Part shown: positions 1 through 64,000 of the stretch, piece after piece
How the letters are laid out: each line of letters begins with the position of its first letter
How positions within the stretch are numbered: position 1 is the first letter of the stretch
Assembly: GCA_027491735.1 (NCBI GenBank)
Contig: JAOZGP010000006.1
Span: 57,066-121,065 of the forward strand
From: Thermoproteota archaeon
GTDB lineage: Archaea; Korarchaeota; Korarchaeia; Korarchaeales; Korarchaeaceae
Direction of reading: 5' to 3'
DNA: 64,000 nt
Position numbers and translations under genes: made by a program
Notes under the pieces: generated by a model
Told to the model about the DNA's origin: nothing
What the model saw: only the letters and a program-made list of their open reading frames with translations
The model's database searches: none

Positions 1-31
1 AAAAGATATATGAGACTAGCGAAAAAGGAAA

Positions 32-1912
32 CTTTCAATCCTCTTTACATTGAGACGTAAGATTTATATATGGCCAAAACACTAATATACTATTGGCTTT
101 CAATCCTCTTTACATTGAGACTTCCAATAAAATACATTGAAGAGCTCACAGAGTATTTTAACTTTCAATCCTCTTTACATTGAGACGTTGCTCCACCTTC
201 CTTATATAACAGCTTCGCTATTAACTTTCAATCCTCTTTACATTGAGACTAAGTGTGTGCATAAAATAAGTAGGTGGTGAAAACATGACTTTCAATCCTC
301 TTTACATTGAGACTTACTGGCAGGGCTTTCTCTTTAGGGAGGGGAAGTGAAAACTTTCAATCCTCTTTACATTGAGACCTCCAGCTTATACCCCTTAGCT
401 CAAGGCAAAAGCAGGACTGCTTTCAATCCTCTTTACATTGAGACATAAAACCCAAGAAGCTCTGATCTAATTTTTTATTTTTCTTTCAATCCTCTTTACA
501 TTGAGACTGAACAAATATATTAAATCGGACACACTAAACTACATCTTTCAATCCTCTTTACATTGAGACCAGTTACCTTTTCTGTCCCCCGCTCCGCGGG
601 GGTAGAGACTTTCAATCCTCTTTACATTGAGACACCTCCATTTACTGCCCACAGCCTGTCATGGGAAGGAGCCTTTCAATCCTCTTTACATTGAGACTCG
701 CTGAAGTGCCTAATGTACTTCAGCCAAGTTAAGAGCCTTTCAATCCTCTTTACATTGAGACCCAACGAAACTATCTGGATTTACAAAGATATCTTTTACA
801 CTTTCAATCCTCTTTACATTGAGACAATTGGAGAGGAAATAAAATACCTTAAGGACCTCTTCACTTTCAATCCTCTTTACATTGAGACATTCGTTTTGTT
901 GAGAAAGAAATAGGAGAGGAAGAAGGCTTTCAATCCTCTTTACATTGAGACCGACATTTAAGGTAGGAGACATAGACCCGCTCTCGATATCTTTCAATCC
1001 TCTTTACATTGAGACAGGTCCCATAGCCGGCATCAATGGATCAACATTGCTGGCTTTCAATCCTCTTTACATTGAGACTTCCATAAGTATAGTGCATTAG
1101 GCCAAAGATCGCTGAAGCTTTCAATCCTCTTTACATTGAGACAAAAATAAGCGAAGGAAGAAAAGTATTTTCTAAAACACTCTTTCAATCCTCTTTACAT
1201 TGAGACAGACGATGACTGAGCAAAACTCTTCTTCTCCTTTTTCTTTCTTTCAATCCTCTTTACATTGAGACATACTCTACCTTCACGGAAAAACAAAAGA
1301 TGTTTGGGGTCTTTCAATCCTCTTTACATTGAGACCTGAGGATTGAGGCAGGACTGGACTCAAACACTTTGGGCTTTCAATCCTCTTTACATTGAGACCG
1401 TAGCAATTCTTCCCCTTGAGGACGAGAGGTTCAAATCCCTTTCAATCCTCTTTACATTGAGACAAAATTTTGAAATGCCATGCAACTAATTTACCCACTG
1501 CACTTTCAATCCTCTTTACATTGAGACAAAAAGTAAACTTCTTATTTCTCCTGCCTCCTTTTTTCTTTCAATCCTCTTTACATTGAGACTGAAGAACAAG
1601 GTTCAGAGCTTCTTAAGGGAAATACACTTTCAATCCTCTTTACATTGAGACTAAGATGAAGACACAAAAGCACGGGTGAAAAAATGGGAGCTTTCAATCC
1701 TCTTTACATTGAGACATCTCTATGAGTGGTGGCCAGGACAATACCTCATATACGCTTTCAATCCTCTTTACATTGAGACTTAGAGCATAACCCAGAAAGG
1801 GTTAGTAAAGGACATGCAGCTTTCAATCCTCTTTACATTGAGACATATAGTACTCTAACAATTATCAAGCTGATTTCATGACTCTTCTGTCCCTTTACTC
1901 TTACATCGAAAC
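32..1912 (+). CRISPR. CRISPR array, 29 repeats plus degenerate terminal repeat
   Basis: Twenty-nine identical 25-nt repeats begin with CTTTCAATCC and end with ACATTGAGAC. The first is at 32-56 and the last perfect copy at 1820-1844. Spacers are 37-41 nt and all different. A partial spacer at 1-31 shows that the array continues left of the window. After a 43-nt last spacer, a diverged copy at 1888-1912 keeps only the 3' part of the repeat. The repeat end ATTGAGAC resembles the ATTGAAA(C/G) 5' handle of archaeal crRNAs. Together with the degenerate right end this puts the leader to the left and transcription on the plus strand, with the adaptation genes just beyond the trailer. Cas6, about 3 kb away, is the likely processing enzyme. 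Confidence 0.98.
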
Positions 1913-2128
1913 TAACAAAAACTTTACGTAGAAAGACTTATTTGTGATTAGCTGTTTGTTCGAGTAAAAACTTTTGTATGACCAAATCATCTACTTCGAA
2001 AGAGGGAAAAGATGCTTAGGATGTTCGAGTCTAATTCATCACATAATACTTTATTTTTGGTAAATACACACGTCAGGAGCCCACAAATTTCATTAAAAGA
2101 TTCGTCCTTCAGTTGGTGGGAGCTGTCT

Positions 2129-4308
<2,180 letters not shown>

Positions 4309-4334
<26 letters not shown>

Positions 4335-4851
4335 AGAGGTTGAGGAATACTTCTTCTGCCCGATGCTATTCTACTACAAAAACTTTCTCGGAATGGAGAG
4401 GCCTAAGGGCCTCTGGTCCGATCTCGGCAGAGAGATACAGGAAGAGATCTCGAAGTTTGTTAGGAGCAAGTTCAAGGTTGTGGACAGTCAGGTACTCCTC
4501 AAGAGCGAGAGACTTGGCGTTGTCGGTAAAGTAGACTTCCTAGTTGAGGTTGATGGTAAGGTGCTCCCTCTGGAGATCAAGTACAGCAGAAGGATGAGAC
4601 CCTGGTGGAGGTACACACTGGTCCTCTACGGGATGCTTCTCGAGGATCTGATAAAGAGACCCGTGAAGTCCGGTTTCCTTCTCCTGAAGAAAAGGATCCT
4701 CAGAATCGACTTCAGAGATGAAGACAGGAGGTATGTCACGCAAGCAATAGAGAAGTGCAGGAGGATAATGAATGGTGACGTTCTACGATCCTTCACCTCT
4801 AGGAGCTGTGAGAACTGTGACTTCAGGTCAATGTGCCTCGATATCAGCTGA
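4309..4851 (+). CDS. cas4: Cas4 Fe-S nuclease
   Basis: This is the second Cas4-family protein, a 180-residue RecB-like exonuclease with a 4Fe-4S cluster that processes prespacer ends. The cluster ligands are visible as Cys17 in FFCPML and Cys167, Cys170 and Cys176 in CENCDFRSMC. The nuclease core is Asp76 in KVDFLVE and Glu89/Lys91 in PLEIKYS, the D-ExK signature. Residue numbers use the ORF start at 4309, which overlaps the end of cas2. It ends convergently with cas6, the two coding regions overlapping by eight bases. Having csa1 and cas4 together is typical of archaeal type I-A adaptation modules, where two Cas4 proteins can act on the two ends of a prespacer. Confidence 0.95.
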
Positions 4852-5755
4852 CAACCTTGTACCACCCAAAGCCAAAGCTACTCCTCTTTCCCACATGAGA
4901 TAACTGACAGAAGGCCAGAGATTTCCTGATCCATGAGGTGGGTGCTCCAGAGCAGACCATATCTCCCAAGAGAAAAACTTGTTCTTCCCCCTTATACCTG
5001 AACCGTACCTCCCTTAACGAGCTCTCGATGATCTTGATCCTCTCAGCGCTCTTGAGAACCTCCTCAGCGTTAAACCCCGGCTCTTTCATGAGGTACTGAT
5101 GATATATTGCTGAGAGCTTCCTCGACATGAAGGACATCAGATCTCTGAAGCTTGGATCTCTTAGAAGCCGCCCTTCTCTGATTAACCTGAAGGGAGTCAG
5201 GAACCTCAACATGAACATCCTTCCAATTCTGATCGAGAGATCTCTCTCTGAGATCCAGCTCCTCGTTTTGTACATTTTTCCATTTTCATAAAATATTTCT
5301 CTCTCTCGTCTGAATGGGTTCTCAACAGCAACTCTCCTCAGGACAAGCCTCCCCTTCTTCCCCTTCACACCAAGACCATGCCTGCACATGTCCTTCACGG
5401 CCATGAACAGGGGGTTCTCGAAGGAGACAGCATCTCCAAAGAGAACTAGGGAGAAGGTGAGTGAATCTCCCTCGGAGAAGTCCATCTCTGATGTGAGAGG
5501 GGGTTTTATCACGTAAGGTTTTGTAAAACCACTTATCTTCTTGAGAACCAGGCCCTTGGATGGGGTCTTATAGAGGTAGCCGTAAGGGCACCTGAAGATC
5601 ATTGAACATAGATCGCACTTTCCATCCTCCCTCAGACAGAACTTCCTCTTCAGGTGGAGTCCTATGACCCCCCTGATGAGGTTCCCCTTCCAGGGTGGGA
5701 GAGTGGCCCTCTCCTCGAACTCAATTTCGAATTTATAAAACCTACATATCCTCAA
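4844..5755 (-). CDS. cas6: Cas6-type pre-crRNA endoribonuclease
   Basis: Cas6 cuts the long CRISPR transcript within each repeat to release crRNAs. The 303-residue protein has the tandem RAMP layout. A basic N-terminal half begins RFYKFEIEF, contains a CREDGKCDLCSMIFRC cysteine cluster that could bind a metal, and the protein ends with the glycine-rich loop VGKRSSFGFGWYKV seen at Cas6 C-termini. The start codon is TTG at 5755, preceded by GGTGGGGAC. No second cas6 is in the window, so it probably serves both effectors of the adjacent operon. It is transcribed leftward, convergent with cas4, and its base composition resembles the adaptation module. Which His is catalytic cannot be told from sequence alone. 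Confidence 0.88.
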   Translation of the reverse strand: MRICRFYKFEIEFEERATLPPWKGNLIRGVIGLHLKRKFCLREDGKCDLCSMIFRCPYGYLYKTPSKGLVLKKISGFTKPYVIKPPLTSEMDFSEGDSLTFSLVLFGDAVSFENPLFMAVKDMCRHGLGVKGKKGRLVLRRVAVENPFRREREIFYENGKMYKTRSWISERDLSIRIGRMFMLRFLTPFRLIREGRLLRDPSFRDLMSFMSRKLSAIYHQYLMKEPGFNAEEVLKSAERIKIIESSLREVRFRYKGEEQVFLLGDMVCSGAPTSWIRKSLAFCQLSHVGKRSSFGFGWYKVVS

Positions 5756-5786
5756 GTCCCCACCCTGCTCAGTTCTGAATCAGGAT

Positions 5787-5796
5787 CTTAAATAAT
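5787..5796 (-). promoter_or_regulatory. Probable TATA box of cas6
   Basis: Between cas3'' and cas6 the minus strand reads TGTAATTATTTAAGATCC. This is an A/T-rich TATA-like element about 40 bases upstream of the TTG start, with a GGTGGGGAC ribosome site in between. It suggests cas6 has its own promoter and does not depend only on the effector operon. Confidence 0.45.
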
Positions 5797-5845
5797 TACA
5801 TGATGCCCTGTGGACCATCTGTTTCTATGTCTTGGATACCAATTC

Positions 5846-6559
5846 TCAGGCTTGTGTGTCAGCTATGATGTCTGAGCAGTGAGTCCGTGCGCAGATAAGA
5901 ACCTTGAGGAAGTCCTCCACAACACTACCGAAAACTGTATGAGTACTTCGATTTTTTGAACCTTCATAATCACAAATAACTGCTATGAGCAGGAGTCGTA
6001 GGGCTTTCTTGGCAAAACTTCCATGAAATGCATGCCAAATCTCGCTAATTATATCTTTTACCTTTTCTGCTGCAGCATTCATGTCAAGATTTTTTAGCAC
6101 ATCGACAACGTTTAACACGCATCTCTTATCAGCATAATTTTCTAGGATTTCAGCTAATTCGTGCAGAACTTCATCGTTTATTCTTATTTGGATTTTCTTA
6201 AGCTTTTCCAATCTATTTTTCATTTTCATCGCGTGATGATGAAATATTATTGGAAATAAATATAGCAATTCTTGCTCCTGCACTCTCTTTTCATAAACAT
6301 TGATGAATTCTTCCTCAAACACCTTCCAGAAAACGTAGGCTGATACAAATTCATGTCCCGGGAAGCTAAGCTCATCGCTATCTTTCTGATAGACTACTTT
6401 TCCTATATCGTGAAAGACTATAACCCTCTCAACGAACACTTCATCGAATTCATCGAGCCATAGCTTAGTTTTCTTAATCTCACTCAATGCCTTCAAGCAT
6501 TCATCTATATGCTCCTCAAGTGTCTGACTTTTATCACCTTTCTTAAAGGCGTAGATCAT
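5846..6559 (-). CDS. cas3'': Cas3'' HD nuclease
   Basis: This is the stand-alone HD-domain nuclease subunit of a split type I Cas3, which nicks and degrades target DNA. The metal ligands are visible as His17 in EEHIDE, His50-Asp51 in VIVFHDIGK, His69 in FPGHEF and the His107-109 run in IIFHHHA, giving a complete HD signature. Length (237 aa) fits type I-A Cas3''. The start overlaps the cas3' stop by four bases, and it is the last gene of the 15-kb leftward train. Its separation from csa5-cas7-cas5-cas8a by the whole cmr block is unusual. Confidence 0.92.
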   Translation of the reverse strand: MIYAFKKGDKSQTLEEHIDECLKALSEIKKTKLWLDEFDEVFVERVIVFHDIGKVVYQKDSDELSFPGHEFVSAYVFWKVFEEEFINVYEKRVQEQELLYLFPIIFHHHAMKMKNRLEKLKKIQIRINDEVLHELAEILENYADKRCVLNVVDVLKNLDMNAAAEKVKDIISEIWHAFHGSFAKKALRLLLIAVICDYEGSKNRSTHTVFGSVVEDFLKVLICARTHCSDIIADTQA

Positions 6560-8502
6560 TTCTCACACCTCAAGCCCGTTTCGCTATCGTAAGATACAGC
6601 AGCAGTAAAGGCAATCGGTGAAACAAGTCTTTTCTTATCTTCAATCCAAATTCCTCTCAAAAGCATTTTAGGGCTTAAAAAGACCTTCTTTTTCTCAAAC
6701 ACAACCCTATCATTTTCATCGACATAAAGAAAACCAGTAATATCTAAAGATCTCAGCATCCTTGCAGATACCGGTATGCAGAGCTTGGAAATAAGCTTGC
6801 TAAGCTCTTTCTCATTCTTTCCAACGAACTTATTAAGATGTTTTATCGGAACTATGTTAACCTGATACTCCTCTCTCACGAAGCTACCTTCAAGCCTGAG
6901 CAAAATTTCAACAGCATTCTCAGGACTTTCTAGATGATAGTGTATTCTCAACAAATCCTCTATTGCCTGAATATTGCAGAGGTCATCTTCTGAATATACA
7001 TTATCCAAGAGTTCCTTATAGCCCTTTACCTCAGCTGTTCCTTCAGGGATGTGCACGTTCAGCTTGTAGTTTCTAAGCCATTTGAGAGTTCTCCGCGTTA
7101 ATTCATAGTCGTAAACTTTATACATTGGAGTAGCAATCGTCAGTCTGTCCTTCTTCCCTTTCCACTCGTTGAGCTTCTTGAAGTTTACATGTTCAAACTT
7201 CCTTTTGAGTATTTCGACGCATCTCTCAAAGATTTCGTCACTTTTAGTGTCAATACAAATCCATTTCACGTTCCTTGCTTTTCTGTTTAGCGAAATTGAC
7301 AGCTTTAAGTACTTATCCTCGGCCTCATACCAAATCACTATTTTTCCTCTCTCCTCATTGTATCTCAAAAATCTGCCCAAACGTTGTACAAGTGAATTAG
7401 CTGGAGCAATTTCCGTTATAAAAAGATTTGAGCTTATATCAACTCCAGCCTCTATTACTTGCGTCGCTATTATAAGATAGTTATTTCTAAACTTCTTCAG
7501 CTTTTCGCTTTTCTCTCTTCTATCGGACTCTGTAAATCTTGAATGTATTAGGAGGATATCATCAAAAGTTCCGCAAATTTCCTCATCGCTCCTCACTACT
7601 AAGTAAAAGTTTATAGCGTCTTCCACAGTGTTGAAAACGATTAAAACTTTTCTAAGCTCATTACAGTGCTCTTTAATCAACTCCTTTAATTTTCTATATT
7701 TCTCATTCTCTCTCAGCGGGTAGATTTCTATTTCATACTCTTTGCTCATCCTCTCCTTAACGAAATCTTCGTCGAAGTAGTTGTAAGAATTGAAGTCTGA
7801 GCTTTTCGAGAATGTTATGAATACAATCTTATCCGAATACTCCTGCAAAGAATCGATCAGGATTTTCTTAAAAGCTTTTGGAAGAGTTGCCGACATCAAA
7901 ACGAGTTTTTGATCGAACCTTATAGCAATCTTAAGCAAAGCTATCAAAAAGTTTAGAGATTTGGTTGAATCTGCAAGAAGGTGAACTTCGTCCAAGATTA
8001 CATTGGATAGTACAGCAGACGCCCAAGAGAACATGTAATGACCGAAACTGAAAGATATACCTTCATAAGCTCTCAAAGCCTTTTCAAAATCCTCTGGAGC
8101 TATTCCGAATAGAGTTAGTGCGAGGGTATCAACTGTTGTTAAAGTTATGGGTTTGATCAAGTATCTTGAATCAGGATGGTGCATGTATCTAACTCCTATA
8201 ATTTTTTCATCGCAAATCGCATTCTTTCCTCTCTTTCTTCCGATAAAAGTGTCGTATTGATCCTCGATAAGCGTTCTCAGGGGGTAGCATACTATCGCTT
8301 TCAGCTCTTCACATGCAGAGTAAAGGGCTAAAGTGGCTGAAATGGTTGATTTTCCATAGCCTGTTGGTGCTTCGATGATGAAGATGTTTTTGTCGTTCCA
8401 GTGTTCTGTGATCTTATCTAAGGCGAACTTCACGAAGGGTCTTGGGGATTTGAAGTTCCATTGCTTACAAACTTTCCTTAGGTAGCTATTCCAATCTGCC
8501 AT
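6556..8502 (-). CDS. cas3': Cas3' DExD/H helicase
   Basis: This is the superfamily 2 helicase subunit of type I-A Cas3, unwinding target DNA for Cas3''. Walker A is APTGYGKST near residue 45, Walker B is the DEVH box near 171, and motif III is SAT near 204. A C-terminal half with ATQVIEAGVDIS and QRLGRFLR supplies motifs V and VI. The ATG at 8502 (MADWNSYLRK) is preferred over the longer ORF start because the extra residues only reread the end of cmr6. It overlaps cmr6 by about 17 bases, so the I-A helicase is translationally tied to the III-B genes upstream. No HD domain is fused, consistent with the separate Cas3''. Confidence 0.93.
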   Translation of the reverse strand: MADWNSYLRKVCKQWNFKSPRPFVKFALDKITEHWNDKNIFIIEAPTGYGKSTISATLALYSACEELKAIVCYPLRTLIEDQYDTFIGRKRGKNAICDEKIIGVRYMHHPDSRYLIKPITLTTVDTLALTLFGIAPEDFEKALRAYEGISFSFGHYMFSWASAVLSNVILDEVHLLADSTKSLNFLIALLKIAIRFDQKLVLMSATLPKAFKKILIDSLQEYSDKIVFITFSKSSDFNSYNYFDEDFVKERMSKEYEIEIYPLRENEKYRKLKELIKEHCNELRKVLIVFNTVEDAINFYLVVRSDEEICGTFDDILLIHSRFTESDRREKSEKLKKFRNNYLIIATQVIEAGVDISSNLFITEIAPANSLVQRLGRFLRYNEERGKIVIWYEAEDKYLKLSISLNRKARNVKWICIDTKSDEIFERCVEILKRKFEHVNFKKLNEWKGKKDRLTIATPMYKVYDYELTRRTLKWLRNYKLNVHIPEGTAEVKGYKELLDNVYSEDDLCNIQAIEDLLRIHYHLESPENAVEILLRLEGSFVREEYQVNIVPIKHLNKFVGKNEKELSKLISKLCIPVSARMLRSLDITGFLYVDENDRVVFEKKKVFLSPKMLLRGIWIEDKKRLVSPIAFTAAVSYDSETGLRCEK

Positions 8503-9412
8503 ACCCCAAACCTGTTTTAGCCCCGACCCCAAATTCTCTTAAAGCTGAAATTAAAATCGATTTAGCTTTATCCAAAAGTTCCCTCCTACCATCTCTCGAA
8601 GCTACGGCGAATTGAAATTCAATACCTTTGGGGACCGTAAGGAAGAATATAGGATTCGGCTGATGCCAGTCGCCTGGCGCTTTTTCGAGTTTTTCTCCTA
8701 GTTCTTTCTCGCTTGCGGTGTAGTATGGTTGATAGTGTGGATTTATTACGTCGAGTTCTAAAATCGGTTTTTGGCTAAGCTGCTCAGGAGTTGGAAAGAC
8801 GTCAAAGAAGATTATCTCTCCTTCTTGCTTTTGAGTTCCGAAAATCCTTCTCAGAACGGTCATCTCATTAAGTATATCATCAGATACATCCAGCTTCAGC
8901 TTATCTTCAATGGTCTTTTTAACTACTACATTGTTCCTCTCATCCTTTGCTGGATTTTCCAGAGCATCTTGAATTCTTTTAGCCAACTCGAAGAAATCTA
9001 CACCGCAATCCATCAATCTACCAGCCAGATTCAATATGGCGTAATGCTTTGCAACGCCTTTCAAAGCCGAACCGGGGATGTATGGAACCCCGTAATTTCT
9101 GTGAAGTCTTATAGATGTCTCATAAACGCTCTCATCCCCCAAGCCGACTATTAAGCGGGATTTCGTTTTCATTGTAAACGTTTCCCCAACGCTTTCCCAG
9201 AGGTTTTTCTGAAGCTCAAAGAATCTTTCATATCGCTCAATTTCTGGCAGTTTAATCTGAAAATTGAATTCAGCTATTTTTGGCTTCTTAGTTCCGTCTC
9301 TCTCCTCAACAAATGGAGTAAACTTCTCGATCTTTAACGATAGATTATCTATCTCATCCCAATGATTTTTTATGATTTCTTTAAGATAAGCTGGAACAAA
9401 AAATTCAGTCAT
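8486..9412 (-). CDS. cmr6: Cmr6, type III-B RAMP subunit
   Basis: Cmr6 is a Cas7-like backbone subunit at the head end of the Cmr RNA-targeting complex. The protein has the RAMP signature: YIPGSALKGVAKHYA in the first half, FGTQKQEGEIIFFDVFP in the middle, and the glycine-rich GVGAKTGLGYGRLE as its last residues. The ORF track begins at 9460, but ATG 9412 (MTEFFVPAYL) is chosen because it overlaps the cmr5 TGA in an ATGA junction. Genes on both sides overlap it, so it is an internal operon gene. Composition is A+T-rich like the rest of the train. Confidence 0.93.
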   Translation of the reverse strand: MTEFFVPAYLKEIIKNHWDEIDNLSLKIEKFTPFVEERDGTKKPKIAEFNFQIKLPEIERYERFFELQKNLWESVGETFTMKTKSRLIVGLGDESVYETSIRLHRNYGVPYIPGSALKGVAKHYAILNLAGRLMDCGVDFFELAKRIQDALENPAKDERNNVVVKKTIEDKLKLDVSDDILNEMTVLRRIFGTQKQEGEIIFFDVFPTPEQLSQKPILELDVINPHYQPYYTASEKELGEKLEKAPGDWHQPNPIFFLTVPKGIEFQFAVASRDGRRELLDKAKSILISALREFGVGAKTGLGYGRLE

Positions 9413-9906
9413 TCTTCTTCCTCCTTTTCGAGCATAGCATCTGCAAACCTCTTCATCCAATTAAGAAGATTTATAGCTTCTCTTGTTAACTGCATCATCA
9501 ATTGAACGTTCGCCTCATCACATATGAATTTAAGAGGATCCCTTCCCTTTGTAAGACCTCTCCCATTATTCGCTTTCTTAGCGAGCCAGTCCGAGATTTG
9601 GTAGAACAGATATGCGTAGGCTATTCGTTCAGCTTTATTTTCAAATGCTTTTTCTCCTCTCTCAAGCCTTTTTAGTTCTTCTCCAACCTTTGTGTATTCA
9701 GTCTCCCTTATCTTCATCTTTGAGAGATAAAACGCCAACGCATTCGGCAAACCATTGGTGAGGATTAGCACGGGCGCACTCTTAACGTATGAAGCATATT
9801 TTCTTTGAATTTCTTTTTTGTTCATGAAATCACTGACCTCCTTAACCTTTGCAACCGCCTCGTATGCGAACTTGGCTCTATCCTGCTCAAGGCTTCTCAT
9901 TTCCAT
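9409..9906 (-). CDS. cmr5: Cmr5, type III-B small subunit
   Basis: Cmr5 (Cas11-like) is the small helical subunit that lines the inner face of the Cmr complex. The roughly 165-residue product is almost all helix, with the family opening RSLEQDRAKFAYEAV, a central ERIAYAYLFYQISDWLAKK and a helix near the C-terminus. ATG 9906 is preferred. The in-frame codons before it are TTG and GTG, and they overlap cmr4 further. Its TGA overlaps the cmr6 ATG. Position between cmr4 and cmr6 is the standard order. Confidence 0.92.
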   Translation of the reverse strand: MEMRSLEQDRAKFAYEAVAKVKEVSDFMNKKEIQRKYASYVKSAPVLILTNGLPNALAFYLSKMKIRETEYTKVGEELKRLERGEKAFENKAERIAYAYLFYQISDWLAKKANNGRGLTKGRDPLKFICDEANVQLMMQLTREAINLLNWMKRFADAMLEKEEEE

Positions 9907-10834
9907 CACCAAACCTTAGCTTAACGAAACCCTTTCCGACTGTTTCGTTTCCTCCAATTTGGATGAATTTGCTGTCAAATGCTCTTAGCCCCTGAATAAC
10001 CCCATCAACAGTAGATAGCTCATCGATTTCTTTCCTCGGCTTTCCTACCGCTATGACTGAATACAGCAACGTGTCGGATGGTAAGTATTCCTCGTACCAC
10101 AGAGCCCCGGGCTCAACAGTTCCCCTCTCAGTGTTTATTTTAACTCTTGCAAGTATCTCGGTAGCAGTCTGAACGAGATTAGAGAAGACATCATTCGGAA
10201 TTATTACCACTCTGCTCTCATCGATTTCTATGGGAGAGATTTCTCCGATCACGCTCATAAGTTGTGAGAGATCCCTATTTTCTGCTTTCAAAACTACATC
10301 CTCTATTACCATGTTATTGTTATCTATGATTATCGAGGAGTTTTCGGATACCAAAGCTTTATCTACAATTGAACCGATGTTGTAATCAAGCTTCTTACCT
10401 ATAAGCTCTAAATCTCCCTTCAGCTTATTCAAAACTAATGGACAGGTTACATAAGCAAAAACTCCCTTCAAACTCCTAACCGGAAACAGCAGAACTTTGG
10501 CATCTCCGACGCTTATAGTCCCTGCATGCTCATGTGCTCGCTCTGTTGGAGGACCGAAAATAACGTTTGTTTTTGGCATTTCTTCTAATGCTTTTTCAAG
10601 CTCTTTCTTTTTATTATTGTCAGTCTCCTTTTCTATTTGCTCTCTAATCTGTTTTTTCTCAAAATCTGCATAAGCTCTCCTCAAAACACCCTTCAAGCTC
10701 TGCCCCCAGATCACTGGAAAGCCCGTGTGCCTTTCCCTCTGAATCGGCAAATCTATAACGCTTAACTCCGCTCCACTTCCGGCATGCACTGGGGTTACGC
10801 TATACAAACCCAAAATCAGGGCTTTCTCAAACAT
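9887..10834 (-). CDS. cmr4: Cmr4, target-RNA cleaving backbone subunit
   Basis: Cmr4 forms the repeated Cas7-type backbone of the III-B complex and cuts bound target RNA at 6-nt intervals with a conserved loop Asp. The N-terminus LGLYSVTPVHAGSGAELSV is diagnostic. It is followed by PVIWGQSLKGVLRRAY and the long thumb segment. The C-terminus carries the GGNETVGKGFVKLRF glycine-rich loop. The catalytic loop Asp is probably the one in ELSVIDLPIQRE, near residue 27. ATG 10834 lies eight bases after GAGGGTG and overlaps the hepT stop. It is separated from cmr3 by the three inserted HEPN/CARF genes. Confidence 0.93.
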   Translation of the reverse strand: MFEKALILGLYSVTPVHAGSGAELSVIDLPIQRERHTGFPVIWGQSLKGVLRRAYADFEKKQIREQIEKETDNNKKKELEKALEEMPKTNVIFGPPTERAHEHAGTISVGDAKVLLFPVRSLKGVFAYVTCPLVLNKLKGDLELIGKKLDYNIGSIVDKALVSENSSIIIDNNNMVIEDVVLKAENRDLSQLMSVIGEISPIEIDESRVVIIPNDVFSNLVQTATEILARVKINTERGTVEPGALWYEEYLPSDTLLYSVIAVGKPRKEIDELSTVDGVIQGLRAFDSKFIQIGGNETVGKGFVKLRFGDGNEKP

Positions 10835-11171
10835 TGCTATCACCCTCAGCCTCGTCTAGCAATCTCTCAAAAATTGGTTTTATTTTCGGAGTATCCTTTT
10901 TGACTGTCAACCAAACCACCTCCAAATCCACACCAAAATAAGCACGGATTAACTTATCCCTCATTCCTGCGATAGCTTTCCACAGAATTTCGGGATGTTT
11001 CTCTTTCAGCTCCTTAGAGATGTTTTTAACTGCCTCACTGATTATTTCTAAAGCCCTAACAACTGCATATTGGGTTTTTACATCATTCAAGAATTCGTTA
11101 AAAGTCATACCTTTAACAAAGTCTTCAACCTTCTCAATAGCATCCATAACATAATTTCTGTCGCTCCTCAT
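10827..11171 (-). CDS. hepT: HepT-family HEPN toxin with altered active site
   Basis: This is a 114-residue HEPN protein of the HepT (DUF86) family, the toxin half of MNT-HEPN toxin-antitoxin pairs. HepT proteins are recognised by an R-X4-H-X-Y RNase motif close to YFGVDLEVVW. Here the segment reads MRDKLIRAYFGVDLE, so Arg71 and Tyr78 are kept but the catalytic His is Arg76. On known HEPN chemistry this should be inactive or much weakened. It follows the frameshifted mntA; the unshifted mntA frame would end in an ATGA overlap with this ATG. It overlaps cmr4 by eight bases, so it is embedded in the Cmr operon. Either a defused toxin or a domesticated Cmr accessory is possible. Confidence 0.85.
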   Translation of the reverse strand: MRSDRNYVMDAIEKVEDFVKGMTFNEFLNDVKTQYAVVRALEIISEAVKNISKELKEKHPEILWKAIAGMRDKLIRAYFGVDLEVVWLTVKKDTPKIKPIFERLLDEAEGDSNV

Positions 11172-11457
11172 ATATAAACTACCTCTTTTAAGACGTTCTC
11201 TTTAATCCTTGTTTCAAAGTCTTCTTCATCACTAAATCCACTTTAACACCCAAAATTTCTGTTAAATAGTTCTCAAGCTCTACGAATTCCAGCAGTGTAG
11301 GGGTTTCTTCAAACTCGACTAAGATGTCGATGTCGCTTCCCTCTCTCTGCTCTCCTCTCACATAAGAGCCGAATAAACCCATTTCCTTAACTTTAAATTT
11401 TTTTAATATCTCTTTGTGTTTGGCTAAAGTTTCTTTTATTTCCTCTAGGTTTTTCAT
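11170..11457 (-). pseudogene. mntA: MNT nucleotidyltransferase antitoxin, frameshifted near its 3' end
   Basis: MNT-domain proteins AMPylate a tyrosine of HepT and so neutralise it. The catalytic motif is intact: [18 protein letters not shown] is the GS-X10-D-X-D signature. ATG 11457 overlaps the upstream CARF gene stop. The frame in the ORF track ends early at 11188 with [12 protein letters not shown]. One base earlier the other frame reads [16 protein letters not shown], the usual MNT C-terminus, and stops at TGA 11170 in an ATGA overlap with hepT. A single base therefore seems to be missing after the codons for VMKK. This could be a real lesion, a programmed shift or a sequencing error. 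Without correction the last helix is lost. Confidence 0.85.
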
Positions 11458-12683
11458 TTCAACACCTCCAATTTGGGAAATCTGCACGCCCTCAAATCCT
11501 TCTCAAAGAACTTTCCGTATATCTTTTCAACATAACCGAGCAGATATCTGTAAAACTTCTCTGCATTATCCCCTTTAGCCATGGCCACAAATCCATGTGC
11601 TAGTATCGATTTGTTTCTTTTCGTTAGCAGATCTCTCAGTTTTTCATCGTTTTTCATTTCGATTGCCAGATCTATGCCTAACTCAGAAAGTAACTCAAGT
11701 TTACTCATAACCCCCAATCTGAGCACAATCTTTCCATCTTTAAATTCGGCAAATTTCTCAAACTTCCTTAAGATCTCTCTGCGTTTGCTGTCATCTTCTG
11801 ATAGAACGATCGGATCGTCGTATCCTCTCTCTTTCAGCATTATCTGAGCTATAACCTCAGTTGCCCTGTAGAGTCTCGCAACCGCATCATCGTAAAGTCC
11901 TGTCTCTATCCTCCTTTTCGCATTTTCCATTAAATCGAGAAGCTTCATTTTATAGTACTCGACCGTGGCCTTCTCCTTACTCTTAAGTCTTCCGAGAAAT
12001 TCGATATTGGATTTTACGTGATTTTTATCGACCAAATCTACCGACTTCCAGGATTCTTTCAGCATTTCGAAAGCCTTAAAATGGTTAAACCTATCCCAAA
12101 GTTCGTAAGCTTTTAAAAATTTTATCAGTTCATCCTTATAATCTAAAGCTCTAAGGTTTTGGGCTTCAAGTATTGCGGCATCGAAGTTATACACGTTGAA
12201 CAGCTTTGCGATCTTTTCAATAGTTACCATATCTTTAAACTGATAAGGCTCGAAAATGGAAATTCTTTCAAGGCCTCTCCTAACGATTCCACCTTTTCTT
12301 TCCCCGGCGATACATATTAAGCGGGTGTTCACGAATATGGCAGCTGAAGCCATTGCAGAACTCATCGTTTTCGTGCCATACGTGTAGTTGATGAAAAGAT
12401 CTCGCTCTGAGTAATTCTTTAAAACTTCGAGCATAGTTCTAAAACATAAGTTAAAATCGTCGGGGTTGGAGATTTCTACCAATTTTGTATCTATATCGGT
12501 CTTCGATTTTATCAGATCGACCATTTCTTTCGTCTCTTTTGTGTAAAACAGAACGATCTTATCTGGCTTAATAGTTTTAACGATCTCATTTATGAAACCG
12601 TCGACCATTAATTCGAGAGTTTCTCTTCTTTCTTCTTCGGTTCTTCCTACGCCAGTTCCAGTCGTGGAAACTAAAACTCTCAT
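11454..12683 (-). CDS. CARF-HEPN CRISPR ancillary RNase (TIGR02710-like)
   Basis: This is a Csm6/Csx1-type accessory protein. An N-terminal CARF domain would sense cyclic oligoadenylate made by Cas10, and a C-terminal HEPN RNase would then degrade RNA. The N-terminus [20 protein letters not shown] is the TIGR02710-type CARF strand and turn, and [14 protein letters not shown] is the second CARF ligand loop. The HEPN motif is RNKSILAH, Arg356 to His363, an R-X6-H signature and therefore apparently active. ATG 12683 comes two bases after the cmr3 stop, and the TGA overlaps mntA. Cas10 here keeps its GGDD cyclase motif, so the pathway looks complete. Confidence 0.87.
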
Positions 12684-12685
12684 TT

Positions 12686-13729
12686 CTAAACCCCCAAGAA
12701 GCACAAACCGTAACCCAACCTCGTAAGTTCCCCGATCTTTAGATATGGCTGATCGAGATAAATCTCTCCATCGAATTCAACGAAGTAAATGGAACCGGGA
12801 GGAATTGCGTATCTCGTCGGCTTTGGTTTATTTTCTGCATAATCCCAGCCGCTGAAGGTTAGAGGCTTTCCTATAAGTGGATAAATCGCCTTTATTCCTA
12901 TTTTCAGCCTATCTTTGAGTTTATGCTCGATATCCCACATGCACTTATTCAATCTCTTAACAAGCGTGGGAGTTGCAACGTAGAGCTTAAATCTTCCACT
13001 TTCGTTTATATTTTCCAAAATTTCATCCCAAGCGTTCCTTAACTTCTCTATTGGATCTGAATTTTCGATTTCAATTCTTGCGAATCTGCTCTCCCCTCCA
13101 AGCCTTATCAGCCCATTTCTTAAATACTTCTTAACATTATCAGCCCCTTCACCAATCCATACGGAAATTTCAGCATTACCCCTAAGCCTGAGAAATCCCG
13201 CTTTATAGAAGAAATGCTCCTCCGTAACCTTCGCATCGCTCAACTTTATTCCCACCCTGCTCTCTTTAACGAACATATCGTCTCTGATTATTTCTTCGAG
13301 CTCTTCCTCCTCAATCTCTCCTTTGAGATAGTCCACGATGTTTTTGTAGCTAACAAAACCTCCAACGCTCTCGAAGTGTATGTGCTTGCCTTTGAACACG
13401 AACTGGCCATTTTGTAGCTGTAAAGGTTCAACAAGGAAGTATCCCTCTACACCTTTCGTCTTTACTATGTCGAGCGGTGTGGAGAAATATTCTTGCCCGT
13501 CGTAAAGAAAGCTACCTAATACCTGGAACTCGGGTTCGTCTTGCTTGTAACCTACCAATTTTTTAGCTTCATCGGAGAAACCCGAGCTGAAAAGTACTGC
13601 GCTCCTCAAAGCCCCCGCCACCGCTTGAGGTAAAGGCAGGGTGCTTCTCGCTAAATGTGACTCTCCAGCCGTAAAGGATTTCGATTCCCTAAACATCAGA
13701 ACGTCGTTAGGCTTCAGCAATATTCTCAT
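12686..13729 (-). CDS. cmr3: Cmr3, crRNA 5' handle-binding subunit
   Basis: Cmr3 is the Cas5-like RAMP subunit that binds the crRNA 5' handle and contacts Cas10. The start MRILLKPNDVLMFRESKSFTAG is highly characteristic of Cmr3. It is followed by LPLPQAVAGALRSAVL and a C-terminal IGELTRLGYGLCFLGV glycine-rich loop. The longer ORF start is rejected in favour of ATG 13729, which lies five bases beyond the cas10 TGA. Length of about 347 residues is normal. Confidence 0.93.
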   Translation of the reverse strand: MRILLKPNDVLMFRESKSFTAGESHLARSTLPLPQAVAGALRSAVLFSSGFSDEAKKLVGYKQDEPEFQVLGSFLYDGQEYFSTPLDIVKTKGVEGYFLVEPLQLQNGQFVFKGKHIHFESVGGFVSYKNIVDYLKGEIEEEELEEIIRDDMFVKESRVGIKLSDAKVTEEHFFYKAGFLRLRGNAEISVWIGEGADNVKKYLRNGLIRLGGESRFARIEIENSDPIEKLRNAWDEILENINESGRFKLYVATPTLVKRLNKCMWDIEHKLKDRLKIGIKAIYPLIGKPLTFSGWDYAENKPKPTRYAIPPGSIYFVEFDGEIYLDQPYLKIGELTRLGYGLCFLGV

Positions 13730-13734
13730 GCTAA

Positions 13735-16700
13735 TCACCCGTAACAATCTCTAAGGATTTTGAGCAGGATAAACAACCCCCTAACTTGCTTCCTCAAAAT
13801 TAGACCGTATAATTCCCCTCCTTTATTGCAATCGAGTTTGAACAATTCCGAAAGCCCGTCCACTGAAAGCTCATTTTTAGAAATCAGCTTGTTAATCTCT
13901 TCATTCAAACGGTTTAGCTTGACCTTGGACAGATCGATCAGACCTTCGAGATCGTTCGAACTCAGCGAAATTCTTACTCCTTTCGCGAGCTTTAGGATTT
14001 TTTCGGACAAATCTTCAGCTTTCTTTTTCTTGTTTTCTCCCTCGTAATGTCTTAACAGTTCAAACTTGAGGTAGGCTTTGATTGCGTTTTCATCTCTTGG
14101 TAGATTTTCAATGTTCTCAATAACATCGTAGATAAATCTTCCCGAAATCCTCGGCCTTTCTTCGCTTAAAATCAATTCCACGATTTCTTCAAGCTCCGGA
14201 ATTATATTCCAGTTAAAAACTACTTCGTAATAGCTACCGCCTCTCGTTAGGTAGCCTACGGCTACAGCATTCCTACCCATTCCTTTTGCCTTTCTTTCGA
14301 GCTCCCTAACCCTATCCAACGCATCGTATAGCGGATGCTTGTAGTGGACGATTAGGATTCCAGCGCTCATCGTCTTAGCGGGCAAAACGTTCCAGCCATC
14401 CCAATTATCGTTAAACTTCTTCTGAATTTCATTTGCACAAATCAAAGCTGAATCTATAGGCAGTAAGGCTAAAACGTCGTCTCCTCCTGCATAAATTAGC
14501 TCACCCCTATGATTTTTCACGATATCGGGAACTATGTTTATCGAGAAATGTGCGAGAGCTCTGCTTATTGCCGAGTGGGTTGCCGGCGTAATTAGCCTGT
14601 TCACTTTTCTGATTTTTTCTCTGAGTTTGTCAGGAAGTTGATCTACAACATTGGGATGCAGATAACAGTCAACTGTTCCCATCTCATCTCCAATCAGCAT
14701 TCTGCCCATGTTATCTCCGTCCATCATCAGGATTGCGTAGTATTTTTCTGGCTCACCATGTTCATCGTGTAGCTCTTTTACTATCCTCTTTGGTTCTTCA
14801 AGATCAATCTCGGAAACATCTATTCCAAAGTTCTCCTTTATATATTTTGCATTCCAATTCTCAATGTAAAGTAATTCAGGATTAACAAGATTGTTATCTC
14901 TTATGAGATATTTCAGCTTATTATGTCTTTTAAGAGTATTCACAAGCTTATTATAAAATTCTGATTCTTTGGCAAGTTTTAACCATTCGTTTTTCCTTAA
15001 AGCAACCTCTGAAACTGATTCGAACCCAGCCTCTATATCCCAATCTTTCTTTTCTTTGAACCACTCATGATAGAACCTCTTAGCCAAACAAACCGGACAG
15101 AGGTGTTCATTACTCTTGAACATCAACGGATTTTTGCTAGCTATTTCTAACCACAGAGCTTTCATTAGTGCGTAGTTTTTACCTCCAATTGCCTCGATTT
15201 CTCCGCAAAGAGAACACTTGTAGGCGTTAGAGCCTTCAAGTTTCTCGAATTTTCTCGACTCTATTGCAATGATTTCCTCCAAAAGTTCGAACATCAGAGA
15301 ATATAAGTCAAATATTCTTGCTGGATAGGCTCCAAAAGACCTCAGCAAATCCAGCCAGTCGAGGTACTTCTTCTCAACATTCTCAGGTAATCCGAGATTT
15401 TTAACGTAGCTCTCTAGCTTTTCGTAACTCTTTCTTATTCTTTCTCTCCAATCTTTCGCTTCGACCTCAAGTTCCTTTTTAGTGAAGGGAACTCTAAATA
15501 TCTCAAGAGTTATATCGAAGTAATTTTCGATTAAGTTGCGGTAGTAATTTTTCAAAGTCTCGAGATTTTTCAGCTCCTCTAAGACCTTTTCGTATTTTTC
15601 ATTTTCCTTGGATTTTTCCTTCAGCTCAATCAATTGGCTCTCAACATTTTTCAAGATTTCATCAATCGTTCTTTCCCAAGCGTAATCGAATAGTTCGATA
15701 ATTTCATTTAAAACGGCGTTCTTAACTTTATTTCTGAGATCGTTCAAATCATCATCTACGCCGATTATCGCCAAGAACTTGTTCGGGATGTTCGCAATTT
15801 TCAATTTTTTATTCAAATTTTTCACTTTAACGGCTTCCGGCACATCTTTGAATTTGTCTTCGAACTCTTTATCGAAAAACGGCTGACCTCTGAGATGTGG
15901 AAATATTACGGCATCCGGCCCATACTCTTCAATTATAGCTTTAATAGCTTGAAAAGTCAGATAGCTCAGCATGTGACTTCCAGCCCATAAATCTCTCTCC
16001 TTTCTCGCATTCTTTATGAAGTTTTGGACAGGCGTTAGCTTAAACATCAGTAAAGCCTGCTCATTCTTATTAATGGCTCCAAAGATGGCGGAAGTTGCAT
16101 CTGCATGGTCGAATAGCGTATGATCCGGACTTAACGTGTATGCAGTTAGGTTTAACACATCTTCAGCGATTCTTTCGCAGATTTCGTCGGATTCACAGAG
16201 TTCTTTTAATTTTTCAATCAACTTGATCTTCAAAAGCTCGGGATAAAACCTCCAGATTACGAAATACCTGTCCTTATCGTCGGCAGTAATTGAGATCAAT
16301 TCGTTAAAGGTCTCTTTTTCCGCTTCAAGAATGATCTTCAATATCCTTTCAAATTCACGTTGATATTCTTCGGATTTTTCGTCCTTTGGCAGTATATCTT
16401 TTAAATACTCATACTCCTTAATTTCGCTAGTTATCGGGTGTCTAAATACTGGTTCTCCAACAAAGATAAAATCTTCTCCGTGAATTCTGTAAAAAGTGGA
16501 TGAGAGCCTTTTGCCGTTTATTATTTCAAGATCAATTCTTTGAAGCGAGGATGCAGTTTGATCGGCTAAATGTATGTCAGGTATGCTTGGTAGTTCTCCG
16601 TAAACGTGATATAATTTTTTACTTTCATCATAAAAATATTTTTTAGCTTTTTCGACGTACTTTCTCCAATTCTTTAGTTCCTTTTTTATGTTGGCATCCT

Positions 16701-16833
16701 TGGGAATTGGAGGATCAGAATAAAAGCTAAAATTGCCCAGTAACTCCATTCTGCGTTCCACATGATCTTGTATTCTAATGACTTTGTCGGGAGGGTCGTG
16801 GAGAAAGGCTTTAATCTTATCGCTCCAATTCAT
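13735..16833 (-). CDS. cas10: Cas10 (Cmr2), HD and GGDD palm protein
   Basis: Cas10 is the large subunit of the type III-B complex. Target RNA activates single-strand DNase activity of its HD domain and cyclic oligoadenylate synthesis in its palm domain. The 1032-residue sequence has HD residues His12-Asp13 in AFLHDPPDK, a zinc-binding pair CSLC (540-543) and CPVC (579-582), a first palm with MMDGDNMG near 704, and the active-site AGGDDVLAL with GGDD at 783-786. Both activities therefore look intact. Its ATG overlaps the cmr1 stop. A+T-rich composition and Lys/Glu-rich helices match the rest of the effector train. Confidence 0.96.
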   Translation of the reverse strand: MNWSDKIKAFLHDPPDKVIRIQDHVERRMELLGNFSFYSDPPIPKDANIKKELKNWRKYVEKAKKYFYDESKKLYHVYGELPSIPDIHLADQTASSLQRIDLEIINGKRLSSTFYRIHGEDFIFVGEPVFRHPITSEIKEYEYLKDILPKDEKSEEYQREFERILKIILEAEKETFNELISITADDKDRYFVIWRFYPELLKIKLIEKLKELCESDEICERIAEDVLNLTAYTLSPDHTLFDHADATSAIFGAINKNEQALLMFKLTPVQNFIKNARKERDLWAGSHMLSYLTFQAIKAIIEEYGPDAVIFPHLRGQPFFDKEFEDKFKDVPEAVKVKNLNKKLKIANIPNKFLAIIGVDDDLNDLRNKVKNAVLNEIIELFDYAWERTIDEILKNVESQLIELKEKSKENEKYEKVLEELKNLETLKNYYRNLIENYFDITLEIFRVPFTKKELEVEAKDWRERIRKSYEKLESYVKNLGLPENVEKKYLDWLDLLRSFGAYPARIFDLYSLMFELLEEIIAIESRKFEKLEGSNAYKCSLCGEIEAIGGKNYALMKALWLEIASKNPLMFKSNEHLCPVCLAKRFYHEWFKEKKDWDIEAGFESVSEVALRKNEWLKLAKESEFYNKLVNTLKRHNKLKYLIRDNNLVNPELLYIENWNAKYIKENFGIDVSEIDLEEPKRIVKELHDEHGEPEKYYAILMMDGDNMGRMLIGDEMGTVDCYLHPNVVDQLPDKLREKIRKVNRLITPATHSAISRALAHFSINIVPDIVKNHRGELIYAGGDDVLALLPIDSALICANEIQKKFNDNWDGWNVLPAKTMSAGILIVHYKHPLYDALDRVRELERKAKGMGRNAVAVGYLTRGGSYYEVVFNWNIIPELEEIVELILSEERPRISGRFIYDVIENIENLPRDENAIKAYLKFELLRHYEGENKKKKAEDLSEKILKLAKGVRISLSSNDLEGLIDLSKVKLNRLNEEINKLISKNELSVDGLSELFKLDCNKGGELYGLILRKQVRGLFILLKILRDCYG

Positions 16834-17891
16834 GAAAACACCTCCAATTTTCCAAATACGATTGAATCCCTGAGATTTTCATTGAATTTCCCGATAATCG
16901 ACCAAACGACTAATTCATCGATATCGGAATCTGGATAAAACGGTTTAGTTTTGAACTTCACTATTTTAACGAAGAGTTCATTACTAATAGGAATCAAGCC
17001 AACTATCACAGGACTCGCCCTCCTTTCACTTCTAATCTTCGGCAATCTATTTCGAATACTTTCTACACCCTTACCACCCAAGTTTATTGGTAAGCCAAAA
17101 ACGATTCTTTCGGGTTTATCTATTTCGTTCCGTCTGAACTTTAGATATTCCCGCTGGAATTGAACCAAAGCTTGAATTGGGTCTCCTCTTTTTGGATCCC
17201 ATAGGGTCACTACAGAAGTGTTCGGACTTAAAACGGGATAGCTAACATTGCTTACGTTGAGCTTGGATTTATTAAGAGTCTGCCCGACTAATTCTACTGC
17301 TCGCTCTATGGAATCTTTCAGCTCACCACGATTTTTAAATTCAGTTTTGAGATCAAGATCGTCAAGCACTTCCAAATCCCCACCGCAAAATCTAATGCTT
17401 CCAGCACCTCTACGAGATCTGAACCCAATACTGCCTAAGGTTACGAGGGTCCAAAACGAGGCTAAGCCAATCCTAAACGATTTCTCATCTAAAGCTTCGA
17501 TTTTCAGGTGGAACTTCGTTCCCGCTGGATAATATTCATCAAACTGATTTTTCCTTGCAAGCAAGTTCACAGAAAACCAAATGTATCTAAGCTGATTGGA
17601 GGGAGATCTTTTATCTATTACCCCCTTTTTAAATAACACTCTTCTCTTTTCACCAACAATCTTGGAAATTTCAACGATCACCCTACTCCTCTGCTTTGTG
17701 CTTCCGAAGACAAACTCTTCGGCTCTTCTCAATCCAACAACATCATTGCCGAAGTAATTTCCAGCTAAAGCCCTGAACCACCATCTCATCAAGCCCTTTA
17801 CAGATGATGCTCTGATCTCAGCTTTAGTCTGATCAGCACCCCTCATGAAAATAGGAGTTATTGCTTCAAGCTCGAATTCAGCCTTGAACAT
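16830..17891 (-). CDS. cmr1: Cmr1, type III-B RAMP subunit
   Basis: Cmr1 caps the 3' end of the crRNA in the Cmr complex and helps bind target RNA. The diagnostic N-terminus is visible: EAITPIFMRGADQTKAEIRASS followed by VKGLMRWWFRALAG, and FVFGSTKQRSRV. The RAMP GFRSRRGAGSIRF loop is in the middle. ATG 17891 is preferred over the GTG at 17900 because AGGTG lies eight bases upstream. The gene overlaps the end of cas8a by a few bases or abuts it, so type III-B genes follow type I-A genes with no break. Confidence 0.93.
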   Translation of the reverse strand: MFKAEFELEAITPIFMRGADQTKAEIRASSVKGLMRWWFRALAGNYFGNDVVGLRRAEEFVFGSTKQRSRVIVEISKIVGEKRRVLFKKGVIDKRSPSNQLRYIWFSVNLLARKNQFDEYYPAGTKFHLKIEALDEKSFRIGLASFWTLVTLGSIGFRSRRGAGSIRFCGGDLEVLDDLDLKTEFKNRGELKDSIERAVELVGQTLNKSKLNVSNVSYPVLSPNTSVVTLWDPKRGDPIQALVQFQREYLKFRRNEIDKPERIVFGLPINLGGKGVESIRNRLPKIRSERRASPVIVGLIPISNELFVKIVKFKTKPFYPDSDIDELVVWSIIGKFNENLRDSIVFGKLEVFS

Positions 17892-17892
17892 T

Positions 17893-19098
17893 TTAAACAC
17901 CTTTAAACATTTTAATAACCCTCATATATTCTTTACTCCTTCTTTTCTCGTTTGGTTTTGTGCTGTTTTCAAGCTTTCTGTATGCGTTGTTAATCTCCCT
18001 CAAAAACTCGTACCAACCATCAGCATTACCAAGCACGACGAAGCGGTAAAGTCCATGGATAGCTTTTATGATGTTGCTCGCTTCATCGTATCTATCCACG
18101 TTTTTCAAAGCATCGAAAATAACCCCATCCGGCTTCAGAATCTCCGACAGATTCTTTAAGAACATCTCGGGATCTCTGAAGTGATTTCTAACGATTTCGT
18201 AGAACTCCTGATGTTCTCTATAGATCGTTATCGGTATCTGTTCATAGACCTTATAGGTTTGCCCTTCAGGTGCAATCTTGAAAAGAATCGTCGAAATCTT
18301 GTCTAAATTCTCCTTTTCCATAAGCCTTCTGATTTCAACGTTCAAATACACCTCAAGCAAAATCATCTCGTTCAGTGTCGTTTTACTCAGCACTTCGTTC
18401 AAAATTTTTATTGTTCCGTTCTTCGTTCTGAACAATTTCTTAATAAGTTCTTTGTCTTCAATGTTATTCAGCATGCTCTCTATTTCCTCAGGAGAGAAAG
18501 TCAGGAAGAAATAGTATTGCTGGTTATGCTGTCTTGCGGAAGTTACGAAAGAGGAGTATAAGCCAAGCAGGAAGATTAGCAGTATCTCCTTGGACGTGTA
18601 AATCGTTATCTGCTGTGACGTGTAACCGCTTTCCAGCGAGGATATGCCCGTATATCTGTCAACTTTAAAAAGCTGAGGAGCAGCAATCGGTTTCTTTTTT
18701 CCATTTGCATCAAACATCTCTTTCTCATCGACAATCATATCCTTTCTTTTGAACTCAATTCCCAGCTTTATCGTGTCTTTCGTAACTATCAGCTGATCTG
18801 CATTCGGTTTGAGTTTGGAGATTAGATCGTAGTAAGTCTTTTTACTTTTTTCCGAAATTTTATATGCTTCGAAAATCGTAGCGTTGATGGTATCATTTCC
18901 TGACATTACAACTCTCAGGTTGTTCACTCCCTCATCTTCGAGATTCTTCATCGCGGTTGCGAGGAAGTCGTTCGGTAAATCTATTGAATGACCGTCAAAC
19001 CTCGCTTGAGAAAACTGGGTTGAAAAGAGCAAACCTTCATACAAGATGTTACTGAGAAAGGAGAGGTCTCTCGGCAAAGTTAAGATCACCTTGACCAT
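17893..19098 (-). CDS. cas8a: Cas8a-type large subunit of type I-A Cascade
   Basis: This 401-residue gene occupies the place of the type I-A large subunit, directly after csa5-cas7-cas5. Large subunits recognise the PAM and recruit Cas3. The N-terminus ILTLPRDLSFLSNILYEGLLF resembles Cas8a2/Csa4 proteins. There is no zinc finger or nuclease motif that I can see, and Cas8a is poorly conserved, so the call leans on position and length. ATG 19098 overlaps the end of cas5 (GGATGGTCAAGGTGA). A more exotic large subunit is possible, but no other candidate for the role exists in the operon. Confidence 0.72.
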   Translation of the reverse strand: MVKVILTLPRDLSFLSNILYEGLLFSTQFSQARFDGHSIDLPNDFLATAMKNLEDEGVNNLRVVMSGNDTINATIFEAYKISEKSKKTYYDLISKLKPNADQLIVTKDTIKLGIEFKRKDMIVDEKEMFDANGKKKPIAAPQLFKVDRYTGISSLESGYTSQQITIYTSKEILLIFLLGLYSSFVTSARQHNQQYYFFLTFSPEEIESMLNNIEDKELIKKLFRTKNGTIKILNEVLSKTTLNEMILLEVYLNVEIRRLMEKENLDKISTILFKIAPEGQTYKVYEQIPITIYREHQEFYEIVRNHFRDPEMFLKNLSEILKPDGVIFDALKNVDRYDEASNIIKAIHGLYRFVVLGNADGWYEFLREINNAYRKLENSTKPNEKRRSKEYMRVIKMFKGV

Positions 19099-19883
19099 CC
19101 GACCACCACCTCTCCATCGAATTTGTAGGCAACTTTTGTCTCAATCCAACAATGATATTCTTCCTTACTTATGTTCAAAATCGGAACTTTGAAAGGTAGC
19201 AGATTCTTTCCTTCGATGTAATCCTTTACGGGATCGCTAAAGTTGAAAGGATTTATGTAAACTTCATACACCCAATTTCTCGATGTTTCCTCTTTGATAA
19301 TTTCAACGTTGCTCGCTGGAAAGCTGTAAGTCGTTTTTATCTTACCATCAATCTTTTTCGGTTCAAACGATTCAACCTCTGTAACTGAAGTTATGCTTTC
19401 CTTAGATCCGAGCCTGTGAATCTTCCAGAAAATATCATCCTCTATTTCTATTCTCTTTCCGTTAAATTCGATGTTATCATCTTTGAACACCAAAAACCAC
19501 CTGAGCTTTGGAGAATCCTGAAAGCTTGCCAGTATGGTTTTACCTCTCGCCGGAGAATCGAAAGATTTGGCAAGATTTATCGGATTCGGATAGAGCACTC
19601 CAGAAGTTATCTTTACGGCTATAATTCTGTTCAGATCCTCATACTTTATCGGTTTGCAGTTAACTGGCTTAACTCCTATTGCCAGCAGATTCTCGCTCAG
19701 CTTTGCGATGATCTTCCTACCTTCCTCTTCTCCTGTTTTCTTCTCCTTAGCAATGACTTCAGCTAAAGCACCCAAAAAAGTCGTTGGTGGAGGATAGTAA
19801 AAGGATGGAGAAGTCTTTGACAATCCAACTATTCTCGCCTGAAATCCCCAAACGAATTCTGTATCGACTATAAAGCCGATCAT
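19086..19883 (-). CDS. cas5: Cas5a, type I-A Cascade subunit
   Basis: Cas5 is a RAMP protein that holds the crRNA 5' handle in Cascade. The 265-residue protein begins GFIVDTEFVWGFQARIVGLSKTSPSFYYPPPTTFLGALAEV, the typical Cas5 first strand and Pro-rich helix start. ATG 19883 overlaps the cas7 TGA, and the 3' end overlaps cas8a. Order csa5-cas7-cas5-cas8a is the normal type I-A Cascade block. Confidence 0.9.
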   Translation of the reverse strand: MIGFIVDTEFVWGFQARIVGLSKTSPSFYYPPPTTFLGALAEVIAKEKKTGEEEGRKIIAKLSENLLAIGVKPVNCKPIKYEDLNRIIAVKITSGVLYPNPINLAKSFDSPARGKTILASFQDSPKLRWFLVFKDDNIEFNGKRIEIEDDIFWKIHRLGSKESITSVTEVESFEPKKIDGKIKTTYSFPASNVEIIKEETSRNWVYEVYINPFNFSDPVKDYIEGKNLLPFKVPILNISKEEYHCWIETKVAYKFDGEVVVGWSR

Positions 19884-20947
19884 ATCCTCCTCTCAGCCTC
19901 TTCGATCGCACTCACAACAACTTCTTCGAATTCTCCATCATCTGGGTAGACGAAGAGCTTCGTGCCGTAGTTCACCTTCTGCATCTTCTTTTCAGCCTTC
20001 TCGATGTAGCTCTTTGCAAATGGGCTTGGAACAGTCCACACGTCATCACTGACAGCTATAGCTAAAGACTCCCATTCAACTACTGGTAGAAATCTCGTCT
20101 TCTTTGCTCCAAACAGAAATTCGATTAGGAACTTTTGTAAAGCGTCGAGAGTCGCTTCTATCCTCTTCTTCCTGTCGTTAACCACTTCTTCTCCGGCTCT
20201 ATCGTAAACAAAAGTTGCTCTTCCTATGTATCTTGTATCCAGATCGAAGCTAAAGGTATAGACTGCTGAAGATAGCTCAACGTAGTATATCATCTGTCCA
20301 CGAGCTTCTTCTTCTCCACGAACAAATGGAGTTCCTAAGGCATATCTTGAATGCAACTGTGGTTCAATTACCACGTTTTCAAGAGCCTCCTTCGTCGGAA
20401 TCATGTAGCCAGTGTAAAAGTTGGAGGTTCTTTTGATGTTACTAAAGATAGGTCTAGCTGAAATTTGATTTCGTTGTTTCTCTTTTGATGCTATTCCTTT
20501 CGACTCCAGAATGTCAATATCACTAATACCATTTTCAAACTGTCTTTCACTTTGAGTTTCTGGAGCGTGCAAGAAACCTCCAACATCCTCTATGAAGCAG
20601 TTCCTAATAATAAAAGCCTCTAACTCGAAATCTGAGGATACTCTACCAGTAGATTTTAATTTGTCTCTAAATTGTGATACTAATGTCGCCAAATTTGTGC
20701 TCTTTAGAAATATTCCCTTTTCACACAGCTTACAAACTGGCAATCCATTTTCCTTAGCCTCTTCAGCCAAGACCTCCTGAAATCCATGTGCAATTGATTC
20801 ACCGCTTATCGCTGGAGCAAAATAAGTAGCATAGGTTTCGGGAACTATCACAGGCACTCTTCTGTGCTTTACGTAATTTCCAACACTTTCCGTCATGTTT
20901 AAAGCCTCAACGTTGATCAAAACCCTTCCTCTAATTGAAACGAACAT
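19880..20947 (-). CDS. cas7: Cas7a (Csa2), Cascade backbone subunit
   Basis: Cas7/Csa2 polymerises along the crRNA spacer as the Cascade backbone. The protein opens MFVSIRGRVLINVEALNMTESVGNYVKHRRVPV, a clear Csa2 N-terminus, and contains a CKLCEKG motif near residue 85. ATG 20947 is chosen because AGGAGGG lies seven bases upstream. The ORF track starts two codons earlier, at an ATG within the csa5 stop overlap. The gene is coupled to csa5 and cas5. Confidence 0.94.
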   Translation of the reverse strand: MFVSIRGRVLINVEALNMTESVGNYVKHRRVPVIVPETYATYFAPAISGESIAHGFQEVLAEEAKENGLPVCKLCEKGIFLKSTNLATLVSQFRDKLKSTGRVSSDFELEAFIIRNCFIEDVGGFLHAPETQSERQFENGISDIDILESKGIASKEKQRNQISARPIFSNIKRTSNFYTGYMIPTKEALENVVIEPQLHSRYALGTPFVRGEEEARGQMIYYVELSSAVYTFSFDLDTRYIGRATFVYDRAGEEVVNDRKKRIEATLDALQKFLIEFLFGAKKTRFLPVVEWESLAIAVSDDVWTVPSPFAKSYIEKAEKKMQKVNYGTKLFVYPDDGEFEEVVVSAIEEAERRI

Positions 20948-20949
20948 AT

Positions 20950-21303
20950 TCATCCCTCCTTCATGAGAGAAGCTGAAATTGAGAGTGCTTTGGCTGAAAT
21001 AAGTGCCGTAATCTCTCTCAGCTTCTTCTTATCCTTTGAATCCAACTTTGCTAACTCCTGAATGCTCCTCTCAACTCTATCGAAGTTGATTTGGTCTGCC
21101 TCCTCCTTAGCTCTGGGGTTTTCCCACCTTTGGCTGTTGATCAGCGAGTGGAGGTCCCTCAAGGCCTCCCTCACGTAATAGACAGCCAGATCCTTGGAGG
21201 GCGCGTAGCCAAGCTTATCGACGTATGTGTAATTACCCTCTTCCGCTATAAGAATGGCTAGAACCTTCGCCAAATCCCTATCGAAGCTCATAAAATGACC
21301 CAC
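20950..21303 (-). CDS. csa5: Csa5 (Cas11a), type I-A small subunit
   Basis: Csa5 is the small helical subunit of archaeal type I-A Cascade. The sequence contains the family core, AILIAEEGNYTYVDKLGYAPSKDLAVYYVREALRDLHSLI. It is the first gene of the train. GTG 21303 and ATG 21291 are both possible starts. A TATA box about 27 bases upstream of the GTG implies a leaderless or very short-leader transcript, so either could be used. Its 3' end is the start-stop junction with cas7. Confidence 0.88.
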   Translation of the reverse strand: MGHFMSFDRDLAKVLAILIAEEGNYTYVDKLGYAPSKDLAVYYVREALRDLHSLINSQRWENPRAKEEADQINFDRVERSIQELAKLDSKDKKKLREITALISAKALSISASLMKEG

Positions 21304-21322
21304 AAACTCAGATGTACAAAAA

Positions 21323-21330
21323 CTTATAAA
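21323..21330 (-). promoter_or_regulatory. TATA box of the I-A/III-B effector operon
   Basis: The minus strand reads AAGAGAAAACTTTATAAG, an A-rich BRE followed by a strong TATA box. It lies about 27 bases before the GTG of csa5. No comparable promoter is visible inside the tightly overlapping gene train, so this may drive all of it. Confidence 0.65.
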
Positions 21331-21500
21331 GTTTTCTCTTTAGCTATTAAGCCAGTCGATGAGATCATTTCTGAGCACTCCAATTTCTTCCAGAACGACC
21401 TGGAGCTGCTGCCTGCTTAAAAGCATCCTTGCTGGCGTGTGGATTGTGGGTAACAAAGATTTTTAAGTAATCACACCCAAGCCCTCTTCGGTGATACCGT

Positions 21501-21752
21501 TTGGGAAATCATGTTATCATAGGTGCGATCCTCCTGCTTATATGCGCTGCATCCATAGCCTACGCTTACGTGGCCTGGAGCAAGGAGTGTGAGGTCAACG
21601 ACATGATCCAGAAGGCAGGGGCTTACATGGACAAGGGGGAATACGACAAGGCGATAGATCTCCTGAAGAAGGTCCTCGAACTTGATCCAAATAATCCCAT
21701 TGCGTATTACGACCTGGCCAGGGTTATCCCAAGGGCTTTGGCGGGGAGCTGA
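21501..21752 (+). CDS. Small membrane-anchored TPR protein
   Basis: The 83-residue product has an N-terminal membrane helix (IIGAILLLICAASIAYAYVAW). A single TPR motif follows, AYMDKGEYDKAIDLLKKVLELDPNNPIAYYDL. One TPR is too short to form a superhelix, and the ORF ends soon after with RVIPRALAGS. It may therefore be the remaining 5' part of a longer TPR protein or a small anchoring factor. A TATA-like ATTTTTAAG lies about 40 bases upstream of the TTG start. The function is unknown. Confidence 0.5.
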   Translation: MGNHVIIGAILLLICAASIAYAYVAWSKECEVNDMIQKAGAYMDKGEYDKAIDLLKKVLELDPNNPIAYYDLARVIPRALAGS

Positions 21753-21849
21753 GGTGCTGTCGTGCTCGGCATAGGCATCTCTGAGCAGATCGGTCCTCAG
21801 AGGCAATCCTCAGCCCTGGAGAGGTGCAGCTGGCACATGGCTGCTCACC

Positions 21850-22590
21850 TCAGGGCAGGGCCTCGACGTAGTCCCTCAGGCTCTTCAGGATCTTCTCATG
21901 CTTCCTCTCGTCGTCAGCTATGCTGTCTATCAGCAGGGTCAGTATCCTGTGAGGGAGGAGCTCCTTGATCTTGTCAAGTCCCTTCGTGTGGAGCAGCCTC
22001 TCCTCCTCCAGGAGCTTGTTCAGGAGCTCCATGTCAGGCACATCTATCCTCATCTCCCCTCCTCTCTCAACGACAGACATCAGCATGAACATTATGTCGG
22101 CGTGTTTCAGACAGTCCCTGGCTATCATCCTGATGAGCATCCTCAGAGGCTGATTTCTGATCTTGGAGGCGATCCTCAGGAACTCCTCGGCTGACCTGTG
22201 CTCAACCTCGAACCTCCTCCTCAGGAGGTTGATCAGCTTTGCAGCCCTCTCCTCCTCCATTATCATAAGATCTCTTCTCTCTCCACTCACCACAGACCCT
22301 CTCTCAATCAGGGAGATTGCAGAGAGAGCTAGATCGTAAAGGGCAGGAAGGTCTATCTTTCCACCCTTGTCAACGGCCAGGTCCGTGAACCTCCTCACAA
22401 GATCCATCGCACCACTCCTCAGGAGGAGCTCAGCCAAATCCCCAGCTCTCTTACCCTCCAAGTACAGGGTTATGGCTGAAGGAGTTAGCCCCAAGATCTC
22501 CGCAGCCTTCTTCCTGCTGAAACCGTGGCGCTCAATGAGATCCCTTGCTATGAGGGCCCTCAAACCTGGAATGACCTCCTCTGGCTTCAC
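21850..22590 (-). CDS. HTH regulator with C-terminal ferritin-like domain
   Basis: This gene is divergent from the feo operon and is likely its regulator. Near its N-terminus is a helix-turn-helix: GLRALIARDLIERHGFSRKKAAEILGLTPSAITLYLEGKRA. The C-terminal 100 residues look like a four-helix ferritin or rubrerythrin-type bundle. Candidate metal ligands are in FEVEHRSAEEFLRIA, CLKHADIMFM and LLEEERLLHTKGL, with DDERKHEKIL at the end. A domain that can bind iron fused to a DNA-binding domain suggests direct iron sensing. The ORF opens at 22692. GTG 22590 is preferred because VKPEEVIPGLRAL matches the N-terminus of related HTH regulators, but GTG 22650 is also possible. Confidence 0.72.
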   Translation of the reverse strand: MKPEEVIPGLRALIARDLIERHGFSRKKAAEILGLTPSAITLYLEGKRAGDLAELLLRSGAMDLVRRFTDLAVDKGGKIDLPALYDLALSAISLIERGSVVSGERRDLMIMEEERAAKLINLLRRRFEVEHRSAEEFLRIASKIRNQPLRMLIRMIARDCLKHADIMFMLMSVVERGGEMRIDVPDMELLNKLLEEERLLHTKGLDKIKELLPHRILTLLIDSIADDERKHEKILKSLRDYVEALP

Positions 22591-22654
22591 AAGGTATTTA
22601 TCAGTGTTACCTTTTTTGTTTTTCCCTGAAAGGAATTCGAGCCATCGCACGAAA

Positions 22655-22680
22655 ATTACAGAGTTAATTAACAGAGTAAT
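22655..22680. promoter_or_regulatory. Candidate operator in the feo intergenic region
   Basis: A 26-bp element has ATTAC and GTAAT end arms around a TTAATTAA core, and also contains ACAGAGTTA and ACAGAGTAA as a short direct repeat. It sits immediately upstream of the feoA TATA box and within the start region of the divergent HTH-ferritin regulator. That is where an autoregulating operator would be expected. Confidence 0.5.
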
Positions 22681-22681
22681 T

Positions 22682-22690
22682 TTTATATAC
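22682..22690 (+). promoter_or_regulatory. TATA box of the feo operon
   Basis: TTTTTATATAC lies about 30 bases upstream of the GTG of the first feoA. TATATA reads as a TATA box on both strands, so it could also serve the divergent regulator. Confidence 0.55.
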
Positions 22691-22712
22691 AAGCTGCCTT
22701 GCTGAGGAGCTG

Positions 22713-22976
22713 GTGAGGCGCATGAGAAAACCTCTCAGCGAACTGGAGGTTGGACAGACCGGCGTGGTGGTCGACATATCCGGTGGATCTCCAAAATTCA
22801 GAAGGAGAGTGCTGGACATGGGGATCACTAAGGGAAGGAGGGTGAAGGTGGTCAGAAAGGCACCGCTCAGGGATCCCGTGGAGTTCGAGGTGTTGGGGTA
22901 CAACATATCCCTCAGGAGGGATGAGGCCAGGCACATCCTGGTTGAGGTCGAGGAGTATGAGGGTGGGAAGAGGTGA
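22713..22976 (+). CDS. feoA: FeoA domain protein 1
   Basis: FeoA is a small SH3-like cytosolic partner of the FeoB iron transporter. This copy has MRKPLSELEVGQTGVVVDISGG, then RRRVLDMGITKGRRVKVVRKAPLRDPVEFEVLGYNISLRRDEARHI, the complete FeoA fold. The start is GTG 22713 or ATG 22722, with GAGGAG just upstream. The stop overlaps the next feoA. Confidence 0.93.
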   Translation: MRRMRKPLSELEVGQTGVVVDISGGSPKFRRRVLDMGITKGRRVKVVRKAPLRDPVEFEVLGYNISLRRDEARHILVEVEEYEGGKR

Positions 22977-23197
22977 TGCCGCTCTCCTTTCTCGGCGAGG
23001 GAGAGTCCGGAACTGTGGTCTGGGTGAGAGCTGGAAGAGGGCTCACCGGAAAGCTCCTCTCGATGGGGATATCACCGGGCGCAAGGGTCAGGGTCCTGAA
23101 GTCAGGTCCGGGACCTCTCCTGATAGAGATCGGACAGACAAGGATGGCGATCAGCAGGGGGGTTGCGATGAAGGTGGTCGTTAGACGGGAGGGATGA
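22976..23197 (+). CDS. feoA: FeoA domain protein 2
   Basis: This is a second FeoA-like SH3 domain protein of 74 residues. MPLSFLGEGESGTVVWVRAGRGLTGKLLSMGISPGARVRVLKSG shows the family order of strand, MGI turn and strand. It is quite different from the first copy, so the two probably play separate roles on FeoB. It overlaps the upstream feoA stop and the downstream feoB start. Tandem feoA genes are common in thermophilic archaea. Confidence 0.92.
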   Translation: MPLSFLGEGESGTVVWVRAGRGLTGKLLSMGISPGARVRVLKSGPGPLLIEIGQTRMAISRGVAMKVVVRREG

Positions 23198-25227
23198 GCG
23201 TGGCGGATCCGAAGATGATCAAGGTGGCCCTCGCAGGGAATCCGAATGTCGGCAAGTCCGTCATATTCAATAACCTGACAGGAGCTCACCAGCACGTTGG
23301 GAACTGGCCAGGGAAAACGATAGATAAGAAGGAGGGATTCCACAGGTTCGACGACAGGACCCTCTACATAATGGACCTTCCAGGGACCTACAGCCTGACC
23401 GCAATGTCTGTCGAGGAGGTCATAGCAAGGGACTACATAATATACGAGAGGCCGGACGTGGTGGTGAACGTGGTCGACGCCATGAACCTGGAGAGGAACC
23501 TGTACCTGACGTTGCAGCTCAAGGAGCTTGGAGCGAACGTGGTGATCGCCCTCAACAAGATGGATCTTATCAAGAAGGCGGGGATGAGGATAGACGTCAG
23601 GAAGCTCGAGGAGGAGCTTGGAGTTCCTGTGGTTCCAACAATCGCTCCGAAGAGGAGAGGAATGAGGGAGCTCGTTGCAGAGGTTGTGAGATCGGCTGAG
23701 AAGCATAGGAGCTCAAGGAGCTCCGAGGAGCCTCTCTCCTACGGAGAGGCTGAGAAGTTCATAAAGGAACTCCAAGAAATTGCCTCATCGATTGAGGGGG
23801 TGAGGAAGCTCTTCAATACGAGGTGGGTTGTGATCAAGATCCTCGAGGGAGATTCGGACGTGATGAGGAAGCTCTCTGAGGTGGAAGGAGGCGAGGAGCT
23901 GGTGAGGGCAGGAGAGGAGATTAGGAAGAGGATGAGCGGGGAGCTCGGAGATCCGGAGGTCGTCATCGCCGACGCTAGGTATGCGAGAATAAGGAAGGTG
24001 ATCTCCAAGGCTGTTGGTGTTCTCAAAAGGCTTCCTGCATCAGATCTACTGGACAAAGTTCTCCTCGACAGGATATTTGGCATACCGATCTTCCTGGTGA
24101 TCCTGTGGTGGTGGTTCCAGATGGCCTTCATAGGATCCACTCCCTTCTGCGACCTCCTTGGGGATGGCTTTGCTATGCTGGGTGAGGCTCTCTCAGGCCT
24201 GACGGGGAACACAGTGATGGACTACTTTCTCTTCGGAGAGTACGGGCTGATTCAGGGGTTGGGAGCAGTCCTGAGCTTCGTTCCTCTGATAATGTTCCTC
24301 TACTTCATACTATCTCTCCTCGAGGACTCGGGCTACATGGCTAGAGTGGCCTTCGTGATGGACAGGATCATGAGGAAGGTTGGGCTCTCTGGCAGGGCGA
24401 TAGTGCCCATGATAATGGGGTTCGGGTGCAACGTCCCTGCTGTCTACGCTACGAGGGTCATACCGGATGAGAAGGACAGGTTGATAGCGATATTGACGAA
24501 TCCGCTCATGCTCTGTGGAGCAAGGCTTGTCTTCTTCTCAGCAATAGCAGCTGCCTTCTTCGGGATCTATGCTGGGGACGTCCTCCTCTCCCTGTACCTC
24601 CTCGGGATCTTCCTGGCGTTCATGGTCGCACTGGCTTTGAGGAGAACAGTCTTCAGGGAGGCGGTCTCCCCGTTCATCCTGGAGTTTCCAGCATACCAGA
24701 AGCCGTCGTTCAGGGTGGCATTCGTCAGGATGTGGGACAGGGGATCCATGTACCTCAGGAAGGCTCTTGGGGTTATCCTGATAGGCCTCCTGATAATAGG
24801 AGCTCTCACTGTGACGGATGCAAGCACATTCACATTCACCACGGATCCCGAGAATAGCTTGATTGCGTCACTTGGCAGGAGTCTTCAGCCGATTTTCTCA
24901 CCTCTTCACTGGAGTTGGAGGCTGGTGGTAGCCATGGTCTTCGGGTTCGTTGCTAAGGAGATAGTTCTAGGAGCATCTGCCATGCTCTATGGGGTTGGTG
25001 AGGAGGAGATAGCCTCCAGGATGGCCGAGATGTACAGCCCGGTGGACATGTATGGGTACATGACCTTCATCCTCATCTACATGCCCTGCATAGTGACAGT
25101 CGCCGCCATAAGGCAGGAGACGGGGTCGTGGAAGTGGACCTCGTTCTCAGTGGTCTACGGCCTCATCCTTGCGTACCTTGTGAACTTGGTCGTCGTGACT
25201 CTCGGTCACCTGATCCTCGGGTGGTGA
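23194..25227 (+). CDS. feoB: FeoB ferrous iron transporter
   Basis: FeoB imports Fe(II) across the cytoplasmic membrane. The N-terminal G domain has G1 GNPNVGKS at residues 15-22, a switch I HVGNWPGKTI, G3 DLPGTYSL and G4 NKMD. A helical spacer of about 100 residues follows. The membrane half has the two repeated Gate segments, with MIMGFGCNVPAVYATR in the first and FVAKEIVLGASAMLYG in the second, separated by hydrophobic helices. At 677 residues it is full length. ATG 23194 overlaps the feoA stop. It is likely controlled by the divergent HTH-ferritin regulator. Confidence 0.97.
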   Translation: MSVADPKMIKVALAGNPNVGKSVIFNNLTGAHQHVGNWPGKTIDKKEGFHRFDDRTLYIMDLPGTYSLTAMSVEEVIARDYIIYERPDVVVNVVDAMNLERNLYLTLQLKELGANVVIALNKMDLIKKAGMRIDVRKLEEELGVPVVPTIAPKRRGMRELVAEVVRSAEKHRSSRSSEEPLSYGEAEKFIKELQEIASSIEGVRKLFNTRWVVIKILEGDSDVMRKLSEVEGGEELVRAGEEIRKRMSGELGDPEVVIADARYARIRKVISKAVGVLKRLPASDLLDKVLLDRIFGIPIFLVILWWWFQMAFIGSTPFCDLLGDGFAMLGEALSGLTGNTVMDYFLFGEYGLIQGLGAVLSFVPLIMFLYFILSLLEDSGYMARVAFVMDRIMRKVGLSGRAIVPMIMGFGCNVPAVYATRVIPDEKDRLIAILTNPLMLCGARLVFFSAIAAAFFGIYAGDVLLSLYLLGIFLAFMVALALRRTVFREAVSPFILEFPAYQKPSFRVAFVRMWDRGSMYLRKALGVILIGLLIIGALTVTDASTFTFTTDPENSLIASLGRSLQPIFSPLHWSWRLVVAMVFGFVAKEIVLGASAMLYGVGEEEIASRMAEMYSPVDMYGYMTFILIYMPCIVTVAAIRQETGSWKWTSFSVVYGLILAYLVNLVVVTLGHLILGW

Positions 25228-25233
25228 GAATAC

Positions 25234-25758
25234 ATGGAGCGGGGACATAGTGAGTGGATTGGACGTGAGCCCCACAGGTGGGCCTATACCCTGGCAGCGT
25301 TGCTGTCTGTGCTGTACGTGATCTACGGGGCTCTTCAGCTCTACAACGGCATTGCCGACTGGTGGTTTCCCTGGATGGGAGGAGGAGCACAACTTGGTTT
25401 CGGGCTCGGCGAGTCCTATGTGCCGAACGTATTCCCCGATCCCTTCTCAGGACTTGCACTGGTGGTGATAGGAGCGATCTTCGCCAGAGCATTCCTCCTC
25501 TTTGTGAGAAGGGAGGAGTCCTCGAGGGGGTTCCTCTTCGTCGGGTGGATCCTGGCCCTGATGATGTTGATCCTGAACCTGACGGTGCTCCTGGCCGACA
25601 TCCTCGACACATACTATCCACTCATCTGGGGAGGAGAGGTGGAGATGTGGACCCTTGGAACGGATCCCTGGGGGATATCCCCCCATCTGGTGCTCGGAGC
25701 CATAGCAGCGCTCATTTATCCAGAGATCAGGGACGTCCTGAGGCAGCTCGTCACCTGA
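25234..25758 (+). CDS. Four-helix membrane protein in feo operon
   Basis: This 174-residue protein has about four membrane helices, near 17-39, 71-91, 99-122 and 150-163. The first two are joined by a loop with aromatic and Gly-rich sequence DWWFPWMGGGAQLGFG. I do not recognise the family. It starts six bases after feoB and shares its direction and composition, so it is probably a co-transcribed accessory membrane protein of iron uptake. No cysteine or histidine cluster for metal binding is evident. Confidence 0.6.
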   Translation: MERGHSEWIGREPHRWAYTLAALLSVLYVIYGALQLYNGIADWWFPWMGGGAQLGFGLGESYVPNVFPDPFSGLALVVIGAIFARAFLLFVRREESSRGFLFVGWILALMMLILNLTVLLADILDTYYPLIWGGEVEMWTLGTDPWGISPHLVLGAIAALIYPEIRDVLRQLVT

Positions 25759-26315
25759 ACAATCTTTTTTGGGCTTACACAGGCCTTTTTCATGGATGAG
25801 GTGGATGAAGATGCACGACCACACTCTTATGGTTTAGAGAGGATCGACATAAGCGCAGAGCAAAAGCCGTTCTGGAACAGGGAAGAAGCGCTCTATGTTC
25901 ACATCCTCGCGATCAACTCAATGCCCGCGGAGATCCTCAGCGGTTTCAGCGCTATCTCACAGGTCTTCGCTGGAGGGCTGACCGGTGGGCGAATTCACCT
26001 TATCAATTCAAGCAACCGTAGCAGAACTGAGGTGAGGGAAAAGAGCCCATTCTAACACAGAAGGCGCTATTCTGGTGAACATACCTGCCTATCTAACGGT
26101 CTTGAGTTCACTCACTAAAATGCTTTGTGGACGAGAGCGGAGGATCGAGCAAGTCCCAACAAACGTTTCTGCGAGGAGAAGTAGAACTGTGAGGTTCGCC
26201 CAAGGGAGCTGACCTCATCCTTGAGGTGGTGGATCATCGCTGGGGCGTTAGCGTCCGAGTTCCATCTGGACAAGCTCTCAGCAAGCCCTCCCGTGGAGAC
26301 GTCCAGCATAGGACT
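25759..26315. other. Gene-poor stretch after the feo operon
   Basis: No convincing gene is visible. A plus-strand ORF at 25792-26055 has a readable segment (NREEALYVHILAINSMPAEILSGFSAIS) but ends in unstructured sequence. The region to 26315 has only short, broken frames. It may hold decayed coding sequence that I cannot identify. Confidence 0.3.
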
Positions 26316-27136
26316 TCAGAGGTCGCAGGGAGAGCTTTGCTCTCTGATGTGAGTCGCCAGCATTGCACTATAGGGATTTCCTCCCCTGACATATCCCCAG
26401 CTTCTTCCTCCCACATATTCTCCAAGCTTCAGGGCTCTGACGATATCATCAATGTCCGTTAACCTGGTGCTCTGGACGAAATGTACTCCCTCCTCGAGCA
26501 GGGGCTGGGGATGACACCCAGCAGTGGGGCCGACGAGCACAACAATCCCGATGGAGTGAGATAGTATCAGGTCTATTGTGTCATTGAGCAGGGCTGCTCC
26601 AGTCGCTATAACCGTTTTAGCCCTCCTGAGAAGCCTGAGCTCCACAGAATCACTCAAAGCAGTGCCACAACGCATTATAGGGTTTTTCTCCGTGAAGCAG
26701 TACTCAGAATTCCCCTTTCCTCCAGCAGTCTTCTGACCGGGGACATGTTTCCGATGACAAGCACGGGCTCCTTCAGGAACTCCAGGTACTCGAAGGGATC
26801 AACGAACTGAACGTTTCCTCTGAGCTCAAACCTCCAGAGCAGATAGGCCGATATGGCGTTAAGGAGAGCCACACCCAGGGCCCTCTCCAAGGGATTCATC
26901 GAGCTGATCAGATGTTCGATCTCCTCAACCGCAGGGGGTCTGGTCTTCTGACGAGGAGATCCAGACACGTCCTCCAGAAGGGTCGCTGCAACTCCCATCT
27001 CCCTTCCCCTAGGTCCTTCAACAACAACGTACGCATTCCTAAGGCAGATCCCATAGTCCAGAATGGCCGGATAGTTTATCCTGAGCTCCTCGTATCTGTT
27101 CAGGACCCACCTCAGTGCTCTATCCAGGAGGAACAT
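26316..27136 (-). pseudogene. DUF364 protein, split by one frameshift
   Basis: Two overlapping ORFs together make one DUF364 protein, a Rossmann-like family proposed to bind heavy metal or a chelated cofactor. The first ORF (26675-27136) supplies the N-terminal domain and VLVIGNMSPVRRLLEERGIL. The second (26316-26675) supplies MRCGTALSDSVELRLL and ATGAALLNDTIDLIL, VVLVGPTAGCHPQPL. Between them the third frame reads YCFTEKNPIMRCGTALSD, the expected continuation, so one indel lies near 26715-26725. Everything else looks intact, so a sequencing error or a very recent mutation is plausible. Confidence 0.8.
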
Positions 27137-27261
27137 GGGATCACCTCACCGGAAGCGCCGGAAACAACATGGCCGCTTCAACTCCCACCATTGTGACCCG
27201 ACCTGGAGCGATCTCGAACTCTGAGGTCAGCAGCCCTGTTGGTACACGAGGGTCTGCCGGA

Positions 27262-27825
27262 TCACCTCTCTCGAGCTCGGGGCAGTGCTCCCTCACCACA
27301 ACAACCTCTCATCCTAGCGAACCACAGCAGAGCAGCGATGGTCTTGACGTCCACGATCTCCCCGATCATCCTGAAGGCCTCATCGACGCGGATCCTGTGG
27401 ACCTCTATCCTCTCAGATGGCTCCGGGTGCATCTCCCCCCTCGAGAGGTCCGTGGCGAGGAAGAAGTGCATCCTCTCAGTTCCATATCCTGGAATTAGGT
27501 ACGCCTCAAACATCTTCTCAAGCCTGCCGGCTCTGAGCCCGGTTTCTTCCTCAAGTTCTCTCCTAGCACATTCCTCGGGGCTTTCTCCCTCCTCTAAAGT
27601 TCCTGCTGGTATCTCCCACATGCATCCATCGATCGCACACCTGTACTGCCTCAGCAGGTAGATGTGGTCGTCCTCGTAGGGGAGTATTGAGACCGATCCA
27701 GGATGCCTCACAACCTCCCTCACCACCCCCTCCACCTCCCTGACCTCCAGGGTAATAACCCTCCCTCTGTAGAGGAGCTTGAGCTCCCCCCTATCCTTCT
27801 CACGGGCTAGTGGATCTCCAGTCAT
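27262..27825 (-). CDS. Nudix hydrolase, ADP-ribose pyrophosphatase-like
   Basis: The 187-residue protein contains a full Nudix box, GTLEEGESPEECARRELEEETGL, that binds Mg2+ and hydrolyses nucleoside diphosphates linked to another moiety. The preceding VSILPYEDDHIYLLRQYRCAIDGCMWEIPAG and following ERMHFFLATDL resemble ADP-ribose or NDP-sugar pyrophosphatases. The last 20 residues (RGCCGEGALPRARER) look non-conserved. It is followed by the DUF364 gene on the same strand, but about 125 bases apart. Confidence 0.88.
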   Translation of the reverse strand: MTGDPLAREKDRGELKLLYRGRVITLEVREVEGVVREVVRHPGSVSILPYEDDHIYLLRQYRCAIDGCMWEIPAGTLEEGESPEECARRELEEETGLRAGRLEKMFEAYLIPGYGTERMHFFLATDLSRGEMHPEPSERIEVHRIRVDEAFRMIGEIVDVKTIAALLWFARMRGCCGEGALPRARER

Positions 27826-27959
27826 CCTTCAAATCGGGTGACAAAAACATAAATGCTTTTTGAAAGCCCTCCACAGAGCCGCACCTTCTCCTTGCCTCTC
27901 ATCCTCCACGCCTTCTGCTGATTGACATTTAAATATCGAACCTGTGGAGCTATGGAAAA

Positions 27960-28260
27960 ATCCATCAGTGGATTAAGGATCTCGCGAAGAATACAGTATG
28001 AAATATATCCCAGTTGAAGAGGAATATACGTCAAAGACATGTCCTCTTTGCGGAGAAGTCCACGAAAATGGTAGAAAACACAGAGGCTTATTCGTTTGTC
28101 CTGTTAAGAACTATGAATGCAGATTTAGTGAGCGCTTTTAATATACCCCATAACGGTGAGTCCCCGCAGGAGGGTAGCCGTAACGGGGATAAGACCGCTC
28201 CCTTAAGTCTACTCCCCGTCCTTGCAGGAACCCTCGCCCTTTAGGGCCGGGGGGGGGGGG
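27960..28260 (+). pseudogene. TnpB (IS605 OrfB) C-terminal relic with transposon right end
   Basis: Plus-strand frames here encode EEEYTSKTCPLCGEVHENG then HRGLFVCP, the TnpB zinc finger. After a frame change MNADLVSAFNI follows, the usual end of the RuvC part. Upstream TnpB sequence is missing. Beyond the coding relic is a G/C-rich tail with the small hairpin GCCCTTTAGGGC at 28236-28247, followed by 12 consecutive Gs. Such a tail is typical of the right end of archaeal IS605-type elements, where the omega RNA 3' end lies. No tnpA is present. Confidence 0.8.
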
Positions 28261-28316
28261 CAGAGTGGAACACTTTTTAAGTTCTCCTCTGTGGAGGACT
28301 GTTAGCAGGACCTGAC

Positions 28317-29270
28317 ATGAATAACATCCTAGGTTGCCTTGAGAAGGTTCTAACATTGCTCGTGGAGAAGAATCTCAAGGAGATATCACCGACAATCAAC
28401 TATCTGCATGGACCGGATTTTCACGAGGCCTTAGGACTAAGTCGTGATGAATGTCCCGATCTGAGTGAGGTTCTCGAGACCCTTGTGGAGGAGGGAGTGC
28501 TCAGGAAGCACAAGGTGGGGAGCATTCCATCCTGCCCGAGTTGCGGTTCCTTCAAGCTCATGGTTAGGCTCACGTGTCCTGTATGTGGTTCCATCAACAT
28601 AAGAAAAGTTGATTCAATAACGCATCTGGCTTGTGGCTTCACCGCTCCCTCTGATAAGTTCGAATACGGGGATCTGCTGAGATGTCCTAGCTGCGGGAAG
28701 ACCCTTAAGGCTTTGGGCGTTGATTACGGCAGGTTCACTGATGCCATATTATGCGATGATTGTGGCAAGCTCTCCTTCTCCCCCAGGGTGATCTTTGAGT
28801 GTTCCGACTGCGGAACGGTATCAACTGAGAAGGAGCTATCTCTCAAACCTGTGTACAGATATGAAGTTGTAAGTGAGAGACTGCTTGCCAGAAGGCCTAT
28901 AGCGGCAGATGTGGTGAGGCTGCTGAGGGAAAGGGGGTTTGATGTAAAAGCCCCGAAGGAGGTCATCGGTCTCTCAGGCGTGGTTCATAGGTTCTCCCTA
29001 GCCGCTCGCAGAGGTGGAAAAGAACACATCATTGATATAGTTCGCTCTAATGAAGCTGTTGATGAATATAGAATCTTGGCGCTTTTCGGCAAGATGATGG
29101 ACTCCTCGCTGAAGAAGGCCATCCTGATAGCAATACCTAAGGCCAGCGAGAACGCTAAAACTCTCGCCGGAAGCCTCGGTATAAGAGTTATAGAGGCATC
29201 ATGCCTGGATGAGGTGATTGACAAAATAACGGACATTATGGAGGAGCTCGAAGAGAAAGAAGATCTTTAG
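28317..29270 (+). CDS. TackOD1 zinc-ribbon protein with nuclease-like C-terminal domain
   Basis: A 317-residue protein. Residues 1-65 look helical and winged-helix-like. Three zinc ribbons follow: CPSCG/CPVCG, a TackOD1-type ITHLACGF then CPSCGKTLKALGVDYGRF, and CDDCG/CSDCG. The last 120 residues are an alpha/beta fold (GGKEHIIDIVRSNEAVDEYRILALFGKM, then KKAILIAIPKA and LGIRVIEA) resembling the restriction-endonuclease fold, but lacking a convincing D-ExK site. TackOD1 domains are proposed output modules of TACK signalling systems. A TATA-like CTTTTTAAG lies about 40 bases upstream. The next gene is a frameshifted paralogue. Confidence 0.75.
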   Translation: MNNILGCLEKVLTLLVEKNLKEISPTINYLHGPDFHEALGLSRDECPDLSEVLETLVEEGVLRKHKVGSIPSCPSCGSFKLMVRLTCPVCGSINIRKVDSITHLACGFTAPSDKFEYGDLLRCPSCGKTLKALGVDYGRFTDAILCDDCGKLSFSPRVIFECSDCGTVSTEKELSLKPVYRYEVVSERLLARRPIAADVVRLLRERGFDVKAPKEVIGLSGVVHRFSLAARRGGKEHIIDIVRSNEAVDEYRILALFGKMMDSSLKKAILIAIPKASENAKTLAGSLGIRVIEASCLDEVIDKITDIMEELEEKEDL

Positions 29271-29417
29271 AGGTACTAAAGCAAGACCTTCCCGTTCCAT
29301 CGGAGGACATCTCAGTGAAATCACCCTTCTTAATGTGTTATTGGACACTACGGTGTTAGTTTGAATCCAAAATTAATAAGTGTGAGTGTATTCAACCGAT
29401 TCATGGCATAGAATCGA

Positions 29418-30396
29418 ATGGAGATGTCCTCAGACAGGTGGTCAAGACCAGAAGCCCTCAGGCTGCTCAATCTTATGTTGACTGGAACTCTAAGCGAGAT
29501 AAAGCCTAAGTACAACCCAGTCACTGGGTATGAGTACTGCAGTGAGCTCTCAAGAGAGGGAATACTGTCGTGTAGAGAGGCTCTTGCTTTGATAGAGAAG
29601 CTCGTTGAGATGGGAGTCCTGAGAAAGGAGCTTCATGATACAGTTGCTTCATGCCGCAACTGCGGCTCAGAGGTCTTCATTGTCAGAGCAACATGTCCTT
29701 ACTGCGGTTCGCTGAACTTCTCTAAGGGTGTAGTCATAGAGCACCTGGTATGTGGATACATTGGTCTTGAAGAGGATTTTCATAGGGAGGGATCTGGAAA
29801 GAAAATATGTCCTAAATGCAGGAAAGAACTCAAACAGCAGGGCATTGACTTCCTCAAGGCTGCGAAAATTTACAAGTGTAACTCATGCGGTGACTTCTTC
29901 TCTGCTCCATCCCTCATATATAGATGCCTTGGAGTGTGGGTATGAGAACAGGATGGTGGACTTGAAGCCGAAGGAGATCTACAAATACGTCGTAATTCCA
30001 GAGAATCTAAAAAGGAAGATCCCCTTGGTGGGGCTCATCAGCGCTCTCAAGGAGATGCTCGACCCCATGGGCTATGAGATCATCTGGCCGAATGCCTCCG
30101 TGAGAATCCGATCTGGTGCGAGCCTGAGGTTTGATGCCATCATCCGTGAGAAAGGGAAAGACCACCTCATTGCTGTGCTCGAGTTCCTCATGGATGAACC
30201 TCTGGATGACGAAAGAATTATGGCCTTCATTGCAGGAGCGGTAAAAGCTGGCTCAAAACACGCGATCATGATATACCAGGGAAATCCGGATTCCTCCGTG
30301 AAGATCATCGCCTCCAGGTTTGGTATCAGGTTAATCGGTTTGACTAGTCCGGAGAAAACCGCAGAAGAAATCCTCAGGATCTTGTCATCTGGATGA
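29418..30396 (+). pseudogene. Second TackOD1 protein, split by one frameshift
   Basis: This is a paralogue of the preceding gene. The first ORF (29418-29945) has CRNCG/CPYCG, the TackOD1 core IEHLVCGYIGLEEDFHREG with CPKCRKELKQQGIDF, and CNSCGDFFSAPSLIYRC. It then shifts out of frame. The second ORF continues with ECGYENRMVDLKPKEIYKYVV and the nuclease-like C-terminal domain FDAIIREKGKDHLIAVLEF. Removing one T near 29930 restores YRCLECGYENR. It runs into the glycosyltransferase gene with only nine bases between, so they probably form an operon. If the shift is real, the zinc-ribbon and C-terminal halves are separated. Confidence 0.8.
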
Positions 30397-30405
30397 GGTG
30401 GAATT

Positions 30406-31896
30406 TTGAGACGAATCTACCTCACCTTATCACTGATATACCTGAACATGGTCGTCATAACTATCGTGATAGGAGGTCTGCTCACGTTCGTGTCCTTCCT
30501 TCTAACCGTAGCGATGGTCTCCTTCTTCCTGGTTCAAGCAGGCATATCCCTTAAATCTAGGAGGGCCAAGCTCATTGGAGAAAAACTTCTCCCTTATACT
30601 ATCTTCATTTTTCCGTTCATTGTAGCCCTGTTGACCTCCTACGAGATCCAAAACATCTATGAGAGGATCCTTCTCAGCATACTGGCATTCGGCCTCACGA
30701 TAATAAGCTGGCACTACCTCTTCCTCGTTCCGTTGGCAATTTACTATAAAAATTTGGAGGAAAGGGAGAGGGAGGAGCCTCTCCTCTACAGACCTATGGT
30801 CAGCGTGATAATTCCAGCAAGAAATGAGGAGAAGGTCATAGAACATGCTATAAAATCAGTTTTGGAGTCAGATTATGAGCCCAAGGAGGTTATAATAGTT
30901 GATGACGCATCAACTGATAGAACTTTTGAGGTAGCCCTGAAGTACCAAGGATCCAAGGTGAAGGTGCTCAGAAGAGAGGTAGGGGGTCTTGGAAAAGCGA
31001 GGGCACTTAACTTTGGTCTCAGATTCTCCAAGGGAGATGTGATAATTTTTATGGATGCTGATACTCTCATAGGAAGGGATGCCATAAGGGAGCTCGTGAG
31101 AAAGCTCCAGAATCCAAGCATCTTAGCGGTATCTGGAAATGTTGTAGTAAGGAACAGAACAAATCTCCTCACAAAACTTCAAGCGATAGAGTACATAGTA
31201 AGCTTTCACCTCTTCAGAAAGGGTCTCAGTATTTTCGGCGCAGTTCCAATAATATCGGGAGCTCTTGGGGCTTTTAGAAGGGACGTAGTGGAGGTCACCG
31301 GTCTCTATGATGTTGACATAGTAACTGAGGATTTCGACATAACAGTAAAGACCTTGAAACTGGGGAGAGTGGTGCAGGCAAGCTCGTATGCAGTTGCTTA
31401 CACAGAAGTTCCGGAAAGGCTGGGGGATCTATACAGGCAGAGATTGAGGTGGTACAGGGGGGCTTTCGAGGTTCTGTTCAAGCATAGGGATGTGATGTTC
31501 TATCACGGATCCTTCGGTCATCTGAGGGCTTTGGACTTTCCGCTTATGATAATGAACAACTTGTTAATTCCAGTGATAGATGTAGCATCCATAATTTCTA
31601 TAATCCTGGCAATTCTCAGGGGACTGCTGATCCCTCTGGCTGTTCAGGTCCTTCTCTTCTCTACACTTCAATTTTTGATAACACTGGCAGCCATTCAAAT
31701 AGCTGGGGAGGAGAATGTTTCGCTGGCAGCGATACCGCTTTTTGCTGTGGGATACAAACAGCTCCATGAGTTGATAATGCTAAAAAGCTTTATCGATGTC
31801 CTTTACGCCAAACTAAGAGGGAGGAGCTTTGAGTGGACTTTTATAGAGAGGAAGGGACTGAAGCAGCTCTACCTCCACCGGAGTAACTCTCAGTGA
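30406..31896 (+). CDS. Processive family 2 glycosyltransferase, membrane
   Basis: This is a 496-residue BcsA/PgaC-like enzyme that makes a polysaccharide and moves it across the membrane. Residues 1-45 and 60-115 contain membrane helices. The catalytic domain has SVIIPARNEE, IIVDDASTDRT, FMDADTL, then TEDFDIT and the QRLRWYRG motif (QxxRW). Further membrane helices follow from about residue 370. The start is TTG 30406, with GAGGTGG upstream. Placement after two TackOD1 genes suggests a regulated exopolysaccharide or cell-surface function. Confidence 0.88.
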   Translation: MRRIYLTLSLIYLNMVVITIVIGGLLTFVSFLLTVAMVSFFLVQAGISLKSRRAKLIGEKLLPYTIFIFPFIVALLTSYEIQNIYERILLSILAFGLTIISWHYLFLVPLAIYYKNLEEREREEPLLYRPMVSVIIPARNEEKVIEHAIKSVLESDYEPKEVIIVDDASTDRTFEVALKYQGSKVKVLRREVGGLGKARALNFGLRFSKGDVIIFMDADTLIGRDAIRELVRKLQNPSILAVSGNVVVRNRTNLLTKLQAIEYIVSFHLFRKGLSIFGAVPIISGALGAFRRDVVEVTGLYDVDIVTEDFDITVKTLKLGRVVQASSYAVAYTEVPERLGDLYRQRLRWYRGAFEVLFKHRDVMFYHGSFGHLRALDFPLMIMNNLLIPVIDVASIISIILAILRGLLIPLAVQVLLFSTLQFLITLAAIQIAGEENVSLAAIPLFAVGYKQLHELIMLKSFIDVLYAKLRGRSFEWTFIERKGLKQLYLHRSNSQ

Positions 31897-32149
31897 AGCC
31901 CTCCTTCTTCCTATCCTGATGTATCTTATCTTTCCTTAATTTTCCTTAATTTCAATCTCTCCAGATAGCTGACAGCAAAACACTCAAGCAGGCCTCGATG
32001 CCTCTTTCACCAAACACAGTCGCTCCATACCCGTCGATCTCTATCTTAATCCATCAAATGTTTAGCAGTTACGCAAGCCAGATGTTCTGGGGCTCCTGAG
32101 GCTCCACGTGGGCCTGAGCTATCTCGTTTCAGCAGTTGGCAACATCGGT

Positions 32150-32580
32150 TCTAGGACGGTTGGAAGGTACATCAAGGAGCAGCTGTATCGGAGTTGACAG
32201 GTTCAAACTCAAGCCTATGAAGGATCAGAAGAAGGACCCGTTCAGCTCACGCGGAATGTCTACAGTTCTCTGGAATGAAATGAATTACAAGCGCGGCCAG
32301 TCTTTCTTTACAGAAGAGATCGACTGAGATACCAAAAAGGAGTACGAGGAGTTCAAGAGAATCTCAGTTCTGCAACAACACAGCAAATGATTAGGGAGAA
32401 CAACGAAGCTTGGCGGAGCTTCCTGGAACTTTAAGGCTTAAACAGAACGGCAGACTATCCAAGCATGTACACAAGGTCTCATCTTCTCGCTGCTGGAAGG
32501 ACAGGCCAACTAGCAAAGGAAAGCCAGACCCGCCCTCCTGGCCAATGAGCTCAAACTGATTCCCTGTTCGACATCTTCCC
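32150..32580 (+). pseudogene. Decayed TnpB (IS605 OrfB) N-terminal half
   Basis: Broken plus-strand frames contain the N-terminal half of an archaeal TnpB. One frame reads RFKLKPMKDQKK then LWNEMNYKRGQSFF, followed after a stop by EEYEEFKR-like sequence. Other frames read MIRENNEAWRSFLEL, LKQNGRLSKHVHKVSS and CWKDRPTSKGK. These match in order the NYxRRQAFF, IRKNNEAWKSFF and PPGYWKDRKTGK segments of the family. At least three frame changes are needed and the RuvC half is missing. The rest of 31897-32916 has no recognisable gene. Confidence 0.72.
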
Positions 32581-32934
32581 TCACAATCAATTTTCCCCTT
32601 CTCCTTTCTACCTATTCCAGATAAGCAACAACTCGTCGATGGAGGATGCCCCGATGGTCGGTTCCATCTCTTTTGCACACCAGTCTTACAAGCGAAAGCG
32701 ATCTGCAGAAAGGGGTTTGAGGCATCTCTTCATCCGGCGTAGACTCCGACCTGAACGATCTCTTCAACTAGGGTATTTCATGAGCAGCCTCCACTGAACT
32801 CCGGAGCTTTGTAGACTCCGGCTCGATTTCGATCGGAACGTCGATCCGCGGTACCTCACCTTGCATCCACGATTCGGGAGTGGGAAAAGTTTTACGAGGA
32901 AAGATTTATCTTCTACATGAGGAGGGAACTTTTG

Positions 32935-33603
32935 ATGACCTTCAAAGAGGAGCTGTTCAATCTCCTAAACGAGGATGAGGAGTTCAGGAAGGAGCTCACC
33001 GACAAACTCGGGATCAGTGAGATCTACAAGGAGATCAGAAATTTGAACGTGAGATTTAATGAAATGCTTGATGAAATAAGAAAGCATACCCTGATTCTGA
33101 GGGAGCATGCCCGGATAGTAAGTGAACAGTTGAAGCGCCTTGAGGAGCACGATCGCAAGTTCAACGAGATCCTTGAGGAGATAAAGAACATCAAGATCTC
33201 ACAGGCAGAGATGTCCGGGAGAATAGAGGCGCTCTCGAGGACTTACTACTCGATAAGTTCCACGCTTGGGGATCTGGTTGAAGACTGGCTTCTGACCAAG
33301 TTCGAGGAGGAGCTCAGGAGGGAGGGACTGAATCTTAAGGAGATGAGAAGGATAACTGTAGATGGAAGGGAGATAGACGCTATCCTGAGGGACGACGAGG
33401 CCGTGGTGGTGGAGGTCAGCTCCACGGTCAAGGCAGCGGATGTCCTCAAGATAGATGAGGAGGCCGAGCTCATATCGAAGATGCTCAGAAGGAACGTCAG
33501 AAAGGTTATACTTGGAATGAAAGCCGATAAAAAAGCCATAGATCTGGCCAAAGGGAAGGGAGTTGAGATAAAGGTTAGGTTTGGAGTTCCAGCCTCTCCA
33601 TGA
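32935..33603 (+). CDS. Coiled-coil protein with Mrr-like nuclease domain (DUF3782-like)
   Basis: Residues 1-110 form a long coiled coil (IRNLNVRFNEMLDEIRKHTLILREHARIVSEQLKRLEEHDRKF). The C-terminal 110 residues carry a PD-(D/E)XK-like core: ITVDGREIDAILRDDEAVVVEVSSTV, then VRKVILGMKADKKAIDLAKGKGVEIKV. DUF3782-type proteins of archaea and cyanobacteria have this layout. The Lys usually found in the ExK triad is Ser here (EVSS), so activity is uncertain. ATG 32935 is preferred; the longer start (MRRELL) is also possible. Confidence 0.7.
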   Translation: MTFKEELFNLLNEDEEFRKELTDKLGISEIYKEIRNLNVRFNEMLDEIRKHTLILREHARIVSEQLKRLEEHDRKFNEILEEIKNIKISQAEMSGRIEALSRTYYSISSTLGDLVEDWLLTKFEEELRREGLNLKEMRRITVDGREIDAILRDDEAVVVEVSSTVKAADVLKIDEEAELISKMLRRNVRKVILGMKADKKAIDLAKGKGVEIKVRFGVPASP

Positions 33604-33778
33604 CACCACCATATGCCTGAAGCTCAGATCTTCTGTTTTTCACAGGATCCTGTAGAAACTTAGCCTTTCTGGCTACCCACCACTTTAGTAGGGGATGAAG
33701 TGGAAGCCTAAAGGGCTATGAACACAAGGACGATGGATGCCTTAGGAGGAAGAACCTCCTATTTCAGTGGGGAGGGTG

Positions 33779-34972
33779 TCAACTCAGTGATTTCGAGATG
33801 AGCTCGGCGATGCCCTTCACATAGTCGTCATCAACATATCCCTCCTCCTGAAGCCTTGCTAGTTCGCCATAAACACCCTCTTCAACCTCTTCAGTCATCA
33901 AATTCGGCCCCCAGGGAATCCTCTCAATAACAACACAGGATGAAAGGGCTTTATTGATGTCGGTCTCGTCGAACAAGGAGTCGAACCTGCCGAACAGCTT
34001 CTCCACTCTGTGCAGGACCCCTGGCCTCCTGAACCTCAGGTTCAAGACGATGAACCTCCTCCTGCTCTTGCCCCTGGTCTCCACCCGGTATATGGGGAGC
34101 GCAGTAAGATCCAGCTGAGGGGCTGATGTCAGCGTTTCAACCAGGCGCTCGTACTCCTTTGCAACATCCTTTAACCTATCTGTGGCCTCCACCATTCCCG
34201 CTCTGAGCCTGGATCTGGTGAACTCCAGCCTTCTCCTCACATCAGATCTCTTCGGAAGACGGGATATCTGCTCCCACAGAGTCATATCCAAACGATCTCC
34301 AATCTCATGAATTCTTACAATAAGATCTTCGATCTCATTAACGCTGTTTTTGAGCTCTTCCAGGTTGGGGATCCTGGAAAGCGTTCTCATCACATCGGTG
34401 TTCGGTTCTCCAGCCGGGATCTGAAGATCGACCTCATAACAGGTGTCCTTGAGCAGGGGAAAGGCCTCGCTGGGGACTACTCCCTCAAGTCTGATTGTCA
34501 ACGGGAGAAAGGATTGTCTTCCCAGAAGCTCAAGTCCTCTCGCTATCTCTATCTCATTCTCACCACCAAGAGCTGACATAACCTCAGATTTCCAAGATTT
34601 AGCACTCTCTAGTCTGTAAGATGGAGAAAAAGCCTTAAATCCATCACAGATCAGATAGAAACTGCCGATTTCAACGCCAAAGATGGGTACGAGGCTCCTC
34701 CTGATGGAAGAGATAACTTCCTCTCTTCTATCGAGAAAACTCCTTTTCTTTCTTTTCTCCTGAATCAGTGAGAGTATTGCCGTCAGCTCGGCGTTTATAC
34801 CCTGTCTATGGTAATCCGAAAGGATGTTGATCACTCTCAAGGTGATCTCTGACTCAATCCTCGGGGTGGATTTAAACTTTCCCAGCGCTGCGATATAACC
34901 CCTCAAGCCATATAGACACTTCAGCATATCAACACAGAGAACCTGAGAATCGGAAACTTCCCAATGAAACAT
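33779..34972 (-). CDS. Uncharacterised 397-residue protein
   Basis: A long, intact ORF with host-like composition but no domain I recognise. The product is soluble and mixed helical. Its middle (EIEDLIVRIHEIGDRLDM, then DVRRRLEFTRSRLRAGMVEATDRLKDVAKEYERLVETL) looks like coiled coil, and its end is Glu-rich. A second possible start is ATG 34927 (MLKCLYGLRGY). Neighbours give no functional hint. It faces the ferredoxin gene across a long non-coding gap. Confidence 0.6.
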   Translation of the reverse strand: MFHWEVSDSQVLCVDMLKCLYGLRGYIAALGKFKSTPRIESEITLRVINILSDYHRQGINAELTAILSLIQEKRKKRSFLDRREEVISSIRRSLVPIFGVEIGSFYLICDGFKAFSPSYRLESAKSWKSEVMSALGGENEIEIARGLELLGRQSFLPLTIRLEGVVPSEAFPLLKDTCYEVDLQIPAGEPNTDVMRTLSRIPNLEELKNSVNEIEDLIVRIHEIGDRLDMTLWEQISRLPKRSDVRRRLEFTRSRLRAGMVEATDRLKDVAKEYERLVETLTSAPQLDLTALPIYRVETRGKSRRRFIVLNLRFRRPGVLHRVEKLFGRFDSLFDETDINKALSSCVVIERIPWGPNLMTEEVEEGVYGELARLQEEGYVDDDYVKGIAELISKSLS

Positions 34973-35720
34973 TCAAGAATGGAACTAGTCATGAACGTGA
35001 ACACCCGTCTCTGATGGTGGCTTCTCCCAAGCAGCGCGCCGCAGACCATGGGTCGTTCACGATCCTGTACATCACATCTCCTAGTGGGAATGATCCTGGT
35101 GCATGCTCGCCTTGCGCAGGAGATCATCCCTTCACCGAACTACTAGGAGCGCGATCCGCACTGAGGTTACTGGAAGGAAGTCAAAGACAGTTCAACAACC
35201 ACAGGAGCCCTGCGGCGGCATCCGGGTAAATCGCAATCTTGATCTTTCACGAATGGCGGGATTCCTCTCGTGCGGCTTGGTGGCATCGCTGGTCTGACTA
35301 TGTAGAAGATGATTCGGAGGGAGTTGACAGGGGTGCATAATGGTACGGGAAGCGCACGAACAGCTAGCTGCTGAAACCCCTGTCGCGCCTCCGCCGATGT
35401 AGGGGCGGTAAGATGTATATAAATTCATCTCACCAGCGCAGGAAGGGGTCCTCTCAATCTCTGGAGAAGCTCAATTCCCTTCCGTCCCGATCACAGAGCT
35501 TTTTAAGACAACTCGAGCGAGAACAGCAGACTTCACTCGCAGAAGTGGCTGAGGTTCCATCACCCTCAACAGGAAGATCGGTCTCCTCACTGAACCCCTC
35601 CTCCGGGCCTGATAGCCATCTTTTCCAGATGAGTGTCTCCTATCTCTCCTGAGACAGGCCATCATCATTCAAAGCTTTGCACTTAACCCTCTCAGTCAAT
35701 ACAAAAAAGTGGGTGGAGGA
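34973..35720. other. Non-coding stretch with hairpins
   Basis: No convincing gene. It contains an inverted repeat GACAGGGGT/ACCCCTGTC (35326-35334 and 35376-35384) around a 41-base loop. A second small hairpin, CCGCC-gatgtag-GGGCGG, lies at about 35391-35408, followed by a TATATAAA element. Short broken frames might be another transposase relic, but I could not identify it. Confidence 0.35.
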
Positions 35721-35903
35721 TCAGTCCTCCACGGTTATGGATCCAGAGGGGCAGGACGACTCGCAGGCCCTGCACCCTATACAGTCGTCTGGATTCACTA
35801 CCTCAGCCCTTTCATTCACGATCTCCAAAACACTCTGAGGGCAGACAGACACGCACGTGCCGCATCCAGTGCATGCATCCTTGTCAACGACAGGTCTGGG
35901 CAT
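35721..35903 (-). CDS. 2[4Fe-4S] ferredoxin
   Basis: A 60-residue bacterial-type ferredoxin. The cluster motifs are CTGCGTCVSVCP and CIGCRACESSCP, two complete CxxCxxCxxxCP sets. It would carry low-potential electrons for central metabolism. It is a single gene with non-coding sequence on both sides. The 356-base gap to the ClC gene (35904-36260) has no gene that I can see but does contain A/T-rich promoter-like sequence. Confidence 0.95.
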   Translation of the reverse strand: MPRPVVDKDACTGCGTCVSVCPQSVLEIVNERAEVVNPDDCIGCRACESSCPSGSITVED

Positions 35904-36260
35904 GGCCTCACCACCCCTTCGCCCTCAAAAAGCAGACAAAAATTAAACCATTTCTATCCGTCCTCGAGTTGGAACGACTTCTTATTGTGTCATCTGATCC
36001 TTAGCATGAACGAGGCCTTGAAAACGGCTTGTTACACCTCAGACTATACGTTTTAAAAATCGATAGATGTCCAGAACGTGTCTGAGCGGGACCTTAGACG
36101 TTTGATATGGCAACCTTTTATTCTCTGACTCATTGACACAAGGAGCTATTTGGAGGTCTGCTCATAATGAACTCCGCTCGATAGTCGAGCACTATGTATC
36201 GACATCGTCTCACGCGCCTGAGTCGACTGTCCTATCCATTTAAGTTAAATTTATGGTGAT

Positions 36261-38030
36261 GTGCAGAAAGGTGTGCTAGTGGTTCATCACACCCTCCGAC
36301 GTGTGCTTCACCTCCCAGCACAGACCGAGTGGATGAAGAGATGGTTGATCATAGATCTCCTGGGAGCTCTCGCTGGGATAGCCGGCGGGCTAGGCGCCAT
36401 AGTCTTCAGGATGATGATAGCGGTGAACAGGAAGCTCTTCTTCGGCTTGATCCTAGGAAAGGTATCTTTGCAGGTTCTAAATGTCAACCTCGGCTATACA
36501 ATCCTCCCCATCCTGGGAGGACTTGTAGCAGGTCCTCTCATAATGAAATTCGCCCCAGAGACGAAGGGGCATGGGGTTCCTGAGGTCATGGAGGCTGTGG
36601 CATTTAAGGGAGGTCGAATAAGAAAGAGAGTAGTCTTTCTGAAGATTCTGGTCTCCTCAGTGACCATAGGATCTGGAGGGAGTGCCGGAAGGGAGGGACC
36701 CATAGCTCAGATAGGGGCGTCCATAGGATCTGCCTTGGGGGATCTGTTCAAGCTTGACTCCAGGGATGTTCGTCTGCTGGTAGTCTGTGGTCTCTCGGCC
36801 GGGATAGCCGGAACGTTCAACGCTCCCATGGGAGGGATGCTCTTCGGCCTAGAGGTTCTCTACAGAGGAGTAGGTCTCTTCGATGCCGTCCCTGTAGCGC
36901 TCGCATCCGTGATAGGGGCGGCGATTGTGTCCGCCTACTATGGACCAAAACCCTCCTTCATAGCGCCCCCTACCCTGACCTTCACTAATCCGTCAGAGCT
37001 CATCTGGTACTTCGTCCTAGGAGCTCTTATGGGACTCACCGCCATTGTCTGGGTTAAGATCTTCTATGTCGTGGAAGACTTCTTCACAAACCTCAGGGTC
37101 AACAGCAGCTACAAATTGGCTCTAGGAGGAGCCGTCACTGGACTGATAGGGATGTTCTTTCCTGAACATGGGATAATGGGCGTTGGATATGAGGGCATAA
37201 ACATGGTTCTGGCCGGAAAGCTTGGCCTCTACCTTCTGGTAGCTCTGGGGTTGCTCAAGATGATAGCTACGGCCTGTACGATAGGTTCTGGTGGAAGCGG
37301 AGGGGTGTTCGCCCCAAGCCTCTACATAGGGACCATGCTCGGAGGGGCAATGGGTCTTCTCTTTCAGATGGTTTCGCCATCTGTGGTGAGAAGCCCTTTC
37401 ACCTATTCCTTGGCTGGAATGGCTGCTCTGTTCGCCGGAGCTGCGCAGGCACCGCTGAGCGTCATGATAATGATTCCCGAGATGTCGAACGATTACTCAC
37501 TCTTGCCCCCGCTGATGGTCTCCTCGGTGACGAGCTTCATAGTAGCGAGGGTGTTCCTCAAGGGTTCTTCTATCTACACACTCAAACTGGAGAGGAGAGG
37601 CATCAGGCTGAGGATGGGAAGGTCCTTCATCCTCGAGGAGGTGAAGGTAGGAGAGATAATGACCACAAACGTCGTGAGTGTGCACGAGGACGCGACTCTC
37701 TCTGAGCTGGAGCTTCTCATAGCGAAGACACATCATCATGGATTCCCTGTGGTCGAAGATGGAAGGCTGGTGGGCATAGTGACCTTTGGAGACCTGATCA
37801 GAATCCCGGCAGAGCTTCGCAGGGGCGTCAAGGTAGGAGACATAATGCACAAGGAGGTCGTGGTGGCCTATCCAGATGAGTCGGTCCAGATGGTCCTCGA
37901 CCGCATGCTGGAGAGAAGGGTAGGAAGAGTTCCCGTGGTCAGTAGATCTGATCCAACCAAGCTCTTGGGCATAATGACTCACTCCGATGTGATGAAAGCT
38001 TATGAGGTGGCTGCGAGCGAGAGGATCTGA
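36261..38030 (+). CDS. ClC family chloride channel or antiporter with CBS pair
   Basis: A 589-residue ClC protein that moves chloride, possibly in exchange for protons. Selectivity-filter motifs are visible as GSGGSAGREGPIAQIG, with the gating Glu in GREGP, and GSGGSGGVFAPSLYIG. Hydrophobic segments run from residue 30 to about 440. Two CBS domains follow, beginning VGEIMTTNVVSVHEDATL and VGDIMHKEVVVAYPDESV, which may sense nucleotides or ionic strength. The GTG at 36261 and the ATG at 36333 (MKRWLIIDLLGA) are both possible starts. It stands alone and is followed by about 340 bases without a gene. Confidence 0.93.
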   Translation: MQKGVLVVHHTLRRVLHLPAQTEWMKRWLIIDLLGALAGIAGGLGAIVFRMMIAVNRKLFFGLILGKVSLQVLNVNLGYTILPILGGLVAGPLIMKFAPETKGHGVPEVMEAVAFKGGRIRKRVVFLKILVSSVTIGSGGSAGREGPIAQIGASIGSALGDLFKLDSRDVRLLVVCGLSAGIAGTFNAPMGGMLFGLEVLYRGVGLFDAVPVALASVIGAAIVSAYYGPKPSFIAPPTLTFTNPSELIWYFVLGALMGLTAIVWVKIFYVVEDFFTNLRVNSSYKLALGGAVTGLIGMFFPEHGIMGVGYEGINMVLAGKLGLYLLVALGLLKMIATACTIGSGGSGGVFAPSLYIGTMLGGAMGLLFQMVSPSVVRSPFTYSLAGMAALFAGAAQAPLSVMIMIPEMSNDYSLLPPLMVSSVTSFIVARVFLKGSSIYTLKLERRGIRLRMGRSFILEEVKVGEIMTTNVVSVHEDATLSELELLIAKTHHHGFPVVEDGRLVGIVTFGDLIRIPAELRRGVKVGDIMHKEVVVAYPDESVQMVLDRMLERRVGRVPVVSRSDPTKLLGIMTHSDVMKAYEVAASERI

Positions 38031-38369
38031 TGAGGGGCCTGAGAGGTGCATGCATTGCTCATAATCTCTTGCGGTTCGGATCCTCCGGAGGAGGAAGCAC
38101 ATCATCACCTTGACCCACGCTTTCCCACCCATATCCCCGTACATGTTTGCGCTTAGAGGGAAGCTCCAAAGACTTCAAATGGCTCTGATGTTATGGGAAA
38201 GCCTGAAAGGTTGGCGTGGTGATGTGGATAGGAGCTTGAACGAAGAGCTGTGTACTGCTGGAGCATATCGATCCTCGCCGGATACCTGTCACCGTTACAA
38301 GATATCATCAAAAAGCCTCTTCAGAGAGCCTGGCGTTGGAATAATTCAAAAAAGTGAAATAAAGAGAGG

Positions 38370-38726
38370 CTACCTCACCTCCACCTCAGCATGGTTCTCC
38401 CACAGTCCGTGCAGGTTGCAATAGCTCAGCACCAACAGGGTGCATGATCTTCTGAGCTTGAGAGACAGCTCAACCTTGGGTTCTCCGTACGACGGTCCCA
38501 GATCTATTGTGGCCAGGTGTACCGGATAAAGCCTTTCCTTCTCCTGAAGGAACACCTGGATCCACTTTATGTGATGCTCCACTGTGTTGGGATGGACAAC
38601 CTCCTTTCCAACGTGTATCCTAAGCTTGATCTTCTCTCCGACCTTCACGGGTGAGGGAATCTCAACGTGAGGCTTGTGCTTTGCGGCGCCCTCCTCCTCC
38701 ATCCTGATGATGTCGCCGAACCTCAT
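38370..38726 (-). CDS. sor: Superoxide reductase (neelaredoxin), active-site Glu replaced
   Basis: A 118-residue superoxide reductase, which reduces superoxide to hydrogen peroxide at an Fe(His)4Cys centre. The iron ligands are visible: the His in AKHKPH, two His in HPNTVEHHIKW, and Cys and His in SYCNLHGLWE. In most enzymes the active loop reads EKHVP, where Glu and Lys assist catalysis. Here it is AKHKP, so the Lys is kept but the Glu is Ala. Some other archaeal enzymes also lack this Glu or Lys. It follows rubrerythrin by nine bases and forms an oxidative-stress operon with it. Confidence 0.93.
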   Translation of the reverse strand: MRFGDIIRMEEEGAAKHKPHVEIPSPVKVGEKIKLRIHVGKEVVHPNTVEHHIKWIQVFLQEKERLYPVHLATIDLGPSYGEPKVELSLKLRRSCTLLVLSYCNLHGLWENHAEVEVR

Positions 38727-38735
38727 TCAAACACC

Positions 38736-39236
38736 TCAAAACTCCTTGAACCTCTCCTTAGGAGCTCCACAGATCGGACATCTGTCCGGAGCCTCACCCT
38801 CCACAGTGTAACCGCACGCCGGACAGACATAGATCTCGCCCAAGGATATGTCGGATCCCTCAGCGACGGTGGACCTGGCATCCTCATACATCTTTTCATG
38901 TATCTTCTCCGACTCCAGAGCGAACCTCATGGACCTCTGTGCACCTTTGTGATCCTGAAGCTTCGCGACCTCCAGGTAGGCTGGGTACATCTCCTCAACC
39001 TCGAATCTCTCACCGTTTCTGGCAGCAGCTAGGTTTTCTTCTGTTTTCCCTATCTTTCTCAGCTCCTTGAGGTGATTTCTAGCGTGTACGAATTCCGCAT
39101 ATGCTATGGCTCTGAAAAGGCGAGCAACATTCTCAAAACCCTCTTCCTCAGCCTTCTCAGCGAATACGAGGTATCTCATATGGGCTTGACTCTCGCCGGC
39201 GAAGGCGGAGTGGAGAAACTGCCTCGTCATCTCCAT
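38736..39236 (-). CDS. rbr: Rubrerythrin
   Basis: A peroxide-reducing diiron protein, 166 residues. The four-helix bundle shows the metal ligands in FAGESQAHMRY, AYAEFVHARNH and ALESEKIHEKMY. The C-terminal rubredoxin domain has CPACGYTVEGEAPDRCPICGA. With the neighbouring superoxide reductase it would complete superoxide detoxification without releasing oxygen. Confidence 0.96.
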   Translation of the reverse strand: MEMTRQFLHSAFAGESQAHMRYLVFAEKAEEEGFENVARLFRAIAYAEFVHARNHLKELRKIGKTEENLAAARNGERFEVEEMYPAYLEVAKLQDHKGAQRSMRFALESEKIHEKMYEDARSTVAEGSDISLGEIYVCPACGYTVEGEAPDRCPICGAPKERFKEF

Positions 39237-39387
39237 CAGATATCACCACCTCTATCGGAAATCTCTAACTTAAAAGTTTACCTTTTCCTCTAAAGAGGTT
39301 AAATTTCAGAACCTAGTTTGAACGGCGTACCAAGCGGGATCCCAAACGTTTATAACGAGAAGCCACTGGTTCCTCAGTGGGTGGTGG

Positions 39388-40239
39388 CTTGAGCTTCCAA
39401 TCACAGCCAGACTTGTAGATAACCAGTGCATCTCCTGCTATTTCTCCTCTCGGGAGGAGATCGCCCGTCTGGCAGGCCGTGAGGCCCTCAGGAAATCCCT
39501 TAAGGAGATTCTTTTCACCTCCTCAACGAGAACAGAGCTTTTTGTGAGATCCTTCACTCACATATCAGGAGGGAAAGATCTGTTCGCCGGGGAGAAGCAC
39601 CTTCTCAATGAGCTAGCCCTCAAGTCCTCCAACATCATTGAGGGAATCGATGAGGAGGGTGTCCTCAAGTTGATGGCCTCCGCCAACTCAGTCGATGTGA
39701 GCTCAGCTGACTACAGATTTGATCCCTCTGAATACCTCACCTCTCTACTGGATGGCCTTGATGAGACGAAGATCCTGAACTTCCCCGATCTAAGAGCTAG
39801 GGAGGTGGTCCTAGTCGTGGATAACGCCGGTGAGGTGGTCGTAGATCTACTCTGCATTAGAAAGCTGCCGATCAAGAGGCTGATTCTGGTAGCTAGAAGC
39901 CTTCCTTACGAGTTAGACGCCACTGAGAGCGAGCTGCGGTCTCTCCTCGATGTCGCGGGGATCAGGGACGTGGAGGTCATTGGAACCGGAAGCAGCTATC
40001 CCGCCTTCACCATGAAGATGGTCAGTAAGGAAGCTCTTGAAGCCTTGAATGGAGCCGATATCGTGATCTCCAAAGGAATAGCTAACATGGAGGCCTTTCT
40101 GGAGGATAGACCGGTCGATCCATCGAGGGTCTTCCTCATCTTCAGGATAAAGTGCTCCGTCCTCGCCAGAAAGCTTGGGATGAGGATCGGAACTCCCCTT
40201 GTTGTGAGAGGCGATGAGCTCCTGAGGTGGTTCAGATGA
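39388..40239 (+). CDS. DUF89 (ARMT1-like) phosphatase, start codon unclear
   Basis: DUF89 proteins are metal-dependent phosphatases proposed to repair damaged sugar phosphates. Motifs here are LVVDNAGEVVVDLL with the metal Asp and Asn, and ISKGIANMEAFLE. The ORF track starts at GTG 39544, but the frame stays open upstream and encodes family-like sequence DNQCISCYFSSREEIARLAGREALRKSLKEILF. No ATG, GTG or TTG occurs in that frame between the stop at 39319 and 39544. A TATA box at 39349-39355 predicts transcription from about 39380, so the start should be near 39388. A one-base deletion after a TTG at 39389, or an unusual start, would explain this. The stop overlaps the serA start. Confidence 0.75.
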   Translation, partial: LELPITARLVDNQCISCYFSSREEIARLAGREALRKSLKEILFTSSTRTELFVRSFTHISGGKDLFAGEKHLLNELALKSSNIIEGIDEEGVLKLMASANSVDVSSADYRFDPSEYLTSLLDGLDETKILNFPDLRAREVVLVVDNAGEVVVDLLCIRKLPIKRLILVARSLPYELDATESELRSLLDVAGIRDVEVIGTGSSYPAFTMKMVSKEALEALNGADIVISKGIANMEAFLEDRPVDPSRVFLIFRIKCSVLARKLGMRIGTPLVVRGDELLRWFR

Positions 40240-41156
40240 GTGTTCGTGTCCTCATCGCCGATAAAGTGGATCAGGTTCTCATAGATCTCCTCCGGGAGAG
40301 CGGTTTTTCTGTAGACTACCTCCCGGGGATCTCACGCGAGGACCTCCTCTCATCCATCAGGAGGTATGACGTTCTGGTCGTGAGGAGTAGGACGAGAGTG
40401 GACGAGGAGATCTTGAGATCCGGGAACTTGAAGGTTGTGGCTCGTGCGGGGGTCGGTCTGGACAACATAGACAGGAAGACAGCCCAGGAGGTGGGCGTCA
40501 GGATTGTGAACGCGCCGGAGGCCCCTGTAGAGAGCGTCGCTGAGCTGACCATCGGGATGATCATAGCGGCCGCTCGGAGGGTGAGTGAGCTTAATCTCGG
40601 GTTGAGAAGCGGTAAATGGAACAAAGGATTAGGAATGGAGCTCAGTGGCAAGACTTTAACTCTCATTGGACTTGGAAGAATAGGAAGGAGAGTCTCTGAG
40701 ATAGCGAGAGCCCTTGGAATGAGGGTCGTAGCTTACGATGTCATCAGAGTGGACATCAAAGGAGTTGAGCTTGTTGAAGATCTCGAGATTGCTTTAAAGC
40801 TGGCTGACGTTATCTCCTTGCATGTTCCCCTCACGGACTCAACTAGGCATATGATAAACGGGAAAACCATAGCTATGTTCAGAAGAGGGACGATCTTGGT
40901 GAACACCTCTCGAGGGGCTGTGGTCGACACCAGATCGGTGCTGAGGGCCCTTAATGATGGAACTATCTCCTTTTACGCAGCTGATGTCTTGGAACACGAG
41001 CCTCCAAGGACTGAGGAGGAGTGGGCTCTCATAAGACATCCTAGAGCACTGATAACCCCACATATAGGCAGTCAGACCAGGGAAGCTCAGAGGAGGATAG
41101 CTCTGATGCTTGCAGAGAGGATAAGAGATGAAGTTGTTCACGCCAGGTCCTGTTGA
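40236..41156 (+). CDS. serA: D-3-phosphoglycerate dehydrogenase-like (SerA)
   Basis: A 2-hydroxyacid dehydrogenase of about 306 residues. The fold shows the SLRVLIADKV-type N-terminal strand, VVARAGVGLDNID, the NAD-binding GLGRIGRRVSEIARALG, NTSRGAVVD and the catalytic PHIGSQT with His. It lacks the C-terminal ACT domain, as in short SerA enzymes. It probably oxidises 3-phosphoglycerate in serine synthesis, and the next gene encodes the aminotransferase for this route. ATG 40236 overlaps the DUF89 stop in ATGA, and the end overlaps the aminotransferase start by 29 bases. Glyoxylate or hydroxypyruvate reductase activity is an alternative. Confidence 0.9.
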   Translation: MSVRVLIADKVDQVLIDLLRESGFSVDYLPGISREDLLSSIRRYDVLVVRSRTRVDEEILRSGNLKVVARAGVGLDNIDRKTAQEVGVRIVNAPEAPVESVAELTIGMIIAAARRVSELNLGLRSGKWNKGLGMELSGKTLTLIGLGRIGRRVSEIARALGMRVVAYDVIRVDIKGVELVEDLEIALKLADVISLHVPLTDSTRHMINGKTIAMFRRGTILVNTSRGAVVDTRSVLRALNDGTISFYAADVLEHEPPRTEEEWALIRHPRALITPHIGSQTREAQRRIALMLAERIRDEVVHARSC

Positions 41157-42237
41157 GGTAGATCCAAAGATCCTCAAGGAGATCTCGAAGCCTGTGATGG
41201 CTCACAGATCCCAGGAGTTCAGAGAGGTGCTATCAGATGTCGTGGAGAAGTTGATCAGAATCCTGGGGCTGGAGAACGGACACTTAGCTGTTCTCTCAGG
41301 ATCTGGAACGACAGCGGTGGATGCAATGGTGTGGAGCTTGATGTCTCCGGGAGACAGGGTTCTGGCTCTGGTCCACGGCGAGTTCGGTCGTAGAGCGATC
41401 TCCTCGGCTGAGGTGAGGGGAGCAGAGGTGGAGGCCATGGAGGCTCCCCTCGGCAAATCTGTGGAGCCGGAGTTGGTGAGGAGGAGGATTGAGATAGGCA
41501 AGTACACACACCTTCTTCTAGTGCACAACGAGACCAGCACCGGTGTGGCCTACAGAGATCTGAAGATTGTCGCCGAATCCGCCAAGGACAGGGGAATGCT
41601 CGTTCTTGTGGACTCCGTCTCCGGGCTGGGTGGAGAGGAACTCCGCATGTCCGAGTGGCACCTGGACGCTGTCGCTTCCTGCTCACATAAGGCCCTGGCA
41701 TCCCCTCCGGGGGTCTCCTTCGTCGCTCTCTCTGGCGAGGCAGCAGGTGAACTCAGGGACGGGCTTCCTCCAATCCTCGACCTCAGAAGGTATCTGGACT
41801 TCTATACCAGGAGAAGGGAGACTCCCTTCACTCCAGCTGTGAACAACCTTTGCGCTCTTAGAAAATCTTTAGAGCACATAATGAGCATGGGAATTGACGC
41901 CTACATAGAACTTCACAGGAGAAAGGCCTCCTTACTCTATGAAGAGCTTCCCAAGCTGGGATTTCTTCCCTTACCCGACGAGCCCGTGAGGTCAAACACG
42001 GTGACCGTCTTCAGGACTCCTGGACTAAACGCAAAGGAGGTGGTCTCTCTCCTTATCAAAAAGGGCTTCAGGATAGCATCCGGCATGAAGGACAAAGCTG
42101 AGCACCTCATCAGGATAGGGACGATGGGCAACACCTCTCTTGAAGATCTAAGGGATCTGATAGGCTCACTGAATGAGGTCGTGGGAGAACTGTCGGGACA
42201 ACGCACCTACAAGGAGGATTTAGAATCAGGACGCTGA
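41128..42237 (+). CDS. Class V aminotransferase, serine-pyruvate/alanine-glyoxylate type
   Basis: A PLP enzyme of 369 residues. The N-terminus KLFTPGPVEVDPKILKEISKPVMAHRSQEF is typical of alanine-glyoxylate/serine-pyruvate aminotransferases. LVDSVSGLGG holds the cofactor Asp, and the Schiff-base Lys is in SCSHKALASPPG. Next to serA it is likely to act on phosphohydroxypyruvate or hydroxypyruvate in serine metabolism. The two are translationally coupled by a 29-base overlap. The last 20 residues are not conserved-looking. Confidence 0.9.
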   Translation: MKLFTPGPVEVDPKILKEISKPVMAHRSQEFREVLSDVVEKLIRILGLENGHLAVLSGSGTTAVDAMVWSLMSPGDRVLALVHGEFGRRAISSAEVRGAEVEAMEAPLGKSVEPELVRRRIEIGKYTHLLLVHNETSTGVAYRDLKIVAESAKDRGMLVLVDSVSGLGGEELRMSEWHLDAVASCSHKALASPPGVSFVALSGEAAGELRDGLPPILDLRRYLDFYTRRRETPFTPAVNNLCALRKSLEHIMSMGIDAYIELHRRKASLLYEELPKLGFLPLPDEPVRSNTVTVFRTPGLNAKEVVSLLIKKGFRIASGMKDKAEHLIRIGTMGNTSLEDLRDLIGSLNEVVGELSGQRTYKEDLESGR

Positions 42238-42318
42238 GAGCCTGATGAACGAACGGAGAGGCTTCGATCCCCTCAGGCCCGGAAGATGCAGACCAAACTT
42301 ATAAGCATTTGAAATCAC

Positions 42319-43615
42319 GTTGGACAAGGACCCAAAGGGAACGGTGTTCTACTTCATAAGACCGGATCCTCTTAACAGGAAGAGATTGTGGTTTGGCTGT
42401 GGAGGAGTGTCCTTCTACTCTTTTTTCTGGCAGAGGATCCGGAGGACTTGCCTCTGTGGGAGTCGCCTGCTGGGACGATCATAAACTGTATGATCTCTAC
42501 CGTAAGGGGAATTTCGCCAGCTCTCTTGTCTTCTATGATGGTGGATACGTGAACACAAAGTGTGGAAAGGCCCACCAAAGTTGCCTTCATCACTCAGGGA
42601 GGTAGAAACAGCGTGATGAAGACCGAGGACGGTGGGAAGACCTGGAGGCACTCCTATGATGGGATCTATGGTGACACAGTAAACGCACTAAACTTGATCG
42701 AAAGTGGGCTGCTGAAAGGTTCCCTAGTCATAACAGCTGTTTCGGGTATAGAGATAACTCAAAATCATGGAGATACTTGGATGGAAGGTGTGGACTTTGT
42801 CCTAGGGAGATCGACAGACAAGAACCTTCCTGGCTACTCCTGGCGTGCTGTCTCGCCTGATACCAAGGTCAAGGGGAGGTACGACCTCTTGATCTCCACC
42901 GGATACCCCAGTCCCTTCCGAGAAGATGGGGTCTTCGGAGTCGACATATCCTGTGTGAGATCCGGTGGGAAGAACTGCTCTGAGAAGCTCGTGGAAGGTC
43001 CGCACTACGACATGGTGATCATGAATGGAAAGCTCTACGCTGGAAATCTAGATGGAGGTATTGATATGTTGGATCTCACAACTCTTAAGTCCTCCAAGCT
43101 GTACGTCACCGGCAAGGATCCAGTCTTGTTTGTAAAGGTCTTCGATGGAAGGATTTTCGTTGAGACCTACAGAGGACAGTACCAGGGAGATTGCTGGATG
43201 TGGACGGGAAAGTCTGGTGAGGTCTACGTCCTCGAAGACAACGGGTTCAAGAGGATCTACGATGAATATGTCATAACGTTTCTGGTGAGGAACGGGGCTT
43301 TCCTGGCGTTGAAACGGGGGGCTTTGATCTACAAACCCACCCTAGATTCTCCGGCTGTGGAGATCGAACTTCCTAAAATGAGATACACGAATCTTGTGGT
43401 TGACTGGGATGAGGGCTGGTTTTCGTGTCCACAATTGATGGAGAAGTCTACTACACAATGCTTAACGAGGTGGTTGGTGGAAAGTGCACCCTTAAACCCT
43501 TCAACGAAGGCCTGTTAACCATGAAAGTAAGAAACTTAGTCTACTGAGACGGCTATCTCATCGCCGGAACCGAGGGCAACTCTGTGTACAGGGCCAAGAT
43601 AACGGTGGAGGGTTG
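42319..43615 (+). pseudogene. BNR/sialidase-type beta-propeller protein, decayed
   Basis: Pieces of one beta-propeller protein lie in different plus-strand frames. The N-terminal part reads KGTVFYFIRPDPLNRKRLWFGCGG. The main ORF (42562-43518) carries the BNR-like motif KTEDGGKTWRHS and a second, TQNHGDTWME. The C-terminal piece reads FVSTIDGEVYYTMLNEVVGG and ends after an in-frame TGA with DGYLIAGTEGNSVYRAKI. At least two frameshifts and one stop are needed, so it is a pseudogene. The gap to cofE (43616-43984) is A/T-rich with no identified gene. Confidence 0.75.
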
Positions 43616-43984
43616 AGTGCTTCTTATCCATTTGTGGAACATTTTAAGAGCTCTTTTAGCTATTACAACGGCTTAGCTCAATGTGAACGTCTACTCACAG
43701 CTCTTTCATGGTTTTTACCATTTTTGAAGATATAAACCGAATCGGCAGGAACGACTGCTCTGAATTCTTTAACAACCCTAACGTCGTGTAACGTAATCAG
43801 CTTTCTGCTTGAGGAGTTGTACGCCTTTCTGCTTCTTCCTGAACTTCATATCAAGCCCTTCTCTTGCGTTCGGGAAAAAGCCGTGGATTCTGTCAGTGTA
43901 AAAACTTCTTTAGTCATGTTCCCTTTCATCCACCTTTTTTGGTGGTAAACCAGAGTCTGTCCTCTCTGGTCTCTCTAACAGGAA

Positions 43985-44902
43985 TCAGTCGGTAGGTGTC
44001 TTCGGGCCAGGAAGGATGTGGGCAATCGAGAGGACGAGAGCGCTCTTTAAGAAGGCTCTCCACAACTTGAGCTCCTTTCTCCTGGTGGTTATCAGAATAT
44101 CCTTAATCCCTCTGTCTGATCTCTCGTAGCTGAGTCCTCTGATGATAACTACGGGAACTCCCAAGTCCGTTTGTTTCATCAGAAGAGCTGCAGCCGAGCA
44201 GAGCTCATCCACTACTATATCTAGACCTCCGAACTTGGGTCTTCCATAGAGATCCCTGGATCCAAACTCTCTGTCCACAGGGAAGATGCCAGCGGACCCA
44301 ACAGCCACGTCCGCGGAGCCGAACTTACCGTTAGACAGAGAGAACTCTGTGTCAGCCACAACGACGGCCACATCGACACCACACAACCTCTTTATCTGTT
44401 GTCTGAGCTTTTCGGCCATCTGATCAAAATCATGGTCGCAGACGATCGCCTTCCCCTCGGGCAGATTCGAGTAGTCCAGTCCGGCATCGCTTGCTATGAG
44501 CCCCTGGTTGGTCTCAACAAACATGATGGCCTTCACGAGTTCAGCAGCTTTTTCAGCGTTCTCAGGATCCTTGCTCAGTTTGTCGGCATATTCCCTGAGC
44601 TTCTTGGTCTCCGCTATGAACAGGACTTTCCTCGAGTGTCTGAGGACGAGTTCGGTCTCCACAGGATCCTTGCCCGTGAGCTTGCTTATCAACCTGGCCC
44701 TGGGACTTGGTCTCACATTTCTGATGTCTATCATGAGCCCGAGGGACTTCAGAAGCACTTTGGATGTGACCACCACAATGTCTCCGTCTCTAAGTCCTCC
44801 AGCTTTCTCTTCAGCTTTTTCTGCTATGAGCTTGGCTATATCCGTCTTCTCCTCTATCAGAGGCATCTCAAGCCCCACAATCCTGAGCTCCACGTCCCTC
44901 AC
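43985..44902 (-). CDS. cofE: F420-0:gamma-glutamyl ligase-like protein (CofE)
   Basis: CofE adds glutamate to coenzyme F420-0 using GTP. The 305-residue sequence shows the family start VELRIVGLEMPLIEEKTDIAKLIAEKA, DGDIVVVTSKVLLKS, VETNQGLIASDAGLDYSN, and DVAVVVADTEF with GSADVAVGSAGIFPV and FGGLDIVVDELCSAA. These cover the GTP and metal sites. No other F420 biosynthesis gene is near, so F420 use in the organism is an inference. It is transcribed leftward, away from the structured intergenic region beyond its start. Confidence 0.9.
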   Translation of the reverse strand: MRDVELRIVGLEMPLIEEKTDIAKLIAEKAEEKAGGLRDGDIVVVTSKVLLKSLGLMIDIRNVRPSPRARLISKLTGKDPVETELVLRHSRKVLFIAETKKLREYADKLSKDPENAEKAAELVKAIMFVETNQGLIASDAGLDYSNLPEGKAIVCDHDFDQMAEKLRQQIKRLCGVDVAVVVADTEFSLSNGKFGSADVAVGSAGIFPVDREFGSRDLYGRPKFGGLDIVVDELCSAAALLMKQTDLGVPVVIIRGLSYERSDRGIKDILITTRRKELKLWRAFLKSALVLSIAHILPGPKTPTD

Positions 44903-45009
44903 CCTTAGCTATCGTCACCTCTTCCTAGTCAGCAGAAACGTATAACGTTGCACGACATACGATGACTTTCTGTGACGTCAAAATCTTTATAAAGATGAAG
45001 CAACTGTGA

Positions 45010-45130
45010 ACGCTCCGCTCGGGGATGGTGAAAGTGGAGGCGAGCCCGAAGGAGCTTGACTGAGGACGTGAGGACCTGTTCTCAGAGGGAGTAGCCGATG
45101 AAATCCGATGGAAAGCCCTCCACTACGAAC
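45010..45130 (+). ncRNA. Candidate structured RNA
   Basis: A strong TATA-like TCTTTATAAAGA at about 44985-44996 precedes a G/C-rich block inside A/T-rich sequence. The block can form a nested stem GCTCC-GCTCG with CGAGC and GGAGC, followed by a second stem CTGAG/CTCAG. No ORF spans it. It does not match any riboswitch I know, and it could instead be an insertion-sequence end. From 45131 to 45648 there is otherwise no convincing gene. Confidence 0.35.
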
Positions 45131-45648
45131 GTTGCTGAGGTTTCAAATGTGGTGAAAAGTCAGGATGACACATGTGCATAAAAATAATATACTTATGTAT
45201 ATATCATATGCATGCCTTAGATCCTCTCGGGAAGTATATCATAACTCCGAACTCCTGAGAGAGATTCTGTACACCGGCTGAAAAGCAGAGGATCCAGTCT
45301 CTCCGGTTGAAATCCAGGAGCCCAGACGTCCTCACAACCTGGCCCTCGGCGGTCTCAATCCTCCAACACCTCAATTGGATGTGGCACGAATGGATCAGAA
45401 GCGGTACATGAACAAGCCTTCACCCGAGGGCCCAACGAACTGGGCCTTCATGACAGGATTTCTATCGGCACTGCCTGACGCCAATCGCTCCGAGCTCACA
45501 CCGACATCAATCAAGTTTTTAGCTTCACCTCCTCAAAGATGTTGGGCGATGAGCGTGGAGGGGACACCTGATAGGCGATGATCCACCCTCAGGTTTTGAG
45601 CTCACAAATCTTCTCCTTGGCTACTAGTTTGGCTGGGAGGATGCATCT

Positions 45649-46533
45649 TTGAGGTGTGCTCTTTGTGGAAGGAAAGCTGAAGTAAAGCTTGTAAGATATG
45701 GGACCTCAGTCTGTAGATCCTGCTATCCAGAGTTCTTCAGAGGGCGTGTGGAGAAAACTGTTGAGAGGCTGAGGATGTTCTCCAAGGACGATCCGGTGTG
45801 CGTTGCCCTCTCCGGAGGGAAGGATAGCTTATCACTCTTACATGCTCTTCACCTACTCGGGTACAAGGCAAAGGCGATTTTCATCGATCTGGGGATATCT
45901 GGATACTCCGAGGGGAGCAGAAAGGTTTGTGAAAAGCTATGCTCTGATCTGAACGTTGATCTACACGTATACGAGCTGAGGAGAGAGAGGGGCCTGACAC
46001 TCTCCGAGGTATCGAGGAAGGTGAGAAGGCCACCCTGCTCGATATGCGGGGCCGTCAAAAGACAGGCCACCAACAGGATGGCCAGGGAGCTTGGATGTAC
46101 TGTGCTGGCCACAGGACATAATCTGGACGATGAGGTGGCCTTCCTGTTCTCGAACCTCTTGAATTGGAACCTGAACTACCTAGCGAGGCAGGGACCTGTG
46201 TCGGAGGCTAAGTTCAAAATGGTCAAGAAGGTAAAGCCGCTCTGCTTTCTGACAGATGAGGAAGTACGGATATACGCCGAAATAGTTGGGTTAGAGGTGT
46301 TTGAGGGCAGATGTCCCTTGGAGGGAAAGGCCCCTCTCCACTTCTACAAGAGGATCTGGAACGAGCTCGAAGGGATGAGACCGGATGTGAAGTCCAGCTT
46401 CTACAAAGGATTTCTCAGGAAGCTTAAACCTCTACTATCAGTCGACGAGGGAGAACTCAGAAGCTGCAAAATCTGTGGCGAGCCCACGAGCAGAGACGTG
46501 TGTTCCGTGTGTTCAGCCTTTATGAAGGTGTAG
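45649..46533 (+). CDS. TtuA/NcsA-type tRNA 2-thiolation protein
   Basis: A 294-residue PP-loop ATPase of the TtuA/Ncs6 group that adds sulfur to tRNA uridines. An N-terminal zinc finger CALCGRK and CRSC, the P-loop ALSGGKDSLSLLHAL, Fe-S or catalytic cysteines in PPCSICGAVKR and GRCPLEG, and a C-terminal zinc ribbon CKICG/CSVC are all visible. U54 thiolation by TtuA stabilises tRNA at high temperature, which fits a thermophile, but U34 thiolation is possible. The start is TTG 45649 immediately before the RCALCG finger. Confidence 0.9.
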   Translation: MRCALCGRKAEVKLVRYGTSVCRSCYPEFFRGRVEKTVERLRMFSKDDPVCVALSGGKDSLSLLHALHLLGYKAKAIFIDLGISGYSEGSRKVCEKLCSDLNVDLHVYELRRERGLTLSEVSRKVRRPPCSICGAVKRQATNRMARELGCTVLATGHNLDDEVAFLFSNLLNWNLNYLARQGPVSEAKFKMVKKVKPLCFLTDEEVRIYAEIVGLEVFEGRCPLEGKAPLHFYKRIWNELEGMRPDVKSSFYKGFLRKLKPLLSVDEGELRSCKICGEPTSRDVCSVCSAFMKV

Positions 46534-46702
46534 AAAATAACTTGTGCTATAATGAACTGTATTAATATAATAATGTAGAAGCGATTAAAGATATATACTT
46601 ACGCTAGTAGATTTCAAAATATAGAAAGATCGGGAAGAAACCATCAAGAGGATCTAACCAGATGCGACCTCTATAGTTCCCAGGGCAAGATTTTGACATA
46701 GA

Positions 46703-47845
46703 CTAAACTGTGATGGTGTCTCTGGAACTTTCCGCTAGACCAAGATCGTCCGGGATAAGCCAGCCACTCTTCTTATCATATAACTCAGGATCAATATATT
46801 GGACGTAGATATGCTCTCTATCGACATGATGAAAGGAAAAGCTGCTGACAACTCCTTCTGAGCAGAGTTTCGACATCAATTCTAAAAATTTCTGTACATC
46901 CATACAGTGAAACTCGATTAATGCTAATACGCTATTCTTTCCAATTTGTTTTGATATACTATGGAGATAGGGAGTTTTAGATAGAGCGTAGGAGAAGCGC
47001 TCTGTAGTCTCAGTATCTGGAAAGTTAACTTTAACAAAGAAGATTTCAGATGCAGAAGGCGGATACCGTGGGAAGTATATGTAATAGCTTCTTATCAGCC
47101 GTTTTTTGATAACATGCTTATCAAAATGATATTTCAGTCCTGCTGGACTAATTCCTATCTTAGCTGCTATCTTAGACATCGAGAGCGCAGCATCTCTACT
47201 TAGTTCAGCCAATAACTTAAGATCTATTTTGTCCAAGCCTTTGTTGTCTTGCTTTTCAACGAGCTTAAGCCTTCCTTCATTCATTAAATCCTTAATTTTA
47301 TGTATATCAAATTTCCAAGGATTAAACTTTAAGCTCAGCTTAGAAAAATCAATCTGAGGCGTATAAGATTCACAGTATCTTTCAACAACATACGTACTGC
47401 TTGAATCTTCTCTTTGCAGAACTGCCTCAACGACTTCATCTAGTACATCCCGTTTCTCTGATGGAACTAGCATCTGGACGAACATATTGTAGATATTACC
47501 ATAAACCCTGTAAGTCTTAGCAGGAACTTTTAGGCCAGTGAAGATATCTTCTAGATGACTTATCTTTCTGTAATCTACCTTAATTCCCACAAAATTATTT
47601 GTCAGCCCTATCGACGTGATGGACGGCAAAGCCCTCACGACAATTTTAACATTCTCACGTAGTATTTTAAATCTGTAATATATTTTTTTAGAATTCTCTT
47701 TCAACATACGAGATATTGTAAAGAGGTTTCCTGGACCGTACTTATAGATTAAGGAGAGCAATCTCACATTCAGGGGATCGAGAAGCTTTTCTACTTTTTT
47801 ATAGTATTCTATAACCTCAACTGGTAGTTCGATATAACAGCTCAT
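46703..47845 (-). CDS. Lrp-like regulator with two HTH segments
   Basis: This 380-residue protein has an N-terminal winged helix (LLSLIYKYGPGNLFTISRMLKENSKKIYYRFKIL). A second AsnC/Lrp-type HTH lies near residue 215 (IDLKLLAELSRDAALSMSKIAAKIGISPAGLKYHF), followed by an effector-like domain that resembles RAM folds. It is divergent from the duplicated secreted peptide gene, with a perfect 18-bp palindrome between them. Composition is more A/T-rich than neighbouring genes. Local regulation of the peptide gene is likely but not shown. Confidence 0.72.
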   Translation of the reverse strand: MSCYIELPVEVIEYYKKVEKLLDPLNVRLLSLIYKYGPGNLFTISRMLKENSKKIYYRFKILRENVKIVVRALPSITSIGLTNNFVGIKVDYRKISHLEDIFTGLKVPAKTYRVYGNIYNMFVQMLVPSEKRDVLDEVVEAVLQREDSSSTYVVERYCESYTPQIDFSKLSLKFNPWKFDIHKIKDLMNEGRLKLVEKQDNKGLDKIDLKLLAELSRDAALSMSKIAAKIGISPAGLKYHFDKHVIKKRLIRSYYIYFPRYPPSASEIFFVKVNFPDTETTERFSYALSKTPYLHSISKQIGKNSVLALIEFHCMDVQKFLELMSKLCSEGVVSSFSFHHVDREHIYVQYIDPELYDKKSGWLIPDDLGLAESSRDTITV

Positions 47846-47947
47846 TGATAGCCCTCCAGGTTCTAGGTTTACGCCTTCACTAATGATGCTTTTTAATTTT
47901 TTCCAAAAATGTACTAAACATTCAAGGAAAAATTTAAAAGCTCAATC

Positions 47948-47965
47948 CTCCCAAAATTTTGGGAG
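47948..47965 (+). promoter_or_regulatory. Perfect 18-bp palindrome before the peptide gene
   Basis: CTCCCAAAATTTTGGGAG is a perfect palindrome ending five bases before the ATG of the secreted peptide. It lies about 10 bases downstream of a TTTAAAAG TATA-like element, so it overlaps the expected transcription start. Its right arm contains GGGAG, a possible ribosome site. As RNA it would fold into a hairpin that hides that site. A repressor operator or translational switch are both possible. Confidence 0.65.
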
Positions 47966-47970
47966 AAATC

Positions 47971-48153
47971 ATGAAGAAGATCCTGGTACTCCTGTCCGCC
48001 TGTATTGTAATCCTGTTATTGGCTGTTATTGTGCCGTCGCACTCCTCTGCTCCTGTCTTCAAGGAGAAAGCTCAGGACCCCGGACCAATAGGATCGCACT
48101 CCTCTGCTCCTGTCTTCAAGGAGAAAGCTCAGGACCCCGGACCAATAGGATGA
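47971..48153 (+). CDS. Small secreted peptide with two identical 19-residue units
   Basis: A 60-residue product. The hydrophobic N-terminus MKKILVLLSACIVILLLAVIV is a signal peptide or membrane anchor. It is followed by two identical copies of SHSSAPVFKEKAQDPGPIG, encoded by two identical 57-base units (48037-48093 and 48094-48150), directly before TGA. The preferred start is ATG 47971; the ORF track starts four codons earlier. Tandem identical units after a leader recall precursors of processed signalling peptides, but no function is known. The gene is divergent from a regulator, and another tiny ORF follows. Confidence 0.7.
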   Translation: MKKILVLLSACIVILLLAVIVPSHSSAPVFKEKAQDPGPIGSHSSAPVFKEKAQDPGPIG

Positions 48154-48198
48154 ATAATGCTTTAGATCACATGTTAACGTATTGAGGAGGTGTCTCGT

Positions 48199-48339
48199 AT
48201 GGATGACAACAAGAAGGGGCATGAGAAGAAGAAATCCAGGGACCCAACGCCTTTCAAGCTTCCAAGGGAGGTTCTCCAGCTCTACTACAAATTCGCTATG
48301 ACGGAGGGCATAAGGCTTCAGGAATGTCCAGACTTATAG
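48199..48339 (+). CDS. 46-residue charged small protein
   Basis: A short ORF not in the track, starting ATG 48199 behind a strong GAGGAGGTG ribosome site and ending at TAG 48337-48339. The product starts MDDNKKGHEKKKSRDPTPFK and continues LPREVLQLYYKFAMTEGIRL. It is highly charged and has no membrane segment. It lies 45 bases after the peptide gene on the same strand, so it may be its partner. I do not recognise a family. Good ribosome-site spacing is the main support. Confidence 0.5.
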   Translation: MDDNKKGHEKKKSRDPTPFKLPREVLQLYYKFAMTEGIRLQECPDL

Positions 48340-48374
48340 ATTATTTTTTACTTTTTATATTATTTTATATTACA

Positions 48375-49072
48375 TTAGATCATCCTTGCCTCCAGAAAAC
48401 CTTTCATGAGGTTTAGTGCATCCACTCCTATCAATTCGTGATATCCTCCCTCGAGGACAAAAAAGGTGCTCCTGTCTAGATAACCTATGATCCTTCCTAT
48501 TCTCTTATAGCTTCTGGAGGTGAGCCCCAGCGAGGCAAGATCCCCTTTGTGAGCATTAATTTCTGGGTCGGCGCCCTAACAGCCCTAGTTGCCTGGGCGG
48601 TAGGGGCTGAGGCAGGCATCGAACCCGTGACGACCGTCTTCACCGCTATGGCTTCAGCCGTTTTCTCCGCCGCGTTCATGGTTCCCGCAACCACCTGGTT
48701 AGCATTCACGGCCTTCAGGAAGGGCTTAGATCCTGACAACCTGGTCGCTCCGATAGCGACACTCTTCGGCGACATGGTCACAGTCCCGACAATCATAGCT
48801 ATCTCATATATCCCAGGATATGTTGGGTCATATATCCCAGGATATGTTGGGGTTTCCGGATCCCATTCCCTTCCCTCGGCCAAAGCCTTCAGGTACTCCT
48901 TGGCGTGAACCTCCTTTAGAAGATCCTCCGGAGCAGGATCCGGATTCACAAATTCGAATCCAGCAGATCTCAAGGATTCAATGATCCTGATGACCCTCAG
49001 AGGGTTTTCTATGTGATTTCTTCCGTACTCGAGGCATCTCTCGGAGAACACAACTTTCACACAGATCCCCAT
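48375..49072 (-). pseudogene. Histone deacetylase/acetoin-utilisation family gene, core replaced
   Basis: The N-terminal part is intact: KVVFSERCLEYGRNHIENPLRVIRIIESLRSAGFEFV, HAKEYLKALAEG and ETPTYPGIY. The C-terminal part lies in another frame at 48375-48556 and reads AHKGDLASLGLTSRSYKRIG and FVLEGGYHELIGVDALNLMKGF. Both fit the HDAC superfamily, but the central part with the zinc site and RPPGHHA is missing. The intervening 250 bases carry an MgtE-like fragment on the opposite strand. A near-perfect 24-base tandem duplication (48805-48828 and 48829-48852) sits at one junction. The start is ATG 49072. Confidence 0.8.
48549..48806 (+). pseudogene. MgtE-like cation transporter fragment inserted in HDAC gene
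   Basis: The plus-strand frame reads INFWVGALTALVAWAVGAEAGIEPVTTVFTAMASAVFS, and then RKGLDPDNLVAPIATLFGDMVTVPTIIAIS. This matches the membrane domain of MgtE/SLC41-type Mg2+ transporters, including the LDPDN...P...GD motif. It has neither start nor end of its own and is flanked on both sides by HDAC sequence in the opposite direction. It is therefore an inserted piece of another gene. Confidence 0.7.
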
Positions 49073-49135
49073 AGAACCTCCCAAGTCTTTATCTATAACT
49101 GTGCTCAAGTCCTCATGATAACCAAGGGATTCTCC

Positions 49136-50443
49136 ATGACCGTGGCCGATGTGCTAGCTCTGATGCTCTTGGCTGGAATGGCAGTGTGGGTGTTCTACAA
49201 TGTGATTGTGATGATCAAGTCCAGGGGAAAGAGGATCCCTTCTGGCAGAGATCCGCCTCCTGAGGATCACTTTATATCCCTGATCATACCGATGAAAGAT
49301 GAGGAAAGCGTTGCTGAGCGTGTTCTCCAGACCTTGATTAATCTTGACTACGACCGATATGAGATCGTGGTGGTCGAGGACGGCTCCACTGATAGAACTC
49401 CTGAGATATGTGAGAGATTTGCTAGGAGGTACCCGGGGCTTGTGAGATACGTAAAAGGTAACAAATCGATGGGAAAGCCTGCCGCACTGAACCTAGCTAT
49501 GAAGCAGGCAAGAGGGGATATTATAGGAATTCTAGATGCTGATAGTGTACCTCCGAAGGATCTCCTCAGGAGGGTAGTTGAAGCTCTGGTCCCAGGAGTG
49601 GACGCCGTTCAGGGATGGACTCACGTGCTCAACGAGGACGAGAACCTCCTCACCAAGCTTCAGTCTTATGAGGAGGAGGCGAGGTTCAGATCATACCAGA
49701 GCCGGAGGAAGTTGGGTCTCTTCACACCGCTCACAGGAAGCTGTCAATTCATAAGGAGGGGGGTGATCGAGTCCTTAGGAGGATGGGATGAGAACGCCCT
49801 TGCTGAGGATGCAGAAATCTCCCTGAGGCTTCTGAACATAAACGCTAGGGTGGAACATTCTCCCTTTGTCGAGACATGGGAGGAGGTCCCGAGCTCCATC
49901 AGGAAGCTGTTCAAGCAGAGAGTGAGGTGGTTCAGGGGATGGGTGGAGCTCGTTCCGCAAGCTCTCAAGAGGCTGTTGTCTAGAAGGGATCTGATCTCGC
50001 TGGATGCTCTGATGGTTCTATCCACACCGGCAGAGCTGGCTTATCTTTTCTTGGTCGTTGTCCTCGGAGCTATTTTCTTCATCATTCCAATGCCCTTCAT
50101 ATCAGAGGCCGTGAGGTTAGCTTATAAGGCGACGTCTCTTATCTTCCTGGCTCTGATGACTCTCCTAGGAACTTTGCTCACAGTGCTCATCCGGATTCCA
50201 GGCAAGATTTTATGGATTCCAGCTATCTACCTCTATTGGGGAGTTCAGAGTACTGCTGCTCTCTTGGCGGTACTTCAGTCAGTGTTCAGGTGGCCGAAGA
50301 AGTGGGAGAAAACTCCTAAGACCGGAAGAACTACTCTGGGATCTGTTCCACGGGATTTCACCCTCAAAGCAATTGGAGGAGAATCGAGAGGTCTGGAAGC
50401 TGAGGAGGGACCTCGTTCGGGCCCATCCCAGAGTATTACATAA
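49136..50443 (+). CDS. Family 2 glycosyltransferase, membrane
   Basis: A processive-type GT2 enzyme of about 435 residues. One membrane helix comes before the catalytic domain, which shows SLIIPMKDEESV, VVVEDGSTDRTPE, GILDADSVPP, LAEDAEISLR and KQRVRWFRGW (QxxRW). At least three membrane helices follow. ATG 49136 (MTVADVLALMLL) is chosen because the longer ORF start lies inside the oppositely directed HDAC gene and adds sequence with no membrane character. It is a distant relative of the glycosyltransferase at 30.4 kb. The roughly 50-residue tail is Gly/Ser-rich and may be unstructured. Confidence 0.87.
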   Translation: MTVADVLALMLLAGMAVWVFYNVIVMIKSRGKRIPSGRDPPPEDHFISLIIPMKDEESVAERVLQTLINLDYDRYEIVVVEDGSTDRTPEICERFARRYPGLVRYVKGNKSMGKPAALNLAMKQARGDIIGILDADSVPPKDLLRRVVEALVPGVDAVQGWTHVLNEDENLLTKLQSYEEEARFRSYQSRRKLGLFTPLTGSCQFIRRGVIESLGGWDENALAEDAEISLRLLNINARVEHSPFVETWEEVPSSIRKLFKQRVRWFRGWVELVPQALKRLLSRRDLISLDALMVLSTPAELAYLFLVVVLGAIFFIIPMPFISEAVRLAYKATSLIFLALMTLLGTLLTVLIRIPGKILWIPAIYLYWGVQSTAALLAVLQSVFRWPKKWEKTPKTGRTTLGSVPRDFTLKAIGGESRGLEAEEGPRSGPSQSIT

Positions 50444-50678
50444 CTCTAGAGTAATGCTTCTTCAAGGCTGCGGGAAGCGTTGTGGAACGTAAATACACCC
50501 GAGAAGAGACTCCTAAGCCTCCAGTTTCAATCGTGAGGACGGATGGAGCGGGAACTTATACACTTCAGTGCGGAATAGCTCTTTCGGGAGCTAATTTGAA
50601 CATACCGACATGTCCTGATCAAAACGGCTCCTTAAGCGGAACGATAACGTTAATTTTCAGCAGGTTCACTATCCACTG

Positions 50679-51251
50679 ATGGACGCGCTGGAAGCAATTC
50701 TCAGGAGAAGGAGCATAAGAAGATATCAAGATCGTCCGGTAGAGGAGGAGAAGATCGGGAGAATACTTCTCGCAGCAGTCCATGCCCCATCGGCTGGAGA
50801 TGTGAGATGCTGGAGGTTCATCGTGGTCAGGAATCGAGACAAGAAGGAGGCGATCTACAGGGCAGCGCTTAGACAGCCCCAGGTGCTTCAGGCTCCAGTT
50901 CTGGTGGTCGTGGCCGCTGATCTCGAGGCCATACGCAGGGCTTACGGGAGAAGAGGAGTGAATCTCTACTCCATACAGGATGCCGCAGCTGCTACAGAGA
51001 ACATGCTTATAGCTGCCACATCTCTCGGATTGGGAACCTGCTGGATAGGTGCCTTCAGCGAGGGTGAGGTCAGCAAGATCGTGGGCCTTCCTCCCCAGGT
51101 GAGGCCTTTGGCCATTGTCACGATAGGTTATCCAGCTGAGACCCCCACGAAGAAGGTGGTTAGGCCGGAGGATCACTGCTTCTCTGAGGTCTACGGTCGG
51201 AGGTACGAATTCTCTCAACGAGCTTCTTCACGCACTCATCAGCATTCCTGA
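50679..51251 (+). CDS. Nitroreductase family FMN enzyme
   Basis: A 190-residue nitroreductase-like protein. The N-terminus AILRRRSIRRYQDRPVEEEKIGRIL holds the FMN phosphate-binding RRSIRRY motif. APSAGDVRCWRFIVV and GLGTCWIGAFSEGEV are the other family segments. The substrate is unknown. The last 15 residues overlap the convergent gene at 51160 and may be non-native. Confidence 0.9.
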   Translation: MDALEAILRRRSIRRYQDRPVEEEKIGRILLAAVHAPSAGDVRCWRFIVVRNRDKKEAIYRAALRQPQVLQAPVLVVVAADLEAIRRAYGRRGVNLYSIQDAAAATENMLIAATSLGLGTCWIGAFSEGEVSKIVGLPPQVRPLAIVTIGYPAETPTKKVVRPEDHCFSEVYGRRYEFSQRASSRTHQHS

Positions 51252-51525
51252 CCAGCTGCCTTATCTCCTCCTCTGAAGCGTTATCTACGTGAATCCCGCA
51301 TATCACACAGGCAGTTATGCCGAGCTCCCTATTTATCCTCTGGACGGCCGAATCGGAGACCACGAAATCCATGTGTTCACCTCTCCTTGCTGTGTAGAGC
51401 TTTCCATCGCATATGGAGGCCGAACCAACATGCTCTCTCCCACCTCCTATGAACACTATGAGGTCCTCTCCTGCAAACTTCCACCAGAGGCGGATCCTGA
51501 GTCTTCCAGATCCAGACGAGATCAT
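51160..51525 (-). CDS. Small protein, possibly LpdD-like flavin chaperone
   Basis: The 121-residue product has EDLIVFIGGGREHVGSASICDGK and a C-terminal CGIHVDNASEEEIRQLVRNADECV. This resembles the LpdD-type domain (GG..H.GA, then GIHVDN.s.eEI) linked to prenylated-FMN decarboxylases. No UbiD gene is nearby, so the role is unclear. It overlaps the 3' end of the convergent nitroreductase by 92 bases, so the C-terminus of one of the two may be shorter in reality. Confidence 0.5.
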   Translation of the reverse strand: MISSGSGRLRIRLWWKFAGEDLIVFIGGGREHVGSASICDGKLYTARRGEHMDFVVSDSAVQRINRELGITACVICGIHVDNASEEEIRQLVRNADECVKKLVERIRTSDRRPQRSSDPPA

Positions 51526-51733
51526 TTCGACGACCTCCCGCCTGAAAGACTGCTCGTGAACTTTAAGTTGATCTCTGCTCGGCAGGCTTACTGCCTCGGA
51601 GCAGGTTGATGAAATGCAAAAACTGTGGCTTAGCTGAGGATCGAGACGTCATCGTTGTCCTGAACATTTGAATGTGGGGCTCTGGGGTTACCCCAAATGA
51701 GGGCGAACCTCAAATGAGGGTGGTGCGTCCTAA

Positions 51734-51767
51734 GGTCTACGTAGGTCTATCAAGACCTATGTAGGCT
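51734..51767. repeat. Long hairpin (15-bp stem)
   Basis: GGTCTACGTAGGTCT and AGACCTATGTAGGCT are nearly perfect inverted repeats around a 4-base ATCA loop. It lies in a non-coding gap (51526-51893) that also has two CAAATGAGGG copies nearby. No T-tract follows on either strand. A transcript structure or small mobile repeat is possible. Confidence 0.5.
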
Positions 51768-51893
51768 GAACCCCCTGAACCCCATAAACCGGTAGACCTC
51801 ATTCGAATCTTGTGGGATCTTGAAGAGCGGATGACATCTGGTACATCTCCTAGTGAGCGAGGGAAGGAAGATCTTTGCGTCTGCTCGATATCA

Positions 51894-52910
51894 CTAGGAG
51901 TAGACTCTCATGTATTTCCAAACGACCACGTCCCAGCTGTAATTCTCCTCCACGATCCTCCTCCCAGCAGCTCCAAACATTCTCGCCAGCTCCCTATCTT
52001 CCAAAATTAAAGAGATCTTCTCGCCAAGATCCTCTGGATCATCAGGGTTTGCTAGGAAACCATTTTCTCCGTCTGAAACAAGCTCAGAGTTCCCTCCCAC
52101 CCTGGTAGCAACTACAGGGATCTCGCACGCCATCGCCTCGAGGAGAGAGGTGCTGAGACCCTCATACCTGGAGGGAAGGACGAAAACATCTGACCCTCTT
52201 ACCACCTCAAGCGCCTCTCTTCTTGGAAGAGATCCCAAAAACCTCGTATTCTCTGGGGCAATTTCCTTCAAGTGATTTCTCTCAGGACCATCTCCCACAA
52301 TCACCAGGGTACATCTCACCCCCTGGGTTTTCAACCTCCTCACAGCCCTCAAGAGGACATCGATTCCCTTCTCTCTTGACAGCCTTCCCACGAAGACCAC
52401 CTGGTTGTCCCCAAACCTTCTCCCTTCATTCGGAATTATCGATAGGTCTATCGCGTTGGGTATATGGAGGACCTCCCTCCCAAGCCTTTTGGTGTAGTAC
52501 TCAGCTGCAGTCCTGGAGACGGCAGTCACAACATCTGCCCTCCTGAACGCGATCTCCTCGAACCTCTGAGATGTCCTTCCGATGATCCCACCGTGTAGAA
52601 TTCCGATCGATCTCGAATATATCCCGTGAAGGGTGAGAACCCTCCTTTCGGCTCTGGCGGAGAGCAGCACGAGGGAGTTAAGCCCCCCATGTACGTGGAC
52701 CACGTCGTATCTACTTCTTAAAGCCTTGAGGGCAGATATCAGAGCGAACGAGAGGTTCTTTAGCCTTCTAACGTTCACATAGGGAGTATTCTCCGTGGAC
52801 AGAATATCAACATCCTCTCCCAAATCTCTCAGTCTTCTGGTGAGCTCTGAGACATGTTGAGCTATTCCGCCTATTCCTGAGGTTCTCGAAGCTACTAGAA
52901 GGATCCTCAT
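51894..52910 (-). CDS. Family 4 glycosyltransferase
   Basis: A 338-residue GT-B glycosyltransferase of the GT4 type. It begins RILLVASRTSGIGGIAQHVSELTRRL with the Gly-rich acceptor loop. VVFVGRLSREKGIDVLLRAV, VIVGDGPER, VLPSRYEGLSTSLLEAMACEIPVVAT and GGNSELVSDGENGFL form the donor-binding E-X7-E region. It probably adds a sugar to lipid or glycan precursors. The 348-base gap upstream (52911-53259) is A/T-rich with no gene seen. Confidence 0.92.
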   Translation of the reverse strand: MRILLVASRTSGIGGIAQHVSELTRRLRDLGEDVDILSTENTPYVNVRRLKNLSFALISALKALRSRYDVVHVHGGLNSLVLLSARAERRVLTLHGIYSRSIGILHGGIIGRTSQRFEEIAFRRADVVTAVSRTAAEYYTKRLGREVLHIPNAIDLSIIPNEGRRFGDNQVVFVGRLSREKGIDVLLRAVRRLKTQGVRCTLVIVGDGPERNHLKEIAPENTRFLGSLPRREALEVVRGSDVFVLPSRYEGLSTSLLEAMACEIPVVATRVGGNSELVSDGENGFLANPDDPEDLGEKISLILEDRELARMFGAAGRRIVEENYSWDVVVWKYMRVYS

Positions 52911-53259
52911 CGCAGTCTCCTGTGCAACCTCTCTGCAAGCTTTAAATTGTTCAGTAAAAGCTAAAATGGGTTAGCCATGTTAAAGTTAGAAATACTATAT
53001 TTTATCTTCATACCCCTTCGCCAATACATCCGTGTATGCTTTCGGAGGCAACATCTATACTCTAACTTTATATCATACTCTTAAATGGAGGTATGGTGCA
53101 GAGAGCTGCTTGGAACCTGGTACTGAAATGAACGAGCTCATGGATGAGCCCTCAGGCATCTAATCGCCCACATAATGGAGAAAACACAGATTATATGATC
53201 TTAAATCTTAACTAGCGATGTTAAGTTCCAGGCAAAGTCCTCTACAAAACCTTCGGTGT

Positions 53260-54561
53260 TCAATCATAGGTAAGGTTGATGATCCCACACGCCTCGTCGA
53301 CGCAGATCCTATATGTCCCCGGCGATAACGGTCCTATGGTCATTTTAGCAGTGAGCACACCAAGGCACTCCACACAGAACTCTGAGGTTGAGACCACACC
53401 CAACTCAATTGTCACAAATCTCTCGGAGATCCTGTATCCCTTCAAATAGAACTGAGCGCAGGGATTCGAGGCACCTTGTCTGTAGACCGCGATCACCCTG
53501 TCTCCCTCCGCCCTCAGACTCAGGTCAGCCCCCTCAAGGAACCCACATCCTCCGCTGGTGCTGTTGAGAAAAACACTGACTTTCTCGCTCCAATTACCTG
53601 ATCCACTGGACCAGGTCAGAGACTCCACACCTACAGCACCTCCCTCCTTGACGGCTTTCACCACCTCATCGAGGATGTCACTCGAGGCGAACCTCTCGGC
53701 TGCCTTCTTTGTCATGTACCTGTCGGACCCCGCTATGACGACAACCAGAGATCCCATGCCCCATGTGGTTGAGTAAATCAACCAACGCCTTGAATTGCTG
53801 AGCGATGATGAGAGATTTCCTAGGATGGGAATCACAAACTTGCCTGTCTCAGGAGCGAGCTGACCTCCGAGGAATATCACGACCCTGTAGTTGATGGCCT
53901 CGGGGAGAGCCTCCATTCTCCAGCCGAGGTAATCAACGGGGATCCCTCTCTCCTTCAGAGCATCCCTCACGACTCCCAAAGAGAGGTTGGCATCTATCTC
54001 ATTGGCTATAACAGCAACTTTGTTCACTTCCAGTCTGACAAAGGACGCAGGAGAGGAACTGCACCTCAGCACGTTGATCTTAACCCGCACTCCCTTCTCG
54101 GTGTACTCCCAGTCAGCGATGGGAGTTGGAGGGACGTAGTTGTTCTGACTCCCACTCTCTTTAACGATGTTTTTTGGATTTAAGAGGCCGGACAAAAGAG
54201 ATTCAGCGAATTTGAGTGAGGAAAAATCGAGTTTGGAGGTTGTCTCCACCAGAAGCAATGTGTAATTGCGTCCGGGGATCACGTAGGCCCTTAGAGGAAT
54301 GCGGTTGGAGAACCTTCCTATCTCAATGAAAACAGCTCTTAATCTCTTGTAAGAGGGGTAATAAGGAGAGAAGCTGAAGATTCCAACCCTGAACTTATCG
54401 GCTACTCCAGATCTCCTCAAGTAATCGAGGATCTCCTGTTCCGTGGTCGCCTGTCTGTAGATGGCGCCCACGTACCCACCGGTGGGGGGACATGAGGCTA
54501 CCCTCGCCAGAGGGGTAAGCAGCAGCATCACGAGGGGGAGGACGAGGAGGGATGACCTCAT
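53260..54561 (-). CDS. Secreted S-layer-like protein
   Basis: A 433-residue exported protein. A signal peptide (SSLLVLPLVMLLLTPLARVASC) is followed by extracellular sequence rich in Ser, Gly and aromatic residues. A segment at about 180-250, NKVAVIANEIDANLSLGVVRDALKERGIPVDYLGWRMEALPEAINYRVVIFLGGQLAPETG, resembles an alpha/beta repeat of archaeal S-layer-type proteins. Six cysteines in the C-terminal half, including CVEC and ICVDEACG, could make disulfides. There is no C-terminal membrane helix. Confidence 0.6.
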   Translation of the reverse strand: MRSSLLVLPLVMLLLTPLARVASCPPTGGYVGAIYRQATTEQEILDYLRRSGVADKFRVGIFSFSPYYPSYKRLRAVFIEIGRFSNRIPLRAYVIPGRNYTLLLVETTSKLDFSSLKFAESLLSGLLNPKNIVKESGSQNNYVPPTPIADWEYTEKGVRVKINVLRCSSSPASFVRLEVNKVAVIANEIDANLSLGVVRDALKERGIPVDYLGWRMEALPEAINYRVVIFLGGQLAPETGKFVIPILGNLSSSLSNSRRWLIYSTTWGMGSLVVVIAGSDRYMTKKAAERFASSDILDEVVKAVKEGGAVGVESLTWSSGSGNWSEKVSVFLNSTSGGCGFLEGADLSLRAEGDRVIAVYRQGASNPCAQFYLKGYRISERFVTIELGVVSTSEFCVECLGVLTAKMTIGPLSPGTYRICVDEACGIINLTYD

Positions 54562-54711
54562 ATGACCTCAACGTCATCTCTATTTAATGCGCTTAAATAA
54601 ACCTTTTCCATAAGCTTCGATTAGCATCGAACTTGACATCCCCTCGTCACGCTACATCAGGTTGATCGGAGCGGGGCTCATAATGTCAACTTCCGTCATT
54701 CTAAAACCATA

Positions 54712-54960
54712 GTGTCGGATCAGAGCGGCGACTACATATGCCACAGAGGGGTTAGAGAGACTTGGGGTTACATGGGTCCGCACCTAGATGTCGGCAGGTT
54801 CAGGCGCTTCCATGTACCGGAGAGCTGGACGATAATAGATAGGTACTTCTTCGGCAGGCCTGTAAAGATAGAAGGAAAGCTTGACAGGGAGCTCGAGCGA
54901 AGGCTCTGGGAAAGAGTAGAATGGTACAAGAAGATGGGGTATAAGGTTGAGATTCTATAA
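54712..54960 (+). CDS. 82-residue hypothetical protein
   Basis: A small intact ORF with a GTG start. The product is Arg/Trp-rich: GVRETWGYMGPHLDVGRFRRFHVPESWTIIDRYFFGRPVKIEG, then a basic helix. I recognise no domain. It lies upstream of the 737-residue orphan on the same strand and may be conserved with it. Support is from length, host-like composition and position only. Confidence 0.45.
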   Translation: MSDQSGDYICHRGVRETWGYMGPHLDVGRFRRFHVPESWTIIDRYFFGRPVKIEGKLDRELERRLWERVEWYKKMGYKVEIL

Positions 54961-55041
54961 AAAAGGGAAAGAACACTGTTCAGGATAAGAAAACAAGGTT
55001 ATAATCATCTCTAGATAAAATTCTAAATGCAAAGGGGTTGA

Positions 55042-57255
55042 TTGGGCATCATGAAAAGAGAGGAAGTTCTGAGAATAATCCCTCCGAAGCTCGTGCTTGA
55101 TCATTACTGGGAAGTATTTGATCTAATAGCCTGGGGATTGAGGGTTGTTCAGCCGGAGAGGAGGGAGCATTTTAGTCTCGAAGATGTTACTGGTTATTTT
55201 TCGAAAAAGCTACAAGAAATTGATAATCCGATAGTTAAAAGGTTATATTTTAGAGCTCTGATCTGCTCAAAGGCTTTGTTAGATGAGCTTGTGAGCTTGG
55301 GTCTGTTAGTTAAGGAAAACGATATGCTTCGTAAGTCTAACGAATACTCTATAATATATCGAGTATTGAAGTTTGGAATTAGGAGTAGTTGCCGAAGACT
55401 GGTCGCATGGGCGGTTTACTACCTTTACCATAAGGGAATTACGAAGTTTTCGATCAGAGAACTCCTTTCTGAACTTTCCTATAGCAATGAGGAGTATAGA
55501 GCAGAGTTACCATATCTCTATGTTTGGAAGAATGGGGTATGGACAAGGCTTCTAGAAAAGCAAGGGAATACGTGGATACTGATAGCGGAGCCTTACTACC
55601 CGAGTAAACCCCTCCTCTTACTTGACATGCCATGCAGACTGTCTCTAGCTATTTCTGAGCTAGCAAAGAGTAAAAAGGAGTTCTCTGAATGGGAAATCCT
55701 TATTAAACTACGTGAAATGGAGGCTAGAAGTCTAGAACGGATACTTAAAAGGCTTAAAATGAGGCAAGATGACAATAGGTGGATTATCGATGAGCAAACT
55801 ATAGCCAACATAAGAAAACTTCTCTTAGAGGCGGAACTCCCAATGACGTGGCCATTTTACGGCGTGTTAATAGTGAAGAGTTCCTACTTTAAGCTTTTAG
55901 GTAGTCAATCTCGCACTCTATACGTGGATGTGCCTAACTCGATCATATCGGAGTTCTTAGACAGGCTTGAAGTATCATGTAAACAATACGAGAATGACTT
56001 AGATGAGATGACAAAACAAGCAAAGAACTTAGTCGAAGAATACAACAAGGTACTCAAACGTGAGCTAGGTCCATGGCTGAAGTTAAATATCAGGAGGGTC
56101 GCTTTTCTAGGCAGACCTTTTGGAGTAAAGATGTCTCTAGAATGGGAAGAGTTCTTTTCCTTCTTAGAGGAGTTTTCCGGAAAAGACGTGCCGCTTCACG
56201 AGAAGTATAGATACATACTGTTCTGTCGGGCTCCTTCTCTACCGCTCGTAATGAGAGGTGATATGGGGAGGACGCAGGCTGCTGTTAAGGAGATGGTGAA
56301 GGAAGATGTGGATCGCATTCATGAAATCCTTATTGACTTTACAAGCTTCTTAGAGCACGTTAAGCGTAAATTGTTCAAAATAGCCCGACGAAGGAGAACT
56401 GTACCTTTAGAGCCGTCCGTTCTTCAATACCTCCCTGAGATGATATCTACGCTACGCGCATTAACTTCCCTAGTTGAAAATGGAACCATACCTGCCTGCT
56501 ACAGGGAGTTGAGGAAGGTTTTAGAAAATCTGGCGTGGATGATCTTTGACGATATCCTATTTTTCAAAACAGTCCACATGAGTGGAAGACAAGGCCATGA
56601 TATACCGATTTCTCCTTACACCCTCGTTATGAAGGAGTGGTATGAATGGTCCGTGCAAAGGGATCTAACGCTAAGACATCTGGGAGAGCTAAAAAAGTCT
56701 ATTAAATCTCTCGTTAAGACTATTCATGCGCTCGGAATGACGAAAGGATACATGTGGAAAGAGAAGGACATAGAAGAAGCTATCTTCAGCAACCTCTCGG
56801 TCTCTTTATACTTGTTTCTTGTAGGTAAAGAGGCTGTGATTCCAAAGAGGTTGGAAGGCTTCGTTCCAATCTACAAAAAGGAACTACTGACTCCGTTGAT
56901 CGAGGAAAATCTCAGATTCATCATTAAGAGCTTGAAGAGCAAACGTCTCTCCGATTCCGATGAATACCTGATTAGGGAGATCACAGAAATCGCTCTAAAA
57001 GAGACACCTAAAGAGGTTATCGCACCGTATCCGTCAAACGAATTCGTCCTCGGATATGTGGATAAGATCTTTCACAGCAAACTATTAAAGAAGTACAAGG
57101 AATATAGCCACTTCGTCCACTCTTACTTCACTTCATGGCACATATTTCCATTCTCCTCGGTTTTGGAGTTTAAAGTCTTCAAGTACGAGCTTGAAATGTT
57201 TTCTCAAATAGTGCATGATCTCATTAACAACTACGTTAACATGCTCTTTGGGTAG
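55042..57255 (+). CDS. Orphan 737-residue helical protein
   Basis: A large intact ORF that is A/T-richer than both neighbours. The product seems mostly helical with no membrane segment. The first 250 residues contain winged-helix-like pieces such as FSIRELLSELSYSNEEY and EWEILIKLREMEARSLERILKRLKM. A coiled-coil-like run, LEVSCKQYENDLDEMTKQAKNLVEEYNKVLKREL, lies near residue 315. I see no nuclease, ATPase or methylase motif. It starts at TTG 55042 or ATG 55051. It lies at the edge of a defence-like cluster and ends 65 bases before the Orc1-like gene. Confidence 0.6.
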   Translation: MGIMKREEVLRIIPPKLVLDHYWEVFDLIAWGLRVVQPERREHFSLEDVTGYFSKKLQEIDNPIVKRLYFRALICSKALLDELVSLGLLVKENDMLRKSNEYSIIYRVLKFGIRSSCRRLVAWAVYYLYHKGITKFSIRELLSELSYSNEEYRAELPYLYVWKNGVWTRLLEKQGNTWILIAEPYYPSKPLLLLDMPCRLSLAISELAKSKKEFSEWEILIKLREMEARSLERILKRLKMRQDDNRWIIDEQTIANIRKLLLEAELPMTWPFYGVLIVKSSYFKLLGSQSRTLYVDVPNSIISEFLDRLEVSCKQYENDLDEMTKQAKNLVEEYNKVLKRELGPWLKLNIRRVAFLGRPFGVKMSLEWEEFFSFLEEFSGKDVPLHEKYRYILFCRAPSLPLVMRGDMGRTQAAVKEMVKEDVDRIHEILIDFTSFLEHVKRKLFKIARRRRTVPLEPSVLQYLPEMISTLRALTSLVENGTIPACYRELRKVLENLAWMIFDDILFFKTVHMSGRQGHDIPISPYTLVMKEWYEWSVQRDLTLRHLGELKKSIKSLVKTIHALGMTKGYMWKEKDIEEAIFSNLSVSLYLFLVGKEAVIPKRLEGFVPIYKKELLTPLIEENLRFIIKSLKSKRLSDSDEYLIREITEIALKETPKEVIAPYPSNEFVLGYVDKIFHSKLLKKYKEYSHFVHSYFTSWHIFPFSSVLEFKVFKYELEMFSQIVHDLINNYVNMLFG

Positions 57256-57319
57256 GCTCTATCGGAATAACTCCTTCGTTCTCTCTTTAAAAGCCTACCG
57301 GAATAATTAAAATGCCGAT

Positions 57320-58351
57320 ATGCGTGAAAGCGGGCTCTTCGACTACGGAAACGGGATAATCCGCGACGAGGCTGTCCTACTTGAGACGTTCATACCTCGT
57401 AGGCTGTTCCACAGGGAGGGTCAATTGGAGGCGCTTGCCTCCTGCCTAAGGCCAGTAGTCAAGGGGAGGAGGCCCAGAAACGCTTTTCTCTACGGACCAC
57501 CGGGTACGGGTAAGACCGCGATGTGCCTCTACGTGTTCAGGGAGCTTTCAAAGTACACCGGTATGGCTAAGCCGATCTACGTTAACTGCTGGAAGAGCCC
57601 GACCGTGCACTCGATGCTCTGCGAGCTCGTAGCGTCGCTCAAGCGTTTTGTCCACAGGAGGGAGCCTGTCAAGGAGCTTTTGCTGAGGTTCAAGGCTGAG
57701 CTCAAGGAAGGAGTTTTAGTCATAGTAGCCCTCGATGAAATAGACCAGCTCAGGGATCAAAGGATACTCTACGATCTGTTAAGAAACGGCTGCGGACTGG
57801 TGTGTATAGCCAACGACGAGAAAGCGTTGATGAACCTCGATCCGAGAATCAGGTCGTCGCTCCAGGTGGAGGAGATAGCGTTCCCGGCCTACAGGGATTG
57901 GGAGCTCTTCGACATTCTGTGGGACAGAGCCAAACTCGCGCTGATGCCGGATACCATTGAGAGGAGGCAGGTTAGGAAGATAGCCTCCTTTAGCGGCGAC
58001 GATGCTAGGGTGGGGCTTGAAATAATGAGGAGGGCGGCCCTTCTAGCGGAGGATGAGGGAAAGGAGAGGATAGAGGATAAGCACATAAAGCGTGCTTAGG
58101 AGCAAGCTAGGTTCTTGAGAAAGGATAGGCTGCTGGAGAAGCTCAACGAACATGAGAGACTTCTATGCCGACTCGTGGAGGACTACGGAGAGATAGCTTC
58201 AGGAGAACTCTACAAGGCATATCGTTCACGGGTAGAGTCGCCCGTCACGGAAAGAGCGTACAGGAAGTACATGGAGCACCTAGTCAAGCTGGGACTGGTA
58301 AAGGCCAAGGGAGAGGGAAGATGGAGGAAGTATTATTCAAGAGGTCAATAA
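57320..58351 (+). pseudogene. Orc1/Cdc6-like AAA+ ATPase with in-frame amber
   Basis: The protein has Walker A GPPGTGKT at 59-66, Walker B VIVALDEIDQL near 140, an Orc-like sensor IANDEKALMNLDPRIRSSL and a helical lid. A winged helix follows: HERLLCRLVEDYGEIASGELYKAYRSRVE and RAYRKYMEHLVKLGLV. The two parts are listed as separate ORFs (57320-58099 and 58115-58351), but they are in the same frame and separated only by one TAG at 58097-58099. Read through, it is a normal short Orc1/Cdc6 of about 343 residues. It may be an element-encoded initiator. The TAG could be a point mutation, an error or a readthrough codon. Confidence 0.85.
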
Positions 58352-58364
58352 AGCTAGACCTCCC

Positions 58365-61016
58365 TTATTCTTCCTCCTCTTCTAATATACTTGCTCCGAT
58401 CTGTTTTAGAGTCTCCTTAACAACGTTTTCTAAGATATTTCTATCGATCCCCCTCTCAGACTTTGCATCTATTTTTACCTCTAGCGATATCTGAACTCCT
58501 TCTCGGCTTAACGGCCTGAAGACACCGCGCACAACATCCGATAGCTTATCCCAAGGGATAGTAGCCCTTACTGAGTATCTTCTTACAGGTCCTCGAATAG
58601 GTATCAGTGGCCCTGGGCCTTCTAAACCTGCTTCTTCAGGTCTCTCTTCAGGGCCTCGCGGCTTCTCTTTGACTTCTCTCAGCTCTTCCTCCTTCATTTT
58701 CTGCGCTGTTTCCTTTCTGACAATTATCGCATCGCCTGTTATATCGGCAGGGCTGATATCCTCTAGGTATTTGATCTTCTCGTCGATTAAAAGGCCAAAG
58801 ATCCCGTTCTTGACTCCCTGTACGACTGCATTTTTAAGGACTGATTCGCTTTCCAACATAGGGAGGCCTGGAAACTTTAAGAAGGCTTCCCAAATTTCAT
58901 CTACGCTCTTGCGTTCATCCTCTTTTGCAAAGGCTTTTTCTAACAACACTTTGGGAGATATTTTGTTCAATAGGGCCTCCTGATCCTTAAGGTATTCTTT
59001 TACTCTCTTAGCTAGATCGGGTCTCTCTCCGAGTGTAGGTATACCTAAGTTAAACTCCTTGAAGCCGTCCTTCGAAGCTTTAGCCATGTACCTATAGGTC
59101 GAGAGAATCTTTGTCCAAAGGGAGGCATTAGCATCTTTTAGCTTTTGGACTACACGAGACTTGTCCTCATCTGTTAACCTCTTCATGGCATCCTTATCCG
59201 TTTTTATAGCATTTAACGCTAAGAAGCGACGGGTCATCCCCTCCAGCCCCTCATACTCGTTCGGATCTACCAGAAGGAATATCAACGTATTCTTGCACAC
59301 CCTGAAACCCTCAGAGTATCTATCAATCATCTCCTGGACGAATTTTCTGGCTTTTTCGGTACCAGCCATCATATCTGGAGAGAGTATAATGAGCTTAAGC
59401 TTCCTACTATCTGGGACGTCGCTAGTTGACTTAGGCCATATGAAGACTTCGAAATCCTTACCCGCTATCCTCTCTACTCGTCTTCTGATCTCTTTCTCGA
59501 TCTCTTCCTCCCTTATTATCTCCTCCTTATCCACTATGACCCTGTTGAGGCTTACTACGTTGCTGAAATAGTAGAGATCATTCTTTTCATCGTGATGAAG
59601 GAACCACAGCTCATCTTCAAGCCTCCTAAGAGCATCTCCTATAATTGGCGGAGGTATTTCCTCCCTTAGCAAGGCAATCCTGAGCCTCTGCGTCGTGACC
59701 CCTCTTCTCTCGCCGCCACTAAACGAATAGAAGAATATGGAAGTCGCCAGGCCAGTGGCAATATTAAACCTAGAATACTCGGTTCCCATAGCCCTATCCA
59801 TCCTAGCCGCCTTCGCCGCACTCCCGACTATATCTGAAGCGATTACCGACTCGAATACCTCGCCTATGTGCTCGATGAACATCCTCCTTATCTTGGGGTT
59901 GCCTAAGTTTATATGTGCTGGCTGAATCAGAGGTGATGGATATTGCCTCACATAGAGGTCTGAAACCACCTCTGCAAGAAGCCTAAGTACGCCCCTCGTT
60001 CTCTGGAATGTCGGAATACTCCCCCATCTCTCAAATAGAATATCTATAAGCTCTGGGTGGAAAGGATAGGCTTTCTCGATTCTTTCCCTGTAATGGGGTT
60101 CACAAACGTCATGCGGCACTTCTTCTCCCAGCTTTTGGTAAAGGTCGAAGTATTTTCTTGCAACAAGCTTTCTAATTCTCTTCTCGCCTAAATCCTCAAA
60201 GAGACGCTTTCTCAAGATCTGGTAGAGCTCTTCCCCCTCAACAGGGGTATAGATTACCTGCATCCTCCCGAAGATCCTTTGTAGCTGGCTTAGTACCCTT
60301 TCCCCCCTCTCGCCGTAAGGCGCGCTTGAGGGTAACGTGCAGACAAGTGCACACTGCTTAGATGCCTTTATGGCTTCAGTTAGCTCCTGGCAGAAGGCGA
60401 AGATCTGGTCCTCGAATTCTCTAGCTTTAACAGTATACTCAGCGAGCTCATCTATTAATATGAGCAGGGGCTTACGCCTCTCGATGATCTCCTCTATTAT
60501 CTCCCTTCCGGGGGTTATCCTCCTCTTGTCATGTTCTTCCACGAGTTCGTATAGCCCTAGCTGCTCAGCTATCTCGCCCCATGGCGTCTTTCCTTTTAGG
60601 GGGTCTGGTACTGTGCCCACGAAGACTGCAAGGTTCATCTTAGGTATGCCATTTAACCCTGCCTCTTCTAGGAGTTTCCTTACTTCTTCGGAACGTAATA
60701 CCTGTTCGCCGTGCTTAGCGAGATGATAAAGGGCTACTAGAGCGTGAGTTTTACCCCCTCCGAACGGAGTTTGGATCTGTATGATCTTACTCCTCTCCTT
60801 GCCGGATAGCGAGAGAAGAACATCCCTGATTATGTTCTTTAACCCCTTGGTTACGTGAGTTCTCTGAAAGAATATCCCAGCATCTACATACTCTATAGAA
60901 GCCTCTCCCTTCAGGATGCTATTAAGATCTGCTGCAAAGTCGCTTATCTTACCTTCCCTTATGTCTCTGTGAGGAACCGCAACCTGCCACCACGGCTGCA
61001 TGCTCAACTCGTTCAC
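58365..61016 (-). CDS. DUF499 family ATPase (anti-phage-associated type)
   Basis: An intact 883-residue P-loop ATPase of the DUF499 family. Walker A is QTPFGGGKTHAL near 82-92, and Walker B LLILIDELAEY is near 185-194. A lid region with LQRIFGRMQVIYTPV follows, and a long helical C-terminal part ends with a Glu-rich tail. A linker KEKPRGPEERPEEAGLEGPGP at about 790-810 separates the last domain. DUF499 proteins occur with DUF1156 methylases in defence islands, as here. GTG 61016 overlaps the TGA of the methylase gene, so they form an operon. Confidence 0.82.
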   Translation of the reverse strand: MNELSMQPWWQVAVPHRDIREGKISDFAADLNSILKGEASIEYVDAGIFFQRTHVTKGLKNIIRDVLLSLSGKERSKIIQIQTPFGGGKTHALVALYHLAKHGEQVLRSEEVRKLLEEAGLNGIPKMNLAVFVGTVPDPLKGKTPWGEIAEQLGLYELVEEHDKRRITPGREIIEEIIERRKPLLILIDELAEYTVKAREFEDQIFAFCQELTEAIKASKQCALVCTLPSSAPYGERGERVLSQLQRIFGRMQVIYTPVEGEELYQILRKRLFEDLGEKRIRKLVARKYFDLYQKLGEEVPHDVCEPHYRERIEKAYPFHPELIDILFERWGSIPTFQRTRGVLRLLAEVVSDLYVRQYPSPLIQPAHINLGNPKIRRMFIEHIGEVFESVIASDIVGSAAKAARMDRAMGTEYSRFNIATGLATSIFFYSFSGGERRGVTTQRLRIALLREEIPPPIIGDALRRLEDELWFLHHDEKNDLYYFSNVVSLNRVIVDKEEIIREEEIEKEIRRRVERIAGKDFEVFIWPKSTSDVPDSRKLKLIILSPDMMAGTEKARKFVQEMIDRYSEGFRVCKNTLIFLLVDPNEYEGLEGMTRRFLALNAIKTDKDAMKRLTDEDKSRVVQKLKDANASLWTKILSTYRYMAKASKDGFKEFNLGIPTLGERPDLAKRVKEYLKDQEALLNKISPKVLLEKAFAKEDERKSVDEIWEAFLKFPGLPMLESESVLKNAVVQGVKNGIFGLLIDEKIKYLEDISPADITGDAIIVRKETAQKMKEEELREVKEKPRGPEERPEEAGLEGPGPLIPIRGPVRRYSVRATIPWDKLSDVVRGVFRPLSREGVQISLEVKIDAKSERGIDRNILENVVKETLKQIGASILEEEEE

Positions 61017-62398
61017 CTCTCCATAAATTCTAGGAGGCTAGGCTCCTTGGCTCTAGCCCCTTTCAAGTACTCCTCTTTACCATATAGGAAGCCCTGTATA
61101 AGTTGCTTCTCCTTATCCCCCTCTGGAAGCACTTCCGATATGGCTTGCGCCGTCCTCCAAAACATCTCGTTCCTCAAATATCCTGTTTCCTCTAAGAATT
61201 CTTTAATCTTATCCCTCTCCCCTCTAGACCAGAGAATTAACACATAGTGAAGAGCATCTATCATAGACGTTATTCTCCTTCGCCTCACGAAAACAGGGTC
61301 CTTAGCCCTCTCTAGAGGACCTAGAACTCTGACGAATTCCTTCTCCTTCTTCACGAGTTCTCCCTTATCCCATATCTCTGTGAGCTCAACTCCTAGTGGG
61401 CGGGAGATCTTTATAGCATCATCGAAGTGCACCTTGGCATTTCCGAAAGTCCATCTCCAGATAAGGTAGAAGCGGGTCACGTTGTCTACACTGCCAAGAT
61501 TCGGGCTTTTCAACACCCTCTCGAGCGCATATTCGCTAACAATTCTCCTTACGTATTCGAGTAATTCTTGAACCGATACCTCTTCCCCTGAGAGTTTCTC
61601 CACGCGGGAATACCTTCCAAAGACCTCGACTGCAGGCCCTATGGCGCTGACGAAGAAGTCCGCACCACTTATGCCTTGTTCCCAGAACTGCTCAAGCTTC
61701 TCCCTAACTCTCTTCTCCAGCTCTTCTTTTATCTCGTTGAAATAGGCTGTTCTTTCCTTAACTCTCTTTCTGCATACCATGTAAACCGAAGATGCTAAAG
61801 CCGCACTTTCTTGAGCTCTAAGTCGTTCTCTCATCTCAGTGTGAATAGGCCATGAGGCGGTTAACACCAGACCTGAATTGAGGAGGCTATTGATTATAGC
61901 TTCCCAAGCGTCTGTAGATTTATGGGCAAAGACGATTACGGCTATGCCATCTGGCCTTAGAACTCTATAGATTTCTCTAAATGCTTTAGCTATCATTTTC
62001 TCGAAAAACTGCTTAGCTTCTTCCCAACTTTTGCTATGAGTATAAGCAACTATTTCCCTTGATTTCGGAGTTAAGGGGGTAGAGAATAAATCTGGATACA
62101 GGTCACCTATACACCTCTTAAGCCAAATATAGAAAAAGTCCGAAAGATACGAGTAAGGAACATTATCGTAATATGGAGGATCAGTAATTATGGCATCAAA
62201 GTAGTTGTCTGAAAAAGGGAGCTCGGTGGCTGAAGCTTGGGATATTTCAGGTGAATTTTTGGAACTTATTTTTGAGCAATTTTCTAGAACTTTAATTCCG
62301 AACTTGAGAATTTCCAACCAATCTCCTCTCGATCCTCCGAATGGGTTTACTTCTCCATAATGCCGGGAGGTATGAAACGGTTCTTCAGATGCAATTTA
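61013..62398 (-). pseudogene. DUF1156-type adenine DNA methylase, N-terminal half missing
   Basis: The retained part has the N6-adenine methylase motif DPPYYDNVPYSYLSDFFYIWLKR and the C-terminal region of DUF1156-family enzymes. The track starts at an internal TTG, 62317, but the same frame continues upstream as HYGEVNPFGGSRGDW, a conserved DUF1156 segment, up to a TAA at about 62399. No start codon is there, and the DUF1156 domain and SAM-binding motif I, which should come before, are absent. This is a truncated gene and would not methylate by itself. It runs into the DUF499 gene. Confidence 0.82.
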
Positions 62399-62486
62399 GA
62401 GATCATCGATGAGGTTTATGTAGATTCCTTAGAGACTCGTGCATATGTACAAAAACCAGACTTTTCTTTCCATTTAATAATCGAGC

Positions 62487-63719
62487 ATGGCCGACTTCGA
62501 TGTAGAGAGCATAACTCTCGAGGATCTCGAGCGATATAAGGTCAGGCCGAACATCGACATCTACTGGCTGCCGGACAAGATATGCCTGTAGTATTACCGC
62601 GATTTGAGGCGCTGGGTGGGGCTGGCCGCTCTCTCCGCTAACCCGAGGAGAGCGATCGTCGATCAGGAGGTTTGAGAGGAGAAGATAGGGAGGAAGTTCG
62701 ATAAGGGCATCCAGTGGTACGGTGCCACGAAGCTCATGAATCACCTCTCTTGGGAATCGCTGTTGGTCGTGGTCTACATTCACTCCAACCTTAGGAACGT
62801 GATATTTAAGATAGTGCCCGACGTGCCTCCTAAGCTCGCAGGCAAGCTCGAAGCTTTCGAGCAGCTCATAAAGAAGCACGACATCCAGAGGATGCTCTGG
62901 GAGATAGAGGAGAAGCACACCTTTCCCGGACACTTCTCGAGCAAGGCCAAGAAGGAGGAAGAGGACTACGTGCTCAAATGGGAGCGTAGACGTGAGGAGG
63001 TGGAGAGGGAGATAGAGCGCCACCTCAGGGCCTACTTCCTGATAGGCGACCACCTAAATGCCGCCGCTCTCTTCTTCTACGTGTTCTCAAATCCAACTGA
63101 GGACTGGAAAATAGCCTACAAGGCCGTGAAGGGTGCTGTGAAGGCGGCGAAGCTCTCGACGAGGTTCACGTTTGGAATAAAGGTCGAGGAGGTTGAGGAT
63201 AAGGAGCTCGTGATAAATCTGGTGCATCCCCTGCTTCCGATGGTTAAACGCTATTACGGTCTCACGCTAATGAGGAAGATAAGGGAGTTCCAGCCAACGA
63301 GGGAGGAGGCCATACTACTTCAGGGGATGATGACTAGGGCTATAGAGGCGCCCAGAGATCAGGTAGTCGAGGAGAGGATACACGTTCCCGGTATCGAGGT
63401 GAGCAGGAGAATTGGGAGGTGTATACTTCTAGGCCGAGTTGTGAGGAGCGTGATCAACCGCGAGGTAACCTCCACGAAGGTATACTTTCCGATTGACTTG
63501 CTCACGAGCTCTATGATAATAGCAGCCCATACTAGGCAGGGAAAGTCTACCTTGGCAGCCTACATAGCTAACGAGGCATGCAGGCTCGGCGTTAGGGTAG
63601 TAGCGATAGATCCCGAGGGGACGCTCCTCTCTTGTCTCGGGCCATTTCCTTACTACTTCCTTCCTGACTACTTCTCGAAGATTAGTCTTCTCATAGCTCC
63701 CCTCTCCCCTTGTATTTAA
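62487..63719 (+). pseudogene. HerA-like ATPase with two in-frame stops and truncated end
   Basis: From ATG 62487 one continuous frame encodes MADFDVESITLEDLERYKV and so on, but it is broken by TAG at 62589-62591 and TGA at 62673-62675. The ORF track therefore lists only the part from 62736. The protein is a DUF87/HerA-like translocase. The N-terminal region is followed by IIAAHTRQGKSTLAAYIAN, a Walker A loop, and VVAIDPEGTLL. The frame ends at 63719, soon after Walker A, with APLSPCI, so the C-terminal ATPase half is missing. It is divergent from the DUF1156/DUF499 pair. Confidence 0.78.
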
Positions 63720-64000
63720 CAAATATGTCGAACCTCCCTGCGCCCCCTGTGGGATATAGGTCAAGCGATACTTGGTCGTTCTCGTAGACATCTTCCCTGA
63801 AGCTGACAGGAATGACCTTTAGCTTTCCGTAGACCTTCTCGTAAGCCTCTATGACCCCACGTGCGAAGGGCGTGAAGGACGATGGTGCCGCTGTACTCGA
63901 AGGTCTTATCCAAGCCCTCTCCAAGCAGCCTTATCCTAGACGTTTTGTCCTTTCAGCTCAAGTTCAAGGTGATCCTCTCGGGCCTCGCCTCGATGTGCTC
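63691..64000 (-). pseudogene. Unidentified gene fragment at the right edge
   Basis: A minus-strand ORF gives FTPFARGVIEAYEKVYGKLKVIPVSFREDV and LDLYPTGGAGRFDIFVKYKG. Further upstream another frame continues with KDKTSRIRLLGEGLDKTFEYSGTIV, preceded by an in-frame TGA. I cannot identify it. It overlaps the truncated end of the HerA-like gene, so this is probably a rearrangement junction. Confidence 0.4.

Follow-up and report, generated by a model that had tools for sequence, protein, structure and literature searches.

The gene that lies divergent from feoA-feoA-feoB in the window (the whole 64,000-nucleotide stretch of DNA analysed here) may encode a local, one-component iron-responsive repressor that carries a ferritin-like (rubrerythrin-type) sensor and covers the BRE of the import promoter. 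We put the probability of this reading at about 0.6. According to the proposed mechanism, the HTH domain would bind, as a dimer, a 13-bp site of the form TTNACNNNGTNAA over the BRE, directly upstream of the feoA-feoA-feoB TATA box. The C-terminal bundle would bind iron, probably in a diiron-type carboxylate/histidine site composed of E130, D159/H163, E197, H201, E228 and H231. With ample iron, the metal-loaded dimer would bind and block recruitment of TFB and TBP, lowering Feo import; under iron scarcity, the metal site would empty and feo would be transcribed. Regulation of the adjacent importer through this operator is very likely, and a role as a metal-binding sensor is highly plausible. 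Iron is the probable physiological signal, since the ligand set and the neighbours (Feo, FTR1) point to it as the metal. The simplest scheme, repression by the metal-bound form, is modestly favoured. The domain make-up, the invariant ligands, the recurrent divergence from iron importers and the operator with its fixed position are read directly from the sequences.

A preliminary description of this DNA had proposed an HTH-ferritin-like fusion in an open reading frame at 21850-22692 on the minus strand, divergent from feoA-feoA-feoB and containing the motifs FEVEHRSAEEF, CLKHAD, LLEEERLLH and DDERKHEK. The frame and all four motifs are present in the letters, and the divergent operon is confirmed by two matches to PF04023 and one to TIGR00437. 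The start codon, however, is corrected. Initiation at TTG 22692, giving 280 aa, was rejected: the homologues contain nothing equivalent to the first 34 codons of that frame, and the extension would run across the operator and the TATA region of feoA. Because the homologues begin at GTG 22590 and the longer form would cover the operator, GTG 22590 is the likely start, and the regulator is most likely a protein of 246 aa rather than 280 aa. With this start, the intergenic region between the regulator and feoA is 122 bp. The locus is organised as follows:

21850..22590, minus strand: HTH-ferritin-like fusion regulator, 246 aa, corrected start GTG 22590, from which homologues of 229-262 aa align
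22441..22572, minus strand: N-terminal HTH_3/XRE-type DNA-binding domain (PF01381), residues ~7-50, with model helices at 3-20, 26-33 and 37-44
21859..22239, minus strand: C-terminal rubrerythrin-superfamily helical bundle, residues ~118-244 (PF02915 and profile matches)
22652..22683, no strand: predicted operator, the near-palindrome AAAATTACAGAGTTAATTAACAGAGTAATTTT, with two abutting TTNACNNNGTNAA-type sites at 22655-22667 and 22668-22680
22682..22689, plus strand: TATA box TTTATATA of the feoA promoter, 1 bp after the second operator site
22713..22976, plus strand: first feoA (PF04023, 6.7e-25)
22973..23197, plus strand: second feoA (PF04023, 1.1e-19)
23194..25227, plus strand: feoB (TIGR00437, 2.1e-189)
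25234..25758, plus strand: small membrane protein, last gene of the feo operon, which also follows the orthologous feoB at loci L069, L070, L071 and L161

Elsewhere in the window, a long run of CRISPR-associated-looking genes (Cas5/Cas7/Cas10-like by eye) extends from 2012 to 21303 and ends next to the regulator, and a separate ORF at 38736-39236 looks rubrerythrin-type by eye.

The assignment of a ferritin-like fold to the C-terminal domain has good evidence by sequence and weak evidence by Foldseek. The main alignment consists of 45 rows, 41 of them fused proteins. In the window protein, PF02915 (Rubrerythrin) gives a sub-threshold match (E = 0.0022-0.003; 18.8 bits versus a cut-off of 22.8) that is full-length, residues 156-272 of the 280-aa ORF aligning to profile positions 2-136/137. 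The same profile matches 35 of the 45 aligned members at E ≤ 0.01, with the best value (4.4e-7) in a standalone relative and E = 2.9e-4 in a full-length relative from Ca. Benthortus lauensis; standalone 160-aa relatives exceed its curated cut-off (30.2 and 30.8 bits versus 22.8). Against the PDB, a profile of the 45 members finds a bacterioferritin (1.2e-6), then designed diiron four-helix proteins (7.9e-5) and mini-bacterioferritin (0.0016), with a weaker match to symerythrin (0.018), while a phmmer search with the single window protein returned chance matches only. The only NCBIfam match, seen for 8 of the 45 members, is a weak one of encapsulin-cargo ferritin-like type, and none of the family models searched names this fusion family. 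Standalone 160-aa ferritin-like proteins at L012, L013, L026 and L030 carry IAxDSxKHA-type and DExRH motifs and a conserved C-terminal tail (W-K-FHG).

The N-terminal domain matches PF01381 (HTH_3) with E = 2.2e-4 and 21.6 bits, slightly under the 23-bit cut-off; 30 of the 45 aligned members reach E ≤ 0.01 (best 4.1e-7). A linker with helices connects it to the bundle. The proposed distinctness from Fur, DtxR and IdeR holds at the level of domains, as the window protein has no match to the FUR domain PF01475 in a Pfam scan at E ≤ 1, nor to the DtxR-type PF01325 and PF02742. Two of the 45 members reach PF01325 weakly (best 0.0015), and these also match several other HTH models. No rubredoxin-like FeS4 domain is matched in the window protein, whose chain ends after helix 4.

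An AlphaFold2 model built from the 45 rows (mean pLDDT 91.2, pTM 0.55) places the four helices of the bundle in the right order. Foldseek searches with both models of the predicted monomer yield weak matches (E 0.4 or worse, TM ≤ 0.47, rmsd 8-22 Å) and none at E < 0.001; the monomer model therefore departs from a standard closed bundle. The HTH and ferritin-like architecture first proposed is upheld by profile matches and ligand conservation, whereas structure prediction supports the helix order without a close structural match. The rmsd is ~11-12 Å to Pyrococcus furiosus rubrerythrin (1nnq, 9qg1) and sulerythrin (7ppt, 7o9c); for ferritins and Desulfovibrio vulgaris rubrerythrin it is mostly 19-21 Å. 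P. furiosus rubrerythrin and sulerythrin are reported to be domain-swapped dimers (PMC3317640), and the contrast in rmsd hints that the bundle perhaps closes between two subunits. More speculatively, the metal site itself could lie between subunits, as in domain-swapped rubrerythrins, with each subunit contributing a half-set from helices 1-2 (E130, D159, H163) and another from helices 3-4 (E197, H201, E228, H231), which would make the protein a new class of metalloregulator; we regard this arrangement as doubtful. If it is true, iron would assemble the DNA-binding dimer, coupling the iron level directly to operator affinity.

The putative ligands fall on all four helices of the bundle:

22201..22203, minus strand: E130, helix-1 ligand position, invariant in 45 of 45 rows
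22102..22116, minus strand: D159-C160-L161-K162-H163, helix-2 motif of the IAxDSxRHA type, D159 and H163 in 41/41 fused proteins
21988..22002, minus strand: E197 and H201, helix 3, E197 in 41/41 and residue 201 variable
21898..21912, minus strand: D227-E228-R229-K230-H231, helix-4 DExKH motif, D227, E228, K230 and H231 in 41/41

Thus E130, D159, H163, E197, D227, E228, K230 and H231 are identical in every one of the 41 fused proteins. Five of the six canonical diiron ligand positions (E, ExxH, E and ExxH on four helices) are invariant. The exception is residue 160, the canonical helix-2 Glu, which is Ser in 31 and Cys in 10 of the 41; ExxH has become (S/C)xxH, with an invariant Asp one residue earlier. 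Residue 201 is His in 23 of the fused proteins, Glu in 9 and Met in 9. His occurs there only in the importer-linked clade, with Glu or Met elsewhere, and H201 is a candidate for tuning of the metal response.

Approximately 47 full-length HTH-ferritin-like fusions were found in archaea, in a search covering one genome collection together with whole genomes related to the window genome and the Benthortus genome. One full-length homologue is 43% identical to the window protein and three (L160-L162) are 63-65% identical; judged by these figures, conservation of the fusion is far more than chance would produce. In a maximum-likelihood tree, the window protein belongs to a 23-member clade (support 100/99) with L160-L162 as its nearest relatives.

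Within this clade, feoA(-feoB) is the divergent neighbour of 14 fusions and another importer that of 8, counts in which loci are not independent, as the members of sub-clades are close relatives. The feo-linked set comprises the window, L160-L166, L169, L170 and L172-L175; the context of L160 was checked by hand, and for L165 and L166 feoB is visible and the simple ORF list used contained no feoA frame. FeoB of L161 is 75% identical to that of the window and FeoBs of the other sub-clades only ~35-39%, so the association is a repeated one, involving distinct feo loci. The other HTH-ferritin fusions beside feoB that the preliminary description proposed to look for therefore exist, at several distinct feo loci. 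At one further locus, L168, the divergent gene encodes an FTR1 iron permease (PF03239, 1e-65). A PhnD-type ABC importer is divergent in seven loci (L167, L171 and L176-L180; at L178 the contig carries only its first codons), and a ZnuA/MntC-type metal ABC operon also lies beside L177-L180 (at L177, PF01297 2.4e-78 and PF00950 5.9e-76). The PhnD-type system may be an uncharacterised metal importer.

The Benthortus fusion (L031) is the only clade member without an adjacent importer; its other flank is common to L163-L165 and L169, and FeoB was looked for in its draft genome and not found. A zinc-ribbon protein is encoded beside it (L031:6358-7302), where others have feo. It has a look-alike in the window at 28317-29270, 6 kb from the window fusion, which may be a coincidence. 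In other branches of the family, L187-L199 among them, the fusions have no metal genes next to them. The branch of L187-L199 and L204, mostly on long or complete contigs, has Met as residue 201 and an unchanging set of neighbours unrelated to metal.

The intergenic region of the window contains a palindrome in which 13 of 16 arm positions pair. Since the TATA box starts 1 bp past the second operator site, the operator covers the BRE. The 150 bp upstream of the fusions were scanned for the 13-bp TTNACNNNGTNAA with at least 7 of its 8 fixed bases, giving 46 sites in 20 loci (2.9 expected). By comparison with dinucleotide shuffles, these divide into 26 sites in 12 feo loci (1.6 expected) and 20 sites in 8 transporter loci (1.3 expected). 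Because the motif was lengthened from a 12-mer to a 13-mer once the intergenic regions had been seen, these tests are only partly blind; an excess of this size, however, cannot come from that change. In 21 of 22 loci, the window included, the site ends 0-4 bp before a TATA-like box of the transporter, against 0.33 expected. A half-unit, TTAACNNNGTAA, is found directly upstream of the Benthortus fusion. Among nine loci outside the 23-member clade, L183 and L184 alone have an exact site and one further locus a 7-of-8 match; three members scanned from the L187-L199-type branch have none. A second, related palindrome, ATAACNNCGTTAT (ATAAC-NNC-GTTAT), occurs just downstream of the importer TATA box in L167, L168, L171 and L176-L180, and the box is flanked on both sides by palindromes in at least L167, L168, L171, L176 and L177. 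Its position beyond the TATA box would suit a repressor.

Exact TTHACNNNGTDAA 13-mers are rare, with 2-26 per genome. The regulon looks local because the other sites that were inspected, in 20 regions, are nearly all intragenic and none precedes a recognisable iron gene; a wider regulon was rejected on these grounds. Nor does the fusion substitute for DtxR throughout, as a DtxR-family protein is retained in the window genome (G000), where it is encoded elsewhere, and in most homologue genomes; wholesale replacement was likewise rejected. The preliminary description envisaged a distinct archaeal iron-control system. Importer linkage and a conserved operator favour that idea in a reduced form, that of a local switch operating beside DtxR. 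In the related genome G014 (L069), the divergent place next to an orthologous feoA-feoA-feoB-membrane protein operon (FeoB 66% identical) is taken by a DtxR-type regulator, and the pair represents a natural regulator swap at one promoter.

The same regulator and operator could work with the opposite sign, the iron-free protein activating feo by helping TFB/TBP, or the metal-free form acting as the repressor. In archaea, activators too can occupy DNA directly upstream of the BRE, and the operator is immediately upstream of the TATA box in almost all loci; however, the overlap with the BRE and the second palindrome past the TATA box in the ABC-linked clade fit occlusion better, making a reversed sign rather unlikely. 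A change of signal rather than sign is less probable still. Rubrerythrin-type diiron sites react with O2 and H2O2, and the conserved ligand set would accommodate a PerR-like redox or peroxide sensor in which such a reaction shuts off ferrous import under oxidative stress. Yet the canonical helix-2 Glu is missing and the neighbours are importers, with no recurring peroxidase or oxidative-stress gene seen in the neighbourhoods, so that this explanation is improbable.

A sensor of another metal, for instance Mn(II) or Zn(II), that controls various importers would reduce the Feo linkage to cross-talk. The ZnuA-type operon beside L177-L180 and the uncharacterised PhnD-type systems agree with this proposal, but Feo in 14 of the 23 clade members and FTR1 in one are both iron systems and the ligands are of the diiron-carboxylate type; we give it only a small chance. 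Least credible is a chance juxtaposition, in which an XRE-type regulator carries a degenerate helical domain unrelated to metal and its neighbours simply vary. Although the Pfam matches of the window protein alone are sub-threshold, this is already contradicted by the 41/41 ligands, the recurrent importers and the common operator. An iron-responsive repressor at the importer promoter remains the preferred reading.

The regulator and its transporter may have travelled together. The window feo module (22713-25758) is nearer to that of a distant archaeon, L161:7616-10632 (FeoB 75%, membrane protein 61%), than to that of its own relatives (FeoB 66%), and the regulator is kept in L161 and absent beside feo in the window's own kin. 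Because of this affinity, joint horizontal transfer of regulator and transporter is suggested. Contig misbinning may be an alternative source of the affinity; as a bin check, a tRNA-thiolation-type gene on the contig has best matches spread over unrelated groups. In two relatives, at L071 (8200-10219) and L072 (6910-8914), the orthologous feoB appears as two ORFs with a similar break after the G domain, which may be a true split or a frameshift.

The iron regulators known in prokaryotes detect Fe(II) with a Fur or DtxR fold, or use Fe-S clusters or haem; to our knowledge, the nearest analogue of ferritin-type sensing is found in the hemerythrin-type ligase sensors of eukaryotes. The window protein resembles DtxR, IdeR and MntR in joining an HTH to a helical metal-binding domain in one component and, if the model is right, in acting like an Fe-dependent repressor. 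In contrast to them, it lacks PF01325 and PF02742, its HTH is of the XRE/HTH_3 type, and its sensor fold and ligands are ferritin-like. It shares a superfamily, by profile, and a Glu/His ligand pattern with rubrerythrin, sulerythrin and COG1633-type proteins, but differs in its HTH fusion, the absent rubredoxin domain, the change of helix-2 ExxH to (D)(S/C)xxH and its position next to importers. Standalone archaeal XRE/HTH_3 regulators (~145 aa), common in related archaea, belong to the same HTH subfamily without a ferritin-like domain. In eukaryotes, FBXL5 and BRUTUS read iron status with a diiron helical bundle, as described for BRUTUS (PMC12022348). These sensors have a hemerythrin fold and a ubiquitin ligase output and do not bind DNA; no homology to them is claimed.

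Open-access papers searched on such fusions, on ferritin-like or diiron regulators and on archaeal iron regulators yielded no description of this family. One-component metalloregulators are a known kind; a ferritin-like sensor in that role appears to be new, and the family is probably a previously undescribed iron switch. With this operator in hand, synthetic DNA and a single recombinant protein suffice for a direct test of the model. If the model is true, a ferritin/rubrerythrin-type sensor on a DNA-binding protein would bring in a new iron-sensing chemistry and would explain the control of Feo and FTR1 uptake in several archaeal groups.
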